Shown: positions 1-64,000 of the stretch, piece by piece | How positions within the stretch are numbered: the first letter of the stretch is position 1 | How the letters are laid out: every line of letters begins with the position of its first letter | The notes under the pieces: generated by a model | What the model saw: only the letters and a program-made list of their open reading frames with translations | What the model was told of the DNA's origin: nothing | The model's database searches: none | Source: Comamonadaceae bacterium | GTDB lineage: Bacteria > Pseudomonadota > Gammaproteobacteria > Burkholderiales > Burkholderiaceae_C | DNA: 64,000 nt | Assembly (NCBI GenBank): GCA_027486495.1 | Contig: JAIXOZ010000073.1 | Coordinates: 1-64,000, forward strand | Direction: 5' to 3' | Program-made: the position numbers and the translations under genes

Positions 1-48
1 GATCATTTGATCGAGACGGTTGCGAAAGAAATCGGCGGTGATGGACAT
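1..48 (-). CDS. IS5-family transposase, N-terminal fragment (runs off the window)
   Basis: Reading from an ATG at 48 to the window edge gives MSITADFFRNRLDQMI. This matches the start of a group of IS5-family transposases, in which an FFRxRLDQMI motif is followed by a DLRHPL-type segment. Only 16 residues are visible, so the catalytic DDE residues lie outside. The ORF is too short for the ORF track. The call rests on remembered family starts and is moderate. Confidence 0.55.
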   Translation of the reverse strand, partial: MSITADFFRNRLDQMI

Positions 49-172
49 ATGGGCCTCAAGAACTCCCAGAAAACAGGCTCCATTGAATATCAATATGGGA
101 GTTTTGAACATTGGGAATGACCCTGAAAGCTAGCATTCATGCGGGTTTCAGGGGTTTATCAGGGACGACTAT
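1..172 (-). mobile_element. Edge of an IS5-like insertion sequence (partial)
   Basis: The left edge of the window holds the 5' end of a transposase reading out of the window, followed by about 120 non-coding bases up to the stop of the HigA gene. The motif TTATCAGGGACGACTA near 157-172 is a reasonable candidate for the outer inverted repeat, because IS5-group elements keep only a short leader between terminus and transposase start. The other end is outside the window, so the terminus and any target duplication cannot be verified. Confidence 0.4.
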
Positions 173-182
173 ATAAGATTTT

Positions 183-524
183 TTATTGTCCTTGTGCAGG
201 CTGGTATTCCCGAATCCTGTCCAGCACATCTTGCATCGACTGACGCGCTACGGCCATGTCGTAGTCAGTTTGCAGGCCCATCCAAAATTCGGCGCTGTTG
301 CTAAAAAACTTGGCTAAGCGCAAGGCGGTGTCCACGGTGATGGCGCGTTTTTCTCGCACGATGTCGTTGATGCGCGGGGCGGGTACTTGCAACGCCATTG
401 AGAGCGCATGCGCCGTGAGTTGGTAGGGCGTTAAAAACTCTTCACGCAGCACTTCGCCTGGATGAATGGGGCGCATGCCGTTGACGGGCACGAGATAGGC
501 TGGGGTGGCTTCTTCAACTTTCAT
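183..524 (-). CDS. higA: HigA-type antitoxin (XRE helix-turn-helix)
   Basis: Antitoxin of a HigBA type II module; the family neutralises the mRNA-cleaving toxin HigB and represses its own promoter as a dimer. The 113-residue protein has the HigA signature RPIHPGEVLREEFL at about residues 18-31. It is followed by a helix-turn-helix with the recognition segment QVPAPRINDIVREKR, a TALRLAKFF helix and the FWMGLQTDYD motif. It lies 11 bp downstream of the toxin on the same strand, so the order is toxin first, as is usual for higBA. Its stop codon almost touches the insertion-sequence edge at 172, yet the protein appears full length. Confidence 0.9.
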   Translation of the reverse strand: MKVEEATPAYLVPVNGMRPIHPGEVLREEFLTPYQLTAHALSMALQVPAPRINDIVREKRAITVDTALRLAKFFSNSAEFWMGLQTDYDMAVARQSMQDVLDRIREYQPAQGQ

Positions 525-535
525 GGCAATTCCTT

Positions 536-814
536 TCAGTGGTAGTCCACGATCTCGACATCCAACACATGGCCGTTTTCAAATCGAAAGCAAATGCGCC
601 ACTGGTCGTTGATGCGGATGCTGAATTGACCACTGCGGTAGCCTTTGAGCGCTTCGAGCCGGTTGTTCGGGGGTATTCTCAAGTCGTCTAGTCGAACCGA
701 TCGGTGCAACATGGCCAGTTTGCGTTCGGCCACTGAGCGAAAGTTGACGAACCTGGCAACTGTTTGCCCTGCAAACAATGCATGGGTGTCTTTGCATCGA
801 AACGACTCAATCAT
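536..814 (-). CDS. higB: HigB-type toxin (RelE superfamily mRNA interferase)
   Basis: Ribosome-dependent mRNA endonuclease of the RelE/HigB-1 family. The 92 residues starting MIESFRCKD contain family landmarks: RLDDLRIPPNNRLEALKG in the middle, then GQFSIRINDQWRICF, and the C-terminal VEIVDYH. The ORF track shows a 336-residue frame here, but residues before MIESF are only the shadow of the opposite-strand PaiB gene. The ATG at 814 gives the normal family length. It forms a two-gene operon with the antitoxin, separated by 11 bp, and is divergent from the PaiB-like gene. Confidence 0.9.
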   Translation of the reverse strand: MIESFRCKDTHALFAGQTVARFVNFRSVAERKLAMLHRSVRLDDLRIPPNNRLEALKGYRSGQFSIRINDQWRICFRFENGHVLDVEIVDYH

Positions 815-919
815 GCCGTGCATCGTATAACGACTGCCGTTAAACGTCAAGAGTGGTGCTGATCCATTTGGGCGTTCTTGTATCAACTCGAATAGCCATG
901 GTTTGGTACATTCATGGCC

Positions 920-2910
<1,991 letters not shown>

Positions 2911-2979
2911 TTCGTTCACTCTCCAAGGGCAGCCGAGCCAGGCCAGATCGTCATATCAGCCTCAACCTCTCAAAAAAAC

Positions 2980-3891
2980 ATGGCCCACATTTACATTTTT
3001 TCCCCCTCCAGCGCGGTGCGCGACAAAGCCGCTTTTCGCCGGGGCGTGAAGCGCCTGAAAGCCCAAGGGCATCAGGTCGAGGTTGATGAAGCCGCGTTGG
3101 CCAGCCACATGCGCTTTGCAGGAGATGACGACACCCGCATTGCCGCCATCACCCGCGCAGCAGCGAGCGAGGCCAATGTGGCGCTGATCTCGCGCGGTGG
3201 CTACGGCCTCACACGCATCTTGTCCGCCTTGCCCTATAAGCAGATCGCCAAAGCGATTGATGGCGGTATGCAGTTTGTAGGTCTAAGTGACTTCACGGCA
3301 TTCAACCAAGCGGTGTACGCCAAAACAGGCCGCATCAGCTGGCAAGGCCCGGCATTGGGCGAAGACTTTGGCTCCGAACAGGAGCCCGACGACATCATGC
3401 AGGCCTGCTTTGACGACTTGCTTTTGGAGCAGGGTGAGGGCACGGGTTGGCAACTGCCCAAGGCTGAAGCTGAGCGCCCCGTGCTAGTGAAAAATGCGCC
3501 CCTGTGGGGTGGCAACCTGACGGTGCTGAATTCGCTGCTGGGCACGCCGTACTTCCCCCATGTCAAAGGTGGCGTGCTCTTTTTGGAAGATGTGGGTGAG
3601 CATCCTTACCGCATTGAACGCATGCTCACGCAGCTGCTGCACGCGGGCGTCTTGGCCGAGCAAAAAGCAGTACTGGTCGGCCAATTCAGCAAGTACAAGC
3701 TGGTGCCCACGCACGACAAAGGCTTCAAGCTGGCCACGGTGGTCGAGTGGCTGCGGGGCCAGATCAAGGCGCCTGTGCTCACCGGTTTGCCCTTTGGTCA
3801 CGTCGAGACCAAGGTCTTGCTGCCAGTGGGTGCCAAGGTCGACCTTGTCACCGAAGGGCGTGACGCGCTGATGGTTTGGGGTCATATTTGA
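2980..3891 (+). CDS. ldcA: LD-carboxypeptidase, peptidase family S66
   Basis: Cytoplasmic LD-carboxypeptidase of the LdcA type, which removes the terminal D-alanine from murein tetrapeptides during cell-wall recycling. The 303-residue length is typical. The N-terminal IYIFSPSS segment, RGGYGLTRIL, and the nucleophile serine in VGLSDFTAFN match the family. The Glu of LFLEDVGEHPYRIERML and the His of GLPFGHVETK complete the expected Ser-Glu-His triad. There is no signal peptide, consistent with LdcA. It follows the TadA fusion by 69 bp on the same strand. Confidence 0.92.
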   Translation: MAHIYIFSPSSAVRDKAAFRRGVKRLKAQGHQVEVDEAALASHMRFAGDDDTRIAAITRAAASEANVALISRGGYGLTRILSALPYKQIAKAIDGGMQFVGLSDFTAFNQAVYAKTGRISWQGPALGEDFGSEQEPDDIMQACFDDLLLEQGEGTGWQLPKAEAERPVLVKNAPLWGGNLTVLNSLLGTPYFPHVKGGVLFLEDVGEHPYRIERMLTQLLHAGVLAEQKAVLVGQFSKYKLVPTHDKGFKLATVVEWLRGQIKAPVLTGLPFGHVETKVLLPVGAKVDLVTEGRDALMVWGHI

Positions 3892-3932
3892 TTCCCTGAA
3901 AAAACAATCCAACAAAAACAAAGGTGACGATC

Positions 3933-6431
3933 ATGAAGTGGCTCGGACGATTGAGTTTGTTAGCGGTGGTCGCCGTTTTGCTCGCAGGTGGTGTTTTGGC
4001 TGTACAGATGCTGCGCAGCTTGCCCCGGCTCGATGGCACGCTGCAACTGCCCGGTCTGGATAAGCCGGTCAGCATCGGTCGCGATGCATCTGATGTGACG
4101 CACATCCATGCCGCATCAGCTTTGGACGCTTGGCGCGCCATGGGTTTTGTGCATGCGCAAGAACGCGGCTGGCAACTGGAGTTCAACCGCCGCGTCATGC
4201 GTGGCGAGTTGTCCGAGATCCTGGGTTCCGCCACCTTGGACACTGACAAACTGATGCGCACCTTGGGCATCATTGCCGTGGCGCGTGAGCAACTGAAAAA
4301 CCTTTCGCCTCTGGCCCAAGCATCCTTGATGGCTTACAGCGAAGGCATTCAGGCTGCTTGGCGCACTGGTGCGGTTCGGCCATCGCCCGAGTTTCAAATT
4401 TTGGGCACGCACGCTGGTGGCAAATCTGGATTGGCGTGGTCACCGGAAGACAGCGTGGGTTGGGCGCTGATGATGGCGCTTGATCTTGGGGGCAATTGGG
4501 GGCAGGAGTTTGCCCGCTTGACTTCTTCCAAGGTCTTGAACAACGCGCAATTGTGGCAACTGATGCCGCCATACCCCGGCGAGCAAGCCGCGACATCGGT
4601 GGATTTGCCGGCGCTTTATGCACAACTGGGGGTCTATGCTTCGGCCAAGACGAGCGCACAAGCAGGACCTGCTGAACCCAGCCAAATGACTGGTCAAGGC
4701 AACCAGCTTGCCCAATGGTCCGCCGAATGGGTGCGCGACATGGGCATACTCGACGGCAAAGGTAGCAACAACTGGGTGGTTCCCGGCAGCCACACCGAGA
4801 GTGGCCATCCTTTGCTGGCCAATGACCCGCATTTGGCACTCAGCTCCCCGGCCATTTGGTACTTTGCCCGATTGCAAGCGCCTGCAACGGTTTGGCAAGG
4901 ACAGTCCTTGCCTGCACTGGATGTGATGGGAGCCACCTTGCCCGGCTTGCCCTTTGTGGTGCTTGGTCGAACCCGGGGTGTGGCCTGGGGCTTTACCAAC
5001 ACCGGGCCCGATGTGCAAGACCTGTATTTGGAGCAACTCGATGCATCGCGGCCTGGCCAATACAGAACGCCCGAGGGTTGGGCCAGCTTTGAATCACGCC
5101 AAGAAACGATTCGCGTCAAAGGGCAGGGCGATGTGAGCTTGACCGTGCGCAACACCCGGCATGGACCCGTCATCAGCGATGTGCAGTCGCAGTACACCGG
5201 CTTGCTCAATACGGACGCCTATGCACTCAGCTTGCGCTGGTCGGCCCTCTCGCCCGACAACCTCACCATCGATGCCGGCATGCAGGCCAACTGGTCACAA
5301 ACTGTGGCACAGTTGGAGCAAGCTTTTGCTGGACACCATGCGCCCATGCAAAGCGTGGTGATGGCCGACACGCAAGGGGAGGTGGCTTTCAGGGCCATCG
5401 GCAAAGTGCCTGTTCGTGGGCCAGAAAACGACATTCGCGGCGTCGCACCCGCACCCGGTTGGTTGGCGCAATACGACTGGCAGGGTTGGATTGCTTACGC
5501 TGAGAATCCGGCTTTGAACACCGAGCAAATCAAGACCAAGGGCTGGCACGCCACAGCCAATCAGAACATCTTGCCCGCGGTCTATCCGCACTTTCTCGGC
5601 GCAGACTGGACCACGCCAGAGCGCTTTGACCGCATTGAGCAACTGATGGCCGCCAATCCCAAACACAGCCTGCAAAGCATGCAAGCTGTGCAAAACGATG
5701 TGCTGTCTTTGGGGGCCAAATCCTTGCTTCCCTATGCCTTGAAAGTACAAGCCACGCACGCTTTGGGTGAGCAGGCAAATAAGTTGCTGGCTGAGTTTGA
5801 CGGGCAGATGCACACGCACAGCGCAGCTGCCTTGGTATTGAACGTCTGGGCTGACGAGGTCACCCGCGCGGTTTTGTTGCCGCGATTGGGGGCCGAGCGT
5901 TTTCAGGGGCTTTATGGCAAGCGCCATTTCAGAGCAGCTTTGCAGGGCATTTTGGCGCGTGACGACAAGTTCTGGTGTGGCGATGCCGGATGCGCACCCG
6001 TGGCCAACGCAGCCATGGACCGTACTTTGATCCGAATTGCTTCGAAACTCGGCCGCGATTCGAGCTCTTGGCGTTGGGGCGCCTGGCATCCGGCCATCAG
6101 CAGCCACAAGCCATTTGGCAAAGTGCCAGGCTTGAACTCCCTCTTTGATGTGCGCGTTGAGAGCGCAGGAGATCTGTTCACTGTGAACGTTGGCCAGTAT
6201 TGGGCCAATGACAAAACCGAACCCTTTGCCAACCGCCACGCGGCATCTCTGAGAGCCGTGTACGACTTGAGCCCGGCAGGTGATTCCCGTTTTATTTATC
6301 AGACCGGACAAAGCGGCCATGTGTTTTCACCACGCAGTCGCGACATGTTACAAGCCTGGTCACAAGGTCAGTACCGCGCTTTGAATTGGCCTACAACACA
6401 GTACCAGCACGAGCTTCGTTTGTTACCTTGA
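3933..6431 (+). CDS. Penicillin acylase family protein (Ntn-hydrolase)
   Basis: Predicted exported N-terminal-nucleophile amidase of the penicillin/acyl-homoserine-lactone acylase family. An N-terminal hydrophobic segment (LSLLAVVAVLLAGGVLAV) is followed by the alpha chain and a spacer. The autoprocessing serine is in GKGSNNWVVPGS, about residue 275 of 832, and the beta chain carries ANDPHLALS and GVAWGFTNTGPDVQDLY. Substrates of this family include penicillins, acyl-homoserine lactones and other N-acyl compounds; the sequence does not decide between them. The ATG at 3933 has AAAGGTGA just upstream, better than the GTG at 3924 used in the track. It is the last gene before the transposon insertion. 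Confidence 0.9.
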   Translation: MKWLGRLSLLAVVAVLLAGGVLAVQMLRSLPRLDGTLQLPGLDKPVSIGRDASDVTHIHAASALDAWRAMGFVHAQERGWQLEFNRRVMRGELSEILGSATLDTDKLMRTLGIIAVAREQLKNLSPLAQASLMAYSEGIQAAWRTGAVRPSPEFQILGTHAGGKSGLAWSPEDSVGWALMMALDLGGNWGQEFARLTSSKVLNNAQLWQLMPPYPGEQAATSVDLPALYAQLGVYASAKTSAQAGPAEPSQMTGQGNQLAQWSAEWVRDMGILDGKGSNNWVVPGSHTESGHPLLANDPHLALSSPAIWYFARLQAPATVWQGQSLPALDVMGATLPGLPFVVLGRTRGVAWGFTNTGPDVQDLYLEQLDASRPGQYRTPEGWASFESRQETIRVKGQGDVSLTVRNTRHGPVISDVQSQYTGLLNTDAYALSLRWSALSPDNLTIDAGMQANWSQTVAQLEQAFAGHHAPMQSVVMADTQGEVAFRAIGKVPVRGPENDIRGVAPAPGWLAQYDWQGWIAYAENPALNTEQIKTKGWHATANQNILPAVYPHFLGADWTTPERFDRIEQLMAANPKHSLQSMQAVQNDVLSLGAKSLLPYALKVQATHALGEQANKLLAEFDGQMHTHSAAALVLNVWADEVTRAVLLPRLGAERFQGLYGKRHFRAALQGILARDDKFWCGDAGCAPVANAAMDRTLIRIASKLGRDSSSWRWGAWHPAISSHKPFGKVPGLNSLFDVRVESAGDLFTVNVGQYWANDKTEPFANRHAASLRAVYDLSPAGDSRFIYQTGQSGHVFSPRSRDMLQAWSQGQYRALNWPTTQYQHELRLLP

Positions 6432-6439
6432 ACGAACAA

Positions 6440-6466
6440 AGGGGCCAAATCGATATCTTTGCCCCT
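6440..6466 (+). terminator. Weak hairpin after the acylase gene
   Basis: AGGGGCCAAA pairs with TTTGCCCCT across an 8-nt loop with one bulged C, directly after the acylase stop codon. There is no strong T-run, so it may be a weak or bidirectional terminator between two originally convergent genes. The remaining bases up to 6563 hold no recognisable gene. Confidence 0.3.
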
Positions 6467-6563
6467 GGATTGAGACTGATTGAACTGACACCATCTTTTT
6501 GACTTAACATAATATACATCGTATGTAATTATTGGCAGGACATAACTCAATGGACAGCCTTCA

Positions 6564-6568
6564 GTGAC
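6564..6568. repeat. Left copy of the 5-bp target-site duplication (GTGAC)
   Basis: GTGAC lies immediately outside the left transposon terminus and recurs immediately outside the right terminus at 24768-24772, at exactly symmetric positions. Five base pairs is the duplication size expected for Tn7- and Tn402-type DDE transposases. Confidence 0.65.
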
Positions 6569-6644
6569 CGGTCACAAAGGTAAATTTGATACGGATTTGA
6601 AGGTAAATCTGATGCTACTCATCAATTGCAAGTAAATTTGATAC
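6569..6644. repeat. Left transposon end with three transposase-type repeats
   Basis: Three direct copies of a 16-bp motif, consensus AAGGTAAATYTGATAC, sit at 6577-6592, 6600-6615 and 6629-6644. The first is part of the terminal inverted repeat; the third begins CAAG instead of AAGG. Multiple spaced transposase-binding repeats at each end are a hallmark of Tn7, Tn402 and Mu-like DDE elements. Proposed role: TniA binding sites. Confidence 0.75.
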
Positions 6645-6678
6645 AGAGAGCCTCGCGTCTTGCTGCCGGAATCGAAAT

Positions 6679-7584
6679 TCATTTTTTTGCCTTCCCCAAA
6701 GGAGGAATGCTCTTCTTTGCCACCGATTTGGATTTCTTAGGCAGCACATCGTTGAGGCGCGCAAGATAGCCAGATGCACGCTCGGATAGCAGTGTGTTTT
6801 GTATGCTGAGCTCGTGAAGTTGCTTGCTCAGATTGTCCGCCAGCTCCTGAGCCTCATTTTTTTGTTGTGTCTGCTTCCTTCTTTCAAGCTCTAGCTCGGC
6901 CTGTAATTTTTTAACCTGTTGGCGCTCGCGATCCATTTCAGTCATCAATCTTCGTTCTGAAGACGCAAACTGTGACTGTAACGCCTGGATTTCTGCACTG
7001 TGAGCCCGCAACTGATCATCGTGACGGCGACGCTCCTGATTGCCTTCTGATACCTGCTGCTGAAGGGCCCGCCGCGATGATGTGAGTTCCTCATCCTTCT
7101 TGTTCACAAGCATTTGAAGCTTGTTAGCCTGATCCTGAGATTCGGCCAGCCTGACCTGTAGCGCATCAAGGGCTTGCTTGAGTTCGGAGGCTTGCCGGGT
7201 GAACGCTCCACGCTCAGCTTCAATTTCATCAAGCGCCGTAGTCATTTTCTGTTCTTGCTGACTTGCTGTGTGCGCGAAATCCGCTTTTGACGCTTCAAAA
7301 GTACTGTTTGCCTCCTGCAAAGCGCTTTTCCAAAGGGTGTTCATGGCTATTTGCACAGCGGCTGGAAGATCGCTTGTTTTCTCGTATTTACCCGTTGGTC
7401 CTCCCAAACGTTCTCCCAATGAAGAAAACCAGACATCTAGCATCGGGCCCACAGTGTTGGGCGATCCACGGCCCAATTTCATGCGAACACGTTCGATGGT
7501 GGGTTTGAGTTGCTCATTGAGCAATTCGTCGGCTGCGCCGTTGACATCGGCTTGCTGGACACCCCTTGGACTTTTCACTTGCAT
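6679..7584 (-). CDS. KfrA-domain coiled-coil DNA-binding protein (TnpT-like)
   Basis: 301 residues. The first 60 or so carry a KfrA_N-type helix-turn-helix region (DELLNEQLKPTIERVRMKLGRGSPNTVGPML is read as two short motifs here: KPTIERVRMKLG and GSPNTVGPML). The rest is a long coiled coil rich in Glu, Gln, Lys and Arg, ending in a basic tail (KKSKSVAKKS). KfrA is a plasmid DNA-binding protein; the same architecture occurs in TnpT, which helps the tyrosine recombinase TnpS resolve cointegrates in Tn4651-like transposons. The gene is divergent from such a recombinase with 118 bp between them, and AAGGAG precedes its ATG. I infer an accessory role in resolution or element maintenance; a repressor role is the alternative. 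Confidence 0.78.
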   Translation of the reverse strand: MQVKSPRGVQQADVNGAADELLNEQLKPTIERVRMKLGRGSPNTVGPMLDVWFSSLGERLGGPTGKYEKTSDLPAAVQIAMNTLWKSALQEANSTFEASKADFAHTASQQEQKMTTALDEIEAERGAFTRQASELKQALDALQVRLAESQDQANKLQMLVNKKDEELTSSRRALQQQVSEGNQERRRHDDQLRAHSAEIQALQSQFASSERRLMTEMDRERQQVKKLQAELELERRKQTQQKNEAQELADNLSKQLHELSIQNTLLSERASGYLARLNDVLPKKSKSVAKKSIPPLGKAKK

Positions 7585-7702
7585 CGCCCTGCTCCTTGCT
7601 GTAAATTTACCTACGATAAGAGATATTTATCGTGATTTATAGTGTTAAAAGATAAATAATATTACATGCTATGTGTGATTTCATCAATAAATTAAGCCAC
7701 TC
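7585..7702. promoter_or_regulatory. Divergent intergenic region, candidate recombination/resolution site
   Basis: This AT-rich 118-bp stretch between the KfrA-domain gene and the recombinase gene contains a perfect dyad ACGATAA-N7-TTATCGT at 7613-7633. That is the size and layout of a tyrosine-recombinase core site (two short inverted arms around a 6-8 bp crossover). A second short dyad ACAT-GCT-ATGT lies near 7663-7673. A palindrome GTAAATTTAC at 7601-7610 resembles the core of the transposon-end repeats. In Tn4651 the resolution site lies between tnpS and tnpT; by analogy this is the candidate site. It must also contain the divergent promoters. Confidence 0.5.
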
Positions 7703-8782
7703 ATGAACTTGCGCCTGCCCACGCTCAAAAATACACCCGCACTGGAGCCAGAGGCCCTGAGCGAAGTAACGCAACGCGCCGTCGAAGATCTGCTGCGCGA
7801 AGGTGAATCGAAAAACACCCTCATCAGCTACCGCAGTGCCTTACGCTACTGGGCCGCATGGTTTGGCGCACGCTACGGCCGACAAATTCAACTGCCCGTG
7901 CCCACCGCCTGTGTGCTCCAGTTTGTCGTCGACCACGCAGATCGAACCACCGACAAAGGCCTGGCGCACGAGCTGCCCATCGAGATCGATCAAGCCCTGG
8001 TGAAATCTGGCTTCAAAGGCAAACTCGGCGCACTCGCTCACAACACCCTGATTCACAGAATTGCGGTCCTGTCCAAAGCCCACCAAATTGGCGAGTTCAA
8101 AAACCCTTGCCACGACCCCAAAGTGCGCGAGCTTCTCTCCCGCACCCGCAAGGCCTACGCCAAACGCGGCGCCCTGCCCCAGAAAAAAGACGCCATCACC
8201 AAAGAGCCCCTTCAAGCCATCCTGCAAACGTGCGATGACACGATCATCGGCATCCGAGACAAAGCGTTGCTCTTGTTCGCGTGGTCCAGTGGCGGACGAA
8301 GACGATCCGAGGTGGCCAGCGCAGACATGCAATTTCTAAAACGCACCGGCCCCGATGCTTATCTCTACAACTTGTCGTTCTCAAAAACAAACCAGGCAGG
8401 TGTTGAGCGCGCAGAAAACCACAAACCCATCTTCGGGCTCGCAGCGCAAGCCCTCACGGCTTGGCTCTCTGCTAGCCACATCACGAGTGGTGCCATCTTT
8501 CGAAGAGTGCGCAAAGGCGGTCACATTGGTGAAGCGCTCTCCCCTGCTGCAGTCAAAGACATCGTAAAAAAGAGATGTCTGCTCGCTGGCATTGACGGCG
8601 ACTATGCTGCCCACTCCCTGCGCTCAGGGTTCGTGACTGAGGCGGGACTCCAAAATGTTCCTCTGGCAGAAACTATGGCAATGACGGGACATCAAAGCGT
8701 CTCAACTGTATTAGGATATTTTCAGATCACACAAGCGACTAAGGCAGCAGACCTTTTGAAAGATACGCGGATTGATGTTTGA
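7703..8782 (+). CDS. Tyrosine recombinase / site-specific integrase (TnpS-like)
   Basis: 359-residue phage-integrase-family recombinase. An N-terminal SAM-like DNA-binding domain (NTLISYRSALRYWAAWFG, about residues 38-55) precedes the catalytic domain. Catalytic residues visible are Arg in SSGGRRRSEV, the HxxR box HSLRSGF, His of MTGHQS and the Tyr in VLGYFQ, with the usual spacing. Because the neighbouring transposition genes lack TnsA and a serine resolvase, cointegrate resolution is the likeliest job. Integration of a separate element is possible, but no attachment-site pair or tRNA was seen. No clear ribosome-binding site precedes the ATG. Confidence 0.88.
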   Translation: MNLRLPTLKNTPALEPEALSEVTQRAVEDLLREGESKNTLISYRSALRYWAAWFGARYGRQIQLPVPTACVLQFVVDHADRTTDKGLAHELPIEIDQALVKSGFKGKLGALAHNTLIHRIAVLSKAHQIGEFKNPCHDPKVRELLSRTRKAYAKRGALPQKKDAITKEPLQAILQTCDDTIIGIRDKALLLFAWSSGGRRRSEVASADMQFLKRTGPDAYLYNLSFSKTNQAGVERAENHKPIFGLAAQALTAWLSASHITSGAIFRRVRKGGHIGEALSPAAVKDIVKKRCLLAGIDGDYAAHSLRSGFVTEAGLQNVPLAETMAMTGHQSVSTVLGYFQITQATKAADLLKDTRIDV

Positions 8783-8909
8783 TGCTTTCAAAATGGCGTG
8801 GCCACTTTTAGACGATGAAAAAAACTACAAGGCAAATGCAGAAAGAATGAATCTGTCGCAAAAGTGGGATTCCGCATTCGAAATTGGTGGTGTACGGCAA
8901 AAACGTAAC

Positions 8910-8938
8910 ACCCCGCCAAGAGTTGGCCTTAGCGGGGT
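8910..8938. terminator. Strong hairpin between convergent genes
   Basis: ACCCCGCCAAG pairs with CTTAGCGGGGT (11-bp stem with one mismatch) around the loop AGTTGGC, midway between the recombinase and the convergent lipoprotein gene. There is no T-run on either side, so it may be a bidirectional weak terminator or a processing structure. The rest of 8783-9031 shows no convincing gene. Confidence 0.45.
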
Positions 8939-9031
8939 ATTGAGCTCACAACGGCATCAACGAGATCCATCTGCAGCAAAAACTATTGGCTGCGTCATTG
9001 AGCTGAGCCTTCACCAATCCGAATCACATCG

Positions 9032-9562
9032 TCAAAGCAACGATTTGTCTTTGATCAAACGAGAACGAAGAGCATGAGGCTTGACTTGTTCATCTGTATC
9101 GTTGGTCCAGGCGTGGGAGGAACTGCCCCAAATCCAATCCGTTCCAGTGATACCGAGCAATCGAACTTCTCCCTTTGCACCTGTTATTGTTCGATCAAAC
9201 GTCTTGCCATTAACACTGAAGGTGAGTTTATGAGTGCCCTCTTTTAATCGCAGACGGATCATTGAGTTGGGAACCGTCTCCATCGCGGCACCACCATCAA
9301 CGGAGACATCCAATGGATGATGTCCTTCGCGCCAATATCGCACGACATAAACGGTCAGTGCGTCTGGCGCAGAGGTGAACGACTTTGCTTCTTCGTCGTT
9401 GGCAAGACTAGGTGCCACATCTTTCGTGCAAATGGCATTTGTTCCGCGGTCTGTGTGGCAATACGGTTTCTCAGCCAGTCGATCCACCGGAGTTGCACAG
9501 CCACTGATCCCGAGGACACAAGCTGAGATCACGAGTGTTTTTGTAATCCAATTTATTGTCAT
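9032..9562 (-). CDS. Predicted lipoprotein of unknown function
   Basis: 176 residues with a lipoprotein signal peptide and lipobox LGISGCAT. The mature part includes a short Cys-containing segment (YCHTDRGTNAICTKD). A beta-rich region follows (ALTVYVVRYW, DGGAAMETVPNSMIRLRLKEGTHKL), reminiscent of DUF2846-type outer-membrane-associated lipoproteins with a beta-sandwich that presents a small ligand-binding face. It is the last gene of the leftward metal-efflux operon, 55 bp after its neighbour. No metal ligands stand out. Function not assigned. Confidence 0.75.
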   Translation of the reverse strand: MTINWITKTLVISACVLGISGCATPVDRLAEKPYCHTDRGTNAICTKDVAPSLANDEEAKSFTSAPDALTVYVVRYWREGHHPLDVSVDGGAAMETVPNSMIRLRLKEGTHKLTFSVNGKTFDRTITGAKGEVRLLGITGTDWIWGSSSHAWTNDTDEQVKPHALRSRLIKDKSLL

Positions 9563-9617
9563 ATTTTTCCTAATTAAATGAAATACGCCTAGCTAAGGCA
9601 AGTGACTTGCCGATGTC

Positions 9618-9992
9618 TCACTTCAATACAAAACGCGCCGATGCGGTTTTGCCTGCTGAATTGACTTGGGCAACAACCTTCGTCCCGGGGGTTATCTTGA
9701 AACTGCCTTTGGCTTCAAGCTTGTCCCCAATCGGTTTCAACTCGACTTCTTGCTTATCTGCTCCAGAAAGCAGTGTGATCTTGGCGGTCGCTTTGCTGAC
9801 ATCAACAGCCTTGCCATGATCACGTAAGTACAACTGCAGGACATCGGGTTTTGCAACCAACTCGTAGTCAACATCTTTGACTGTGGTCAGAACACCCCCC
9901 TGCATGGGCTTGTGATCGCCATCATGGGGTCCTGCCCATGCGAGTCCGCTTAGAACGAGCGACGAGGTAATCAACAAAGAATGTAGTTTCAT
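9618..9992 (-). CDS. Small exported protein with His/Asp-rich N-terminus, metal-operon associated
   Basis: 124 residues: signal peptide ending near GLAWA, then a mature N-terminus GPHDGDHKPM and a compact beta-rich domain (VDYELVAKPDVLQLYLRDHG). The start was moved to ATG 9992, preceded by AAAGGAAA; the longer track ORF begins inside czcA. It follows the RND pump gene by 43 bp. The His/Asp cluster and position suggest a periplasmic metal-binding accessory or chaperone to the efflux system. The domain is common next to CzcA-like pumps but has no firmly known function. Confidence 0.78.
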   Translation of the reverse strand: MKLHSLLITSSLVLSGLAWAGPHDGDHKPMQGGVLTTVKDVDYELVAKPDVLQLYLRDHGKAVDVSKATAKITLLSGADKQEVELKPIGDKLEAKGSFKITPGTKVVAQVNSAGKTASARFVLK

Positions 9993-10035
9993 GAAATTTC
10001 CTTTTTGAATTGAAGTTTGAGCTACGGGTGAACGG

Positions 10036-13000
10036 TCAGAACGCTTCAGCGTTCTTGTCTTGTAAGAGAGCCTCGGTAGGTTTGCGACCAAAAAGCCAAA
10101 ACATGGCGGGCGTGAGAAATGTGTCAAGCAACGTTGAGCTGATCAAGCCAGAGAAGATCACCACAGCAACGGGATGCAAGATTTCGGTGCCTGGACGCTC
10201 GGCCTCGAAGAGCAGAGGTGCCAGTGCAAAAGCCGTCACCAAGGCGGTCATCAGAACGGGGCTCAATCGCTCCAGAGATCCGCGCATGATCATTTGCGTG
10301 TTGAAAGACTCTCCTTCAAAGCGCATGAGGTTGATGTAGTGGCTCACCTTCAAGATGCCGTTGCGCACTGAAATTCCAGCCAAGGTGATGAAGCCGATCA
10401 GGGCAGCCACCGATAAAGGCTGACCTGAGAGCCAAAGACCCAATACAGCACCTACGAGTGCAAGGGGAATATTCACCATAATCAGAGCCGACAAGACAGT
10501 TGATTTGTAGCGGCTATAGAGCACTACAAACATCAAAACCACAGAGACCACGGAGAGCAAAGAAATCAGGCGCGATGCCTCCTCTTGTGCCTGGAACTGT
10601 CCTCCAAGGGTGATGAAATACCCCTCGGGAAGCCGAGAGTCCGCAGTGACTTTTCGAATGTCTGCCACGACTTCTGACAGCGGGCGGCCAGAAGCATTGG
10701 CAGAAATCACGATGCGTCTTTTGCCATTGTCCCGACTGATCTGGTTTGGCCCATCTGCGTCTTCAATCGTGGCGATCTTGGACAAAGGCACTCTACCCAA
10801 AGGTGTTTCGATCAACATCTGGCCTAGGCCTTCAAGAGAACGAGCAGACTCAGGCAAACGCACGACGAGCGCAAAGCGGCGACCTTCCTCCATGATCTGA
10901 GTAACACGTTCGCCTTCGGCCAATGCTTGCAATGTCGAGAGCACTTGTGCGCCTGACAAGCCGTATTGAGCGACTGCAGCGTAGTCCAAACGCACTTTGA
11001 TTTGGGGTGCAAGAACTTGTTTTTCGATTTGCAAGTCTGCAATTCCCTCGATCTCGGACAGCCGTGACCGCAGTGCATCGGCTTGCCCTCGAAGCACATC
11101 AAGGTCTTCCCCGAAGATTTTGATCGCGATTTGTGAGCGCACACCAGAGAGCATGTGGTCGATCCGGTGAGATATCGGCTGTCCCACCTCGACGGAGGCT
11201 GGCAAATTGGCCAGTCGCGCTCGGATATCTGCACGAACCTCATCCATTGAGCGTGTTAACTCTGCGGAGGGTTTGATCCCCACATCCAACTCGCTCACGT
11301 GGACGCCCTCGGCGTGTTCATCGAGCTCTGCACGTCCGCTACGCCTACCCACATGCACCACTTCCGGTACCTGTTTAACCAGCACTTCAGCCTGCCGTGC
11401 CAAGGCAGAAGATTCTGTCAAAGTGACCCCCGGGTTCAATCGAATGCCCACAAGCAGCGTGCCTTCGTTGAAGGGCGGCAAGAAGGTGGTCGGGAAGAAC
11501 GGGACAGCTGCAGCAGCCACCAACACCGCGACGCATGCACTTGTGATCGCCACACGCGGCTTGTCCAGAACCATTTGCAAACTTCTTTTGTAGCCTCGCT
11601 TGAGCCAAGCCAGCACCTTGGTGTCGCCATGGTCCAGATTTTTCATGCGAGGCAATAGGTAGTAACTGAGCACGGGCGTCATCGTGACTGACACCAGCAA
11701 AGAGGCCAGCGTCGAGATGATGAAGGCAATGCCCAGCGGTACAAACAACTTGCCTTCCAAGCCCGGTAGGGCAAAAAGCGGCAAGAAGACCAGCACGATG
11801 ATCACGGTCGCATAAAGGATCGCTGATCGAACCTCCATGGACGCCTTGGCCACGAGCGAGAGCAGCGACATGCGCTGGCTTGGATCTTTGGCACGGTCTT
11901 CCTTCAGGCGGCGCAAGATGTTTTCCACATCCACCACGGCGTCGTCCACCAGGCCACCGATGGCAATCGCGAGGCCACCGAGTGTCATGGTGTTGATTGA
12001 CAAGCCAAAATACTTAAACACCAGCGCCGTGATGAAGATGGACACCGGGATGGCTGTAAGCGCAATGATGGTCGGACGCACCGTACCGAGGAAGAAGAAA
12101 AGAATCGCGGCAACAAACACCGAAGCACCAATCAGTTTTCCTTGCAGTGTCGAAATCGACGCCTCAATGAAACTGGCCTGCCTGAAGGTCACACGCGGAG
12201 CCTCCATACCTGCCGGCAAAGAGGCTTTGAGGTCCGAAATGGCCTCCTCAATGGACTTGGTCAGACTGGTGGTGTCAGCCGTTGGTTGCTTTTGGACGCC
12301 CAAAATTACGGCTGGCTTGCCCTCGAAGCCTGCATCCCCGCGTTTGATGGCTGCGGCAAAGGTGACTTCTGCAATCTGTCGCAACAAGATAGGCTGCCCG
12401 TTCTTGGCGGCAATGGCCAGATTGCGCAAGTCTTCCAGCCGAGAGGTACGACCTAGGTTCCGAATCAGGTACTCACGCCCATTGAGCTCCAGAAAACCGC
12501 CCGAGGTGTTGGCAGAAAATCCGCGCAAAGCCGCATCCAACTGGTCTAAGGAGATGCCCAGGTCCGACATGCGAGCCGTGTTGGGTTGAACCTGGAACTG
12601 ACGTACCTCACCGCCAATGGGGATGATCTGTGCGACGCCCGATATAGACAGGAGCCGAGGCCGGAGCACCCAGTCGGCGTACTCACGAACCGCCATGGGG
12701 GAGATTTTTTCCGGATCAACAGGAATCGCGATCTGCATGATTTCACCCATGATGGAACTGATCGGTCCCATCCGTGGAATCACACCTGCGGCCAAGCCTT
12801 CCTCCATAGAGGAAAGTCTCTCGGAGACGAGTTGGCGAGCACGGAAAATTTCTGTATCCCAATTAAAAGTGACATACAAAAAAGACAGACCAGCAGATGA
12901 AGTCGAGCGGATCGATTCAACGCCGGGCAAACCATTCATGGCCGTTTCCAGAGGAAAGGTGATCAGCTGTTCGACCTCTTCTGCGGCCATACCGCCCGCT

Positions 13001-13155
13001 TCGGTCATGATCGTGACGGTGGGTTTGTTGAGATCGGGAAAAACATCCACCGGCGTTCGGGTCAATGTAAAAGCCCCGTAGGCCATCAACACGGCACCAG
13101 CGATCAACACCAGCAGCCGGTTGGCCAAACTATTTTCGAGAAGCCACTTGAACAT
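10036..13155 (-). CDS. Heavy-metal efflux RND transporter, CzcA/CusA family
   Basis: 1039-residue inner-membrane proton/metal antiporter, full length for the HME-RND family. It has a first membrane helix after MFKWLLENSLANRLLVL, a large porter loop, helices 2-6 (about residues 335-540), a second porter loop and helices 7-12. Helix 4 carries the proton-relay acids in GGLVDDAVVDVEN, which differs from the DFG-x-IVDGAVVMVEN pattern of classical CzcA (Zn/Co/Cd). The metal preference should therefore not be assumed. It forms an operon with the adaptor gene (11-bp gap) and outer-membrane channel upstream. Likely exports divalent cations from periplasm or cytoplasm out of the cell. Confidence 0.9.
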   Translation of the reverse strand: MFKWLLENSLANRLLVLIAGAVLMAYGAFTLTRTPVDVFPDLNKPTVTIMTEAGGMAAEEVEQLITFPLETAMNGLPGVESIRSTSSAGLSFLYVTFNWDTEIFRARQLVSERLSSMEEGLAAGVIPRMGPISSIMGEIMQIAIPVDPEKISPMAVREYADWVLRPRLLSISGVAQIIPIGGEVRQFQVQPNTARMSDLGISLDQLDAALRGFSANTSGGFLELNGREYLIRNLGRTSRLEDLRNLAIAAKNGQPILLRQIAEVTFAAAIKRGDAGFEGKPAVILGVQKQPTADTTSLTKSIEEAISDLKASLPAGMEAPRVTFRQASFIEASISTLQGKLIGASVFVAAILFFFLGTVRPTIIALTAIPVSIFITALVFKYFGLSINTMTLGGLAIAIGGLVDDAVVDVENILRRLKEDRAKDPSQRMSLLSLVAKASMEVRSAILYATVIIVLVFLPLFALPGLEGKLFVPLGIAFIISTLASLLVSVTMTPVLSYYLLPRMKNLDHGDTKVLAWLKRGYKRSLQMVLDKPRVAITSACVAVLVAAAAVPFFPTTFLPPFNEGTLLVGIRLNPGVTLTESSALARQAEVLVKQVPEVVHVGRRSGRAELDEHAEGVHVSELDVGIKPSAELTRSMDEVRADIRARLANLPASVEVGQPISHRIDHMLSGVRSQIAIKIFGEDLDVLRGQADALRSRLSEIEGIADLQIEKQVLAPQIKVRLDYAAVAQYGLSGAQVLSTLQALAEGERVTQIMEEGRRFALVVRLPESARSLEGLGQMLIETPLGRVPLSKIATIEDADGPNQISRDNGKRRIVISANASGRPLSEVVADIRKVTADSRLPEGYFITLGGQFQAQEEASRLISLLSVVSVVLMFVVLYSRYKSTVLSALIMVNIPLALVGAVLGLWLSGQPLSVAALIGFITLAGISVRNGILKVSHYINLMRFEGESFNTQMIMRGSLERLSPVLMTALVTAFALAPLLFEAERPGTEILHPVAVVIFSGLISSTLLDTFLTPAMFWLFGRKPTEALLQDKNAEAF

Positions 13156-13166
13156 ACAGTGCCCCT

Positions 13167-14297
13167 TCAGCGAATTTGGTTGATCAGGGTGGCACCCTGA
13201 GTCGCCACGCGATCGCCAGACTTCAAGCCCGAAATCACCGTGACACGAGTGCCATCTAGAGGCTCAAAGGTCACGGTACGAGGTTCAAACTGCTCAGGTG
13301 CAGACTTGACCCAAACCACGTTCTGATTGGCTGCATTCTTCATCAGCGCGGATTGGGGAACCGCAATACCTTTTGTCTTTTGCTTGGACTGGACATAGAC
13401 CCTGACCGGCTGTCCAACAGCCAAACTCAGTTGGTCTGGGCTTCGCACCTGGAAGTTCAGCGGCAAAGCCTGCTCCCGCAAACTGCGCGCAGCGCCGATG
13501 AAGCTCAAAGGTATGCGCTGGGCACCGTCGGCCAGTGTTGCTCCATCGATGTTGTTGGCAAGTGCGCTGTCAAAAGCCAAGGCTTCGACACGCAAACGTT
13601 TGGGATCAACGATTTCGAAAATCAACTCGCGAGCTTCAACCACTTGGCCAGCCACGATTTGCGCGGACGCAATCACGCCCGTGACCGGAGCCACGAGTGC
13701 TTCCTTGCTGGAGAGACCAGCGCTGATGGCATTTATGCGCTCTGACAAGCTGACCACCTCGCTTTCTACGGCCTCCACTTCTTTACGTGGCACAGTGTCA
13801 GATAACTCACGCAATCGTGTAAGACGTTTTTCAGCAAGCATCTTGGCAGCTCGGATTTCAGCCAGTTGAGCAGACTGATTGGCTCTTTCCAAAGGGGCAA
13901 CCGCAGGGATGACATAGGCCAAAATTTGTCCTTTTTTCACTGACTGACCGGCGTTGGGCAAGCCATTGGGACCTGGCTCAATCCGTCCTGCGGTGATGGG
14001 CTGGACTTTCCCCCCCGCGTTCGGATCCATCAGCACCCGCCCATTGAGTTCAAAGGAGCGCGGCACCTCGGCGATTTCCACCGCCAAAGTTCTGACCCCC
14101 AGCTGCCGTTGAGCTGGCTTGGGTAAAAACACACTGCCATCGGCCATGCGTTGGGGACCATTGGCGCTGGCCACTGCAGGTGCTGCGCCGTGGTCATGAC
14201 CTTCTCCCGCATACGCTGAAAGAGCGGCGCTTGCGAGAGTCAAAGTTGTTGCAAGTACGATCAAGTAGCGCTGTTTCGAAGTATTGTTTGTTTTCAT
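13167..14297 (-). CDS. RND efflux periplasmic adaptor, CzcB-like
   Basis: 376-residue membrane-fusion protein linking the RND pump to the outer-membrane channel. A signal peptide ends near AYA, followed by the mature start GEGHDHGAAP, a probable metal-binding cluster. Split barrel-sandwich (lipoyl-like) halves flank a coiled-coil hairpin (AQLAEIRAAKMLAEKRLTRL), then beta-barrel and membrane-proximal domains. It lies between the small membrane protein gene and the pump gene with 11-12 bp gaps. Lacks the long histidine-rich insertion of plasmid CzcB. Confidence 0.88.
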   Translation of the reverse strand: MKTNNTSKQRYLIVLATTLTLASAALSAYAGEGHDHGAAPAVASANGPQRMADGSVFLPKPAQRQLGVRTLAVEIAEVPRSFELNGRVLMDPNAGGKVQPITAGRIEPGPNGLPNAGQSVKKGQILAYVIPAVAPLERANQSAQLAEIRAAKMLAEKRLTRLRELSDTVPRKEVEAVESEVVSLSERINAISAGLSSKEALVAPVTGVIASAQIVAGQVVEARELIFEIVDPKRLRVEALAFDSALANNIDGATLADGAQRIPLSFIGAARSLREQALPLNFQVRSPDQLSLAVGQPVRVYVQSKQKTKGIAVPQSALMKNAANQNVVWVKSAPEQFEPRTVTFEPLDGTRVTVISGLKSGDRVATQGATLINQIR

Positions 14298-14309
14298 TTT
14301 GATGAACCC

Positions 14310-14846
14310 TTATGCACTGCGCGTTTGTTGACGAGACCGAATGATCGCGCCCAGCGCAATCAAGCCCAAAAGACCTGCACTGATCCACATGGCAATGACC
14401 TTCCAAGGAGAAAGACTGGTTGGTACATCTAAGTCCTCATGCAAATCGATCTCTGCAGCAAGCAGATCGACCAAATCAGCGGCTTGGATGGTGGCAGTGA
14501 TCGCAATGACACCTGGTTTGAGCGTGTCCTTAAGGATGACCTCGTATTCACCGACATCATGCTTTTCGGCTTTGTATTTGCTGCCTGCGATGTCCAAGTC
14601 AATTTGAGCGTCGTTTACTGGGCTGTTATCGCTGAAACGATCCAGGTAAAGCGTCAGTTGTTTCCCGTTAATGATGCCGACCAGTTCTAGATCTTCGGAT
14701 GCCGCAGTAAAACGCGGCAACGCGGCTCCAGAGACTTGCGGCGCTGCTTCACCATGGTCGTGACCAGGGCCAGCAATTACTGTTTGACTGAGCAGGGTCA
14801 AGATCAGAGCCATAAAAATGGCCACTGTCGATTGAATGATCTTCAT
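14310..14846 (-). CDS. Exported single-span membrane protein with GHDHG motif, efflux accessory
   Basis: 178 residues: signal peptide (IFMALILTLLSQTVIA), mature start GPGHDHGEAAP, a beta-sandwich-like domain (about 35-125, with LYLDRFSDNSPVNDAQIDLD) and a C-terminal membrane helix (WISAGLLGLIALGAII) with a basic cytoplasmic tail. Start set at ATG 14846 with AAGGAA upstream; the longer track ORF overlaps the outer-membrane gene. Its place between channel and adaptor genes implies a part in the efflux complex or in metal sensing at the membrane. The function is not experimentally known to me. Confidence 0.75.
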   Translation of the reverse strand: MKIIQSTVAIFMALILTLLSQTVIAGPGHDHGEAAPQVSGAALPRFTAASEDLELVGIINGKQLTLYLDRFSDNSPVNDAQIDLDIAGSKYKAEKHDVGEYEVILKDTLKPGVIAITATIQAADLVDLLAAEIDLHEDLDVPTSLSPWKVIAMWISAGLLGLIALGAIIRSRQQTRSA

Positions 14847-14877
14847 GTTGTTCCTTAAATTTTGAGAAGAGGCAACG

Positions 14878-16146
14878 TCATTGAGGCAGCAAGCCCAAGG
14901 ACTGACGCCATGCAGAAATGGCGGCGGACAAGTCGATTTGGCTTCGGACGGCTTGTCGATCTGCTTCAACTGCTTCCGCCTCAATGCGTAACCGGGTAGG
15001 CAGATCTGTCTCACCCAGTCTGAAAGACTTATCAAAGTAGCCACGGGATTGGTTTGCCAATTGAGCCCGGCGTTGTGAAGCTGCGAGTTGAGTTCTTGCA
15101 GCTTCAACCCGCAATGCACCTGCTTGTTGATCCGCTTGAATACGGTCTTTTTCAAGCGTCAACAAGGATTGCGCTTCTATAGCTTCAGCCTTTGCTGTTG
15201 CAATGCGGGCATCATGTCTCGGGCCTGAACTGAACGGCACACGAATACCAATCAGTAAAGTTTTTCCGTACCGCTCCCCAAAAGAACCGCGATCGCGGCT
15301 GGTCGCAAATGTGAGTTCTGGGTTGGACCGCACTTGGTGCCTGATCAGCTCAGCCGTACGCTCGGCTATCGTGATGCGGTCATCCAGTTCAGCCAGCAAG
15401 GGATGATCGATCGCAAGCGCGGCTCCTGGGACTGGTTCTCCGTCAAATTTGACGGACAAGTCAGCCTTTGTGAACCCTCCAGTGAGCGCGGTAAGGTGGG
15501 CAAAAGCTGCTGCAGACGCTGCTTGAGCCTGAGCTGAAAAGGCCTCCGCTGCAGCAACAGCGCCTTCGGCTTGATGCCAATCGGACTTGGCCAGATCACC
15601 GGCATTAGCTCGCTTGGCCACGTCTGATGCCAAGCGTTTCGCATTACCCAATTGTTCGTGTGCCAAATCTGCATCAACGCGAGCTCGCAGCCAATCCCAC
15701 CAAGCGTTCCTCACGGAAGAGGCTAGCCGCAGTTGTGCAGCGCTAAGTCTGCGCTCAACAGACGAGATTTCAGCCTGCGCCAGAACGGCACTGGCCTTGC
15801 GTTGCCCCGGTAACCAAATGGGAATGGCGATACCGAGTTCTGTTTCCCGCATTCCGTTGTTGCCTGTCGTTCGGTCTGATCGCTGACTTACTTCCAGTGA
15901 TGGCGGCTCAGGCAAAAAAAGACCGGCGGATTTGGCCTGGGCCTGTGCGGCATCGCGACGCAATTGCAGTGCACGCGCTTCTGGCTGTCTTTGCCATGCG
16001 GAATCAAAAATATCTTTCAAGGACACCGCGTTAGTTGACGTTGCGGCGGATATGCCTTGAGCTTGGGCTGTCAGCACCAAGCTACTCAGGGTTAAGACCG
16101 ACAACACGAAACGAATCGGTGCCGATCTTTTTTTATTGAAACTCAT
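14878..16146 (-). CDS. TolC-family outer-membrane channel, CzcC-like
   Basis: 422-residue outer-membrane efflux protein. A signal peptide (LSVLTLSSLVLTAQA) is followed by two OEP repeats. The first begins at LKDIFDSAWQRQPEARAL with the GIAIPIWLPGQR signature; the second contains LIGIRVPFSSGPRHDARIA. Between them run long alanine-rich helices that form the periplasmic tunnel. The length agrees with CzcC/CusC relatives. First of the closely packed pump genes transcribed leftwards. Confidence 0.88.
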   Translation of the reverse strand: MSFNKKRSAPIRFVLSVLTLSSLVLTAQAQGISAATSTNAVSLKDIFDSAWQRQPEARALQLRRDAAQAQAKSAGLFLPEPPSLEVSQRSDRTTGNNGMRETELGIAIPIWLPGQRKASAVLAQAEISSVERRLSAAQLRLASSVRNAWWDWLRARVDADLAHEQLGNAKRLASDVAKRANAGDLAKSDWHQAEGAVAAAEAFSAQAQAASAAAFAHLTALTGGFTKADLSVKFDGEPVPGAALAIDHPLLAELDDRITIAERTAELIRHQVRSNPELTFATSRDRGSFGERYGKTLLIGIRVPFSSGPRHDARIATAKAEAIEAQSLLTLEKDRIQADQQAGALRVEAARTQLAASQRRAQLANQSRGYFDKSFRLGETDLPTRLRIEAEAVEADRQAVRSQIDLSAAISAWRQSLGLLPQ

Positions 16147-16292
16147 AACTCATCTCCAATGTTGAAAACATCCAAGGAGATCAGCGAGCAGCGACAGGGC
16201 GTCGCTAGGCGATGAGGAACAACGCAAGATGCGTCATGCTCACCTGCACACAGGGGATTTGAAAGTGGAAAATAAAACCCGAGGCTCGCCGA

Positions 16293-16646
16293 TCAGGCAA
16301 GCAAGGGCCATTGAGGGCGTTCAGGGCGTTCTCGGAATAGTTGAGAACCGGTGGCCTGAAGATGGATTGGATGATCGTCAGAGGCCGTTACTGTTGTCGT
16401 GCTCTGAACGCTGACAAGAGCTGCTGCACAGCCTAAATGGCAAGTAACACAGTCATGATCCATGCTGGCAGATTGAGAGGTGTTTTGACTAGCCTCTAGC
16501 TGATCAGCTGATGCATGTTCGTGGGTGTGATGCCCAGGATGTTTGGCAGTCACGCCGGTTTCGTGCTGGCAATAGCTGGCCACTGCTGCCCAGCTGAACT
16601 GCAAGGGCATCAAAACCAGCAAGAAAATTGCCAAATACTTTTTCAT
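16293..16646 (-). CDS. CzcI-like small periplasmic metal-resistance protein
   Basis: 117 residues beginning with a signal peptide MKKYLAIFLLVLMPLQFSWA. The mature part has a His-rich stretch HPGHHTHEHA and the motif DHDCVTCHLGCAA, as in CzcI from Cupriavidus czc clusters. CzcI is associated with regulation of or periplasmic metal handling by Czc. Its position just upstream of the czcC-like gene is the same as in czcICBA. The C-terminal portion after residue 80 is less conserved. Confidence 0.82.
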   Translation of the reverse strand: MKKYLAIFLLVLMPLQFSWAAVASYCQHETGVTAKHPGHHTHEHASADQLEASQNTSQSASMDHDCVTCHLGCAAALVSVQSTTTVTASDDHPIHLQATGSQLFRERPERPQWPLLA

Positions 16647-16661
16647 GTTTCCTTATTGTAT

Positions 16662-16754
16662 CTACTCACATTTCTCAATGTCATCAGATACGTATTTATC
16701 CTCGTGCAGGTAGAGGTCAATGGAGAGTTTTTTGCGACGCATGATGCTAGTCAT
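16662..16754 (-). CDS. Possible 30-residue small protein overlapping the cadA stop
   Basis: ATG at 16754 overlaps the stop codon of the P-ATPase gene (GATGACTAG) and is preceded by AAGG at good spacing. It encodes a short charged peptide, basic at its start (MRRKK) and acidic at its end (DDIEKCE), with one Cys and one His. It could be a translationally coupled small metal-related protein, or chance. No family recognised; weak evidence. Confidence 0.28.
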
Positions 16755-18984
16755 CGCTTGCCTTGAGAAGTCGCAACCCGTTGAAAACAACCAGCAAGCT
16801 AGCGCCCATGTCTGCAAAAACTGCCATCCACATGGAAGCATTGTTAAAAAGTGCCAACAGCAGAAACACAAGCTTTATACCCAGAGCTAGCGTGATGTTC
16901 TGCAAGAGTACCGTATGGGTACGTTTTGATAGCCTTATCGTTTCGGGCAGTCGGCGCAAGTCATCATTCATGATCAGCACGTCAGCAGCCTCCATAGCGG
17001 CGTGGGTCCCCGCCGCCCCCATCGCAAAGCCAATGTTAGCTTTGGCGAGGGCTGGAGCATCGTTGATGCCATCGCCAGACATAGCAGTCAACCCAAAGCG
17101 TTGTTGTAGCTCGCCAATAGCTTTGAGTTTGTCTTCTGGAAGCAAATTGCCGTGCACTTCGTCAATGCCTGCCTGGTTACCTACAGTTCGTGCTGTAGCA
17201 ATGTTGTCACCGGTTAACATCACTGGCGTCACTCCAAGAGACTTTAGCTCGGAAATCGCTTGTGCAGAAGATGGCTTGATGGTGTCTGCCACTGCGAAGA
17301 TAGCCATTACCCGCTGAGAGTTAGCCAAGATAGTGACCGTCCGTCCAGCCTCTTCATGAACTCTAAGACGTGCTTCGAGTTCTTCTGAACACTGTCCGCG
17401 CTCTTCAATCCAGCGATGGTTAGCAAGCACGTAGGGATGATGGTCTATGACGCCCTGAACACCACGTCCGGCAACCGCTTGAAACTCACCAACATCTTGC
17501 GCCTCGGCTAGGAGTCCCTCAGCGATGGCCTTGGAAACTGGATGATCTGAACGAGCCGCGAGGCTTTTGGCTAACCCGTGCAAGTCACCTTGAGCCACAT
17601 TGGTATCCACAGGCTCGAAAGCAATCAATTTAGGCTTGCCTTCAGTGATGGTTCCAGTCTTGTCCAAAGCTAAGGCCTTGATCTTGCGGGCGTCCTCCAA
17701 ATACACACCGCCTTTGATGAGTATGCCCCGGCGTGCACCCGCGGCAAGGCCGCTGACAACCGTGACGGGAGTAGAAATCACCAGAGCACAGGGACAAGCA
17801 ATGACCAACAGCACCAACGCCTTGTAAAACGCCTGAATCCAGTCCCAACCCATCAGCGAGGGCATTAAAAGAGCTATGGCGACTGCCAGTATGAAAACCG
17901 CCGGGGTGTATATGGCCGCGAATCGATCCACGAAGCGTTGTGTTGGCGCACGCGAAGACTGCGCTTGCTCGACCGCGTGGATAATTCGGGCTAATGTGCT
18001 GTCGGAAGCGGGAGCGGTTACCCGAATTTCCAACGCAGCCGCTTGATTGATGGTGCCCGCGTAGACCTCGTCACCGGAGGTCTTATCCACGGGCAAACTT
18101 TCACCGGTGACGGGAGACTGGTCAACAGCGCTTTGACCCGACATGACGACACCGTCTAGGGGGATGCGCTCACCCGGACGAATGCGCACTATCGCGTTGA
18201 CAGTGACAGTCGTGACAGAAACGCGTTTCCAGAGATTGTCTGGTTGACGTACTTCGGCTTGTTCCGGAGCGAGCGCAAGAAGGCCCTTGATGGCGTTGCG
18301 AGCGCGATCTACTGCGCGAGCTTCAATAGCTTCTGCCATGGCGTAAAGGGCCATCACCATGGCCGCTTCCGGCCATTGACCAATCAAAAAGGCCCCGGTG
18401 ACCGCCACAGTCATTAGAGCGTTGATGTTTAAACGGCCCTGGCGCAAAGCTGCCAGCCCCTTGCCATAGACAGAAAAGCCAGCCAGTCCGATGGCAAAAA
18501 ACGCTAACGACATGCCTACTGCCTTCACTGTCCAACTGTCAGGGAATGCAAAAGCCAAACTTTCTGCGGCCAGTGCCAGCACCAGAGCACTGATCAGCTT
18601 GCCCCATGCACCCCAAAAACCAAATGAGAAAGCAGCCTTTTCTTGCTTTGTTTCACTGTTCAAGCCAATCACTTGCAGTTTGAAACCAGCCATGCGAATT
18701 GCGGAAAGGGCTTGCCGCAAAGCTTCGTCATCAGCGGTGATGCTCAACTCGCGATCACCAAAATTAAAGTGAAGGTTCTTGACGCCTGTCACGCCTGCAA
18801 GCGCATGGCGAATTTCCGACTCCTCGGCTGCGCAGTCCATATTGGCAATGCGTAAACGATGCGCGCCGGTGATTGATTTTGTGGACGCACTCGTTTCAAC
18901 AGCAGTGGCTGCTGCTAGACAAATATTGCTGCAACTAACATCACTGTCTGCTTCAGGTAGCCGATGCTTTTTAGAGGGAATCAT
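16747..18984 (-). CDS. cadA: Cd/Zn/Pb-type P1B ATPase (CadA/ZntA family)
   Basis: 745-residue soft-metal exporter. It has a short Cys-containing N-terminus (SCSNIC) and one HMA domain with NMDCAAEE. The actuator domain has [11 protein letters not shown], the transport motif is CPCALVIS, the phosphorylation motif [10 protein letters not shown] and the hinge [10 protein letters not shown]. The last helices carry the Lys of GIKLVFLLL and the Asp of [14 protein letters not shown], the signature of Zn/Cd/Pb rather than Cu ATPases. ATG 18984 has GGAG at good distance, better than the upstream track start. It is divergent from the MerR gene, whose product should activate it, and leads the leftward metal operon. 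Confidence 0.93.
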
Positions 18985-19004
18985 GATTTTCTCCATATTG
19001 CACA

Positions 19005-19036
19005 CATTGGAAACCCTATAGCCACTACAGTGTCAA
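19005..19036 (-). promoter_or_regulatory. MerR-type promoter/operator for the metal operon
   Basis: On the minus strand TTGACA is followed by CTGTAGTGGCTATAGGGTT and then a weak -10 region. The unusually long 19-20 bp spacer holding an imperfect dyad is typical of promoters activated by CadR/ZntR/PbrR, whose sites resemble CTATAGTNNCTACAGGG. It sits in the 101-bp gap between cadA and the regulator gene. Confidence 0.7.
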
Positions 19037-19085
19037 GCACATAAAATTGATCTTTAGGTCAATCAACGAAAACCAAGGTCAAAGT

Positions 19086-19550
19086 ATGAGGATCGGCGAA
19101 TTAGCCAAAGTCACTCAAACGCAAGTAGAAACAATCCGTTACTACGAGCGCGAGGGCCTGTTGCCAGAATCGGCACGTACAGCGGGAAACTACCGGGTCT
19201 TTACAGACAGCCACATTGACCGCCTGGCTTTCGTTCGACATTGCCGAGGGCTTGACATGACGTTGGACGAAATCAAGATTCTTTTGACGTTCAAGGACGC
19301 ACCTGAAGCAAATTGCGCGCAGGTCAACCACCTACTTGACGAGCACATCGGCCATGTTGCCGCCCGGATTAAAGAGTTAAAAGGTCTGGAGCGAGAGTTG
19401 AAAATTTTGCGGGAAACCTGCCGTGCGTCTCAAGAAGCCAGTCAGTGTGGAATCTTGTCCCAGTTGTCAGCGAGGTCACGTCAAGCTCATGATGCAGGCC
19501 CCCGTAGGGTTCATATTGCGGGGTCACACAGCCTCAAAGGCCACAACTGA
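19086..19550 (+). CDS. MerR-family heavy-metal regulator (CadR/PbrR-like)
   Basis: 154 residues starting MRIGELAKVTQTQVETIRYY at ATG 19086, which has AAGG upstream; the longer track start is unlikely. The N-terminal winged helix contains the usual YYEREGLLPESART and GNYRVF. A dimerisation coiled coil follows. Metal-site cysteines are in EANCAQVN, ETCRAS and QCGIL, the CadR/PbrR pattern of one distal and two C-terminal thiols. Divergent from cadA and expected to twist the long-spacer promoter on binding Cd, Pb or Zn. Confidence 0.88.
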   Translation: MRIGELAKVTQTQVETIRYYEREGLLPESARTAGNYRVFTDSHIDRLAFVRHCRGLDMTLDEIKILLTFKDAPEANCAQVNHLLDEHIGHVAARIKELKGLERELKILRETCRASQEASQCGILSQLSARSRQAHDAGPRRVHIAGSHSLKGHN

Positions 19551-19668
19551 AAGGATGTGGTCTTACCCCGTAATTGGACCGACTCAGCGAGCGAGGCGCA
19601 AAGGCCACTTTGATCCGACACGACACCATGTAGCCAATACTTAACGGGGGACGCGGTCAGGAAATCTC

Positions 19669-21522
19669 CTACCGATGTAATAGGCGACCAAGGCCATACA
19701 TTTCAATATGACGATCGGCTTTGCAGAAGCCATGCCCGTTGATCGCCAGTTCACAAAAATAGCTGTAGTGATCAAAGTCTTGGTTGGCTTGGCTAGCATC
19801 GTCCATTGATTGCTGAGAGGGATAAACTTCGCCAATGGGTTTAGAAATATTATTCAGCTTGCAAAATTCAGCAAATCGCTGACGCATGAATGTGAACAGG
19901 TCGGATGTTCGGATAGAAAAAACTTGAATTTTATATTCAAATAATCTCAAATAAAAATACCCTCCCGTATAAACAAGCAATGCCTTGAGTCTCCGCCTCG
20001 GAGCGATGGAGACATGGTGGATTTTCCATTGGTCAATGAAGCCAATACCTGGCGCAGTGTGCCAGCCGTCGCGTTCTGACCACGTTAAGCAAAGACCGTC
20101 GACACACTTTTGGCGCATCACTCGAATAAAGTTGTCGTAATCCAAAATTCTTTGTGATTTACTGCGTCCAACTTTTCGTGATAACGCCAAGGGCTCATCA
20201 ACATAGCTTGTCAATTCAAGACTTTGTTCGGAAGGTCTAGTGACAGTAATCTGAAAAAGGTTCACCTGAGGAATTTCATCTGTTGACCAGACGCATCTTT
20301 TCTTTCTGATCCCATTTTCAACAAACCGCTCTGCTTCTTTCCAAATTGCAAGGCAATACAATCCGAATACATGATTTCGCACCCAGCTCAAATACCCTGC
20401 CTTTAAATGCCCTTGAAGATACTGCTCAAATCCAGCAGTAGCCTCGCCTAAGACCTCTGAAAATCTGCATACATACCAGTTTGTGGATGTGAATTGTTTT
20501 CGCTTATCCCATCTCCTGATATCGACCGTCGGCTCTACGGTTCTTGCCCAAATCAGCTCAATAAATGCCAAACGGGCAAGGCTATTTGACCGTAGCAATA
20601 CGGCAATCGCCTCTGGAGTTATACACTTTTTGAATTGCCATACCCAATAGTCAGAACGAGGAACTACATGACGTCGCAAGTACCTGGCTATCGCTTTGTA
20701 AACATCTGTAGGTTCAGAACTCATGTGCCAAAACCGGCCTTTACTCCCCTTTTCGGGTTCAGAATCAGGTTTATTTGAGAAGTCTCGAAATTCAATGCTT
20801 CTGGTTCGGTAGGCGTATCGATAGTGCGATGCTTCATATTTAATCAAGGTGGGTGGATAGCCAATGCCATGAATTTCACTCAACTCTTTGAGTCGAATGA
20901 TCCACTCGGTCTCATGCACATTTTCAAATTTTGTGTTCATGTATGAGGCTACATAGATGGCGCGCAATGATGAAAGCCAGTCGACGATGGGCTTTAGTTT
21001 TTCGGTGTCAACAAAGCAATGATCTTTTTCATATAACCGAGTTGGATCGAAATACCTTAAGCTTGAACAATGACACGTATACGGCGATAAAAGAGATTTG
21101 GCATCAACCCTTTCCCCGTTTTTACCCATGCAAGAACATTCGATGTGAAGCGGCTCGCCGTGGATCGGACATTGATTGAGTAATTTCAGAGAAAAGAGCC
21201 TGGTGTGGTACCCCAACTCCAAGCACTTTGGGCAGTAGCCGTTTTGGGGTGTGAACAAGAATTGCCAGCACGCGGGAATAAACCGCTGATCACAAAGTTT
21301 AAAAAGCTCCAGTGGCTCGCCTATCAGGCGGGAAAGAACCCGAAGATCGACATCTTGAACGGCACGATTTGGGCTCAAAGTTCGTTTGAGCTTTGGTGAA
21401 AAATTCTCACTCAATGGAAAGTCAGAAATTCTGAGTTTGTTCAAATAAGCCAGTTTTCTCAAGGTCAGCCAAAGCGACGTGTAGGGCAGCAGCGTGCCCG
21501 GTTTCCATGTCAGAGTTGTCAT
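19669..21522 (-). CDS. tniQ: TniQ/TnsD-family target-selection protein
   Basis: 617 residues. A zinc-finger-like region near residues 95-145 reads CPKCLELGYH, then CPIHGEPLHIEC, as in TniQ/TnsD proteins, where these fingers contact DNA. The length exceeds that of Tn402/Tn5053 TniQ (about 400) and approaches or exceeds TnsD, which suggests sequence-specific target recognition. The C-terminal half is unrecognised and rich in aromatic and basic residues. The coding sequence is clearly more AT-rich than flanking chromosomal genes. It starts 4 bp after tniB ends, so the three tni genes form an operon. Confidence 0.85.
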   Translation of the reverse strand: MTTLTWKPGTLLPYTSLWLTLRKLAYLNKLRISDFPLSENFSPKLKRTLSPNRAVQDVDLRVLSRLIGEPLELFKLCDQRFIPACWQFLFTPQNGYCPKCLELGYHTRLFSLKLLNQCPIHGEPLHIECSCMGKNGERVDAKSLLSPYTCHCSSLRYFDPTRLYEKDHCFVDTEKLKPIVDWLSSLRAIYVASYMNTKFENVHETEWIIRLKELSEIHGIGYPPTLIKYEASHYRYAYRTRSIEFRDFSNKPDSEPEKGSKGRFWHMSSEPTDVYKAIARYLRRHVVPRSDYWVWQFKKCITPEAIAVLLRSNSLARLAFIELIWARTVEPTVDIRRWDKRKQFTSTNWYVCRFSEVLGEATAGFEQYLQGHLKAGYLSWVRNHVFGLYCLAIWKEAERFVENGIRKKRCVWSTDEIPQVNLFQITVTRPSEQSLELTSYVDEPLALSRKVGRSKSQRILDYDNFIRVMRQKCVDGLCLTWSERDGWHTAPGIGFIDQWKIHHVSIAPRRRLKALLVYTGGYFYLRLFEYKIQVFSIRTSDLFTFMRQRFAEFCKLNNISKPIGEVYPSQQSMDDASQANQDFDHYSYFCELAINGHGFCKADRHIEMYGLGRLLHR

Positions 21523-21526
21523 GCGC

Positions 21527-22546
21527 TTACGCCTTTGGTGTTCGTCCCCTAGGTGCCCCCGCTGAAATAATCGCCATCAGGGCACCATGGCCAGAATGCT
21601 CGACGATTTCACTGATTGATTTTTTTGACAGCACATCAGACACAGCTCGTCCCGACGCCAGCAAAAGGAGCATCCTTCTGCACACCACGGAGATGGTTTT
21701 CATTGGAATTTCATGCGGCCCGTCATAGCGATGCGGCAATTGGTTGATGAACTCTTCCCAAAGTGGTGCCGCATAACTGGCAAGGCGAAATCCATTGCTC
21801 CAAAGCTCAGGGACGATGCTCGCAGTAAAAGATATGCCCGATCCCGCAGGCCATTCAGAGCCTTCGTCATACCCCGACATCACGTACCCCAATTGCGCCT
21901 CATCGCAAATGCCATGAAACCTTGCAGCAGTGAGCAAGAATCTCGCAGCGACATGTGCACCGCCTGCCATGGCGAGATTGATCGGATCATCCCGAAACTG
22001 AACAGAAGCGATGGAGATCACACACAACCGAATCCTCTTTTTCTCCAGCATGCTGTGCAGCTCGACAAGCCACAACCACTCGCGCATCGTCATGCCTTGT
22101 GCTTCGTCAATCACCAGTACAACAAAACGTCCACCCGCCTGTGCTGACAATTGTTCAAAGCGGTCGACGAGCATTCCCAAGCGTTCCCTTGGGCTACGGG
22201 TTGATCTGGCCAAATAATGCTTGGCTGCTTCCAGCAAATTTGCATAGAACCGCCCGGATGAGCTGGCACCGCCCGATTCGGTATGACTCCAGATCACCAT
22301 CGGGATGAATCCGCCATACCTTGCAGCAAGCAAGCCTTCGAGCCAGTTATCCACAGCGCTGGATTTACCCAGTCGAGAGGCACCATATATGGTGGCACCA
22401 TCAAATTGATCGTCTAGCCACCGTCCGATGGTGCTCACCATTTTTTCAATGGCGGGGGTGTACAACGAGTAATCTCTCGTGACCAGGGGATGGTCTTTGG
22501 GGATGTGCTCTGGAACGAGCTGAAAGTCTGAGTTTTCCATCACCAT
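21527..22546 (-). CDS. tniB: TniB/TnsC-like AAA ATPase transposition regulator
   Basis: 339-residue AAA+ ATPase that would connect the target selector to the transposase. Walker A is GASRLGKSS (about residue 58) and Walker B is VVLVIDEAQGM (about residue 146), followed by a sensor segment (LCVISIASVQF). It is similar in size to TniB of Tn402 (about 300) rather than Tn7 TnsC (about 550). The ATG lies just before the tniA stop codon, giving a short overlap and likely translational coupling. Confidence 0.87.
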   Translation of the reverse strand: MVMENSDFQLVPEHIPKDHPLVTRDYSLYTPAIEKMVSTIGRWLDDQFDGATIYGASRLGKSSAVDNWLEGLLAARYGGFIPMVIWSHTESGGASSSGRFYANLLEAAKHYLARSTRSPRERLGMLVDRFEQLSAQAGGRFVVLVIDEAQGMTMREWLWLVELHSMLEKKRIRLCVISIASVQFRDDPINLAMAGGAHVAARFLLTAARFHGICDEAQLGYVMSGYDEGSEWPAGSGISFTASIVPELWSNGFRLASYAAPLWEEFINQLPHRYDGPHEIPMKTISVVCRRMLLLLASGRAVSDVLSKKSISEIVEHSGHGALMAIISAGAPRGRTPKA

Positions 22547-24609
22547 GTCTTTGCCATGCGCATCTTGGGAAGTGGAGCGCTCTGGCTTGCCGATTTGGGT
22601 TTAGGCTCAGGTGGCGGTGGAGAGCCCTTCCTTTTGCTGGATGCTCCGGAGACCTTGGTCGGCTCTTCGGACTTGGCCTGACCGTTAATTTCACCAGTGA
22701 CGTCCGGTAACGAAAAGTTCGGCTCTTTCATTTCATCCAACGCTTGAGTGCTGGTCATCATGATTCGTCGCGCTTGCAGATAGGCCGGATGAACAGGCAG
22801 CTTTTTGTTGGCATGTATCTCAGCGTATTCAATCAACGCCTGAACGGGATCCCTATTGCCGGTCAGAAATAACAGGCGCTTTGTTGCAAGTGCGCGAATG
22901 GCTTGCCGCATGTAAAGGGTGTGGGGTGATCGGTGCCACGGCGGTTGAACATGTACGGTTCCGTAGATCAGTCCATTTGAATCGCAGACGGTGGCCCAGC
23001 GAGCGTCTGTTTCGTCATCGAGTTGAAGCCAAAGTTTTTTACCGAGGAGATCAGGACGTTGAACCAGCCACTCGGAGGTGTATTTGGCGTTCTCAAAGTT
23101 GAAATACGGTCTTTTGCCCGTGTATTCACCGCCAAGCAATGTGCAAACCTTTCTGGTTCCCGCCATTCTTTTGACGAGTTCCGGGTCAGCATGACGAATA
23201 CGATTTTTTGTTTTGGAAGACAAGAAGTCCATTTGAGCCAGAGGACTGCGATAGCCTAGACCTGTATGTGGCGTGGCGTTGTAGTTCGCGATGGTGACAT
23301 CCAGCAACTCCTCGGCATAGTCAAGTTGGAACTGGACCTCTGCAGCAATTTTTTCTGGATCTCGTCCTTTCTTATCTTCGTGACTGCTGCCTGTGCTCGG
23401 AGAAAGTCGGTGCATAGTGCCAGAGGCCAAAACCCTGAAAAAAGACTCGATAAATGGCCGATCATCTTTGCTGCGTCTTGAGCTAAAAGACATTGGGTCC
23501 TGGGGCTTGATGACCTTTGCGCCAACGATATGGAGCAATGGTTCCTCGACTCTGGGGCAAACGTTCGCCAACGCGCCATCGACACTGAATTCATTCCAAC
23601 AAGCAGACAAATAAACTTCAGAGTGCGCGGATGGCAAGGCTGCGCCTTCTGCGTACCCATCCTCACAAAACGTCAAGGTTCTTGGGGCCCACTTGGATAA
23701 AGCATTTTTGATGGTGATCAAAACGTCGAGCGCACTGCATTCGCGTCGCAAGCTGATGTGGTACCCCAGAACTGCACGGGATCTGACGTCAATGATCACG
23801 ATGATCCAGATGCGGCGGATCTTTCTGGGTTCATATCCACCGTGAGGAGACGGCACCATGACCACCATACGGCAGTCCAATTTGTGAGCATCACACTCGA
23901 CCCGATCAAACAGTTTGAAATCAGGCCGTCGTGTTCCATCGGAGGCTTTGGCTTTTGCAATTGCGTCTGGACCTCCAATCTTGGAAAGGGCCAGAAGGGG
24001 GTGTGCCTGCGTGACTTTTTTTATGTACAACCTGATGGACTGATACCCGAGCGTTTCAGTATTGAAAGGCCACTGACCTTCCTTTTCTAAGCCAAGCGCT
24101 CGAAGTTCACCAATTAACCATCGAAACAACCTCTGCACATTGGGTTTGGGATGCGCTAACGCGTTGCTACTGCCAATGATCTGCTTGTGAAAACGCTCTT
24201 TTAACCCTCGGGCTTTCGGTATTTCAAAAAGCCACTGAAGCGCACCTGAAGCTCCAGATCCGTTAGCCTGTAGTGCAGGAGGATGCTGACGGTCATAACT
24301 TTTGACGCGATAGTAATGAAGTGCTCCTCGCCACCCATACATATTCCCATCCGGATGAGGGGCCAAACATCTGGAAGTGATGATCCTATAAATATTTGTG
24401 CGGATCTCACCCGTTTTTTTCAGCAACTGAGCTTCACTGGCTCCCGCGATGTAGAGCTCAATCGCTTTCTTTCGAAGGAGGAATTTTTTTCGTCTGGCTT
24501 CCGACAAAGCGGATTCATCAACCATGGGCCAGGTGCTGAGGTCAAATTGAGTCTGGAGCAGATCCTCATCGTGAATCAAATGATCACGAATTTTTCCTTT
24601 TACGCCCAT
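22540..24609 (-). CDS. tniA: TniA/TnsB-like DDE transposase
   Basis: 689 residues. An N-terminal helix-turn-helix region (residues about 30-170) precedes an rve-type catalytic core: first Asp in RVECDAHK, a second Asp probably in NEFSVDGAL and Glu in RPFIESFFR. A Mu-type beta-barrel C-domain follows (KKLWLQLDDETDARWATV), and the tail is Pro/Lys/Ser-rich. ATG 24609 is preceded by GGAGG, so I prefer it to the TTG at 24639. It catalyses strand transfer; without TnsA the product should be a cointegrate needing resolution. It is first gene of the tniABQ operon, reading inwards from the right end. Confidence 0.88.
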   Translation of the reverse strand: MGVKGKIRDHLIHDEDLLQTQFDLSTWPMVDESALSEARRKKFLLRKKAIELYIAGASEAQLLKKTGEIRTNIYRIITSRCLAPHPDGNMYGWRGALHYYRVKSYDRQHPPALQANGSGASGALQWLFEIPKARGLKERFHKQIIGSSNALAHPKPNVQRLFRWLIGELRALGLEKEGQWPFNTETLGYQSIRLYIKKVTQAHPLLALSKIGGPDAIAKAKASDGTRRPDFKLFDRVECDAHKLDCRMVVMVPSPHGGYEPRKIRRIWIIVIIDVRSRAVLGYHISLRRECSALDVLITIKNALSKWAPRTLTFCEDGYAEGAALPSAHSEVYLSACWNEFSVDGALANVCPRVEEPLLHIVGAKVIKPQDPMSFSSRRSKDDRPFIESFFRVLASGTMHRLSPSTGSSHEDKKGRDPEKIAAEVQFQLDYAEELLDVTIANYNATPHTGLGYRSPLAQMDFLSSKTKNRIRHADPELVKRMAGTRKVCTLLGGEYTGKRPYFNFENAKYTSEWLVQRPDLLGKKLWLQLDDETDARWATVCDSNGLIYGTVHVQPPWHRSPHTLYMRQAIRALATKRLLFLTGNRDPVQALIEYAEIHANKKLPVHPAYLQARRIMMTSTQALDEMKEPNFSLPDVTGEINGQAKSEEPTKVSGASSKRKGSPPPPEPKPKSASQSAPLPKMRMAKTW

Positions 24610-24663
24610 AAATCCTCCGATCAGAGGTTTTGATGCCAATTATTAAAAAGGATTACTCACACG

Positions 24664-24767
24664 ACGTCAAATTTACTTTTTTTGGGCCGTATCAAATTTA
24701 CTATTAATTGCCGGATCTCTATAGCTACAGGGGGCAACTTTCTGTATCAGATTTACCTTTGTGAACG
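24664..24767. repeat. Right transposon end with three transposase-type repeats
   Basis: Inverted copies of the left-end motif occur at 24744-24759 (GTATCAGATTTACCTT), 24689-24704 (GTATCAAATTTACTAT) and, more diverged, 24664-24679 (ACGTCAAATTTACTTT). The outermost copy belongs to the terminal inverted repeat ending at 24767. The inner two are spaced more widely than at the left end, so the two ends are asymmetric, as in Tn7. Confidence 0.72.
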
Positions 24768-24772
24768 GTGAC
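24768..24772. repeat. Right copy of the 5-bp target-site duplication (GTGAC)
   Basis: Matches GTGAC at 6564-6568 exactly and directly abuts the right terminus. Only 13 bases separate it from the stop codon of the ankyrin gene. Confidence 0.65.
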
Positions 24773-24785
24773 CAAGCTAAAAGAG

Positions 24786-25463
24786 TCAAGGTTTTTGGCG
24801 AATTGCCAATCTGGCCAAGCCTGTTTCAATCAGCTCTTTGGCATTCAGGCGCTCACCCCGAATGGCGAAGTCCAGTGCAGTCAATCCCAATTGGTTTTTT
24901 ATGGTCAAGTCGGCGCCGGCTTGAATCAAGTGCTTGACGGCTTCAGGGCTGCCGTACATGGCCGCCATCATCAAGGGTGTTGTGCCATTGGGAGATTCAG
25001 CGTCGATGTAAGCACTGTGCTCAAGCAAATGAACGATCACCGGCACATGGCCCGCTGAGGCGGCGTAATGTAAAGGTGTCCATCCGGTTTTGTTGACGTC
25101 GGCATCGTTGTCAACGAGCTTTTGCACCAATGCCAAATAACCCTTGAGGGATGCCAGCATGAGCACGCTTTCATCCTTCTCATTGCGAACTTCGGTCAGG
25201 GTGCTGGGGTGAGTCGCCAGCAACTCGGCCACTTTCAGAGAAGGCTCACGAACTGCCAACATCAGAGCTGGCACACCCTCGGAGTTGACCGTGTTGGGGT
25301 CAAAGCCACGCTGGAGCAAAGCCTGAACCACGCGAACATTGTCGAACTGGACCGCTTTGAAAAAATCTTCGTAGGAACCCGCTTTTACCGAAAATGAAAA
25401 ATATAAAAATCCAATTAAAACAGAAAGATTTTTGAATTTATTAAAGCAAGACATGAGAGACAT
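24786..25463 (-). CDS. Exported ankyrin-repeat protein
   Basis: 225 residues with a probable signal peptide (LSVLIGFLYFSFSVKA). Five to six ankyrin repeats follow, seen as DFFKAVQFDNVRVVQALLQRG, VPALMLAVREPSL, SVLMLASLKGYLALVQKLV, GWTPLHYAASAGHVPVIVHLLEH, GTTPLMMAAMYGSPEAVKHLI and GLTALDFAIRGE, each given here only as a landmark. Likely a periplasmic protein-interaction scaffold. It is the last gene of the mltG-tmk-holB-tatD operon, 9 bp after tatD. The transposon sits directly beyond its stop codon but leaves it intact. Confidence 0.85.
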   Translation of the reverse strand: MSLMSCFNKFKNLSVLIGFLYFSFSVKAGSYEDFFKAVQFDNVRVVQALLQRGFDPNTVNSEGVPALMLAVREPSLKVAELLATHPSTLTEVRNEKDESVLMLASLKGYLALVQKLVDNDADVNKTGWTPLHYAASAGHVPVIVHLLEHSAYIDAESPNGTTPLMMAAMYGSPEAVKHLIQAGADLTIKNQLGLTALDFAIRGERLNAKELIETGLARLAIRQKP

Positions 25464-25472
25464 ATGGGGGGC

Positions 25473-26279
25473 TCAGCAGGCGGTTTTCGCGAACAGCCGC
25501 AGAAAATTATGGGTCGTCAACTCACCGATGGCCTCGGATGAGCTGCCGCGTAACTCACCCAACAGCTTGGCCACATAAGGCACATACGAAGGATTGTTGG
25601 TCTTCCCGCGATACGGTATGGGGGCCAAATAAGGGCTGTCCGTTTCGATGAGGAGCCGGTCATCGGGCACAAATTTGGCTACTTCGCGCAAGTCAGCCGC
25701 CGTTTTGAAGGTCAGGATGCCTGAGAACGAGATGTAAAAACCCAGATCTAGAGCAGCCCTGGCGACTTGTTGGCTTTCAGTGAAGCAGTGAAAAACTCCC
25801 CCCGCACAACCAGCCCCGCCTGTTTCGCCCTCTTCTTTCAAGATGGCTATGGTGTCTTCTGAAGCCTGCCGGGTATGGATCACCAGCGGAAGTTGAGTTT
25901 GCCTGCCCGCCCGGATGTGGGTGCGAAAACGCTCGCGCTGCCATTCCATGTCCGAGATGGATCGCCCGCCTTTGCGTTCTTCCATTTGGTAATAGTCCAA
26001 GCCCGTCTCGCCAATGGCCACCACTTTAGGGCGTGTTGCGCCGTCCAGCAGATCTTGCAAACTGGGCTCAAGCACGCCTTCGTTGTCGGGGTGCACACCC
26101 ACCGTGGCCCACATGTTGTCGTTGGCCATGGCCAGGTTATGAACTTCATCAAACTTTTCCAGGGTGGTACAAATGACCATGGCTCGGGTGACTTGGGCGT
26201 CCAGCATGGCTTGTTGGATGTTGTCCAGTTCACTCATCAGCTCGGGAAAATTCAAATGGCAATGGGAATCGGTGTACAT
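25473..26279 (-). CDS. TatD-family metal-dependent hydrolase
   Basis: 268-residue TIM-barrel hydrolase of the TatD/YcfH family. Metal ligands are in the N-terminal DSHCHLNF, the Glu of AIGETGLDYY, His of VIHTRQA, His of FHCFTES and the Asp of LLIETDSPYLAP. Members act as DNases or D-amino-acyl-tRNA-type deacylases in quality control. Close linkage with holB and tmk is the same as for E. coli ycfH, which supports the YcfH subgroup. It starts 3 bp after holB ends. Confidence 0.92.
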   Translation of the reverse strand: MYTDSHCHLNFPELMSELDNIQQAMLDAQVTRAMVICTTLEKFDEVHNLAMANDNMWATVGVHPDNEGVLEPSLQDLLDGATRPKVVAIGETGLDYYQMEERKGGRSISDMEWQRERFRTHIRAGRQTQLPLVIHTRQASEDTIAILKEEGETGGAGCAGGVFHCFTESQQVARAALDLGFYISFSGILTFKTAADLREVAKFVPDDRLLIETDSPYLAPIPYRGKTNNPSYVPYVAKLLGELRGSSSEAIGELTTHNFLRLFAKTAC

Positions 26280-26282
26280 GGG

Positions 26283-27287
26283 TCAGCCCTTGGTCATCAG
26301 GGTTTGTTGGGCATCGGCGGTCAGCGCTTCGAGCATCAGACCGGCATTAAAGGGGTGTTCGGCGGTGCGCGCAGACTGCATCAGGCGCTTGAACCAATCG
26401 GTCAGTACACGGATGCAAGCGTGACTTGGTGGCAAGTGTGCGGCCTCAAAAAAACGTGGGGCAACACCCGACTGCCGCAACACCAAATCGTGGCAAAGTT
26501 TTTGCAAAGCGTCTATGGCTTGGGCGGGGCTCAAATCGGCCAGGTGACGGACATCACCTTGGCGCATGGCCATGGGCAAATGGGCCCACCAATCGGGTGA
26601 CAAGCCCGATTCAGTTTGGCGCAACACATCGGTGGGGCGGCCGCCTGCACTGAGCAACAAGGCCTGGGCCACGGGAGCGGGCACACCCTGCTCGCTCAGC
26701 CAGGTCAAAGCTTCGTCGGCCTCGGGCCACTTCATGGTGTGCGCCAAGCAGCGGCTGCGGATGGTGGGAAGTAGCATGTGAGCCGCCTCGGTGGCCAGCA
26801 CAAAGCGCACATTGCCCGGCGGTTCTTCCAGGGTTTTGAGCAAAGCGTTGGCGGTGATGGTGTTCATGCGCTCGGCCGGAAACACCAGCACCGCCTTGCC
26901 GCGCCCCCGCGCGTCGGTGCGCTGCGAAAACTCCACCGCGTCCCGCATTGCATCCACCCGGATTTCTTTGCTGGGTTTGCGGGTTTTTTTGTCAATCTCG
27001 TCTTGGGCTTTTTCCGGCAAAGGCCAACCCAGCTCAAGCATCACGGTCTCAGGCATCAGCACGGCCAAGTCGGCGTGGGTGCGCACGGCCACGGCGTGGC
27101 AACTCGGACAGTCGCCACAAGCGCCTTGGGCTGTAGGCTTTTCACAAAGCCAGGCGGAGACCATGGCAAGCGCCAAGTCGTATTGGCCCAGCCCCGACGG
27201 ACCTTGCAACAACCAAGCGTGACCACGCTGGGCCAGCAAATCGCTGGCTTGGCGGGCAATCCAAGGGGCGTTCAAAACGGCGCTCAT
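26283..27287 (-). CDS. holB: DNA polymerase III subunit delta'
   Basis: 334-residue clamp-loader subunit. The zinc module is [10 protein letters not shown] (about residue 60), the P-loop is degenerate ([11 protein letters not shown], lacking the Lys), as expected for delta', which does not hydrolyse ATP. The SRC-type motif appears as IRSRCL. Acts with DnaX and HolA to load the beta clamp. Overlaps tmk by 4 bp, the classic tmk-holB arrangement. Confidence 0.95.
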
Positions 27288-27925
27288 GCATCGACCTTAT
27301 TCAGCCAGTTGGTCACCACACGGTCCACGTCAGCGCCTACGGCTTCCATGCTTTGGGCGGCATCGATCCTTGCAAAACGCTCGGGCGTTTCGGCCAGGCG
27401 TTTGGCATAGCCAGCGCGCACATCAGCAAAAAAGTCCGCTGGCTGCGATTCAAACTTGTCCGGTATGCGGGCCAAAGCCAGGCGCTGCGCGGCAATTTGC
27501 GGGTCCAAATCAAACCACACGGTCAGCTCAGGCTGGCGCAAGCCACCATTGGGCAAGGATTGCACCATGCGCTCCAACTGGGCCAGCACCTGCCAGTCAA
27601 AACCACGTCCACCACCTTGGTATGCGAAAGTAGCGTCGGTGAATCGATCGCACAGAACCACATCGCCACGAGCCAGAGCGGGCTCGATCACCAGTACCAA
27701 ATGCTCACGGCGGGCCGCGAACATCAACAATGCTTCAGTCAGCAGGTCCATGGGCTCGTGCAGAACCAATTCGCGCAGCTTTTCAGACAGCAGCGTGCCG
27801 CCCGGCTCACGGGTCAGCACAACCGCTCTGCCCGCTTGGCGAAACAGTTCGGCCACACGGGCGATGTGCGTGGACTTGCCCGCGCCGTCGATGCCTTCAA
27901 AACTGATGAACAAACCGCGTGTCAT
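27284..27925 (-). CDS. tmk: Thymidylate kinase
   Basis: 213-residue dTMP kinase. P-loop [11 protein letters not shown], the REPGGT motif, [17 protein letters not shown] with the DR(F/Y) motif, and a lid region lacking the long Arg-rich form are all visible. Converts dTMP to dTDP in the cytoplasm. It lies 48 bp after mltG and overlaps holB. Confidence 0.96.
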
Positions 27926-27973
27926 GGTGTGTGAAAAGGGGAAAACCCGATTGTCGCAGGCTCTCGCCCACCC

Positions 27974-28993
27974 TCAATCCTTGGCCGTTTGAATGCCGCG
28001 CTGGTAACGGTTGACCGCCCGGTTGTGCTCGTCCAGCGTGGCGCTGAAGTGGCTGCTGCCGTCGCCTTTGGCGACAAAGTACAGCGCTTGCGTCTTGGCA
28101 GGTTGCACCGCCGCCCACAAAGCAGCCTTGCCGGGCATGGCAATCGGTGTGGGTGGCAAACCGCCCCGGGTGTAGGTGTTCCATGGACTGTCGGTCAGCA
28201 AGTGAATGCGGCGCAAGTCACCGTCAAAAGCTTCACCCAGACCATAAATCACCGTCGGATCGGTCTGAAGGCGCATGCCAATGCGCAGCCGGTTGTTGAA
28301 TACACCCGAAATCTGCGCTCGGTCTTGGGCCTTGCCGGTTTCTTTTTCGACGATGCTCGCCAAAATCAGCGCCTGATCTGGCGACTGCAAAGCTGCACCG
28401 GATTGCCGAGCCTCCCAGGCGAGTTGCAACTGCTTGTCCATGGCTTTCAAGGCCCGCTGCAACACCGCCAAGTCGCTGGTGCCTTTGGCATAAGAATAAG
28501 TGTCCGGGTAAAAGCGCCCTTCCGGAGCCACGCCGGGGCGGCCCAGTTGGGTCATCAAGGCCTCATCAGACAGAACGCGGCTGTCGGGTTGGAGGTGCTC
28601 GGCCTTGGCCAAGGCCTGGCGCACTTGACGCCAATTCCAGCCTTCCACCATCGTCACGGTGCGCAGGCTTTCTTCGCCGCGCACCAGCATGCTCAGCAAA
28701 CGCATGGGCGATGTGCCAGGGGCAATTTCATAGCTTCCGGCACGCATTTGGCGCGACTGACCCGACAGGCGAAACCACGCATAAAGCAAGGTGGGTGAAG
28801 TGTCCACACCGGCATTGGCCACGGCCTGCGCGATGGCTTTGGCCGATGTGCCCGGCTCGATCGACAAATCGACCGGTGTGGCCGATGCGGCACGCAACGG
28901 CATGGGGCCTTGCACCCAAAAATAGGCGGCCGCAGCCAAAGCCAAAGCCAGCACGACCAAACCCACCAAGCCCTTGAACAAACCTTTGATCAC
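27974..28993 (-). CDS. mltG: Endolytic murein transglycosylase MltG
   Basis: 339 residues: one N-terminal membrane helix (GLVGLVVLALALAAAAYFW), a LysM-like domain (PGTSAKAIAQAVANAG), then the YceG catalytic domain with PEGRFYPDTYSY, the catalytic Glu of ILASIVEKETG, and TDPTVIYGLG. Cleaves nascent glycan strands in the inner-membrane-proximal periplasm and so sets chain length. First gene of the leftward operon and divergent from ygfZ. Confidence 0.95.
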   Translation of the reverse strand: MIKGLFKGLVGLVVLALALAAAAYFWVQGPMPLRAASATPVDLSIEPGTSAKAIAQAVANAGVDTSPTLLYAWFRLSGQSRQMRAGSYEIAPGTSPMRLLSMLVRGEESLRTVTMVEGWNWRQVRQALAKAEHLQPDSRVLSDEALMTQLGRPGVAPEGRFYPDTYSYAKGTSDLAVLQRALKAMDKQLQLAWEARQSGAALQSPDQALILASIVEKETGKAQDRAQISGVFNNRLRIGMRLQTDPTVIYGLGEAFDGDLRRIHLLTDSPWNTYTRGGLPPTPIAMPGKAALWAAVQPAKTQALYFVAKGDGSSHFSATLDEHNRAVNRYQRGIQTAKD

Positions 28994-29142
28994 CCACTGC
29001 CCCTGAAAAATGTCCGCACAGCGCCGATTGACTCTGGCGGCTGATCATAATTGAGGCCTTCAAGCCTTTGCTTTGTGGCCCCAATCGGCCCCCATTGGTT
29101 TCTGCGGGTCTCGCTTGCAGAACTCATCTCACACCTTTTGCC

Positions 29143-30102
29143 ATGACCACCTCAGCCACAGCCTCCATCGACCACCTCGCTTTACACCTGCAAGGCGTTG
29201 CCGGCCTGCCTCATCTGGGGGTGATCCAGGCCCAAGGCGAGGACGCGGCCAACTTTTTGCACAACCAATTGAGCAACGACGTGCTGCTCTTGCCCGTGGG
29301 CCAATCGCGCCTGGCCGCTTTTTGCTCGGCCAAAGGGCGGATGCAGGCCAGTTTTGTGGTCATCAAAACCGCGCCCGACACCGTTTTGCTGGTCATGAGC
29401 CTCGATTTGCTGCCCCAAACGCTCAAGCGCCTGTCCATGTTTGTGCTGCGCGCCAAAGTCAAGATGAGCGACGCCACGGGCCAATGGCAGCTGCGCGGTT
29501 TGTTGGGCAACAGCGCCCGCGCCGTTTTGCCTCAGGGCTCGCCTTGGCAAACCGCCATTGCCGATGGGGTCCATGCCGTGTCGCTGTATCCCGCCGTGCT
29601 GGGCGACACCCAAGTGCCACGCGCCCTGTGGCTCGGCGCGCCATCGCAAGCACAGCCTCCCGGGGCTGAGCTGTCCACCGAATTTTGGGACTGGGCCGAA
29701 GTCATGAGCGGCGTGACGCTGGTGACCCCTCCGCTGTTTGAGGCTTTTGTGCCGCAAATGCTCAATTACGAATCGGTCGGTGGTGTGAACTTCAAAAAAG
29801 GCTGCTACCCCGGTCAAGAGGTCGTGGCCCGCAGCCAGTTTCGCGGCACGCTCAAGCGCCGTGCGGCGCTGGTGCACAGCCCAGTGGCCTTGGCTGCGGG
29901 GCAAGACGTGTTCACTCCCGCAGACCCCGAGCAGCCCTGCGCCACCGTGGTGCTGAGCGCTGCAAGGCCCGATGGTCAGGGTTTTGATGCCCTGGTCAGC
30001 GGCACGCTGGAGAGCCTGCAGACCGGCTGGCGGGCGGGCAGCTCAGAGGGCGAAGCTCTTGAGCTGCTGCCGCTGCCTTACGCCCTGCTCGAAGACATTT
30101 AA
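29143..30102 (+). CDS. ygfZ: YgfZ/GcvT-domain folate-binding protein
   Basis: 319-residue relative of E. coli YgfZ, a tetrahydrofolate-binding protein that helps assemble or repair certain iron-sulfur enzymes. The diagnostic KGCYPGQEVVAR motif with its essential Cys is at about residue 225. The N-terminal segment GVIQAQGEDAANFLHNQLSND is typical. The ATG at 29143 gives the normal length; the track start adds 25 unlikely residues. Divergent from mltG, a linkage common in Burkholderiales. Confidence 0.92.
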   Translation: MTTSATASIDHLALHLQGVAGLPHLGVIQAQGEDAANFLHNQLSNDVLLLPVGQSRLAAFCSAKGRMQASFVVIKTAPDTVLLVMSLDLLPQTLKRLSMFVLRAKVKMSDATGQWQLRGLLGNSARAVLPQGSPWQTAIADGVHAVSLYPAVLGDTQVPRALWLGAPSQAQPPGAELSTEFWDWAEVMSGVTLVTPPLFEAFVPQMLNYESVGGVNFKKGCYPGQEVVARSQFRGTLKRRAALVHSPVALAAGQDVFTPADPEQPCATVVLSAARPDGQGFDALVSGTLESLQTGWRAGSSEGEALELLPLPYALLEDI

Positions 30103-30127
30103 CTTTGCGGACTTGGAAGCCAAACAA

Positions 30128-30448
30128 TTGAACGCGTGGAATATCCCCGCATGGCTGGAAGCCGAGGTCAGAGCAAGGGACAAGTCCTGCGTTTATTGCC
30201 ATCGTGACTTCACCACTCCAGCCCTGACCCGTGGAGAAAAACCATCCTGGGAGCACATCATCAACGATGCAAACATCATCACCCGAAGCAATATTTCACT
30301 GTGCTGCATGTCCTGCAATGCCAGCAAAGGTGCCAAAGATCTGCGAGTTTGGCTTGCATCCAATTACTGCCAATCCAAGGGTATCGACCGAAGTACGGTT
30401 GCAGATATTGTGAAAGTCGCCCTGTCAGAAATTGAAAAAGCGGCCTGA
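30128..30448 (+). CDS. Small HNH-motif protein (putative endonuclease)
   Basis: 106 residues if the TTG at 30128 is used, preceded by GGAAG; a TTG at 30113 or an ATG inside ygfZ are alternatives. The core has CVYCHRDF, then WEHIIND and CCMSCNASKG, giving the paired CxxC zinc ligands and the central His of an HNH/McrA-type beta-beta-alpha metal fold. Likely a nicking or double-strand nuclease by family, but cellular role unknown. It begins 26 bp after ygfZ on the same strand and may be cotranscribed. No restriction or phage genes adjoin it. Confidence 0.75.
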   Translation: MNAWNIPAWLEAEVRARDKSCVYCHRDFTTPALTRGEKPSWEHIINDANIITRSNISLCCMSCNASKGAKDLRVWLASNYCQSKGIDRSTVADIVKVALSEIEKAA

Positions 30449-30458
30449 GCCGCTATTT

Positions 30459-31316
30459 TCAAAGCTTGCGCACCATCTCAATATGCGCAATCCCCGCATC
30501 TTCAAAAACAACCCCGTGCGGCTCAAAGCCTGAGCGTTTGTAAAAGCCTTCTGCGCTGCACTGAGCGTGCAGGATCACTTGGGTGTCGCCTCGGTGCTGC
30601 GCAGCTTCCATCAGGGCGTGCAGCACGCGGCGGCCCAGATCGCTGCCGCGCATCTGCTTTTTGACAGCCATGCGGCCGATGCGGGCCACACCGGGGGCGT
30701 GCTGAATCAAGCGACCCGTGGCCAGAGTCATACCCATGCGGTTCAGGGCGACCGCGTGCAAGGCGGTCTCGTCTTCATGGTCCAACTCCAACTCGACAGG
30801 CACTTTTTGTTCATCCACAAACACCTCATGGCGCAGGGGACTGGCCAGTTTCTGGAAGTCGTGCCATGAACCCACATGCACCTGGACCATGTCTTCGCCG
30901 CGTTCAAAGCCTTCGAGCATCTCGCGCAAGGGCGCGGGGATGGGCTGACTCTTTTTGGCCACCGGGTCGGCATACACATAGACCAACTCGCTGGTGATCA
31001 GCAATTCATCGCCCCGAAAAATCGCGCCGACAAAGGTCATGGACGAGTTGCCGATGCGGTCGCATCGCATGCAAACATCGAGAAAATCGTCCATCTCTGC
31101 ACTGGCGAGGTATTCCACGCTGGCCTTTTTGACGAACAAGTCACCGCCCAGCTGGTGCATGGTCTCGGCATAGGGCATGGCCAGGTTTCGCCAGTAGTCG
31201 GTCACGGCGGTGTCGAAGTACATCAGGTAATGGCCGTTGAAGACGATTTTCTGCATGTCCACCTCGACCCAGCGTACGCGCATGCGGTGAGAAAAACGGA
31301 AATCTTGGCGTTTCAT
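30459..31316 (-). CDS. FadM/YbgC-type thioesterase fused to a GNAT acetyltransferase
   Basis: 285 residues with two folds. Residues about 1-135 are a hot-dog acyl-CoA thioesterase: RVRWVEVDMQKIVFNGHYL carries the catalytic Asp and the conserved HYL, followed by SVEYLASAEMDD. Residues about 145-285 are a GNAT domain: VFVDEQKVPVELELD, acetyl-CoA loop RMAVKKQMRGSDLGRR, and GFYKRSGF. The join is in frame with a short linker. ATG 31316 was chosen over the TTG at 31331, which lies inside the upstream gene. It follows the esterase gene with a 4-bp gap. Substrates are unknown. Confidence 0.85.
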   Translation of the reverse strand: MKRQDFRFSHRMRVRWVEVDMQKIVFNGHYLMYFDTAVTDYWRNLAMPYAETMHQLGGDLFVKKASVEYLASAEMDDFLDVCMRCDRIGNSSMTFVGAIFRGDELLITSELVYVYADPVAKKSQPIPAPLREMLEGFERGEDMVQVHVGSWHDFQKLASPLRHEVFVDEQKVPVELELDHEDETALHAVALNRMGMTLATGRLIQHAPGVARIGRMAVKKQMRGSDLGRRVLHALMEAAQHRGDTQVILHAQCSAEGFYKRSGFEPHGVVFEDAGIAHIEMVRKL

Positions 31317-31320
31317 GGCT

Positions 31321-32283
31321 TCAACTTTCAAAAGCGATTTTCAAGGCCCTGCCCGCATCGGCGTGCGCGTGCAGGGCTTCGGGAATGGCGCGGCCCATGG
31401 TGATGAAGCCATGTACCACGCCTTTGTATATTTCCAAATCAACAGGCACGCCCGCCATGCGCAGGGTGTCCGCGTATTGCACGCCCTCGTCCACCAGCGG
31501 GTCGCATTCGGCCAAGCCGATCCAGGCGGGGGCCAGACCTGCATGGTCGGGCGCGTTCATCGGGGCAAAGCGCCAATCGTCTCTGTCAGCTTCGTCGATG
31601 TAGTTGGCAAAAAACCAGTCCACTGTGTCCTTGTCGAGCATGAAGCCGTTGGCAAACGTGTGGTGCGAGGCGGTGTCTTGCCGAGCGATGCAGCCGGGGT
31701 AAAACAGCAGCTGTAAAGCCAGTTTCAAGCCCGTATCTCGTGCCATCAAAGCGCACACGGCACTCAGCGTGCCGCCTGCGCTGTCGCCTCCCACAGCCAA
31801 GCGACGGGTGTCCAACCCCAAGGTCTGACCGTTCTGGTGCAGCCAGCTCAGCGCGTCCCAGCTGTCGTGCACAGCGGTTGGAAATCGGTACTCGGGTGCC
31901 AATCGGTAATCCAAAGACACCACGGCGCAATGGCCTTGGCGTGAAAGTTGGCGGCACAGCACGTCATGGGTCGTCAAGCTTCCCACCGAAAAACCGCCGC
32001 CATGGATGTAAAGCAACACCGGCAATGCCACATCGCTTTGTGGTGCGTACAAACGGGCGGGTATGGCGTGGCCATCGCGGGCGGGGATGCTGAAGTTATG
32101 CACCCGGTCCACCAGCGGCGCAGGCTGCAGGTCGAGCATGGGCCCACCAATGTCGTAAAACTCACGGGCTTGTGCGGGCGTCATGACGGACATGGGTGGG
32201 CGGCCTGCCCGCTGTACGCGCTCGATCAGGTCGCGCGTGGCGGCATTCAGCAAGCCGCGGGGGTTGGTGTGGTGGCTGCTCAT
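31321..32283 (-). CDS. Alpha/beta hydrolase, hormone-sensitive-lipase family esterase
   Basis: 320-residue carboxylesterase of family IV. It has the oxyanion-hole HGGGFSVGS, the nucleophile elbow GGDSAGGTLS (Ser about residue 158), an acid Asp in ECDPLVDEG and the His in VVHGFITM. The start at ATG 32283 gives a typical length; the track adds upstream residues. It probably hydrolyses short acyl esters. Cotranscribed with the thioesterase-GNAT gene. Confidence 0.9.
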   Translation of the reverse strand: MSSHHTNPRGLLNAATRDLIERVQRAGRPPMSVMTPAQAREFYDIGGPMLDLQPAPLVDRVHNFSIPARDGHAIPARLYAPQSDVALPVLLYIHGGGFSVGSLTTHDVLCRQLSRQGHCAVVSLDYRLAPEYRFPTAVHDSWDALSWLHQNGQTLGLDTRRLAVGGDSAGGTLSAVCALMARDTGLKLALQLLFYPGCIARQDTASHHTFANGFMLDKDTVDWFFANYIDEADRDDWRFAPMNAPDHAGLAPAWIGLAECDPLVDEGVQYADTLRMAGVPVDLEIYKGVVHGFITMGRAIPEALHAHADAGRALKIAFES

Positions 32284-32469
32284 GACAAGGATCAAAACTG
32301 TAAAAGGTCGCGGGCTAAGGCATGGGGGCACTTCCCCTGTTGGCAAACAAGGGTGACAGCGCCAACATGCCCCAAAGCCATTCCTGCATCAAAATGGGCT
32401 TTCATCGTACAACGCCCCGCCCCGCCGTTGTGTCACTTCCGAACCGGGCCCCCTGATTGGAGTTTTCGC

Positions 32470-33606
32470 ATGTCTTTCATCAACTACGTCACCCAGATCC
32501 AGATCGACTTTGGCGCCGTGAAACTGCTGCAGTCCGAATGCGAGCGTGTGGGCATCCGCAAACCCTTGATCGTGACCGATGCGGGTGTCAAAGCCGCAGG
32601 CGTGTTGCAAAAAGCGCTCGACGCCCTGCCCGGCTTGAATGTCACGGTGTTTGACCAAACGCCCTCCAACCCGACCGAGGCAGCTGTTCGCGCCGCAGCG
32701 GCCATGTACAAGGCCAGTGGTTGCGACGGTCTGATCGCGGTGGGCGGCGGTTCGGCCATCGACTGCGCCAAGGGCGTGGCGATTGCCGTGAGCCACGATG
32801 GCCCGCTCAAAACCTTCGCCACCATCGAAGGCGGCTCGCTCAAAATCACGGACCGCGTGGCCCCCATCATCGCCGTGCCCACCACCAGTGGCACCGGCAG
32901 CGAGGTGGCCCGGGGTGCGATTTTGATTCTGGACGACGGCCGCAAAGTGGGCTTTCACAGCTGGTTCATTGTGCCCAAAGCGGCCATTTGTGACCCTGAA
33001 CTCACCTTCGGCTTGCCTCCCATGCTCACGGCCGCTACGGGCATGGACGCGGTGGCGCACTGCATGGAAACCTTCATGGCCACGCCCTTCAACCCGCCGG
33101 CCGACGGCATCGCGCTCGACGGCTTGGCCCGCGGCTGGGCCCATATCGAGCGCGCCACCGTCAACGGCCAAGACCGTGAAGCCCGCCTGAACATGATGAG
33201 CGCCAGCATGCAAGGCGCCATGGCCTTCCAAAAGGGTCTTGGCTGCGTCCATTCACTCAGCCACAGCCTGGGCGGCGTGAACCCGCGCCTGCACCACGGC
33301 ACCCTGAACGCCATGTTTTTGCCCGCGGTGGTGAAGTTCAACGCGGCGGCCGAATCGGTGCAAAAAGAAAACCGCCTGAACCGCATGGCCCAAGCCATGG
33401 GCTTGCAAAGCGGCTCGGACATTCCCGACGCCATCCGCGACATGTGCGCCCGTCTGGGCCTGCCTACCGGGTTGGGGGCCATGGGGGTGACCGAAAGCCT
33501 GTTTGACGCCGTGATCACCGGCGCACTGGCCGACCACTGCCACAAAACCAACCCACGCATCGCCTCGGCCGATGAATACCGGGACATGCTTCTGACGAGT
33601 TTGTGA
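32470..33606 (+). CDS. Iron-containing (group III) alcohol dehydrogenase
   Basis: 378 residues. The NAD-binding region has GGGSAIDCAKG and PTTSGTGSEV. Metal ligands are in GMDAVAHCMETF (Asp and His) and CVHSLSHSLGG followed by LHHGTLNA (two further His). ATG 32470 is preceded by GGAG at 8 nt; the 552-residue track ORF includes 174 residues antisense to the esterase gene and is rejected. Reduces an aldehyde or oxidises an alcohol; the substrate cannot be read from sequence. Confidence 0.92.
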   Translation: MSFINYVTQIQIDFGAVKLLQSECERVGIRKPLIVTDAGVKAAGVLQKALDALPGLNVTVFDQTPSNPTEAAVRAAAAMYKASGCDGLIAVGGGSAIDCAKGVAIAVSHDGPLKTFATIEGGSLKITDRVAPIIAVPTTSGTGSEVARGAILILDDGRKVGFHSWFIVPKAAICDPELTFGLPPMLTAATGMDAVAHCMETFMATPFNPPADGIALDGLARGWAHIERATVNGQDREARLNMMSASMQGAMAFQKGLGCVHSLSHSLGGVNPRLHHGTLNAMFLPAVVKFNAAAESVQKENRLNRMAQAMGLQSGSDIPDAIRDMCARLGLPTGLGAMGVTESLFDAVITGALADHCHKTNPRIASADEYRDMLLTSL

Positions 33607-33609
33607 CGA

Positions 33610-34014
33610 TCATTCGTCCTTTGAAAGGGGCTTGGAATACCGGGCCCTTTCAAGAGCTCTTTTGCGAGATTTTTCCCGCGCCTGCTCCTTGGACAAATGC
33701 CCCCTCAAAGCAGCGTCCCAAGCTGATTGCGCCCAACGCACCGCCTCCAGGGGCTCGTCAAAAATTTCATCCGGTGCGGCGCAATATGACAAAGCTACGT
33801 CTTTACCCTTCATGGTGAAGGTGAAAGGTTTTAGGCCCATGGCTTCAAAATCCGGTCGATTCAGCTCATCGGTCTTGAGGTAGAGGCGCTGGTCCATGAC
33901 GATGGCGAACATCAAGCCTTCGTGGTACAGACCATGGCCGCCAAACATGCGGCGCGCGGTGATCTGTCCCCACTTTTGCAACAACTCCTGAACAAAGCTG
34001 ATGAATTCACTCAC
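33610..34014 (-). CDS. TfoX N-terminal-domain protein
   Basis: 134 residues with the TfoX_N signature: KWGQITARRMFGGHGLYHEGLMFAIV, and LYLKTDELNRPDF, then PFTF and MSYC-like ALSYCAAPDEI. TfoX (Sxy) activates competence genes in gammaproteobacteria, but stand-alone N-domain proteins like this have no proven role. The C-terminus is basic (KEQAREKSRKRALERAR). It is convergent with the alcohol dehydrogenase, 3 bp apart. Confidence 0.85.
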   Translation of the reverse strand: MSEFISFVQELLQKWGQITARRMFGGHGLYHEGLMFAIVMDQRLYLKTDELNRPDFEAMGLKPFTFTMKGKDVALSYCAAPDEIFDEPLEAVRWAQSAWDAALRGHLSKEQAREKSRKRALERARYSKPLSKDE

Positions 34015-34180
34015 AGGCTACCCCGGCCGAGCCCGTGCCAGAAAGGTGGCTGCAAGCTGCCAAAAACCCGGTGTCCTGCAGCAAGCTGGGTGCACGCAAC
34101 CCGTTCATGTTGTTCCAATCGGTTGAAGTCAAAGAAAAACCAGTGTGAAACAGTGCCTCCCTGCCGACTGTCACCTTGGT

Positions 34181-35134
34181 TCAAAGGCTATCGGGGTGGG
34201 GCATCTTGGCGCCCACATGGATTTCGCCCCGCGCATCCGCCAGTTCGACCTGGCGCTGGCGTTCGGCCAGTTTTTCCTTTTGCTCGGGTGTGCGCTGGTT
34301 GTGGCAATGGGCACAACTGACACCTAAGACGTAATGTGGTGACTGCTTGTCTTGCTCGCTCAGCGGCCAACGGCAAGAGCGGCACAACTCGTGATGTCCC
34401 AAGCCTAGCCCGTGGCCTACGCTCACGCGTTCGTCAAACACAAAGCAGTCACCTTCCCAGGTGCTTTGCTCGGGCGGGATTTCTTCCAGGTACTTGAGAA
34501 TGCCGCCTTCGAGGTGGTAAACCTCGTTAAAACCGCGCATTTTCATAAGCGCCGTGGACTTTTCGCAGCGGATGCCACCGGTGCAGAACATCGCCACTTT
34601 GGTCTTTTTGGCGGCCTCGCCTTGCAGGTTTTCTTGCGCGTCCAGCCACGCGGGCAGCTGTACAAAGTTCTTGAGGTTCGGATTGATCGCGCCCTTGAAG
34701 GTGCCAATGGCCACCTCATAGTCGTTGCGCGTATCGATCACCACCACGTCCGGGTCGGCCAACAGGGCGTTCCAGTCGGCAGGTTTGACATATTGGCCCA
34801 CGGTTTTGTTCGGATCCAATTCGGGCACGCGCAAGGTGACGATCTCTTTTTTGAGCTTGACTTTCATGCGCGTAAACGGCGGCTTTGGGCTCCAAGACTC
34901 TTTGTGCACCAGACTGGACAGGCGCGGATCGGCGCGCAAAAAAGCCAGTACGGCGCGGATACCCGCTTCAGGCCCGGCAATCGTGCCGTTGATGCCTTCG
35001 TGCGCCAAAAGCAGCGTGCCTTTCACATTGTTGTCCTCGCAACAGGCTTGCAAAGGCGCTTGCAGGTCGACGAAGTCGGGCAGATCGACGAATTTGTAAA
35101 GGGCGGCAGTGAGAAAAATGGGTTCGGTCAACAT
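34181..35134 (-). CDS. trhO: tRNA uridine(34) hydroxylase TrhO (rhodanese-like)
   Basis: 317 residues. N-terminal acylphosphatase-like domain ([17 protein letters not shown]), rhodanese domain with [18 protein letters not shown] and the active-site loop [12 protein letters not shown], then a Cys-rich C-terminus (CRSCRWPLS and CAHCHN). E. coli TrhO (YceA) hydroxylates U34 of certain tRNAs using molecular oxygen on the way to cmo5U/mo5U. ATG 35134 restores the usual start [15 protein letters not shown]. The gap downstream to 34015 (166 bp) shows nothing. Confidence 0.93.
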
Positions 35135-35162
35135 GCCTTGATTATCCACTTTGAAAAAAGGG

Positions 35163-35450
35163 TCATGCCGCATAAGTGGTCAAAACCACATTTGCCGCTT
35201 CTTGGCGCAAGGCAATCAAAGCTTGGTAGGCAGCAGACGCGTGCCAGCTTTGCGCATCGTCCAAAGAAGGGAAACGGATCACCACGATGTCAGGGTGAGG
35301 GTTGACACCCGAAAACGATTGAACCTGTTCACCCCGAAATACGAGTTCTCCACCAAAAGGAAGCAAGGTGGCCAAGACCTGAGAACGGTATTGGGCCCAT
35401 TTTTCAGGCTGTTTCACGGTCATCTGACCGACAACAAAGGCTTGAGACAT
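35163..35450 (-). CDS. DUF1330-family protein
   Basis: 95-residue ferredoxin-like (dimeric alpha/beta barrel) protein. Family landmarks are [22 protein letters not shown] (split here as [15 protein letters not shown]), [16 protein letters not shown] and [15 protein letters not shown]. Function unknown; likely a small cytoplasmic ligand-binding or monooxygenase-like fold. It lies 9 bp after the patatin gene and 28 bp before trhO, so the three may be cotranscribed. Confidence 0.88.
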
Positions 35451-35459
35451 GAGTGATCC

Positions 35460-36545
35460 TTACAAAGGCTGAACCATGGAGGCGTTGGGGTTTTGTAACC
35501 AGTGGCTGAACTCATCTGCCAATTGCTGACTGGCACGGGCAGCCGCATTCCACACCTTCACCCGACCCGCCAGATCGCGGTCATAGGTCATGAAGTCCTT
35601 GCGGTCGGGCAGTTTGGCGTTCGGCAGGGTTTTGACCCACTCGGGGTTGGGGGCCAAGATGATGGTGCTGTCCAGAAAAGGCGATGCCCCATGCCGCCAC
35701 TTGAGCGCTTTGTCGAGCCAACCGGGCACCACACTTTTCTGAAAATGCGGGTAGAGCACGATAGACCGATCTGGCCCCTTGGATGGCGCGTTCCAATTCA
35801 GGTGCAAGTGGTAGTCGGTGATGCCGCCATCCCAATATGCACCGCTCGGAGCGCCAGGTATGTCATGCACGGCTTTCAGGGCAAACGGGATGGAGCAACT
35901 CGCTTGCAGCGCAGGCATGAAATTGCCTTCTACCAGGCCCACAGCGCGGGTTCGAAAGTCATGCGCATCAAAGGGCAATGGCGCAGCTTGGCCTGAAAAC
36001 ACCACCCGCTCCAGCCAGCCGCCCAAGGCACGGCGGTGCAAGGCGTTGCTTAAAAAAGCCCCCGCATAGCCCAGTGGCGTGCCCAATGGGTGCTCTTTGT
36101 GCAGGATGTGTCTCCCGCGCGAGGTGACGATGTGGAGTTTGTACCGCGGGTGGTTCAGCACCTCAGCGATCCTGCCGCCGTAAAAGGCTTGCAGGCTTTG
36201 GCCAAAGGCCTCGCTCACCTGCATGGCGCTCACACGCTTTTGGCCTGCAAGCGGTTCGTAGTGCTGGTGGATGTAGTCGTGCTCCAAGCGTTCGAACGCC
36301 GGCAACGATTCATTCAAACAAGCCGTGGCCATGCGCCAAGCACCGATTGAGGCCCCGACCAAGTCCACTTGCTGTTGGCTTTGGGTCAGCCACTCGCCAA
36401 AGATAAAACGGTCCAGCGGGCCTAGGATTAGACCCTTGGGGCCACCGGCTGCTCCTGGAATGACTCCGATGTGCTCAGGCAGAAGGCCATGTTCGCGAAT
36501 GTGAGCCAGGGCCTTGGGGCCTGAGTGGATGTGGAGGGCTTGCAT
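35460..36545 (-). CDS. Patatin-like phospholipase
   Basis: 361 residues. Ser/Asp dyad motifs: GASIGAW (nucleophile, about residue 66) and WDGGITDYH (Asp, about 240). The oxyanion loop GAAGGPKGL is near residue 33. No signal peptide or membrane helix is visible, so it is probably cytoplasmic or membrane-peripheral. Hydrolyses acyl ester bonds of lipids by family. Downstream DUF1330 gene follows at 9 bp. Confidence 0.9.
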   Translation of the reverse strand: MQALHIHSGPKALAHIREHGLLPEHIGVIPGAAGGPKGLILGPLDRFIFGEWLTQSQQQVDLVGASIGAWRMATACLNESLPAFERLEHDYIHQHYEPLAGQKRVSAMQVSEAFGQSLQAFYGGRIAEVLNHPRYKLHIVTSRGRHILHKEHPLGTPLGYAGAFLSNALHRRALGGWLERVVFSGQAAPLPFDAHDFRTRAVGLVEGNFMPALQASCSIPFALKAVHDIPGAPSGAYWDGGITDYHLHLNWNAPSKGPDRSIVLYPHFQKSVVPGWLDKALKWRHGASPFLDSTIILAPNPEWVKTLPNAKLPDRKDFMTYDRDLAGRVKVWNAAARASQQLADEFSHWLQNPNASMVQPL

Positions 36546-36572
36546 GCTTGGATCAATGTCTCACAGGGGTGT

Positions 36573-36769
36573 TCAGTGCGCAGGGCTTCGGTAAGCGCGG
36601 CCCACACGCTCAGCCAAGGCATGCAGGCGCTGGTCAAGCGACCACAGTACAGCCCCTTCGCTCAGGCAAGTGGCGGCCAGCAGCTGCAGGTCAAGCCATC
36701 CACAGCCGCGCCCAAAAAGCTGTTCTCTTTCGATGAGAACTGGTCATCAATGGTCACGGTGGTTCGCAT
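36573..36769 (-). pseudogene. Relic of a vapBC toxin-antitoxin pair (internal deletion)
   Basis: From ATG 36769, preceded by GGAGG, the minus strand reads MRTTVTIDDQF, the typical start of a VapB antitoxin, and stops at 36662 after 35 residues. In another frame, 36573-36705 reads GWLDLQLLAATCLSEGAV and then LWSLDQRLHALAERVG, the C-terminal end of a PIN-domain VapC toxin with the conserved Asp. The middle of both genes is missing, so a deletion has joined the antitoxin start to the toxin end. Too short for the ORF track. No function expected, although the ribosome-binding site is still intact. Confidence 0.75.
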
Positions 36770-36849
36770 CAGAGCCTCCAAGCATCAAATAAGGTGCAAT
36801 CATGCATCTCGATGGAGGCAAATGAAGATTTTACTTTTTCTGAAGTCGC

Positions 36850-39231
36850 TTATTTCTTCAAGCCCTGCAGCTTGGCAAATGCGCTGGCCATGGCAGACCC
36901 CGAACCAGCGGCTGGCGGCGAGGTGTAACCCCCAACCGATCCACCGCCACGCTGGCGGTTGTCCCGCCCTGCCCCTTCAAACTTGTTGTCGCGCGGGCCC
37001 CTTCCGTCTTGTCCTTGGCGGGCAGGCGCAGCGTCCAGCTTCATGGTCAGGCTGATGCGCTTGCGGGCCACGTCGACTTCGAGCACTTTCACTTTGACGA
37101 TGTCGCCGGTCTTGACCACCTCGCGGGCGTCGGTGACGAACTTGTTGGCCAGCTGGCTCACATGGACCAAGCCGTCCTGGTGAACGCCCAAGTCCACAAA
37201 CGCGCCGAACTGGGCCACGTTGCTCACGGTGCCTTCCAGGGTCATGCCCTCTTTCAGGTCTTTGATGTCTTCCACGCCGTCGGCCAAGCGGGCCACCTTG
37301 AAGTCGGGGCGCGGGTCGCGACCGGGCTTTTCCAGCTCGCCCAGGATGTCCTTGATGGTCACTGCACCGAATTTGTCGTTCACAAACAGCTCAGGCTTGA
37401 GCGTTTTGAGCACCTCAGAGCGCCCCATGATCTCCTGAATCGGCTTGGCAGTTTTGACGATGATCTGCTCGACCACGGGGTAGGTTTCGGGGTGCACGCC
37501 GGTCATGTCCAGCGGGTTGTCGCCGCCGCGAATGCGCAAAAAGCCCGCGCTTTGCTCGAAAGTTTTGGCGCCCAAGCCGGTCACTTTGAGCAGGTCTTGA
37601 CGGGTTTTGAACACGCCATTGGCATCGCGCCAGCGCACCACGGCCTTGGCCACGCTGCCCGACAGGCCCGACACGCGGGTCAGCAAAGGTACGCTGGCGG
37701 TGTTCAGGTCCACGCCGACCGAGTTCACGCAGTCTTCGACCACGGCGTCCAGCGTCTTGGCCAGCTCGCTTTGGTTCACGTCGTGCTGGTATTGGCCCAC
37801 ACCAATGGCTTTGGGGTCGATCTTGACCAGTTCCGACAGCGGATCTTGAAGGCGGCGGGCAATGGAGGCTGCGCCGCGCAGGCTCACATCCACATCGGGC
37901 ATTTCCTGGCTGGCGAATTCGCTGGCCGAATAGACCGAAGCGCCCGCTTCGCTGACCACGACCTTGGTGATTTCTACACCGTCTCGCAATCGGGCCAGTT
38001 GCTTGATCAGGTCACCGGCCAGCTTGTCGGTCTCGCGGCTGGCGGTGCCGTTGCCAATGGCGATCAGGTTGACGTTGTGCTTTTCGCAGAGCTTGGCCAA
38101 GGTAAAGAGCGAACCCTCCCAGTCCTTGCGCGGCTCATGCGGGTACACCGTGGAGGTGTCCACCAGCTTGCCGGTGGCATCGACCACGGCCACCTTCACG
38201 CCGGTGCGGATGCCCGGGTCCAGGCCCATGACCACGCGCGCACCAGCGGGCGCGGCCAACAGCAAATCACGCAGGTTGTCCGCAAAAACCTTGATGGCGA
38301 CTTTTTCAGCGTCTTCACGCAGACGGGTGAACAGGTCGCGCTCGGTGGACAAGCTCAGTTTCACGCGCCAAGTCCAGGCCACGCATTTGCGGATCAGGTC
38401 GTCCGAGGGGCGCGACGCATGGCTCCAGCCCAGGTGCATGGCGATCTTGCCTTCGGCGATGCTGGGTTTGCCGGGCTCTGGTTCGACAGGAAGAACCAGC
38501 TTGGCGTCCAGCATTTCCAAAGCACGGCCCCGAAACACGGCCAAGGCGCGGTGGCTGGGCACGCGGCCAATCGGCTCGTCGTAGTCGAAGTAATCGCGGA
38601 ACTTGGACACATCGGCGTTGTTCTCGTCTTTGCCGTCGGCCAGCTTGCTTTTGAACAGGCCTTCGTTCCACAACCATTCGCGCAGGGCCTGCACCAAAGA
38701 GGCGTCTTCGGCCCATCGTTCGCTCAGCAAATCGCGCACACCGTCCAGAACGGCGGCGGTGGTGGTGAAGTCGGCACCTTCAATCGCGCCTGCGGCCAGC
38801 ACAAAGGCTTGGGCTTCGGCATGGGGGTCGAGTGTGGGGTTGGCAAACAGCTTGTCGGCCAAGGGCTCCAGCCCGGCTTCGCGGGCAATCATGCCCTTGG
38901 TGCGGCGCTTGGGCTTGAAGGGCAAATACAGGTCTTCCAACTCTTGCTTGGTCGGCGCGGCGTCGATGGCAGCCAGCAATTCGGGCGTCATCTTGCCCTG
39001 CTCGGTGATGCTTTTGATCACGGCGGCGCGGCGGTCTTCCAGTTCGCGCAGGTAGCCCAGTCGCGACTCCAGCTCGCGCAACTGGATGTCGTCCAGCCCG
39101 CCGGTCACTTCTTTGCGGTAACGGGCGATGAAGGGGACAGTGGCCCCACCATCGAGCAGCTCCACGGCAGTCTTGACCTGCTCAGGGCGGATACGGATTT
39201 CTGCGGCCAGTTGGGCCAGGATTTTTTGCAT
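36850..39231 (-). CDS. tex: Tex-family RNA-binding transcription accessory protein
   Basis: 793 residues in the Tex order: N-terminal helical domain (VPFIARYRKEVTGGLDDIQLRELE landmark region), YqgF RNase H-like domain (GLDPGIRTGVKVAVVD, about 325), helix-hairpin-helix pair (ASVPLLTRVSGLSG and LLKVTGLGAKTFEQSAGFLRI), and a C-terminal S1 domain (GTVSNVAQFGAFVDLGVHQDGLVH). A Gly/Arg/Asp-rich tail follows. Binds nucleic acid and affects transcription and stress survival. The very long opposite-strand ORF is a GC-bias shadow. Confidence 0.95.
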   Translation of the reverse strand: MQKILAQLAAEIRIRPEQVKTAVELLDGGATVPFIARYRKEVTGGLDDIQLRELESRLGYLRELEDRRAAVIKSITEQGKMTPELLAAIDAAPTKQELEDLYLPFKPKRRTKGMIAREAGLEPLADKLFANPTLDPHAEAQAFVLAAGAIEGADFTTTAAVLDGVRDLLSERWAEDASLVQALREWLWNEGLFKSKLADGKDENNADVSKFRDYFDYDEPIGRVPSHRALAVFRGRALEMLDAKLVLPVEPEPGKPSIAEGKIAMHLGWSHASRPSDDLIRKCVAWTWRVKLSLSTERDLFTRLREDAEKVAIKVFADNLRDLLLAAPAGARVVMGLDPGIRTGVKVAVVDATGKLVDTSTVYPHEPRKDWEGSLFTLAKLCEKHNVNLIAIGNGTASRETDKLAGDLIKQLARLRDGVEITKVVVSEAGASVYSASEFASQEMPDVDVSLRGAASIARRLQDPLSELVKIDPKAIGVGQYQHDVNQSELAKTLDAVVEDCVNSVGVDLNTASVPLLTRVSGLSGSVAKAVVRWRDANGVFKTRQDLLKVTGLGAKTFEQSAGFLRIRGGDNPLDMTGVHPETYPVVEQIIVKTAKPIQEIMGRSEVLKTLKPELFVNDKFGAVTIKDILGELEKPGRDPRPDFKVARLADGVEDIKDLKEGMTLEGTVSNVAQFGAFVDLGVHQDGLVHVSQLANKFVTDAREVVKTGDIVKVKVLEVDVARKRISLTMKLDAAPARQGQDGRGPRDNKFEGAGRDNRQRGGGSVGGYTSPPAAGSGSAMASAFAKLQGLKK

Positions 39232-39489
39232 GTCTCAGTTGGCGCTTTTGTGGCACCCCAATGGTCAAAGGGCGAGAGTGTGCCACAGCCCTTGGTCATT
39301 CTCGGCCCGCTTGAAGGCTCTGAATGCCTGCCTGAAATCCCACCCAATGCAGGCCTGTCACCACGGTCGGTGCGCCACAAATCGCCCTGTCGACCCAAAA
39401 ACAACAAAAATGTTAGTCACAAAGCAGTAGATGCCAATTCAATGAAAATCTACCCAAAAATTGTTTTAATGCCTATTTAAACGACAAAT
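39232..39489. other. Intergenic region without recognisable gene
   Basis: The stretch between tex and the first HExxH lipoprotein is over 300 bp including its promoter. The part near tex is GC-rich and the part after about 39400 becomes AT-rich. I see no coding sequence, tRNA or repeat in it. Confidence 0.6.
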
Positions 39490-39518
39490 TTGACACACAA
39501 CTAATAAATACGTAAACT
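39490..39518 (+). promoter_or_regulatory. Sigma-70-type promoter of the first HExxH lipoprotein
   Basis: TTGACA, exactly 17 bp, then TAAACT, about 40 bp before the start codon. The spacer contains AACTAATAAATA, which recurs in the promoter of the downstream paralogue at 40160. Confidence 0.7.
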
Positions 39519-39557
39519 CTCAATCATTGATGGTTTTGATGATTAATGGAGTTACGA

Positions 39558-39950
39558 ATGATGATCTCTGGCAAAAACATGATTCGCGGCACATACCGTC
39601 GTTTTGCAATTTTGGCCTCAGCCGGCGTGTTGATGGTGTTAACGGGTTGCGCTTCGGTGCAGGGCCCCACATTGCCCGTGTCTGAATTAGAGACCTTTGT
39701 ACCACTGCCCAAGCACGCGCGCTTGATGAACGATGTCAAGGTTCGCTGGGAAGTCCGCGAAAACGTGGTCGAGGTGTGCAGTCGAGCTGCCAAAATCAGC
39801 ACAGCCCAAGCTTGGATGACGCCGCCATTGGCCTGTGCCATGTGGAACGTGGCCAGCAAAGAGTGCGTGATCATCACAGGCAAAATTGTTTCCCACCTTG
39901 AACTGGGCCATGAGTTGCGCCACTGCTTTGAGGGCAACTTTCACCGCTGA
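39558..39950 (+). CDS. Small lipoprotein with HExxH motif (paralogue 1)
   Basis: 130 residues from ATG 39558, preceded by GGAG; the track begins 12 bp earlier. Signal peptide with lipobox VLTGCAS. The mature part shares with the gene at 40218 the motifs NDVKVRWEVRENV, TPPLACAMW and LGHELRHCFEGNFHR. HELRH fits the HExxH zinc-binding motif of metallopeptidases, and three conserved Cys suggest a disulfide. Probably membrane-anchored facing the periplasm. No family recognised; peptidase activity is only an inference, because a third metal ligand is not identified with certainty. Confidence 0.75.
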   Translation: MMISGKNMIRGTYRRFAILASAGVLMVLTGCASVQGPTLPVSELETFVPLPKHARLMNDVKVRWEVRENVVEVCSRAAKISTAQAWMTPPLACAMWNVASKECVIITGKIVSHLELGHELRHCFEGNFHR

Positions 39951-40159
39951 AATTCGGGTTTTCGCGGTTAGATACCGGCTGACAGATGCTGTTGTGTCGC
40001 CGGAGTGGTCCATTCCCGTGCAGAAAGCGGTCTCTGAAAGCGATGGTTTCGGCACACCCTCTTCGCGGTCGAAGAGCGCTCCCACAAGGGCTTGGCTTTC
40101 TAAGGGCCGATGGCTGAAGGCAAGATGAATTGTAAAAATTAGTGTTTTATAAATGACAG

Positions 40160-40188
40160 TTGAGAACTAATAAATACTAATTTATTAA
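40160..40188 (+). promoter_or_regulatory. Sigma-70-type promoter of the second HExxH lipoprotein
   Basis: TTGAGA, 17 bp, then TATTAA. It shares the spacer string AACTAATAAATA with the promoter at 39490, showing that promoter and gene were duplicated together. Confidence 0.6.
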
Positions 40189-40217
40189 TACAATTCGTCA
40201 GAATTTATACCAAGCTT

Positions 40218-40610
40218 ATGCATTCGTCGTTACCAGTTTCGGGTTTTTCTTGGTTTTTCTTGCTTCGCCTTGTATCCGTGACCGTTGGGGTCCTGGGATT
40301 GAGCGCATGCCAAGTTGCATCCCAACACAAATTAGCCAGCTGGGAATTTGTTCCTTTCAACGTCATGCCTTCCCAATACAGGATCATGAACCAAGTGCGC
40401 ATCAACTGGGAGGTGCGGGAGGATGTGGCGCACTTTTGCTCGCACGCCAGAAGCATGGGCCGTGATCAATCGTTTTTGACGCCACCCATGGCCTGCGCTG
40501 TTTGGGACATTCTCAAAGCCGAATGCACCGTGGTAACGGGCCCCCTGACCAGCCATGTGGCCTTGGGCCATGAATTGCGGCACTGTTTCGAAGGCCACTT
40601 CCACCGTTGA
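40218..40610 (+). CDS. Small lipoprotein with HExxH motif (paralogue 2)
   Basis: 130 residues; hydrophobic signal (FLLRLVSVTVGVLGLSACQ) with lipobox GLSACQ. Mature part parallels the gene at 39558: NQVRINWEVREDV, TPPMACAVWDI, AECTVVTG and LGHELRHCFEGHFHR. The HExxH and neighbouring Cys/His are conserved, while the N-terminal third is free to vary, the pattern expected if the C-terminal motif is functional. The intergenic 39951-40159 contains no gene. Function unassigned. Confidence 0.75.
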   Translation: MHSSLPVSGFSWFFLLRLVSVTVGVLGLSACQVASQHKLASWEFVPFNVMPSQYRIMNQVRINWEVREDVAHFCSHARSMGRDQSFLTPPMACAVWDILKAECTVVTGPLTSHVALGHELRHCFEGHFHR

Positions 40611-40637
40611 CAGCAGTGGCCTTGGTGTTATGCGGCT

Positions 40638-41543
40638 TCAACTGGCGCGCAGTGCCCGGCGCAATCCCTCGCCCACATCGGGGCGTGCTTCAAAGGGGTC
40701 AGGTGGGTTGATGCCCTGAACGATTGCTTCCATGCGGCTTTGCACGTTGCCCAGCGCTTGCGGATGGCTGTAGATGTAAAACTGACCGTTGGCCACGGCA
40801 TCAAACACCTTTTGCGCCACATCAGCCGCTGACACCTTGCCACTGCCAACAGCTTTATCACTTTGCGCTTGCCCTATCAATTGGCTGGCTGTGGGCTTGT
40901 CTGCCGCCAATTGTGCAGGTCTGTTGCGGTGGCTCTGGCTGATGCCCGTGGGCACAAAATAAGGACACAGCACACTGGCGCTGACCTGATCAGACACCAG
41001 CTGCAAGTCTTGGTAAAGCGTTTCGGTCAAAGACACCACGGCGTGTTTGCTGACGTTGTAGATGCCCATGTTGGGCGGCGTCAGCAAACCCGCCATGCTG
41101 GCGGTGTTGACAATATGGCCTTGGTAAGCCGGATCGGCCTTGGCGGCTTCGAGCATCATGGGCGTGAACAGGCGCACGCCGTGCACCACACCCCAAAGGT
41201 TCACGCCCAGCACCCATTCCCAATCGGCCACCGAGTTTTCCCAGACCAAGCCCCCTGCCCCGACGCCCGCGTTGTTGAAAACCAAGTGCGGTGCGCCAAA
41301 GCGGGCTTTGACATCGGTGGCCAGCTGTTCCATGGCCTGGGCATTGGACACATCCACTTGACGAGCCAACACCTGAACGCCTTGGGCGGTCATTTCGGCC
41401 TCGGCTTTGTCCAAGGCGTCTTGCTGCACGTCCACCAGCACGAGGTTCATGCCCCACTTGGCACCGATGCGGGCGCATTCCAGACCAAAGCCTGAACCGG
41501 CACCGGTCAGTACCGCAGTTTTGCCTTTGAAGTTGTCGATCAT
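40638..41543 (-). CDS. Short-chain dehydrogenase/reductase
   Basis: 301 residues. Cofactor loop TGAGSGFGLE, NNAGVGAGG, catalytic Ser in NTASMAG and the YNVSKHA tetrad motif. VLVDVQQ after beta-2 (acidic Asp) favours NAD(H). It is the last gene of the leftward catabolic island and overlaps the GST gene by 4 bp. Likely oxidises or reduces a hydroxy/keto intermediate. Confidence 0.88.
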   Translation of the reverse strand: MIDNFKGKTAVLTGAGSGFGLECARIGAKWGMNLVLVDVQQDALDKAEAEMTAQGVQVLARQVDVSNAQAMEQLATDVKARFGAPHLVFNNAGVGAGGLVWENSVADWEWVLGVNLWGVVHGVRLFTPMMLEAAKADPAYQGHIVNTASMAGLLTPPNMGIYNVSKHAVVSLTETLYQDLQLVSDQVSASVLCPYFVPTGISQSHRNRPAQLAADKPTASQLIGQAQSDKAVGSGKVSAADVAQKVFDAVANGQFYIYSHPQALGNVQSRMEAIVQGINPPDPFEARPDVGEGLRRALRAS

Positions 41544-42475
41544 GAGGAAATCTTTTTCAATGTGAACCCGACACGCGGGAAATGAACATGGACAGTGCCC
41601 GAACGCTCACCCGTGCGGCGCAAGGTGAAACGGGTACGGGTCGCGGCAATCAGCTCGCCCTCGGTCGGCTCCAGGCCAAAGTTGTCGGCAGCAATCACCA
41701 CCTGCTTGCCCAGCGCAATGCCGTGCTCGTCCTGGAAGACCTCGCCTTGCACTGCGGCAGGCGATGAACCGCGGGCCAACTGCAAGGCTTCTTCTGCGCT
41801 GTATGGACCGGGTGTGCCGTGACCTATGGCCTTCATGCGGCCCATCCAGCTTATGACTTCTGGCGTCGCATCCAAGATGCCCGACAAGTCGGGCGTGCGC
41901 TCATGCGTGAACCAAAGCGGGTGATAAGCCGCAAAGTCTGCCACGCAAGGCTGAGCGCCGAACAAAAAGTCTTGCCCGTGCAGCATGCTGGCGAGGCGGC
42001 GCAAGTAACTTTTGTAAGTGGCTGCGGCATCGGTGGACGACATGCGTGCTGCGCCACTGCGCATGGCGGCGCGGTCGGCCACAAAAGCCTGCACACCCTC
42101 TGCAGGTGCACCCGCAAATACCTGTGCCACACCCGCCGGCTGAAAGTTGTAGGCCATGGAGGCCGTGAACAAAGCGCTGTCGGCCCACTGCGCCACGATG
42201 CGCGACGTGCCCTTGACGGCTTCGGGGTAGAGCGTGGGCGTGGGCGTGATCTGATCGAGCACATCGCAAATCAAGGCGGTGTCACAGTAGATGTCCGCAC
42301 CGATTTGCAACACCGGCGTTTTACGGTACCCCCCGGTGAGCGCCGTCAGATCAGGCTTGGGCATGATCATTGGAATGAACACGCTCTTCCAAGCCAGTTG
42401 TTTATAGCCCAGAATCAGCCGGACTTTTTCAGCGAACGGAGAGGTCGGGTAATGGTGCAGGATCAGATCGGACAT
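41540..42475 (-). CDS. Glutathione S-transferase family protein with extra C-terminal domain
   Basis: 311 residues, longer than a usual GST (about 210). N-terminal thioredoxin fold with HHYPTSPFAEKVRLILG and the cis-Pro motif RKTPVLQIGADIYCDTALI; an all-helical C-domain follows to about residue 225. The final 85 residues (IALGKQVVIAADNFGLEPTEG and so on) form an additional beta-rich domain seen in some proteobacterial GSTs. Could detoxify electrophilic CoA-pathway intermediates. Overlaps the SDR gene, 10 bp after the MDR gene. Confidence 0.85.
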   Translation of the reverse strand: MSDLILHHYPTSPFAEKVRLILGYKQLAWKSVFIPMIMPKPDLTALTGGYRKTPVLQIGADIYCDTALICDVLDQITPTPTLYPEAVKGTSRIVAQWADSALFTASMAYNFQPAGVAQVFAGAPAEGVQAFVADRAAMRSGAARMSSTDAAATYKSYLRRLASMLHGQDFLFGAQPCVADFAAYHPLWFTHERTPDLSGILDATPEVISWMGRMKAIGHGTPGPYSAEEALQLARGSSPAAVQGEVFQDEHGIALGKQVVIAADNFGLEPTEGELIAATRTRFTLRRTGERSGTVHVHFPRVGFTLKKISS

Positions 42476-42485
42476 GCACCTGGCC

Positions 42486-43502
42486 TCAGATCAGCTTGAC
42501 CAATTGTTTGCCAAAGTTTTTGCCTTTGAGCAAACCGAGGAAAGCTTCAGGCGCAGCGGCCAGTCCTTGGGCCACGGATTCACGCGGGCGCAGTTTGCCG
42601 GTGCCGACCAAGGTGCCGAGTTCTTGCAAGGCCTCGGGCCAGACTTCCATGTGTTCGCTCACGATGAAGCCTTCGATCTTCATGCGGTTGATGAGGATGA
42701 GGGCCGGGTTGCTCATGGGAAGGGGCGCGCCATCGTAGCCCGCGATCATGCCGCACACCGCAATGCGTGCGAATGCGTTGGTGCGCAGCATCACGGCGTC
42801 CAAAACCATGCCACCCACGTTCTCAAAGTGGCCATCGATACCATTCGGGCAAGCTTCGCGAAGCGCTTTGGACAGCGAGATGTAGTCCTTGTGTTCTTTG
42901 TAGTCAATGCAGGCGTCAAAGCCCAACCCATTGACCACGTAGTCGCACTTGTCTTTGCCCCCGGCAATGCCGACCACGCGGCAGCCGCGGGCCTTGGCCA
43001 ATGCGCCATAAGCGCTGCCCACCGCACCGCTGGCGGCGCTCACGGTGACGGTCTCGCCCACTTTGGGGTTGATGATTTTGACCAGGCCATACCAAGCGGT
43101 CACACCGGGCATGCCCACTGCGCCCAGGTAATGCGACAGCGGCACATGGGTCGTGTCCACCTTGCGCAGCGCACCCAACACATTGGCATCGACCACGCTG
43201 TATTCTTGCCAGCCGCCCATGCCCACCACTTGGTCGCCTGCTTTGAACTTGGGGTTTTGGCTGTCCACCACCTCCCCCACCGTGCCACCGATCATGACCT
43301 GGCCCAGCGGCTGGGGCACCGCATAGCTCTTGCTCTCGTTCATGCGGCCTCGCATGTAGGGATCCAAGCTCATGAAATGGTGGCGCACCAGCACTTGGCC
43401 GTCTTGCAGGGCAGGAACAGTGGCTTCAACCAGTTTGAAGTTGGCCACAGTGGCTTCGCCTTGCGGGCGGTTGTCGAGCACGATTTGGTGATTGAGGGTC
43501 AT
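42486..43502 (-). CDS. NADP-dependent MDR oxidoreductase (CurA / leukotriene B4 dehydrogenase type)
   Basis: 338 residues. Zinc-free medium-chain reductase: SLDPYMRGRMNESKSY, GMPGVTAWYGL, nucleotide motif AASGAVGSAYG, and GIAGGKDKCDYV with the basic residue that prefers NADPH. Closely resembles enzymes that reduce 2-alkenals or alkenones. ATG 43502 is the family-like start (MTLNHQIVL); the track extends upstream. It lies 38 bp after the PaaI-like gene. Confidence 0.9.
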   Translation of the reverse strand: MTLNHQIVLDNRPQGEATVANFKLVEATVPALQDGQVLVRHHFMSLDPYMRGRMNESKSYAVPQPLGQVMIGGTVGEVVDSQNPKFKAGDQVVGMGGWQEYSVVDANVLGALRKVDTTHVPLSHYLGAVGMPGVTAWYGLVKIINPKVGETVTVSAASGAVGSAYGALAKARGCRVVGIAGGKDKCDYVVNGLGFDACIDYKEHKDYISLSKALREACPNGIDGHFENVGGMVLDAVMLRTNAFARIAVCGMIAGYDGAPLPMSNPALILINRMKIEGFIVSEHMEVWPEALQELGTLVGTGKLRPRESVAQGLAAAPEAFLGLLKGKNFGKQLVKLI

Positions 43503-43540
43503 CTTTGTATCCGTTCTTTGTTGGGTGGTCGTTGAAAAAA

Positions 43541-43963
43541 TCAGTCGGTTTGAAGGGTACCGGTGCCACGTCGAGGCACATATTTGAATGTGCCCGTGGC
43601 ATGTGCACACAAACGGCCCTCAGGGTCGTAAACCCCACCTTCCGTGAAAGCAAGTTTGCGAGTGCGGTGCAGCAAGCGTCCACGGCCAATGAGTTGCCCG
43701 CCCAAGGGGGCTGAAGCAGCTTGCATGAAACTGGTTTTCATTTCAATCGTGAACACGCCGTTGCTGGGCTCAACGCTGCGTGCGGCTGCCGCCAAGACGA
43801 TGTCCAAAAAGGTCATGATCGCGCCCCCATGGACGACGTCGAAGGAGTTGAATATTTCCGGGCGCATCGGAAACCACAGTTCGGATTGGCCGTCTTCAAA
43901 TTTTTCCAATGTGATGCCCAAGTGGTCCACAAACGGAATCGGAACACCAAAAGGAATGCTCAT
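43541..43963 (-). CDS. PaaI-family hot-dog thioesterase
   Basis: 140 residues; the motif NSFDVVHGGAIMTFLDIVLAAAA carries the HGG signature of the PaaI/DUF4442 thioesterase group, with an Asp in the following helix. MKTSFMQAA lies on the next strand. Likely releases CoA from dead-end intermediates. Placed between two reductase genes, 15 bp after the SDR gene. Confidence 0.88.
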   Translation of the reverse strand: MSIPFGVPIPFVDHLGITLEKFEDGQSELWFPMRPEIFNSFDVVHGGAIMTFLDIVLAAAARSVEPSNGVFTIEMKTSFMQAASAPLGGQLIGRGRLLHRTRKLAFTEGGVYDPEGRLCAHATGTFKYVPRRGTGTLQTD

Positions 43964-43978
43964 GTCAGGCCTTGGAGC

Positions 43979-44770
43979 TCAGCCGCCGATGATGGCGCTG
44001 ACGCCACCGTCCACCGCCAGCCACTGACCGGTGATGTGCTTGCCTGCGGCCGATGCGAACAACAGTGCCAAGCCCTTGAGGTCTTCGTCGTCGCCCAAGC
44101 GACGCAGGGGGGCCGCTTGCGCCATGTTGTCGGCCCCGATGGTGTCCAAAAGACCTTGGCTCATCTTGCTGGGAAAGAACCCTGGGCAAATTGCATTGAC
44201 GGTGATGCCGTGCTCGCCCCACTCACCTGCCAATGCGCGGGTGAAGTTGATGACCGCCCCCTTGGAGGTGTTGTAAGCGATGGTTTCCATCGCAGAAGGG
44301 TTGCCCGCCAGGCCCGCGATGGACGCCACGTTCAAGATGCGGCCTTTGCCACGCGGGATGAAGCTTTGCTTGGCCACCTCTTGAGAGAGGATGAAATAAC
44401 CGCGCACGTTCAAGTTCATGACCTTGTCCCAGGCCGGGACCGGGTGGTCTTCGGCAGGTGCGCCCCAAGTGGCACCGGCGTTGTTGACCAAAATATCGAT
44501 GGGCCCCATGCGTTCCATGGTTTCAGTGGCCAGGCGGCGAATGTCTTCTTCCTTGCCGCAGTCGGCAGCGATCCAGCGGGCGTCGATGCCTGCGGCCTGC
44601 AACTCGGCAGCGGCTTCTTCCAAGTCTGCGGCCTTGCGCGAGCTGAGCATGATCTTGGCTCCAGCCTCGCCCAAGGCGTGAGCCATTTGCAGGCCAAGGC
44701 CGCGCGAGCCGCCGGTGACCAAGGCCACCTGGCCGGTCAGATCAAAAAGTTGTTGAACCGTGCGTGCCAT
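43979..44770 (-). CDS. Short-chain dehydrogenase/reductase (FabG-like)
   Basis: 263 residues. TGGSRGLGLQ, NNAGATWGAP, Ser in ILNVASIAGL, YNTSKGAV and ICPGFFPSKM are all present. SSRKAADLEEA (Arg after the Ser) suggests NADP(H). It probably acts on a 3-hydroxyacyl-CoA or a related alcohol. Follows the Dabb gene by 13 bp. Confidence 0.9.
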   Translation of the reverse strand: MARTVQQLFDLTGQVALVTGGSRGLGLQMAHALGEAGAKIMLSSRKAADLEEAAAELQAAGIDARWIAADCGKEEDIRRLATETMERMGPIDILVNNAGATWGAPAEDHPVPAWDKVMNLNVRGYFILSQEVAKQSFIPRGKGRILNVASIAGLAGNPSAMETIAYNTSKGAVINFTRALAGEWGEHGITVNAICPGFFPSKMSQGLLDTIGADNMAQAAPLRRLGDDEDLKGLALLFASAAGKHITGQWLAVDGGVSAIIGG

Positions 44771-44783
44771 GTTGGAGCTCCTT

Positions 44784-45089
44784 TTATTCGACGATGTAAT
44801 CCATGCAGCGGCGTTCTTTGACGACCGCCTTCATGAAGGGTTTGATGGCCACATGATCGGGGTGATTTTGGTAATCCGCTAGCACCTGCGCGTCATCGAG
44901 CAGCATGTGCAGCACCAAGTCATTCGTGCAGTCCATCCCGGGGCTGGCGGTGGCGACTTCAAAAGCGCGGATGCCAGGCACCACCTGCGCGCACGACATC
45001 AGCAGCCTTTGTGCTTTTTTCAAATTGGTGGCCTTGTCTGCGCCTTCTGCCTGCTCGTGCAGGTTCCACATCACGATGTGGCGGATCAT
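44784..45089 (-). CDS. Stress-responsive Dabb-domain protein
   Basis: 101 residues starting MIRHIVMWNL at ATG 45089, which overlaps the acyl-CoA dehydrogenase stop as TGATG, so translation is probably coupled. The dimeric alpha/beta barrel pattern includes VVPGIRAFEV, LVLHMLLDDAQVLADYQNHPDHVA (as two landmarks) and the C-terminal RRCMDYIVE. Function unknown; such domains are often heat-stable small oligomers or monooxygenase-like. The longer track start is not supported. Confidence 0.85.
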   Translation of the reverse strand: MIRHIVMWNLHEQAEGADKATNLKKAQRLLMSCAQVVPGIRAFEVATASPGMDCTNDLVLHMLLDDAQVLADYQNHPDHVAIKPFMKAVVKERRCMDYIVE

Positions 45090-46930
45090 CAGAAAGCATC
45101 CTCGGGCAAGTCGGCGCAAGTGGGGTCGCGGCTTTTCACCACGCTCAGCCATGCGCCAATTTTGGGCAATTCGTAGCGGAAGAAATAACGGCAGGCAGCA
45201 CGGCGACCTTGTGCAGCGAGTGTGTCATGGCCATCCAGGCTTGCAGCCACATCGAGCCAGATCCAGGCAATGACGGTATGGCCAAACGCTTGCAAATATG
45301 GCACCGCGTTAGCCAGGGCCTGCGCGGGCTCGGCGCCGTCCCAGGCTTGCTGGGTGGCTTGGCCGATTTGTTGGAGCGCGTCACGCAAAACGGCGGCTTC
45401 AGGGCCCCAAGACGCTTCGGCTTTGGCGGCAGTGGCCAGCATGCGTTCGGCCAGCAGTTTCAGGCCACGGCCGTTTTCCATCAGCACCTTGCGGCCCAGC
45501 AGGTCCATGGCCTGGATGCCGTGGGTGCCCTCGTGGATCATGTTCAGTCGGTTGTCGCGCCAATACTGCTCGACCGGGAAGTCACGCGTGTAGCCGTAGC
45601 CGCCGTGGATCTGGATCGCCAAGCTGTTGGCTTCCAGACACCATTCGCTGGGGAAGCTCTTGACGATGGGGGTGAGCACCTCCAGCAGCAAACGCGCCAC
45701 ATCGGCGTCTTCAGCCGTGCCGGTGTGCTGTTCGTCCACCAGTCGGGCGCTGTACAAAGCCAGGGCCAGTGCGCCTTCGCTGTAAGCCTTTTGGGCCAGC
45801 AGCATGCGCTTGATGTCGGCGTGCTCGATGATGCGCACCTGCGGGCGGCTGGCGTCCTTGCCCCCTGCCCCGCTGGGTCGGCCTTGGGGGCGGTTCTTGG
45901 CATAGTCGAGGCTGGCGTAATAACCAGCCATGCCCAGCATGGTGGCGGCCATGCCCACGCCGATGCGGGCTTCGTTCATCATGTGGAACATGCAGCGCAG
46001 GCCTTCGCCGGGCTTGCCGACGAGGTAGCCCACGGCGCCGCTTCCGGCGCCGTCCAAGCCTCCGCCAGCTTCGCCGCGCACGGGGTATTTGCCCTCGCCA
46101 AAGTTCAGCAACGTGTTGGTCGTGCCTCGCCAGCCACACTTGTGGTTCAGACCTGCCAGCGCCACGTCATTGCGCTCGCCTGTCAGTTGGCCATCGGAGC
46201 CCACCAGCTTTTTGGGCACGATGAACAGTGAAATGCCTTTGACGCCAGGCACCAACTGGCCATTTGCATGAGGGATTTTGGCCAAGACCAAGTGGATGAT
46301 GTTCTCAGACAGCTCATGCTCGCCCGAGGAGATCCACATCTTGTTGCCTTTGAGGCGGTAACGCGCCCCCAGGGGATCGGCTTCAAAGTCAGCGCCATCG
46401 GGCGTGGCACGGGTCATCACATCGCTCAGCGACGAGCCCGCTTGCGGCTCACTCAAGCACATGGTGCCCGAAAAGCGACCGCTGAATTCGTTCAAGGCAA
46501 ATACCTGCTTTTGCAAGTCGGTGCCGTGCACCATCAGCAAATTGGCGTTGCCGCTGGTGAGCATGCCCGAGCCGATGCTCACTGATGCCATGGCAAAAAA
46601 CGCGTTGGCGGCCGCTTCGACGGTGTAAGGCAACTGCATGCCGCCCACTTCGTAGTCTTGGGCTGCACTCAACATGCCCGACTCGGCATAAGCCTTGTAC
46701 GCATCGTGGGTGGCTTGCGGCAGCGTGACTTTTTCGCCATCAAAGTGCGGCTCCTGTGTGTCCACCAGGCGGTTGAACGGCGCGTATTTTTCGCGGGCGA
46801 TGCGCTCGCAGGTGTCGAGCACCGCGTCAAAGGTTTCGCGCGAATGGTCGGCAAAGCGCTCGCGGCTTTGCAGGCTTTCGATTTTCAGCCAGTCGTGCAG
46901 CAGAAAATCAACGGTGGGGCGCAGGCTCAT
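45089..46930 (-). CDS. Acyl-CoA dehydrogenase, DmdC-like long form
   Basis: 613 residues, the size of the DmdC / 3-methylmercaptopropionyl-CoA dehydrogenase group rather than classical 380-residue enzymes. Visible are CLSEPQAGSSLSDV with the FAD/substrate loop, KMWISSGEHEL, KCGWRGTTNT, and GGYGYTRDFPVEQYWRDNR. The probable catalytic Glu lies in MIHEGTHGIQA, and a C-terminal helical domain follows. FAD-dependent alpha,beta-dehydrogenation of an acyl-CoA. First gene of the unit downstream of the thiolase terminator. Confidence 0.9.
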   Translation of the reverse strand: MSLRPTVDFLLHDWLKIESLQSRERFADHSRETFDAVLDTCERIAREKYAPFNRLVDTQEPHFDGEKVTLPQATHDAYKAYAESGMLSAAQDYEVGGMQLPYTVEAAANAFFAMASVSIGSGMLTSGNANLLMVHGTDLQKQVFALNEFSGRFSGTMCLSEPQAGSSLSDVMTRATPDGADFEADPLGARYRLKGNKMWISSGEHELSENIIHLVLAKIPHANGQLVPGVKGISLFIVPKKLVGSDGQLTGERNDVALAGLNHKCGWRGTTNTLLNFGEGKYPVRGEAGGGLDGAGSGAVGYLVGKPGEGLRCMFHMMNEARIGVGMAATMLGMAGYYASLDYAKNRPQGRPSGAGGKDASRPQVRIIEHADIKRMLLAQKAYSEGALALALYSARLVDEQHTGTAEDADVARLLLEVLTPIVKSFPSEWCLEANSLAIQIHGGYGYTRDFPVEQYWRDNRLNMIHEGTHGIQAMDLLGRKVLMENGRGLKLLAERMLATAAKAEASWGPEAAVLRDALQQIGQATQQAWDGAEPAQALANAVPYLQAFGHTVIAWIWLDVAASLDGHDTLAAQGRRAACRYFFRYELPKIGAWLSVVKSRDPTCADLPEDAF

Positions 46931-46959
46931 GTCGCATCATTCCGGTACAAAAAACAGAC

Positions 46960-46992
46960 AAAAAAGGCGGTCAGTTGCAAGCCGACCGCCTT
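46960..46992 (-). terminator. Rho-independent terminator after the thiolase gene
   Basis: On the minus strand AAGGCGGTC pairs with GACCGCCTT around an 11-nt loop and is followed by TTTTTTG. It lies 30-60 bp past the thiolase stop codon. Confidence 0.85.
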
Positions 46993-47023
46993 GGTTTTGA
47001 TCAGGCGTCAACAGCCATGGGCA

Positions 47024-48199
47024 TCACAGCACTTCAAAAATGCCGCAAGCGCCCATGCCGCCGCCAATGCACATGGTCACCGCCACGCGTTTGGCACCAC
47101 GGCGTTTGCCTTCGATCAGGGCGTGACCCGTCAGGCGTTGGCCCGACACACCGTAGGGGTGACCCACTGCGATCGCACCACCGTTGACGTTCAAGCGGTC
47201 GGCCGGGATGCCCAGCTTGTCGCGGCAGTACAGCACCTGCACGGCAAAGGCTTCGTTGAGCTCCCACAGGTCAATGTCGTTGACCGTCAGGCCCAGACGC
47301 GCCAGGGCTTTTGGCACGGCGTACACAGGGCCAATGCCCATTTCGTCAGGCTCGCAACCGGCCACAGCAAAGCCGAGGAATCGGCCCATCGGCTTCAAGC
47401 CGCGTTGCTCGGCCAGCTTTTCGTCCATCAGCACACAAGCGCCTGCACCGTCCGAGAACTGGCTGGCGTTGCCTGCAGAGACCAAACCACCGGGCAGCGC
47501 CGAGCGCAGACCGCTGATGGCTTCCACCGTGGTGCCTTCGCGCAGGCCTTCGTCCACGCTCACGGTCACTTGTTTGGTGGTCATGCCCATGACCTTGTCG
47601 ATCACGCCTTGCGTGACGGTGATGGGGGCGATTTCGTCGTTGAACAAACCAGCGGCTTGGGCAGCGCAGGCTTTTTGCTGGCTGGCCGCACCATACGCGT
47701 CCATCACATCGCGGCCGATTTTGTAACGCTTGGCCACTTGCTCGGCGGTTTGCAGCATGTTCCAGTAGATCTCGGGCTTCATCTTGGCCAATGCCAAGTC
47801 TTGCATCATGTGGGTGTTCATCTCTTGCTGCACGCAAGAGATGCTTTCCACACCACCAGCCACGTAGACCTGGCCTTCGCCCGCGATGATGCGCTGCGCT
47901 GCCAAGGCAATGGTTTGCAGGCCCGAAGAGCAAAAACGGTTCACGGTCATGCCCGACACCGAAATCGGCAGACCGGCCTTGAGGGCGATCTGGCGGGCGA
48001 TGTTGGCACCGGTGGCGCCCTCAGGGCTGGCGCAACCCATGATCACGTCTTCGACCTCGGCGGCGTCAATGCCTGCGCGGGCCACGGCGTGTTGCACGGC
48101 GTGCCCGCCCAAGGTTGCGCCATGGGTCATGTTGAAGGCGCCCTTCCAGCTCTTGGCCAGCGGGGTGCGTGCGGTAGATACGATGACAGCATTCGTCAT
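47024..48199 (-). CDS. Acetyl-CoA C-acyltransferase (thiolase)
   Basis: 391 residues. Active-site Cys in NRFCSSGLQ (about residue 89), His in [11 protein letters not shown] and the second Cys in CIGGGMGA near the C-terminus are all present. Cleaves 3-ketoacyl-CoA to acetyl-CoA and a shortened acyl-CoA in beta-oxidation. Lies 59 bp after the FadB-like gene, with which it forms the usual fadB-fadA pair; a strong terminator follows. Confidence 0.93.
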
Positions 48200-48258
48200 G
48201 ATGGTCCTTTCAAGTGGGGGACAGCGCTTTCAGTCTGCCCCGCCAAAAATTTAAAAAA

Positions 48259-50370
48259 TCAGTTGAATGTCTTGCCTTCGGCCACCAAACGCGCCAGCAA
48301 AGGTGCGGGTTGCCAGAATTGGGCGTCGTCGAGCGGGTTCTTGGCAAAGCGCTTCATGGCTTCGGCCACGTTGAACAGGCCAATCGTGTCGGCGTAGTTC
48401 ATGGGGCCACCGCGCCAGAACGGGAAGCCGTAGCCGGTGATGTAGACCATGTCGATGTCGCTGGCCTTGCTGGCAATGCCCTCTTCCAGAATGTGACAAG
48501 CTTCGTTGACCAGCGAGAACACCAGGCGCTGCACGATTTCTTCGTCAGCTATCTTGCGGGGCGTGATGCCTTGGGCGGCGCGGTGCTTCTCGATCATCTC
48601 GACCACCACGGGGCTGGGGATCGCATCGCGTTTGCCGGCCTGGTAGTCGTACCAGCCAGCGCCGGTCTTTTGGCCGTAGCGGCCCATTTCGCACAGCAAG
48701 TCAGCAGTCTTGCTGTACTTCATGTTCGGCTTTTCCTGGTAGCGGCGCTTGCGGATGGCCCATCCGATGTCGTTGCCGGCCAAGTCGCCCATGCGGAAGG
48801 GGCCCATGGCAAAGCCAAACTTTTCGACCGCCTTGTCCACTTGGGCGGGTGTGCAGCCTTCTTCGATCAGGAAACCGGCTTGGCGGCTGTACTGCTCGAT
48901 CATGCGGTTGCCGATGAAACCATCGCACACGCCAGAGACCACTGAGGTTTTCTTGATCTTCTTGCCAATCGCCATCACCGTGGCCAGCACGTCCTTGCCT
49001 GTTTGAGCGCCGCGCACAACTTCGAGCAGCTTCATCACGTTGGCGGGGCTGAAGAAGTGCATGCCGATCACGTCTTGCGGACGCTTGGTGAAGGATGCGA
49101 TCTTGTTGACGTCCAGCGTCGAGGTGTTGGAGGCCAGGATCGCACCGGGCTTCATGACTTCGTCGAGCTTCTTGAAGACGGTTTCCTTGACGCCCATCTC
49201 TTCAAACACGGCTTCAATGACCAAGTCGGCCTGACCAATGTCGTCGTAGCTCAGTGTGGTGGACAAAAGGGCCATGCGCTCGTCGTACTTCTCTGGCTTG
49301 AGCTTGCCCTTTTTGACCTGGGCTTCGTAGTTCTTGCGGATGGTGGCCACGCCACGGTCCAGCGCGTCCTGCTTCATCTCGAGGATCTTGACCGGGATGC
49401 CCGCGTTCAGGAAGTTCATCGAGATGCCACCGCCCATGGTGCCAGCGCCGATCACGGCGATGGACTTGATGTCGCGTTTGGGGGTGTCTTCGGGTACGTC
49501 AGGGATCTTGCTGGCGGCACGGTCGGCCATGAAGATGTGGCGCAGCGCTTTGCTTTCAGGCGTCATCATCAGGGCGGTGAAAATTTCACGCTCCAAGACC
49601 ATGCCTTCATCAAACTTTTTCTTGGTGGCGGCTTGCACGGCCTCCAGGCACTTTTCTGGCGCGGGCAGGTTTTTGGCCATGCCTTTGACCATGTTGCGAG
49701 CAAACTGGAAATAAGCATCGCCCTGAGGGTGTTTGCAAGGCAAGTTGCGCACCATGGGCATGGGCGAGCCGTCTGCGTGGGCGGCAGCCACTTTGCGGGC
49801 CATGGCCAAAGCTTCTTCGGCCAAGGTTTCAGCCGACTGGGCCATGGCATCGAACAGCTTTTGGCCAGGCAACATGGCCAGCATTTCGCTCTTGATGGCT
49901 TCGCCGCTGACAATCATGTTCAGGGCCGCTTCAACGCCGATCACACGGGGCAGACGTTGCGTGCCGCCTGCGCCGGGGATCAAGCCCAACTTGACTTCAG
50001 GCAAAGCAATGGAGCTGCCAGGCGCGGCCATGCGGTAGTGGCAACCCAAAGCCAATTCCAGACCGCCGCCCATGGCCACGGAGTGGATCGCGGCCACGAT
50101 GGGTTTGGCCGAGTTTTCGCAAGAACGAATCACGCTCAGCAAATTGGGCTCCTGGATCGCTTTGGGCGAGCCAAATTCACGGATGTCTGCACCGCCCGAA
50201 AAAGCTTTGCCGCCACCGGTGATGACGATGGCTTTGACGGCGCTGTCCTTGTTGGCTTGCTCCAACCCCTCGGTGATGCCCATGCGGGTGGACAGACCCA
50301 AACCGTTGACCGGCGGGTTGGTCAGGGTGATGACCGCGACATCGCCGTGGACTTTGTATTCAGCTGTCAT
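48259..50370 (-). CDS. Bifunctional enoyl-CoA hydratase / 3-hydroxyacyl-CoA dehydrogenase (FadB/FadJ type)
   Basis: 703 residues. Crotonase domain (1-190) with oxyanion residues in GKAFSGGADIREF and both catalytic Glu in MGGGLELALG and LPEVKLGLIPGAGGT. The NAD domain begins at IAVIGAGTMGGGI (about 305). The C-terminal dehydrogenase region has HFFSPANVMKLLEVV and two 3HCDH_C modules. Catalyses hydration and oxidation steps of beta-oxidation. A TetR-type palindrome and a ribosome-binding site (AAGGAAG) precede the ATG. Confidence 0.94.
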   Translation of the reverse strand: MTAEYKVHGDVAVITLTNPPVNGLGLSTRMGITEGLEQANKDSAVKAIVITGGGKAFSGGADIREFGSPKAIQEPNLLSVIRSCENSAKPIVAAIHSVAMGGGLELALGCHYRMAAPGSSIALPEVKLGLIPGAGGTQRLPRVIGVEAALNMIVSGEAIKSEMLAMLPGQKLFDAMAQSAETLAEEALAMARKVAAAHADGSPMPMVRNLPCKHPQGDAYFQFARNMVKGMAKNLPAPEKCLEAVQAATKKKFDEGMVLEREIFTALMMTPESKALRHIFMADRAASKIPDVPEDTPKRDIKSIAVIGAGTMGGGISMNFLNAGIPVKILEMKQDALDRGVATIRKNYEAQVKKGKLKPEKYDERMALLSTTLSYDDIGQADLVIEAVFEEMGVKETVFKKLDEVMKPGAILASNTSTLDVNKIASFTKRPQDVIGMHFFSPANVMKLLEVVRGAQTGKDVLATVMAIGKKIKKTSVVSGVCDGFIGNRMIEQYSRQAGFLIEEGCTPAQVDKAVEKFGFAMGPFRMGDLAGNDIGWAIRKRRYQEKPNMKYSKTADLLCEMGRYGQKTGAGWYDYQAGKRDAIPSPVVVEMIEKHRAAQGITPRKIADEEIVQRLVFSLVNEACHILEEGIASKASDIDMVYITGYGFPFWRGGPMNYADTIGLFNVAEAMKRFAKNPLDDAQFWQPAPLLARLVAEGKTFN

Positions 50371-50400
50371 GCTGGACTTCCTTTGCGTGAAAATTTAAAA

Positions 50401-50420
50401 AAGAACGACCGTTCGTTTTT
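50401..50420. promoter_or_regulatory. Palindromic operator candidate upstream of the FadB-like gene
   Basis: GAACGACCGTTCG reads as near-perfect inverted halves (ACGAACGG / CCGTTCGT type) 30 bp upstream of the ATG at 50370. Palindromes of ACGAACGNNCGTT form are common targets of TetR-family fatty-acid regulators in Burkholderiales. No TetR gene is in the window. Confidence 0.45.
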
Positions 50421-50433
50421 GAACATTGTAGAC

Positions 50434-50473
50434 ATAAAAAAACCCGTTGCGGCAACATTTTTGTCGCAACGGG
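50434..50473 (-). terminator. Rho-independent terminator of the livHMGF unit
   Basis: On the minus strand CCCGTTGCGACAA pairs with TTGCCGCAACGGG around AAATG and is followed by TTTTTTT. It lies 20-55 bp after livF and separates the transporter genes from the beta-oxidation genes. Confidence 0.88.
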
Positions 50474-50490
50474 GACGGCACTCAAGCCGA

Positions 50491-51186
50491 TCAGACTTCC
50501 AGCCATTCCTTGCGAATGTAGCTGTTGGCGCGCAGTTCGTCGGGTGTTCCTTGGAACACGATGGCTCCATGGCCCATGACCAGGGCGCGGTCGGAGATGC
50601 TCATGGCGATTGTCAGTTTTTGTTCAATCAACAATACCGAAACTCCCTTGGCTTTGAGGCTGTAAAGAAATTGGCCAACCAGCTCGACAATTTTGGGAGC
50701 CAGTCCTTCCGTCGGTTCATCGATGATGATGAGATCGGGGTCGCCCATCAGGGTGCGGCACAGCGTGAGCATTTGCTGCTCACCACCCGAGAGCACACCG
50801 GCTTCATTGTGTTCTCGCTCTTTAAGGCGGGGAAACATGGCGAACATGTCGTCAAACGACCAACGGCCGTTTTGCCCATTGCGTTTTTGGCCCAACTGCA
50901 GGTTTTGGCTCACCGTGAGTTTGGGGAAAATCTCGCGGTTCTCTGGCACATAGCCCACGCCCAGATGGGCGATTTCATAGGCTTTTTTGCCCTGAATGGG
51001 CTGGCCTTTCCAGTCAATTCGCCCTTCGCACTCCACCAAGCCCATGATGGCCTTGGCGGTGGTGGAGCGGCCTGAGCCGTTGCGCCCGAGCAGAGCCACG
51101 ATCTCGCCCTGCCCCACTTCGAAATTGACGCCATGCAGAACATGGCTTTTGCCGTAAAAAGCGTGAAGGTTGTCGATTTGCAGCAT
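50491..51186 (-). CDS. livF: Branched-chain amino acid-type ABC transporter ATPase LivF
   Basis: 231 residues. Walker A is written GRNGSGRSTT, with Arg in place of the canonical Lys at GxGR-S; this substitution deserves checking because Lys normally holds the ATP phosphate. The signature LSGGEQQ, Walker B LIIIDEPTEGLAP and switch His-equivalent region are present. LivF-type short ATPases pair with LivG. Start codon overlaps the livG stop by 1 bp. Imports amino acids or, in catabolic clusters like this, aromatic or aliphatic acids. Confidence 0.9.
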   Translation of the reverse strand: MLQIDNLHAFYGKSHVLHGVNFEVGQGEIVALLGRNGSGRSTTAKAIMGLVECEGRIDWKGQPIQGKKAYEIAHLGVGYVPENREIFPKLTVSQNLQLGQKRNGQNGRWSFDDMFAMFPRLKEREHNEAGVLSGGEQQMLTLCRTLMGDPDLIIIDEPTEGLAPKIVELVGQFLYSLKAKGVSVLLIEQKLTIAMSISDRALVMGHGAIVFQGTPDELRANSYIRKEWLEV

Positions 51187-51956
51187 CAGTGGCCTCCTGC
51201 TTGGCTGTCTGCGACCGGAGAGCCCAGATAAGCCTCCTGTACTTTGGCATTGGCGCGCACGGCCTCAGGGGTGTCAAAGGCAATGACTTCGCCATAAACG
51301 ACCACCGCGATCTTGTCGGCCAGGCCAAACACCACGCCCATGTCGTGCTCCACCGTGAGCAATGTTTTGCCCACAGTGATGTCTTTGATGAGCTGGATGA
51401 ATCTCGAGGTCTCGCTCTTGCTCATACCGGCCGTAGGTTCGTCCAGCAAGATCACATCCGATCCCCCCGCGATGGTCACGCCAATCTCCAGCGCCCTTTG
51501 CTCGGCATAGGTCAGGTTGACCGCCAGCACGTCGCGTTTTTTGTCCAGATGGATCATGTCCAACAGCTCGTCAGTGCGGTCGTTGGCGTCCTTCAGGTCG
51601 GACAGAAATTTCCAAAAGCTGTACTTGTAGCCCAAGCTCCAGAGCACCGCGCAGCGCAGGTTCTCGAACACACTGAGCTTGGGGAAGATGTTGGTGATCT
51701 GAAAGCTGCGCGACAGTCCCATGCGGTTGATCTCATAGGGTGTCTTGTTCTGGATGGCCTGGCCGTTCAGCAAGATTTCGCCACTGGTGGGGCCAAAGCG
51801 GCCGCTGATCAGGTTGAACAGCGTGGACTTGCCCGCGCCATTGGGGCCGATGACGGCCACGCGTTCACCGGACTGCACAGCCAGGTTCACGCCCCGGATG
51901 ATTTCGGTCTTGCCGAAGTTCTTGCGCACGTCCTGGAGTTCAAGGGCGTAACTCAT
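51186..51956 (-). CDS. livG: Branched-chain amino acid-type ABC transporter ATPase LivG
   Basis: 256 residues. Walker A GPNGAGKST is canonical; Walker B is VILLDEPTAGMS. The signature is the LivG-type region LTYAEQRALEIG, lacking a plain LSGGQ. The C-terminal BCA_ABC_TP_C extension (VQEAYLGSPV) marks the LivG subgroup. Overlaps livM by 4 bp and livF by 1 bp. Confidence 0.92.
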   Translation of the reverse strand: MSYALELQDVRKNFGKTEIIRGVNLAVQSGERVAVIGPNGAGKSTLFNLISGRFGPTSGEILLNGQAIQNKTPYEINRMGLSRSFQITNIFPKLSVFENLRCAVLWSLGYKYSFWKFLSDLKDANDRTDELLDMIHLDKKRDVLAVNLTYAEQRALEIGVTIAGGSDVILLDEPTAGMSKSETSRFIQLIKDITVGKTLLTVEHDMGVVFGLADKIAVVVYGEVIAFDTPEAVRANAKVQEAYLGSPVADSQAGGH

Positions 51957-53245
51957 AAGGCCGCTTCCCTTCGTTTGATTTCTTTTTCGATGTCGGTTTG
52001 AATTTCTCCCCAGTCGCGAGCAAACTGCCTGCGGGCCAGCTCAAACAAACCCAAACCGGTCAACATGACAAAAGCCGAGCCAAACCAGCTGTCCAAACTC
52101 TTGGCATTCAGCGTGGCACCCATGAACTTGACCGTGTCACCCAAGGCCGAATTGAGTTGCAGGTGGTAGACCATCTCGATCATGGCACCGGCTCCCGCGA
52201 GCATGACGATCCCCGTCAGGCCCAGCGCCAGGTAACTGGTCCAGATCTGTCGTAACTTGCCGAACTTGGCGACCCGCAAGTTCATCATGATCAGGCTGGC
52301 AATGCCGCCTGGTGCATACATGACCATGAACAGGAAGACCAGTCCCAAATACAGGAGCCAGGCTTTGGTCAGCTCCGACAACAGCACAAAGGCGATGATC
52401 ATCAGCACCGCACCGATGATGGGGCCAAAAAAGAAGGTCGCACCGCCCAAAAAGGTGAACAACAAGTAGGCACCCGAGCGGGCTGCACCCACCACCTCTG
52501 CGGTGACGATCTCGAAGTTCAAAGACGCCAAGCCGCCCGCGATGCCCGCAAAAAAGCCCGAGATGATGAACGCCATGTAGCGCACACGCTGCGTGTTGTA
52601 GCCGATGAACTCCACGCGCTCGGGGTTGTCGCGCACGGCGTTCAAAATCCGGCCGAGCGGCGTTTGCGTGAAGGCATACATGAGCGCCACACACACAAAG
52701 GTGTAGGCCGCGATCAGGTAATACACCTGGATTTGCGGACCGTAGGTGATGCCAAAAAATGGCTGACCGGCCACACGGTTGCCAGAAACACCCGCCTCGC
52801 CCCCGAAAAATTCGGAGAACATGAGCGACATGGCGAACACCAACTCGGCCACGCCCAAGGTGATCATGGCGAAGGTGGTGCCCGATTTGCGGGTGGTGAC
52901 CCAGCCCAGCAAGATGGCAAAGCCCATGCCGGTGAGGCCACCGATGATGGGCAGCAAACTGACTGGGATGTTGAGCTTGCCTGCGCTCACCGCATTGAGC
53001 GCGTGAATAGCCATGTAGGAGCCCAAGCCTGTGTAGACCGCATGGCCAAAGCTGAGCATGCCGCCTTGTCCCAACAAAATGTTGTAGGACAGGCAAGCAA
53101 TGATGGCGATGCCCATTTGGGCGAGCATCGTGGTCGACAAGTTGCTGGTGAACACCAAGGGTGAAGCCACCAGAACCAGCGCGAACAGACTCCAGATGAC
53201 CCAACGGCCGACGTTGTAGGGTTTGAATTTGTAAACAGCAGCCAT
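51953..53245 (-). CDS. livM: ABC transporter permease LivM
   Basis: 430 residues, a LivM-type permease with about ten membrane helices. The family motif GQGGMLSFGHAVYTGLGSY is near residue 57 and the coupling EAA-like region near DNPERVEFIGYN. A C-terminal extension of about 80 residues with two more hydrophobic segments ends in a basic, acidic-alternating tail (DIEKEIKRREAAL). Inner-membrane channel half, partner of LivH. Starts 4 bp after livH ends. Confidence 0.92.
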   Translation of the reverse strand: MAAVYKFKPYNVGRWVIWSLFALVLVASPLVFTSNLSTTMLAQMGIAIIACLSYNILLGQGGMLSFGHAVYTGLGSYMAIHALNAVSAGKLNIPVSLLPIIGGLTGMGFAILLGWVTTRKSGTTFAMITLGVAELVFAMSLMFSEFFGGEAGVSGNRVAGQPFFGITYGPQIQVYYLIAAYTFVCVALMYAFTQTPLGRILNAVRDNPERVEFIGYNTQRVRYMAFIISGFFAGIAGGLASLNFEIVTAEVVGAARSGAYLLFTFLGGATFFFGPIIGAVLMIIAFVLLSELTKAWLLYLGLVFLFMVMYAPGGIASLIMMNLRVAKFGKLRQIWTSYLALGLTGIVMLAGAGAMIEMVYHLQLNSALGDTVKFMGATLNAKSLDSWFGSAFVMLTGLGLFELARRQFARDWGEIQTDIEKEIKRREAAL

Positions 53246-53249
53246 GGCA

Positions 53250-54287
53250 TCAAGTCTCGCGAGTACCCAACAGACCCTTGGGTCGGAAGATCAGGATCAG
53301 CACCAAAAACAGGTAGGGCAAGATGGGTGCCACCTGCGACAGCGTGAGCTTGGCAAAGGAGTTTTCTTGAGTGGCTGCCGACAAGGCCCAGCCCATGTCT
53401 TTGGCCAGAGTCAAAAAGGAGTAGTCGATGGCCACGGCGAAGGTCTGGATCACGCCAATCAGGATGGACGCCAAAAAGGCCCCCGACAGAGATCCCATGC
53501 CGCCCACCACCACCACCACGAAGATGACCGATCCCACGGTGGCGGCCATGGCTGGCTCCGTCACGAAGGTGCTGCCACCAATGACGCCCGCTAGACCGGC
53601 CAGGCCCGTGCCAGCGCCAAACACCAGCATGAACACGCGTGGCACGTTGTGCCCGAGCGACTCCACCATTTCGGGGTGGGTCAACGCAGCCTGAATGACC
53701 AGGCCAATGCGGGTGCGGGTGAGCAAGAGCCACAAGGACAACAGCATGAGCAATGCGACCAGCATCATGAAGCCGCGTGTGGCCGGAAACGGCGAACACA
53801 CCACGCGGATGGCGGCATCGGCTGCACTGCACATCTCGGCAGGCGCTGAGCCCCAGACCACGCTCAGACCATTGGCAGAGTGGTTGATCAGCGTGAAGGC
53901 CGAGCTGCGCAAAATTTCGGGCGGTGGAAACTCCACAGCCGTGCGGCCCCACACCAACTGCACCAACTCCAGCACCACATAAGACAGGCCGAACGTCACC
54001 AGCAATTCGGGCACATGGCCAAAGGGGTGGACTTTGCGCAGCGTCAGGCGCTCAAACAGGGCACCACATGCCCCGACCAAAAGGGGCGCAATGATCAGTG
54101 CAGGCCAAAAGCCAACCCACTGCGAGATGGTGTAGCCAAAATAGGCGCCCACCATGTAGAAGCTGGCGTGCGCAAAGTTGAGCACACCCATCATGCTGAA
54201 GATCAGCGTCAGTCCGGAGCTGAGCATGAACAGCAACAGCCCGTAACTGAGGCCGTTGAGCATGGAGATGATGAAAAACTCCATCAC
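53250..54287 (-). CDS. livH: ABC transporter permease LivH
   Basis: 345 residues; starts with the LivH signature NGLSYGLLLFMLSSGLTLIFSMMGVLNFAHASFYM (landmark: MGVLNFAHASFYMVGAY). The periplasmic loop between residues 95 and 160 is longer than usual and has two Cys (MCSAADAAIRVVC) that could form a disulfide. Coupling-helix region TRTRIGLVIQAALTHPEMVESLG matches. Partner permease of LivM. Confidence 0.92.
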   Translation of the reverse strand: MMEFFIISMLNGLSYGLLLFMLSSGLTLIFSMMGVLNFAHASFYMVGAYFGYTISQWVGFWPALIIAPLLVGACGALFERLTLRKVHPFGHVPELLVTFGLSYVVLELVQLVWGRTAVEFPPPEILRSSAFTLINHSANGLSVVWGSAPAEMCSAADAAIRVVCSPFPATRGFMMLVALLMLLSLWLLLTRTRIGLVIQAALTHPEMVESLGHNVPRVFMLVFGAGTGLAGLAGVIGGSTFVTEPAMAATVGSVIFVVVVVGGMGSLSGAFLASILIGVIQTFAVAIDYSFLTLAKDMGWALSAATQENSFAKLTLSQVAPILPYLFLVLILIFRPKGLLGTRET

Positions 54288-54371
54288 AAACTTTCCAGAC
54301 CCTTGGGGTCTAAAGCATTACCGAAAGTGGACTTGCTCTGGCAAATCCGGTCTCAATGGGGCACAAAAGCC

Positions 54372-54408
54372 CAAAAAAAAGCCCGATGAACCCTCAGGTG
54401 ATCGGGCC
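54372..54408 (-). terminator. Terminator between the binding-protein gene and livH
   Basis: On the minus strand GCCCGAT pairs with ATCGGGC around CACCTGAGGGTTC and is followed by eight T. It sits about 75 bp past the binding-protein stop and 85 bp before livH. If partly read through, it would set a high ratio of binding protein to membrane components. Confidence 0.88.
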
Positions 54409-54479
54409 TTGCCCCAGCCTCCCTGCGCTCAGCGTGCCGTGCGGGCAGCTTAGCGATCGGTGACGGCTGGGATTGCGCC

Positions 54480-55712
54480 TTAGCCTGGGCGTTTCATCTG
54501 GCAGCTGGTCGGCGTGCTGGAGACAAAAGATGGGAAGTCTTTCACAGGTGCCAGCGTCATGCCGGTGTTTTCAGGACTATAGGGGAACTTCTTATCGGCC
54601 TTTTGCCACACCGTCATCCACAGAGGTTGCTGCAACTGGTGGTCAGTTTTGCGCATTTGCACTTCACCGTGGTAGCTCTTGAAGCTCAGGCCTGACAAAG
54701 CAGCGGCCACCTTGACCGGGTCGGTCGATTTGGCTTTGGCCATGGCCTCTCCCAAAGCGCTGTAGATCGAGATCACCGAGCCGGTGTAGAAGTCGTCGTT
54801 GAACTTCTGCTTGAACTCGGCCATCCACTTGCCCATGTCGCCACCCATGTTGTAGTGGTTGTAGGAGATTTGGAACACGCGGCCTGCACCACCTTGGCCC
54901 AAGGCCGTGGGCGTGCCCGTGACACCGGTGTAATACGTGTAGAACTTGCCATTGAAGCCGCCTTCGTTGGCCGCCTTCACGAGCAGCGCCAGGTCAGAGC
55001 CCCAGTTGCCGGTGATCACGGTGTCGGCACCTGAGGCCTTGATCTTGGCGATGTAGGGAGCGAAATCACGCACTTGGGCCAATGGGTGCAAGTCTTCGCC
55101 GACGATCTTCACGTTCGGCATCTTGCGCGCAATGTTTTCCTTGGCAAACTTGACGACCTGGTGGCCGTGAGAATAGTTCTGATTGAGCAGGTAGATGTTC
55201 TTGATGTCTTTCTGATCCTTCATGAAGGTGGTCATGGCCTCGATCTTCATGGAGGTGTCGGCATCAAAGCGGAAGTGCCAGAAGCTGCACTTGCTGTTGG
55301 TGAAGTCTGGGTCCACCGCGGAGTGGTTCAGAAAAATGATTTCCTTGCCGGGGTTGCGCTCATTGTGCTTGTTCACGGCCTCGATCAGGGCGCCCGCAAC
55401 AGAGGAGCCGTTGCCTTGGGTGATGTAGCGCACACCCTGGTCCATGGCGGCTTTGAGCGCATTCAAGCTTTCAGCAGGGCTCAATTTGTTGTCGATGCCG
55501 ATCACTTCAAATTTGACGCCTGCTGGGTTGGTTTTGCTGAACTTTTCTGCGAAGAACTGGAAGCTCTTGAGTTGGTTGCTGCCCACAGGTGCCATGAGGC
55601 CGGACAAAGGATCAATCCAAGCGATTTTGACGGTTTCGCCTTTTTGAGCATGAGCGCCAAAGGAACAAGCGGCCAATGCGGCTGCAGCGATCAAACGGTG
55701 GGTGGTTTTCAT
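54480..55712 (-). CDS. Branched-chain amino acid-type ABC substrate-binding protein
   Basis: 410 residues. Signal peptide (RLIAAAALAACSFGAHA), then a periplasmic binding fold I domain: KIAWIDPLSGLMAPVGSNQLK, VEVIGIDNKLSP-like segment and YLLNQNYSHGHQV. The length and the absence of the LivJ-type amino-acid pocket motif I can recognise leave the ligand open; clustering with CoA-ligase and beta-oxidation genes suggests an organic acid. AGGAG precedes the ATG. Confidence 0.9.
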   Translation of the reverse strand: MKTTHRLIAAAALAACSFGAHAQKGETVKIAWIDPLSGLMAPVGSNQLKSFQFFAEKFSKTNPAGVKFEVIGIDNKLSPAESLNALKAAMDQGVRYITQGNGSSVAGALIEAVNKHNERNPGKEIIFLNHSAVDPDFTNSKCSFWHFRFDADTSMKIEAMTTFMKDQKDIKNIYLLNQNYSHGHQVVKFAKENIARKMPNVKIVGEDLHPLAQVRDFAPYIAKIKASGADTVITGNWGSDLALLVKAANEGGFNGKFYTYYTGVTGTPTALGQGGAGRVFQISYNHYNMGGDMGKWMAEFKQKFNDDFYTGSVISIYSALGEAMAKAKSTDPVKVAAALSGLSFKSYHGEVQMRKTDHQLQQPLWMTVWQKADKKFPYSPENTGMTLAPVKDFPSFVSSTPTSCQMKRPG

Positions 55713-55850
55713 ACAAGTTCTCCTGCGTTGTGAATCAAAACGTTAGCAGCGTAACCGCTGAAATTTCGAATAGAGTTGGGGTTTGCACCTAAACCTATCA
55801 CCCAAGCGACTAACCCGCACAGCGCATTTGCGTGCGAATGGATTTTTGCA

Positions 55851-57479
55851 TCACAGTCCAGGCAAAACGTACTCGGACAATTGCTCGCGCAATTTGGTCT
55901 TGAGCATCTTGCCGGTGCCCCCCAACGGAATGGCTTCGACAAAGACCACGTCGTCAGGAATTTGCCATTTGGCGGTTTTGCCCTCGTAGAAAGCGATCAG
56001 CTCTTCGCGGCTGACCTCGGCCCCGGGTCTTTTGACCACACACACAATCGGGCGCTCGTCCCACTTGGGGTGGCGCATGCCGATGCAGGCGGCCATGCCC
56101 ACGGCGGGATGCGCCATGGCGATGTTTTCAACATCGATCGAGCTGATCCATTCGCCGCCAGACTTGATCACGTCCTTGCTGCGGTCGGTGATTTGCATGA
56201 ACCCGTCGGCGTCAATCGTGGCCACATCGCCCGTGGGGAACCAGCCATTCACCAGAGGGTTGCCACCTTCTTGTTTGTAATAAGAAGCAATGACCCAGGG
56301 GCCTTTGACCAGCAGGTCACCCGCCGCTTTGCCATCGTGGGGCAGGGTTTGGCCCTCGGCGTCCACGATCTTCATGTCGATGCCGAAGATGCAGCGGCCT
56401 TGCTTCATGCGCAGCTTCATCTGCTGATCGGCTGGCAGGCTCAGGTGTTTGTTTTTGAGGGTGCACACGGTGCCCAGCGGGCTCATCTCGGTCATGCCCC
56501 AGGCGTGCAGCACGTCCACTTGGTAGTCTTCACGGAAGGCATCGATCATGGCAGGCGGGCAAGCCGAGCCACCGATCACGGTGCGGTTCAGGCGGCTGAA
56601 CTTCAAGCCTGCCGGCTTCATGTGCCCCAGCAGCATTTGCCACACGGTGGGCACACCGGCTGCAAAGGTCACGCCTTCGGATTCAATCAGCTCATACACC
56701 GACTTGCCGTCGAGTGCTGGGCCGGGAAACACCAATTTGGCCCCCGCCATGGCCGCGCTGTAAGGAATGCCCCAAGCGTTGACGTGGAACATGGGCACCA
56801 CCGGCAAGATGGCGTCACGCGCCGAGATGCACATCGAGTCGGGCAAGGCGGCGGCGTAAGCATGCAGCACGGTGGAGCGGTGGCTGTACAAGGCGCCCTT
56901 GGGGTTGCCCGTGGTGCCACTGGTGTAGCAGAGGCTGCAGGCGGTGTTTTCGTCAAGTTGGGGCCAGTCATAAGCGTCACTTTGCTGGCCCATCCAGGCC
57001 TCGTAGCTGACCAAGTTGGGAATGCCCGAGTCTGCGGGCAATTTGTCGGCATCGCACAGGGCTACGAAATGGGTGATGGTGGTGCATTGGGCATGCACCG
57101 CCTGCACCAGCGGCAAAAACGTCATGTCAAAGCACAACACCTGGTCTTCGGCGTGGTTGGCAATCCAGGCCAACTGATCGGGATGCAGGCGTGGATTGAT
57201 GGTGTGGAGCACGCGGCCCGAGCCGCTCACGCCAAAGTACAGCTCCAAGTGTCTGTAGCCGTTCCAGGCCAGCGTGGCAATGCGGCTGCCTGGCGGCAAC
57301 TTTTGCGCATCCAACGCGTTCGCCACTCGGCGCGAGCGGCGCGCCACATCGGTCCAGGTGTAGCGGTGGATGTCGCCCTCCACCCGGCGTGAGACGACTT
57401 CACCATCGCCGTGGTGTTGGTCGGCAAATTCAATCAACGAAGAAATCAGCAGCGATTGCTGTTGCATCAGTCCCAGCAT
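55851..57479 (-). CDS. AlkK-like medium-chain acyl-CoA synthetase
   Basis: 542 residues from ATG 57479 (MLGLMQQQSLLISSL). Adenylation motifs: CYTSGTTGNPKGALYSHRST, HAWGMTEMSPLGT, GWFPTGDVATID and DRSKDVIKSGGEWIS, with the C-terminal acyl-adenylate Lys in GGTGKMLKTKLRE. It resembles Pseudomonas AlkK along its full length, including VPMFHVNAWGIPYSAAMAGAKLV (landmark PMFHVNAWG). Activates a medium-chain carboxylic acid to its CoA ester. The 710-residue track ORF includes antisense sequence from selO. Confidence 0.92.
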   Translation of the reverse strand: MLGLMQQQSLLISSLIEFADQHHGDGEVVSRRVEGDIHRYTWTDVARRSRRVANALDAQKLPPGSRIATLAWNGYRHLELYFGVSGSGRVLHTINPRLHPDQLAWIANHAEDQVLCFDMTFLPLVQAVHAQCTTITHFVALCDADKLPADSGIPNLVSYEAWMGQQSDAYDWPQLDENTACSLCYTSGTTGNPKGALYSHRSTVLHAYAAALPDSMCISARDAILPVVPMFHVNAWGIPYSAAMAGAKLVFPGPALDGKSVYELIESEGVTFAAGVPTVWQMLLGHMKPAGLKFSRLNRTVIGGSACPPAMIDAFREDYQVDVLHAWGMTEMSPLGTVCTLKNKHLSLPADQQMKLRMKQGRCIFGIDMKIVDAEGQTLPHDGKAAGDLLVKGPWVIASYYKQEGGNPLVNGWFPTGDVATIDADGFMQITDRSKDVIKSGGEWISSIDVENIAMAHPAVGMAACIGMRHPKWDERPIVCVVKRPGAEVSREELIAFYEGKTAKWQIPDDVVFVEAIPLGGTGKMLKTKLREQLSEYVLPGL

Positions 57480-57554
57480 GGGGTGTCTCCTGTCAGGGCG
57501 GTGGTCTTGAAAAAAATCATTGTGCACCCAGGCAAGGGTTGCGCGCTGCGTAAA

Positions 57555-57592
57555 ACCCGCCAAACAGCGGGTACTTGTCAAGGGCGTGACAA
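57555..57592. promoter_or_regulatory. Two dyads in the divergent acyl-CoA synthetase/selO region
   Basis: ACCCGC-N6-GCGGGT at 57555-57572 and TTGTCA-N6-TGACAA at 57575-57592 lie side by side in the 121-bp gap between the two divergent genes. The spacing suits operator half-sites for dimeric regulators. No regulator is identified. Confidence 0.45.
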
Positions 57593-57600
57593 TTGGAACT

Positions 57601-59148
57601 ATGTCACTTGCCTCTTTGGACTCCCCCGCCAGCGCCCCGCACGACGACCCCGTGCTGAACTGGACGCACCGCCTGACCCAACTGGGCCCCCGGTTTTTCA
57701 CACCCTTGCAGCCCACACCGGTTTCCGCCCCGCGCTGGGCTGCGCGCAACGAGACTTTGCGCGCCGAGTTGGGCTGGCCCAGCGCACTGTTTGACGATGA
57801 ACACCTGCAAGCCTTCGCGGGCAATTCGCTGATGGTGGGCTCCCAGCCTCTGGCCACGGTGTACAGCGGCCACCAGTTTGGCCAATGGGCGGGCCAGTTG
57901 GGCGACGGCCGCGCCATCTGGTTGGGCGAGGCCGAATCTGCCCAAGGCCCCCAAGAAATCCAGCTCAAAGGCGCGGGCCGCACGCCCTACTCACGCGGGG
58001 GTGATGGTCGTGCCGTGCTGCGCTCGAGCATCCGCGAGTATTTGTGCAGCGAAGCCATGCACGGCTTGGGCATTCCCACCACCCGGGCACTGAGTCTGGT
58101 GGCCTCCCCCGAGCCGGTGCGGCGTGAAACCATGGAAAGCGCCGCTGTGGTGGCCCGCGTGGCCCCCAGCTTCTTGCGTTTTGGGCACTTTGAACACTTT
58201 TCGGCCCAAGGCGACACGGACAGCCTGCGCGCCCTGGCCGACCATGCCATAGCCCACCACCTGCCCGAATGCCGTGAGCGCGCCGCGCTGTGGCAGGGCA
58301 ATCTTTACGCGGCCCTGCTGGACGAGGTGCAAGAACGCACCGCCAAACTGTTGGCGCAATGGCAAGCGGTCGGTTTTTGCCACGGCGTGATGAACACCGA
58401 CAACATGAGCCTGCTCGGTCTGACCATCGACTATGGCCCCTTTCAGTTCCTGGACGGCTTTGACCCCGGCCACATTTGCAACCACTCGGACCACCAAGGC
58501 CGTTACGCCTATGGCCGCCAACCGAATGTCGCTTACTGGAACTTGTACTGCCTGGCCCAGGCCTTGGCCCCGTTGATCGACGACCACGACATGACGCTGC
58601 AGGTGCTGGAGGGTTACAAAAACCTGTTCCCCCGCTTCTTGGGCGATGCCATGCGGGCCAAACTGGGCCTGGTTGGCGACTTGGCCCCCGAGTCCGAGCG
58701 TGAAACCGACTGGACCCTGGTGGAAGACGTGATGCAAATCATGGCGGCAGAAAAAGTGGACTTCACCTTGTTTTGGCGTCAACTGAGCCAAGCCGTGGTG
58801 ATGCAATCGACCGTTTCTTCTTTGACCGATGCGGATTGGAGCACCGTGACCGATTTGGTACTGGACCGCCCTCGCCTGCTGGCTTGGCTCTCGCGTTACA
58901 CCGAGCGGGCAGGTCCAAGCCACTTCGCGGCCATGGGGCAGCAGATGCTGCGCAGCAACCCCAAATTCGTGCTGCGCAACCACTTGGCCGAAACCGCCAT
59001 CCGCCAAGCCCAGGCGGGTGACTTCTCGGAAATCGACACCTTGTACAACTTGTTAAAGTCCCCCTTCGAAGAGCATCCGGGCTTTGAAGCCTATGCCGAC
59101 TTGCCGCCCGACTGGGCGGGTCAACTGGAAATCAGCTGTTCATCATGA
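57601..59148 (+). CDS. selO: SelO/YdiU protein adenylyltransferase
   Basis: 515 residues. Pseudokinase fold with [57 protein letters not shown] as two landmark runs, [15 protein letters not shown] and [12 protein letters not shown]. The C-terminus ends LEISCSS, retaining the Cys that replaces selenocysteine in bacterial SelO. SelO transfers AMP to Ser/Thr/Tyr of target proteins in response to redox stress. ATG 57601 is the family-like start. Its stop overlaps msrB by 4 bp (ATGA). Confidence 0.94.
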
Positions 59149-59552
59149 GCCTCATCACAAAAACCGAAAAAGAGTGGCGCGAGCTGCTGGCCGCCAAAGG
59201 TGCCGAGCCTGTGGCCTTTGCCGTCACGCGCCAAGCCGCCACCGAGCGGCCTTTCACAGGCAAATACGAGGGCCACTGGGCCAAGGGCAATTACCGCTGC
59301 ATTTGCTGCGACGCCGAATTGTTCAAATCTGACACCAAATTCGACGCCGGCTGCGGCTGGCCCAGCTTCTCGCAGGCCTCGTCGGAAGGAGCCATTGAAG
59401 AGCGCGTGGACACCAGCCATGGCATGCGCCGCGTGGAAACCGTCTGCGCCCAATGCGGCGCGCATCTGGGACATGTGTTCGAAGACGGCCCCGCCCCCAC
59501 GGGCCTGCGATACTGCATGAACTCCGCTTCGTTAGACTTCGAGCCTTCCTGA
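59145..59552 (+). CDS. msrB: Peptide-methionine (R)-S-oxide reductase MsrB
   Basis: 135 residues. Zinc ligands CICCDAE and [23 protein letters not shown], and the catalytic Cys in [11 protein letters not shown] are present. A resolving Cys toward the N-terminus is not obvious, so reduction may be by thioredoxin directly. Overlaps selO by 4 bp, so redox-linked SelO and MsrB are translated together. Confidence 0.94.
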
Positions 59553-59596
59553 CCTCTCCCGGCCGCGCCCTGTTGACGCGGCAACTGACCCCCAAC

Positions 59597-60154
59597 ATGA
59601 AACTCATCCTCGACTTTTTCCCCATCTTGCTGTTTTTTGGCGCGTACAAGATGGCCGACATCTACACCGCCACGGCGGTGCTGATGGGTGCGACCGTGCT
59701 GCAAACGGCCATCATCTACAAGATGGACGGCAAGCTGCAAACCATGCACAAGATCACGCTGGTGCTGGTGTTGGGCTTTGGCGCCCTGACGCTGAGCCTG
59801 CACGATGAGCGTTTCATCAAGTGGAAACCCACCTTGCTTTACTCGGGCCTGGCGATTGCACTGGCCGTGGCGCACTGGCTGTTGAAGAAAAACTTTTTGC
59901 ACATGCTGCTGGGCACGCAACTGCAATTGCCGCACGCCGTCTGGAACCGCCTGAACCTGTCGTGGATGCTGTACTGCGTTTTCATGGCCGCCATCAATGC
60001 CTATGTGGCCCACTACTTCAGCACCGAAGCCTGGGTGAACTTCAAGCTCTGGGGCTATGTCTTTCCCTTGGTCTTCATTTTGGGACAGGGTCTGTACATC
60101 TCGCGCTACTTGCCCAAAGAGGATAATGCGGCCCAAAACGGTGATCAAAAATGA
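59597..60154 (+). CDS. yciB: Septation protein A / inner-membrane protein YciB
   Basis: 185 residues with about five membrane helices; starts [19 protein letters not shown], the strongly conserved family start. Motifs [22 protein letters not shown] and [11 protein letters not shown] are typical. Involved in cell-envelope synthesis and division. ATG 59597 replaces the longer track start. Overlaps bolA by 4 bp. Confidence 0.95.
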
Positions 60155-60423
60155 ACACCACTGCACTGCCCTTGAGTGAGCAAATCCATGCCCGCTTGAC
60201 CGAGCGCCTGCAGCCCACCGCGCTGCGCGTGATCGACGAAAGCTCGGCACACGCCGGACATGTGGGCGCCAATGACAGTGGCCAGGGCACACACATGCGG
60301 GTGTTCATTGCCTCACCCCTATTTACCGGTATCAGTCGCGTTCAGCGCCATCGCCTTGTGTATGATGCGCTGCAAGATTTCATTGACCAAGGCTTGCATG
60401 CCTTGGCCATCGAGCTGATCTGA
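60151..60423 (+). CDS. BolA family protein
   Basis: 90 residues: [31 protein letters not shown] carries the conserved DES and HAGH segments (given as landmarks), with [16 protein letters not shown] and HALAIEL. His in the HAGH loop is the family iron-sulfur ligand when paired with a monothiol glutaredoxin. Overlaps yciB by 4 bp, 84 bp before the parvulin gene. The yciB-bolA-parvulin order is common in betaproteobacteria. Confidence 0.93.
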
Positions 60424-60507
60424 ACCGGGCCGTCATCCTTGGGTGGCAGCCCCTTTTTTTGAACCCTTGACCCATCTCTGACACGCGGTCTCTCTTAGGA
60501 AAAAACG

Positions 60508-61281
60508 ATGAAAAAGCACATGCTCAGCGCCGCTTTGGTGGCCTTGCTGGCGTCCCCTGTACTGGCGCAAAACCTGGCCGTGGTCAACGGCAAGCCCGTG
60601 CCTTCGTCACGCGTCAAAGCACTGCAGCAGCAAGTTGAAGCCTCGGGCCGCCCCGTGACCCCTGAGGTGATGGCACAGATTAAAGAAGAGCTGATCGCCC
60701 GCGAAGTCTTTATGCAAGAAGCCCGCAAGCGCGGTCTGGATGCCTCTGACGACTACAAAACCCAACTGGAACTGGCCCGCCAGACCATCCTGATCCGCCA
60801 GTTGTTTACCGACTTTCAAAAGAAAAACCCCGTCACTGACGCCGACATCAAGGCCGAGTACGACAAGTTCGTCAAGGAAAACGGCGGCAAGGAGTACCGT
60901 GCCCGCCACATCCTGGTGGAAAAAGAAGACGAAGCCAAGGCCCTGATTGCCGAGATCAAAAAAGGTGGCAGCTTTGAAGAATTGGCCAAAAAAGCCTCGA
61001 AAGACCCAGGGTCTGGCGCCAACGGTGGTGACCTGGATTGGGCAGCCGCAGGCAGCTATGTGCCCGAGTTTTCGGGTGCCATGGTGAAACTGGACAAGGG
61101 CCAGATGACGGATGCCCCCGTCAAGAGCCAGTTTGGCTTTCACATCATCCGCGTGGACGATGTGCGCGAGGCCCAGTTGCCCAAGCTCGACGAGGTCAAG
61201 CCTCAGATTTCTCAGCAGTTGCAGCAGCAAAAGCTGAGCGCCTACCAAGAAGGTCTGCGCAGCAAAGCCAAGATCCAGTGA
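60508..61281 (+). CDS. Periplasmic parvulin-type peptidyl-prolyl isomerase
   Basis: 257 residues. Signal peptide (MLSAALVALLASPVLA), SurA-like N-terminal helices (PVTPEVMAQIKEELIAREVFMQEA), then a parvulin domain: RARHILVEKEDEAKALI, GGSFEELAKKASKDPGS, GGDLDWAAAGSYVPEF and SQFGFHIIRVDD. Acts on outer-membrane or exported proteins. Followed by a strong terminator. Confidence 0.93.
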   Translation: MKKHMLSAALVALLASPVLAQNLAVVNGKPVPSSRVKALQQQVEASGRPVTPEVMAQIKEELIAREVFMQEARKRGLDASDDYKTQLELARQTILIRQLFTDFQKKNPVTDADIKAEYDKFVKENGGKEYRARHILVEKEDEAKALIAEIKKGGSFEELAKKASKDPGSGANGGDLDWAAAGSYVPEFSGAMVKLDKGQMTDAPVKSQFGFHIIRVDDVREAQLPKLDEVKPQISQQLQQQKLSAYQEGLRSKAKIQ

Positions 61282-61300
61282 TCGGGGCTTGGGTCACCTG

Positions 61301-61330
61301 AAAAACGCGACTTCGGTCGCGTTTTTGTTT
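61301..61330 (+). terminator. Rho-independent terminator after the parvulin gene
   Basis: AAAAACGCGAC pairs perfectly with GTCGCGTTTTT around the tetraloop TTCG and continues into TTTTTGTTTT, 20 bp after the stop codon. Confidence 0.92.
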
Positions 61331-61356
61331 TCTGGGGTTCTGTGGTCAAAAGGCAT

Positions 61357-61617
61357 GGGCGCGGGCTGGGGTTCAGAGGCGCTTCGCTTTGCCACATCAC
61401 CCCATCCCGCGCCCAAGCCTTTTGTGGGGCGTCTCTGGTGAGCGCACCTCGAAATGCAGGAGTTCCAGTTCCAGGTCCCGGCATGACTTGGCAAACCCGA
61501 AGGCAGCGCCGAACATAACACCTGCACCAGCACCACGAACACCCATGCCCTGAAGTGGTGGGCACTGGCCGGGGTGATGTGGCAAAGCGAAGCGCCTCTG
61601 AGCCCCGGCCAGTGCCC
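61357..61617. repeat. Pair of inverted 58-bp palindromic (REP-like) repeats
   Basis: Copy 1 (61357-61414) is closed by GGGCGCGGG / CCCGCGCCC. Copy 2 (61560-61617) is closed by a perfect 15-bp stem GGGCACTGGCCGGGG / CCCCGGCCAGTGCCC. Both carry the same interior AGAGGCGCTTCGCTTTGCCA, in opposite orientation, so the two copies also pair with each other over about 47 bp. The 145 bp between them holds no recognisable gene. Likely REP/BIME-type or a small non-autonomous element. Confidence 0.75.
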
Positions 61618-61632
61618 GCCAATTCAGGGCTC

Positions 61633-61689
61633 CCCAAGAGTTACAGGGCCACCCAAGAGTTACAGGCCCACCCAAGAGTTACAGGGCTC
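61633..61689. repeat. Three 19-bp tandem repeats
   Basis: Three consecutive copies of CCCAAGAGTTACAGGGCCA with few differences (the second has GGCCCA; the third ends GGGCTC). They lie 40-97 bp upstream of the RlhA start. Too short and unspaced for CRISPR; could be protein-binding sites. Confidence 0.8.
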
Positions 61690-61729
61690 TCGCATGGCTG
61701 GAAGACACAAACTGGGATAATCCCAGCCC

Positions 61730-63700
61730 ATGCAGCCTCACCAACTCGAACTCCTCGCCCCCGCCCGCACCTTCGACATCGGCATCGAAGCCATCAACCA
61801 TGGCGCTGACGCGGTCTACATTGGCGGCCCGTCTTTTGGGGCACGCTCCACGGCGGACAACAGCGTTCAGGACATTGCCAAACTGGTGCAATACGCCCAC
61901 CGCTTTCACAGCCGCATTTTTGTCACGCTCAACACCATCTTGCGCGACGACGAATTGGAAGGCGCACGCAAGCTGGCCTGGCAGCTTTACGACGCAGGCG
62001 TGGATGCCTTGATCGTGCAGGACATGGGCCTGCTCGAGATCGACATGCCGCCGATTCAGCTGCACGCCAGCACGCAGACCGACATCCGCACACCCGAAAA
62101 AGCCCGATTTTTGCAAGACGCGGGGCTGAGCCAGATCGTGTTGGCCCGCGAACTCACACTGCCGCAGATCAGCGCGATCCGCGACGTGATCGACACCGAG
62201 CGCACCGTGATCGAGTTTTTTGTGCACGGCGCTTTGTGCGTGGCCTACAGCGGCCAGTGCTTCATCAGCCACGCCCACACCGGGCGCAGCGCCAACCGGG
62301 GCGATTGCTCGCAGGCTTGTCGCTTACCGTACGAAGTCAAAGACGCGCAAGGCCGCATCGTGGCGCACGACAAACATGTGCTGAGCATGAAAGACAACAA
62401 CCAAAGCGAGAACTTGCGCGACCTGGTGGACGCGGGCATTCGCAGTTTCAAGATCGAAGGCCGTTACAAAGACATGGCCTATGTGAAAAACATCACGGCC
62501 CACTACCGCAAGCTGTTTGACGAAGTGCTGACCGAGCGACCCGAGCTGGCCCCGGCTTCACATGGCCGCAGCACCTTCAGCTTCGAACCCGATCCGAACC
62601 AGAACTTCAACCGCGAGTTCACCGACTACTTTGTGCAGGGCCGCAAGGAAGACATTGGCGCGTTTGATACGCCCAAAAACCCCGGCCAGCCGATTGGCTG
62701 GGTCAGCAAGGTGACGGCCGAACACGTCGAGATCACCACCGACGACCCGACCACCGAACTGCACAACGGCGATGGGCTTTGTTACTACGATCTGCAAAAA
62801 GAACTGGTGGGCCTGCAGATCAACCGTGCCGAGGCCGCTAAAGCCAAGGGCGTGTGGAAGCTTTACCCCAAAGACCCCATGGACGGTTTCAAAGACTTGC
62901 GCCAGGGCGTGCAGGTCAACCGCAACCGCGACATGAGCTGGGTGCGCACGCTGGACAAAAAGTCTGCCGAGCGGCGCATGGGCGTGTGGATGCAGTTGGC
63001 CGAAACAACCAGCGGTCTGCAACTGACCCTGACCGATGAAGCGGGCCACACCGGCACCGCGGCATTGGCCATCGAATGGCAAGCCCCCAAAGACGCAGCA
63101 CAAGCCGAGGACAAACTCAAAACCGCTTTGGGCAAACTGGGCGTCACCCTGTTTGAACCGCTGGATGTCCAACTCGCCCTGCCCCGCCCTTGGTTCGTGC
63201 CGCCCTCACAGCTCAACGCCCTGCGCCGGGACGCCGTGCAGGCGCTTGAAAACGCCCGCACCCAAGGCCTGTACCGCCTGCCGCGCGCGGTGCCGGTGAA
63301 GCCGCCCGTGGCTTACCCCGAAGACACGCTGACCTATTTGGCCAATGTGTTCAACCAAAAAGCCCGCGACTTTTACGCCAAGCACGGCGTGAAGGTCATT
63401 GATGCGGCCTATGAAAGCCAGGAAGAGTTGGGCGAAGTCAGCCTGATGATCACCAAGCACTGTGTGCGCTTTTCCTTGAGCCTCTGTCCCAAGCAGGCCA
63501 AAGGCGTGACCGGCGTGCAAGGCACGGTGAAAGCCGAGCCCATGCAGCTCATCAACGGCAAAGAAAAACTCACCCTGCGCTTTGACTGCAAGCCCTGCGA
63601 GATGCATGTGGTGGGCAAGATCAAGAAGTCGGTGCTCAACGCTGTGCCCGAAAGCCCGGTGCTGTTTTACAAGACCCGACCGGTGGTGGGTTTGCACTGA
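61730..63700 (+). CDS. rlhA: 23S rRNA 5-hydroxycytidine synthase RlhA (U32 family)
   Basis: 656 residues, the length of E. coli RlhA (YdcP) rather than 450-residue YegQ or TrhP. The U32 domain begins LELLAPARTFDIGIEAINHGADAVYIGG (landmark LLAPARTFDIGIEA). The iron-sulfur Cys set is in CVAYSGQCFISHAHTGRSANRGDCSQACR. The substrate region LSMKDNNQSENLRDLV and SFKIEGRYKDMAYV follow. C-terminal DUF3656-type domain ends with CKPCEMHV. Hydroxylates C2501 of 23S rRNA. A 15-bp palindrome precedes the ATG directly. Confidence 0.92.
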   Translation: MQPHQLELLAPARTFDIGIEAINHGADAVYIGGPSFGARSTADNSVQDIAKLVQYAHRFHSRIFVTLNTILRDDELEGARKLAWQLYDAGVDALIVQDMGLLEIDMPPIQLHASTQTDIRTPEKARFLQDAGLSQIVLARELTLPQISAIRDVIDTERTVIEFFVHGALCVAYSGQCFISHAHTGRSANRGDCSQACRLPYEVKDAQGRIVAHDKHVLSMKDNNQSENLRDLVDAGIRSFKIEGRYKDMAYVKNITAHYRKLFDEVLTERPELAPASHGRSTFSFEPDPNQNFNREFTDYFVQGRKEDIGAFDTPKNPGQPIGWVSKVTAEHVEITTDDPTTELHNGDGLCYYDLQKELVGLQINRAEAAKAKGVWKLYPKDPMDGFKDLRQGVQVNRNRDMSWVRTLDKKSAERRMGVWMQLAETTSGLQLTLTDEAGHTGTAALAIEWQAPKDAAQAEDKLKTALGKLGVTLFEPLDVQLALPRPWFVPPSQLNALRRDAVQALENARTQGLYRLPRAVPVKPPVAYPEDTLTYLANVFNQKARDFYAKHGVKVIDAAYESQEELGEVSLMITKHCVRFSLSLCPKQAKGVTGVQGTVKAEPMQLINGKEKLTLRFDCKPCEMHVVGKIKKSVLNAVPESPVLFYKTRPVVGLH

Positions 63701-63834
63701 TATTGACGCCATGCATCCTTAAAAATGCATAAAAACTTGACTTCGACGGCCGTCTGCTTGGGCATCTTCCTTTTGCCGTTTTCCCAAGTCACTTGAGGGC
63801 ATGCGGCTCACCCCACAGCCGCCTTGCGCCAGGC

Positions 63835-64000
63835 TCAGCCCCTTGCGCGTGAGAACAACTGCAGACCCCCCACCACAAGCGCCCCAGCCACCAAACCTGT
63901 CAGGCCACCTGCCAGACTGTTGATCCAGGGCTCCGCCCATGCCCACGACTGCGCCCAGTGGGCGACGGCATGGCCAAGGGCAGGCAGGCCGTGCAGCAAA
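63835..64000 (-). CDS. DUF808 (YedI-like) membrane protein, C-terminal fragment
   Basis: The last 55 codons before the stop read LLHGLPALGHAVAHWAQSW and then INSLAGGLTGLVAGALVVGG, ending FSRARG. This fits the final membrane helices of DUF808 / YedI inner-membrane proteins. The gene continues past the window edge. The 75-residue ORF in the track on this strand is in another frame. Function unknown. Confidence 0.7.
   Translation of the reverse strand, partial: LLHGLPALGHAVAHWAQSWAWAEPWINSLAGGLTGLVAGALVVGGLQLFSRARG

Follow-up and report, generated by a model that had tools for sequence, protein, structure and literature searches.

A probable TnpS/TnpT-like resolution module with a predicted core site in a TniABQ transposon inserted beside dif

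Described systems closest to the locus

In the Tn3-family transposon Tn4651, the genes for TnpT and TnpS are divergent and the resolution site rst lies between them (PMC7157771, PMC4619425). The locus described here is alike in having a KfrA_N/coiled-coil protein gene divergent from a tyrosine recombinase gene, with a 7-bp-spacer core and an accessory palindrome between the two genes. TnpT was reported to be without apparent homology, and a link to KfrA_N was not drawn there (PMC7157771). We found that TnpT of Tn4651 (pWW0) carries a KfrA_N domain (E value of 2.6e-26) plus a coiled coil.

The transposon that carries our gene pair has relatives of its own. Tn5053 and Tn402, the “res site hunters” (PMC11406308), share with it the order of TniA, TniB, and TniQ, the lack of a visible TnsA, 5-bp duplications, and insertion near resolution sites, which here are dif and plasmid palindromes. 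The homology is distant, however, with hhalign E values of 1e-3 to 1e-5 against the R751 Tni proteins. The ends are different, and the targets here are dif and tyrosine-recombinase palindromes. No open reading frame (ORF) for a serine resolvase of the TniR/res kind was recognized in the element, which has a tyrosine recombinase instead. Tn7-like elements of clades 2 and 3 are alike in their TnsB/TnsC/TniQ-type genes, their arrays of transposase sites at the ends, and a tyrosine recombinase that replaces TnsA, while the portions of that report available to us describe no KfrA_N partner, core site, or dif target (Benler et al. 2021, PMC8649781).

Two further systems resemble the locus in part. 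Elements of the IS1202 family such as ISAjo2 insert in one orientation adjoining the XerC side of dif or pdif (PMC10132070), but these are 1.5-kb insertion sequences located ~5 bp from the XerC site, and their gene content is unrelated to that of an 18-kb, three-protein transposon. The “bipartite module” (BIM) of the beta-proteobacterium Cupriavidus metallidurans is alike by its description, with a tyrosine recombinase and a second, predicted SMC-domain protein, and its mobility was said to be without even theoretical support (PMC3414803). The parts of our module and transposon are of known kinds, with the IS1202 family near dif (PMC10132070) and Tn5053 near res as the known comparators. We did not find the combination or the dif target in the searchable literature, which omits most subscription journals.

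The divergent gene pair and its predicted core

The stretch of DNA that we analyzed (the window) comprises 64,000 nucleotides of contig JAIXOZ010000073.1 from a Comamonadaceae bacterium. The initial annotation of this sequence had proposed a resolution module copying the tnpT/tnpS arrangement of Tn4651-like Tn3 transposons. Both ORFs and Pfam matches confirmed the gene pair. The minus strand encodes a TnpT-like protein of 301 amino acids with a KfrA_N domain (PF11740, E value of 5.4e-24) and a coiled coil (positions 6679 to 7584), and the plus strand encodes a TnpS-related tyrosine recombinase of 359 amino acids (7703 to 8782; Phage_integrase, PF00589, E value of 1e-12). The catalytic set R-K-HxxR-H-Y of the recombinase is complete (GGRRRSE, SKTNQ, AHSLRSG, TGHQS, and LGYFQ). 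Within the 118-bp gap between the genes (7585 to 7702), the predicted recombination core ACGATAA-GAGATAT-TTATCGT lies at 7613 to 7633, exactly where it had been placed, and its conserved part, CGATAA-N7-TTATCG, spans 7614 to 7632.

Taken alone, the dyad in the window is unremarkable (p of ~0.13), since 13% of mononucleotide shuffles of this AT-rich gap yield an equally good palindrome. We judged it to be real because of its conservation among homologues, a check that had been set beforehand, and not because of the window statistics. From 78 loci (one-per-species genomes and annotated plasmid records), we obtained 66 distinct KfrA-like/recombinase intergenic regions. An exact CGATAA-N7-TTATCG is present in 63 of these, which share ancestry and so are not independent, compared to none of 13,200 mononucleotide-shuffled regions. 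The telling part is that the arms are invariant while the spacer, always 7 bp long, has 39 different sequences. The core differs by one or two bases in the remaining three gaps, and its arms reach 13 to 16 bp in several relatives (e.g., ggataaggcacgataa-GGAATAG-ttatcgtgccttatcc).

The gap holds a second palindrome, AATATTACAT-GCT-ATGTGTGATT, at 7658 to 7680, which is a candidate accessory site for the KfrA protein. In at least 20 of the homologous gaps, TCATACAT-N3-ATGTATGA or a near variant is found 27 to 28 bp past the core. This palindrome is perfect in most of the sister Limnohabitans copies described below and is degenerate, or somewhat decayed, in the window. In the tnpT-tnpS gap of Tn4651, we picked out by eye the dyad AATAA-TGGAGTG-TTATT, again with a 7-bp spacer, and this gap also holds a palindrome, TAGTATGTA-TT-TACATACTA. 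The latter lies on the TnpT side, whereas the accessory palindrome here lies on the recombinase side of the core.

Scoring with a profile of the window's recombinase family, the second check set beforehand, supported the proposed kinship of the recombinase with TnpS. Four TnpS-type recombinases scored highest (89 to 133 bits), followed by Cre (61.5 bits) and host XerC, the one Xer protein in the comparison (30.5 bits), and lambda Int was unrelated (−0.6 bits). The closest solved structure to the recombinase is that of Cre. Identity to Tn4651 TnpS is only ~25%, and in a tree that serves only to separate the recombinase from the TnpS clade (its outgroup placement is unreliable), the family is a separate clade next to, and not within, that of TnpS. 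We therefore file the module as TnpS/TnpT-like and not as a member. With KfrA_N in TnpT of Tn4651 and TnpS nearest by profile, this much of the initial annotation stands. It had overlooked the context: the module of Tn4651 sits in a Tn3 element and that of the window in a TniABQ element next to dif.

A TniABQ transposon and its insertion sites

By alignment of its ends, the element spans 6569 to 24767 (18,199 bp), with the module at its left end; the repeat search paired 6564 to 6595 with 24741 to 24772. The 24-bp terminal inverted repeats are CGGTCACAAAGGTAAATTTGATAC (6569 to 6592, plus strand) and CGTTCACAAAGGTAAATCTGATAC (24744 to 24767, minus strand), and they are flanked by the two copies of a 5-bp target-site duplication, GTGAC, at 6564 to 6568 and 24768 to 24772. 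Each end has three GTAAATYTGAY-like sites of the transposase type. Those at the left end (GTAAATYTGAT; 6580 to 6642, plus strand) start at 6580, 6603, and 6632, with the same 23-bp interval between the first two as relatives have at their far ends, and those at the right end (24666 to 24756, minus strand) start at 24666, 24691, and 24746.

Three minus-strand genes encode the transposition proteins. The TniA/TnsB-like DDE transposase (22540 to 24639) has a weak rve/rve_3 match, and its homologue from Aquincola exceeds the rve_3 cutoff. The TniB/TnsC-like AAA ATPase (21527 to 22546) matches Pfam AAA_22 and, by hhalign, TniB of R751 (Tn402) with an E value of 1e-5. The TniQ-like protein (19669 to 21522), a probable target selector, matches TniQ of Tn6677 by profile (PDB 6pig, E value of 3.7e-4), and its Aquincola homologue exceeds the Pfam TniQ cutoff. 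A single-sequence structure prediction of TniQ was discarded (mean pLDDT of 35), and profile matches of TniA to TAL-effector chains were rejected as compositional chance. Identity to relatives is 22 to 24% for TniQ, 51 to 56% for TniA, and 54 to 59% for TniB; the faster divergence of TniQ might be as expected of a target selector.

The element thus has, by remote homology, the TnsB/TniA, TnsC/TniB, and TniQ proteins of Tn7-like/TniABQ transposons, as well as their arrays of transposase sites at the two ends and their 5-bp target duplication. Inspection revealed no recognizable TnsA among the ORFs of the element and no Tn3-type TnpA among the large ORFs of 6569 to 24767. The transposase resembles TniA, and arrays of short sites take the place of Tn3-type ends. 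The ORF list and NCBIfam place the cargo region, including small genes, at 9032 to 19550. It contains RND metal efflux genes (10036 to 16146), a P-type Cd/Zn ATPase gene (16747 to 19005, minus strand), and a CadR/PbrR regulator gene (19047 to 19550, plus strand), which together (10036 to 19550) form a typical heavy-metal resistance set.

Circular bacterial chromosomes almost all have a single copy of dif, usually in an intergenic position. In the window, the chromosomal dif (XerCD; ATTACATACGATGTATATTATGTTAAGT on the minus strand, 6502 to 6529) lies intact outside the element, 39 bp from its end. We identified this site as dif because it matches ACTTGATACGATGTATATTATGTTAAGT, the dif of Rhodoferax ferrireducens (PMC2731167), because it is single copy in the genus, and because the GC skew changes sign across it. 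Of 36 genomes in the genus, 32 contain one and only one copy of the 19-bp core, regardless of whether they carry the element, and none of 24 other genera has it. The skew goes from +0.022 to −0.017 in G006, a complete, element-free genome.

The recombinase and KfrA genes were found together in nine Limnohabitans genomes among 199 relatives. TniA, at 85 to 100% identity, is present in eight of these, and the contig of the ninth stops before it. The recombinase and TniA point toward each other over a distance of 15, 27, 28, or 42 kb, which implies common ends and differing cargo; whatever the cargo, the left end of the element is always just outside the module. Six copies have matching left and right 5-bp duplications (GTGAC, GACCA, GGGAT, TTGAA, CCTAC, and AAGGA), and since these differ between copies, they represent separate insertions. 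The 5-mers of G025, whose ends are on different contigs, differ at one base (TCATC versus TCTTC). In G070, TniA is split in two (L112:2127-2783 versus 701-2143), with the N-terminal part 57% and the C-terminal part 97% identical to TniA of the window, which suggests recombination between element lineages.

Beyond the left (KfrA-side) end, eight of the nine copies have CTTAACATAATATACATCGTATG or a near variant, with the 19-bp dif core ending 42 to 44 bp from the element in one orientation. An empty site is found in G028, where both flanks of the window are contiguous around the expected insertion point. The ninth copy (L149; G060 C51) lies 34 bp from a perfect palindrome with 13-bp arms, TATAGTAGAGAAT-CCCC-ATTCTCTACTATA, on a contig with ORFs that we named by eye as ParA, ParB, a replication protein, and a large tyrosine recombinase. 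The element is next to this 794-amino-acid recombinase, which has DUF3701 (L149:1069-3453 and 1-300), and the palindrome is probably the resolution site of that plasmid itself.

Outside the genus, TniA homologues at 51 to 57% identity belong to elements whose ends, as judged by eye, have the form CGNTYRCRCAACTAAAKTTG. The far end in Burkholderia glumae p86s2p (L146) is 37 bp from a perfect palindrome, CACAGGTGATAA-CTATCC-TTATCACCTGTG, near a plasmid integrase gene, and that in Paraburkholderia hospita is ~34 bp from AGGGTCGGATAG-CCCCAA-CTATCCGACCCT. Perfect palindromes with 11-bp arms occur in 0.3% of random 75-bp stretches from the same plasmid loci. In G111, from another genus of the family, the far end is ~41 bp from the dif TTGACATAATGCACATTGTC, of which five of the six genomes in that genus have a single copy; the half of dif facing the element is XerD in G111 and XerC in Limnohabitans. 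We found no Xer-type palindrome at the end in L152 and only half of one in L184. A GCGGG duplication in B. glumae L146 was judged uncertain, since it would require ends that exceed the family consensus by 5 bp.

The module was not seen in two of these TniA relatives, B. glumae L146 and Polaromonas L152. The G111 element has a non-orthologous pair of its own (L151:3563-5875), in which the gene for a KfrA_N protein (E value of 8.8e-14) diverges from that for a recombinase belonging to another, XerC-like family; the two seem to have been paired independently. Orthologues of our pair also occur on large plasmids lacking an annotated transposase in the vicinity (pQBR103, pA82, and plasmids of Rhodanobacter, Variovorax, Hydrogenophaga, and Diaphorobacter). 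Cointegrate resolution is thus not the sole context of the module; these plasmids suggest that plasmid multimer resolution was its original role or is a further one.

Some other loci combine similar genes. On a Burkholderia aenigmatica plasmid (L145:21926-41806), a mer operon lies between a KfrA_N gene and a TnpS-like recombinase gene, beside TniA/TniB, an arrangement that amounts to a Tn4651-like element whose cargo separates tnpT from tnpS. We rejected it as a TniAB element with a TnpS-like integrase because the integrase groups with Tn4651 TnpS and is beside a Tn3 transposase; it probably belongs to a separate or nested Tn3 element and was left out of the counts. In Variovorax (L034:5724-9469, L026, and L044:55-2856), TnsB/TnsC/TniQ-like genes, with a possible TnsA-like or fused N-terminal part, adjoin orthologues of the window recombinase; L034 and L026 lack both the core and the divergent KfrA gene. 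We assigned these TniA-like genes to different Tn7-like elements. Cupriavidus necator pBB2 (L148:9889-19402) has two tandem TniA-TniB-TniQ-like sets adjoining a tyrosine recombinase, its TniA being ~41% identical to that of the window. Matches to Tn3 and TniA in 50 homologue genomes are at the genome level and were not placed at the recombinase loci.

Proposed resolution pathway and its alternatives

We consider it likely that the gene pair is a TnpS/TnpT-like resolution module integral to a TniABQ transposon that is targeted beside dif and plasmid tyrosine-recombinase palindromes. Without a visible TnsA, this element would transpose replicatively and fuse donor and target, and the module would then split the cointegrate. 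In such a reaction, the recombinase would bind both halves of the dyad at 7613 to 7633 and exchange strands within the 7-bp spacer, and the KfrA protein may bind the neighboring palindrome and act as an accessory factor. Where TnsA is missing, cointegrates and a need for a resolvase are expected (PMC8649781, PMC11406308), and tyrosine or serine resolvases are present in Tn7-like elements that lack tnsA (PMC8649781). The module at the element end has what a resolvase requires, and we recognized nothing else in the element that does. TniQ and TniB may steer the end with the KfrA gene to a set position next to dif or plasmid tyrosine-recombinase palindromes, with the target probably sensed via DNA held by bound recombinases. 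As the target preference is seen without the module in B. glumae, targeting is more likely to depend on TniQ/TniB than on the recombinase.

Could the module instead be a plasmid multimer-resolution cassette carried as cargo, resolving multimers of the host replicon and having no part in transposition? The orthologues on large plasmids without annotated transposases would fit, as would a KfrA_N domain typical of plasmid proteins and Cre as the closest solved structure. We think this unlikely because the Limnohabitans module is flanked by the left end of the element regardless of cargo, because eight copies are chromosomal beside dif, where dimer resolution already exists, and because a related element has another KfrA_N/recombinase pair close to the corresponding end.

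Many integrative elements exploit Xer sites, and the insertion beside dif is precise and oriented, as would be the case if the recombinase integrated the island at dif site specifically and the Tni genes were bystanders. We rejected this explanation, to which we give hardly any credence. Here dif is intact 39 bp outside the end, and the junctions are 24-bp inverted repeats with copy-specific 5-bp duplications, typical of DDE transposition. The conserved core, with its 7-bp spacer and CGATAA arms, is 1 kb inside the element, and the module-less B. glumae L146 element also ends 37 bp from an Xer-type palindrome. A further explanation starts from the place of the dyad between divergent genes. KfrA proteins are DNA-binding regulators, and the dyad might be a mere operator, with the divergent promoters regulated by the KfrA protein or the recombinase bound there. 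This seems quite improbable to us, given that invariant arms, an exact 7-bp spacer, and 39 spacer sequences are expected of a tyrosine-recombinase core, that the arms extend to 13 to 16 bp in several relatives, and that a separate palindrome is available as an operator or accessory site. Regulation and recombination by the dyad are not mutually exclusive.

Returning to the resolution module in a targeted transposon, we lean toward a broader reading for the TniABQ family. Its members would use Xer-type sites (dif and plasmid multimer-resolution sites) as attachment sites, recognized ~47 to 53 bp from the site center via TniQ and bound recombinases, and would have repeatedly captured plasmid-type KfrA_N/tyrosine-recombinase modules as cointegrate resolvases. 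As a single-copy and usually intergenic site, dif is an ideal safe harbor. A large cargo transposon homing on dif would be the Xer-system counterpart of the Tn5053 “res hunters,” and the sensing of a host recombinase complex as a target could then be tested in Escherichia coli. Taken together, these data suggest a class of mobile elements that uses DNA-resolution sites as docking points.
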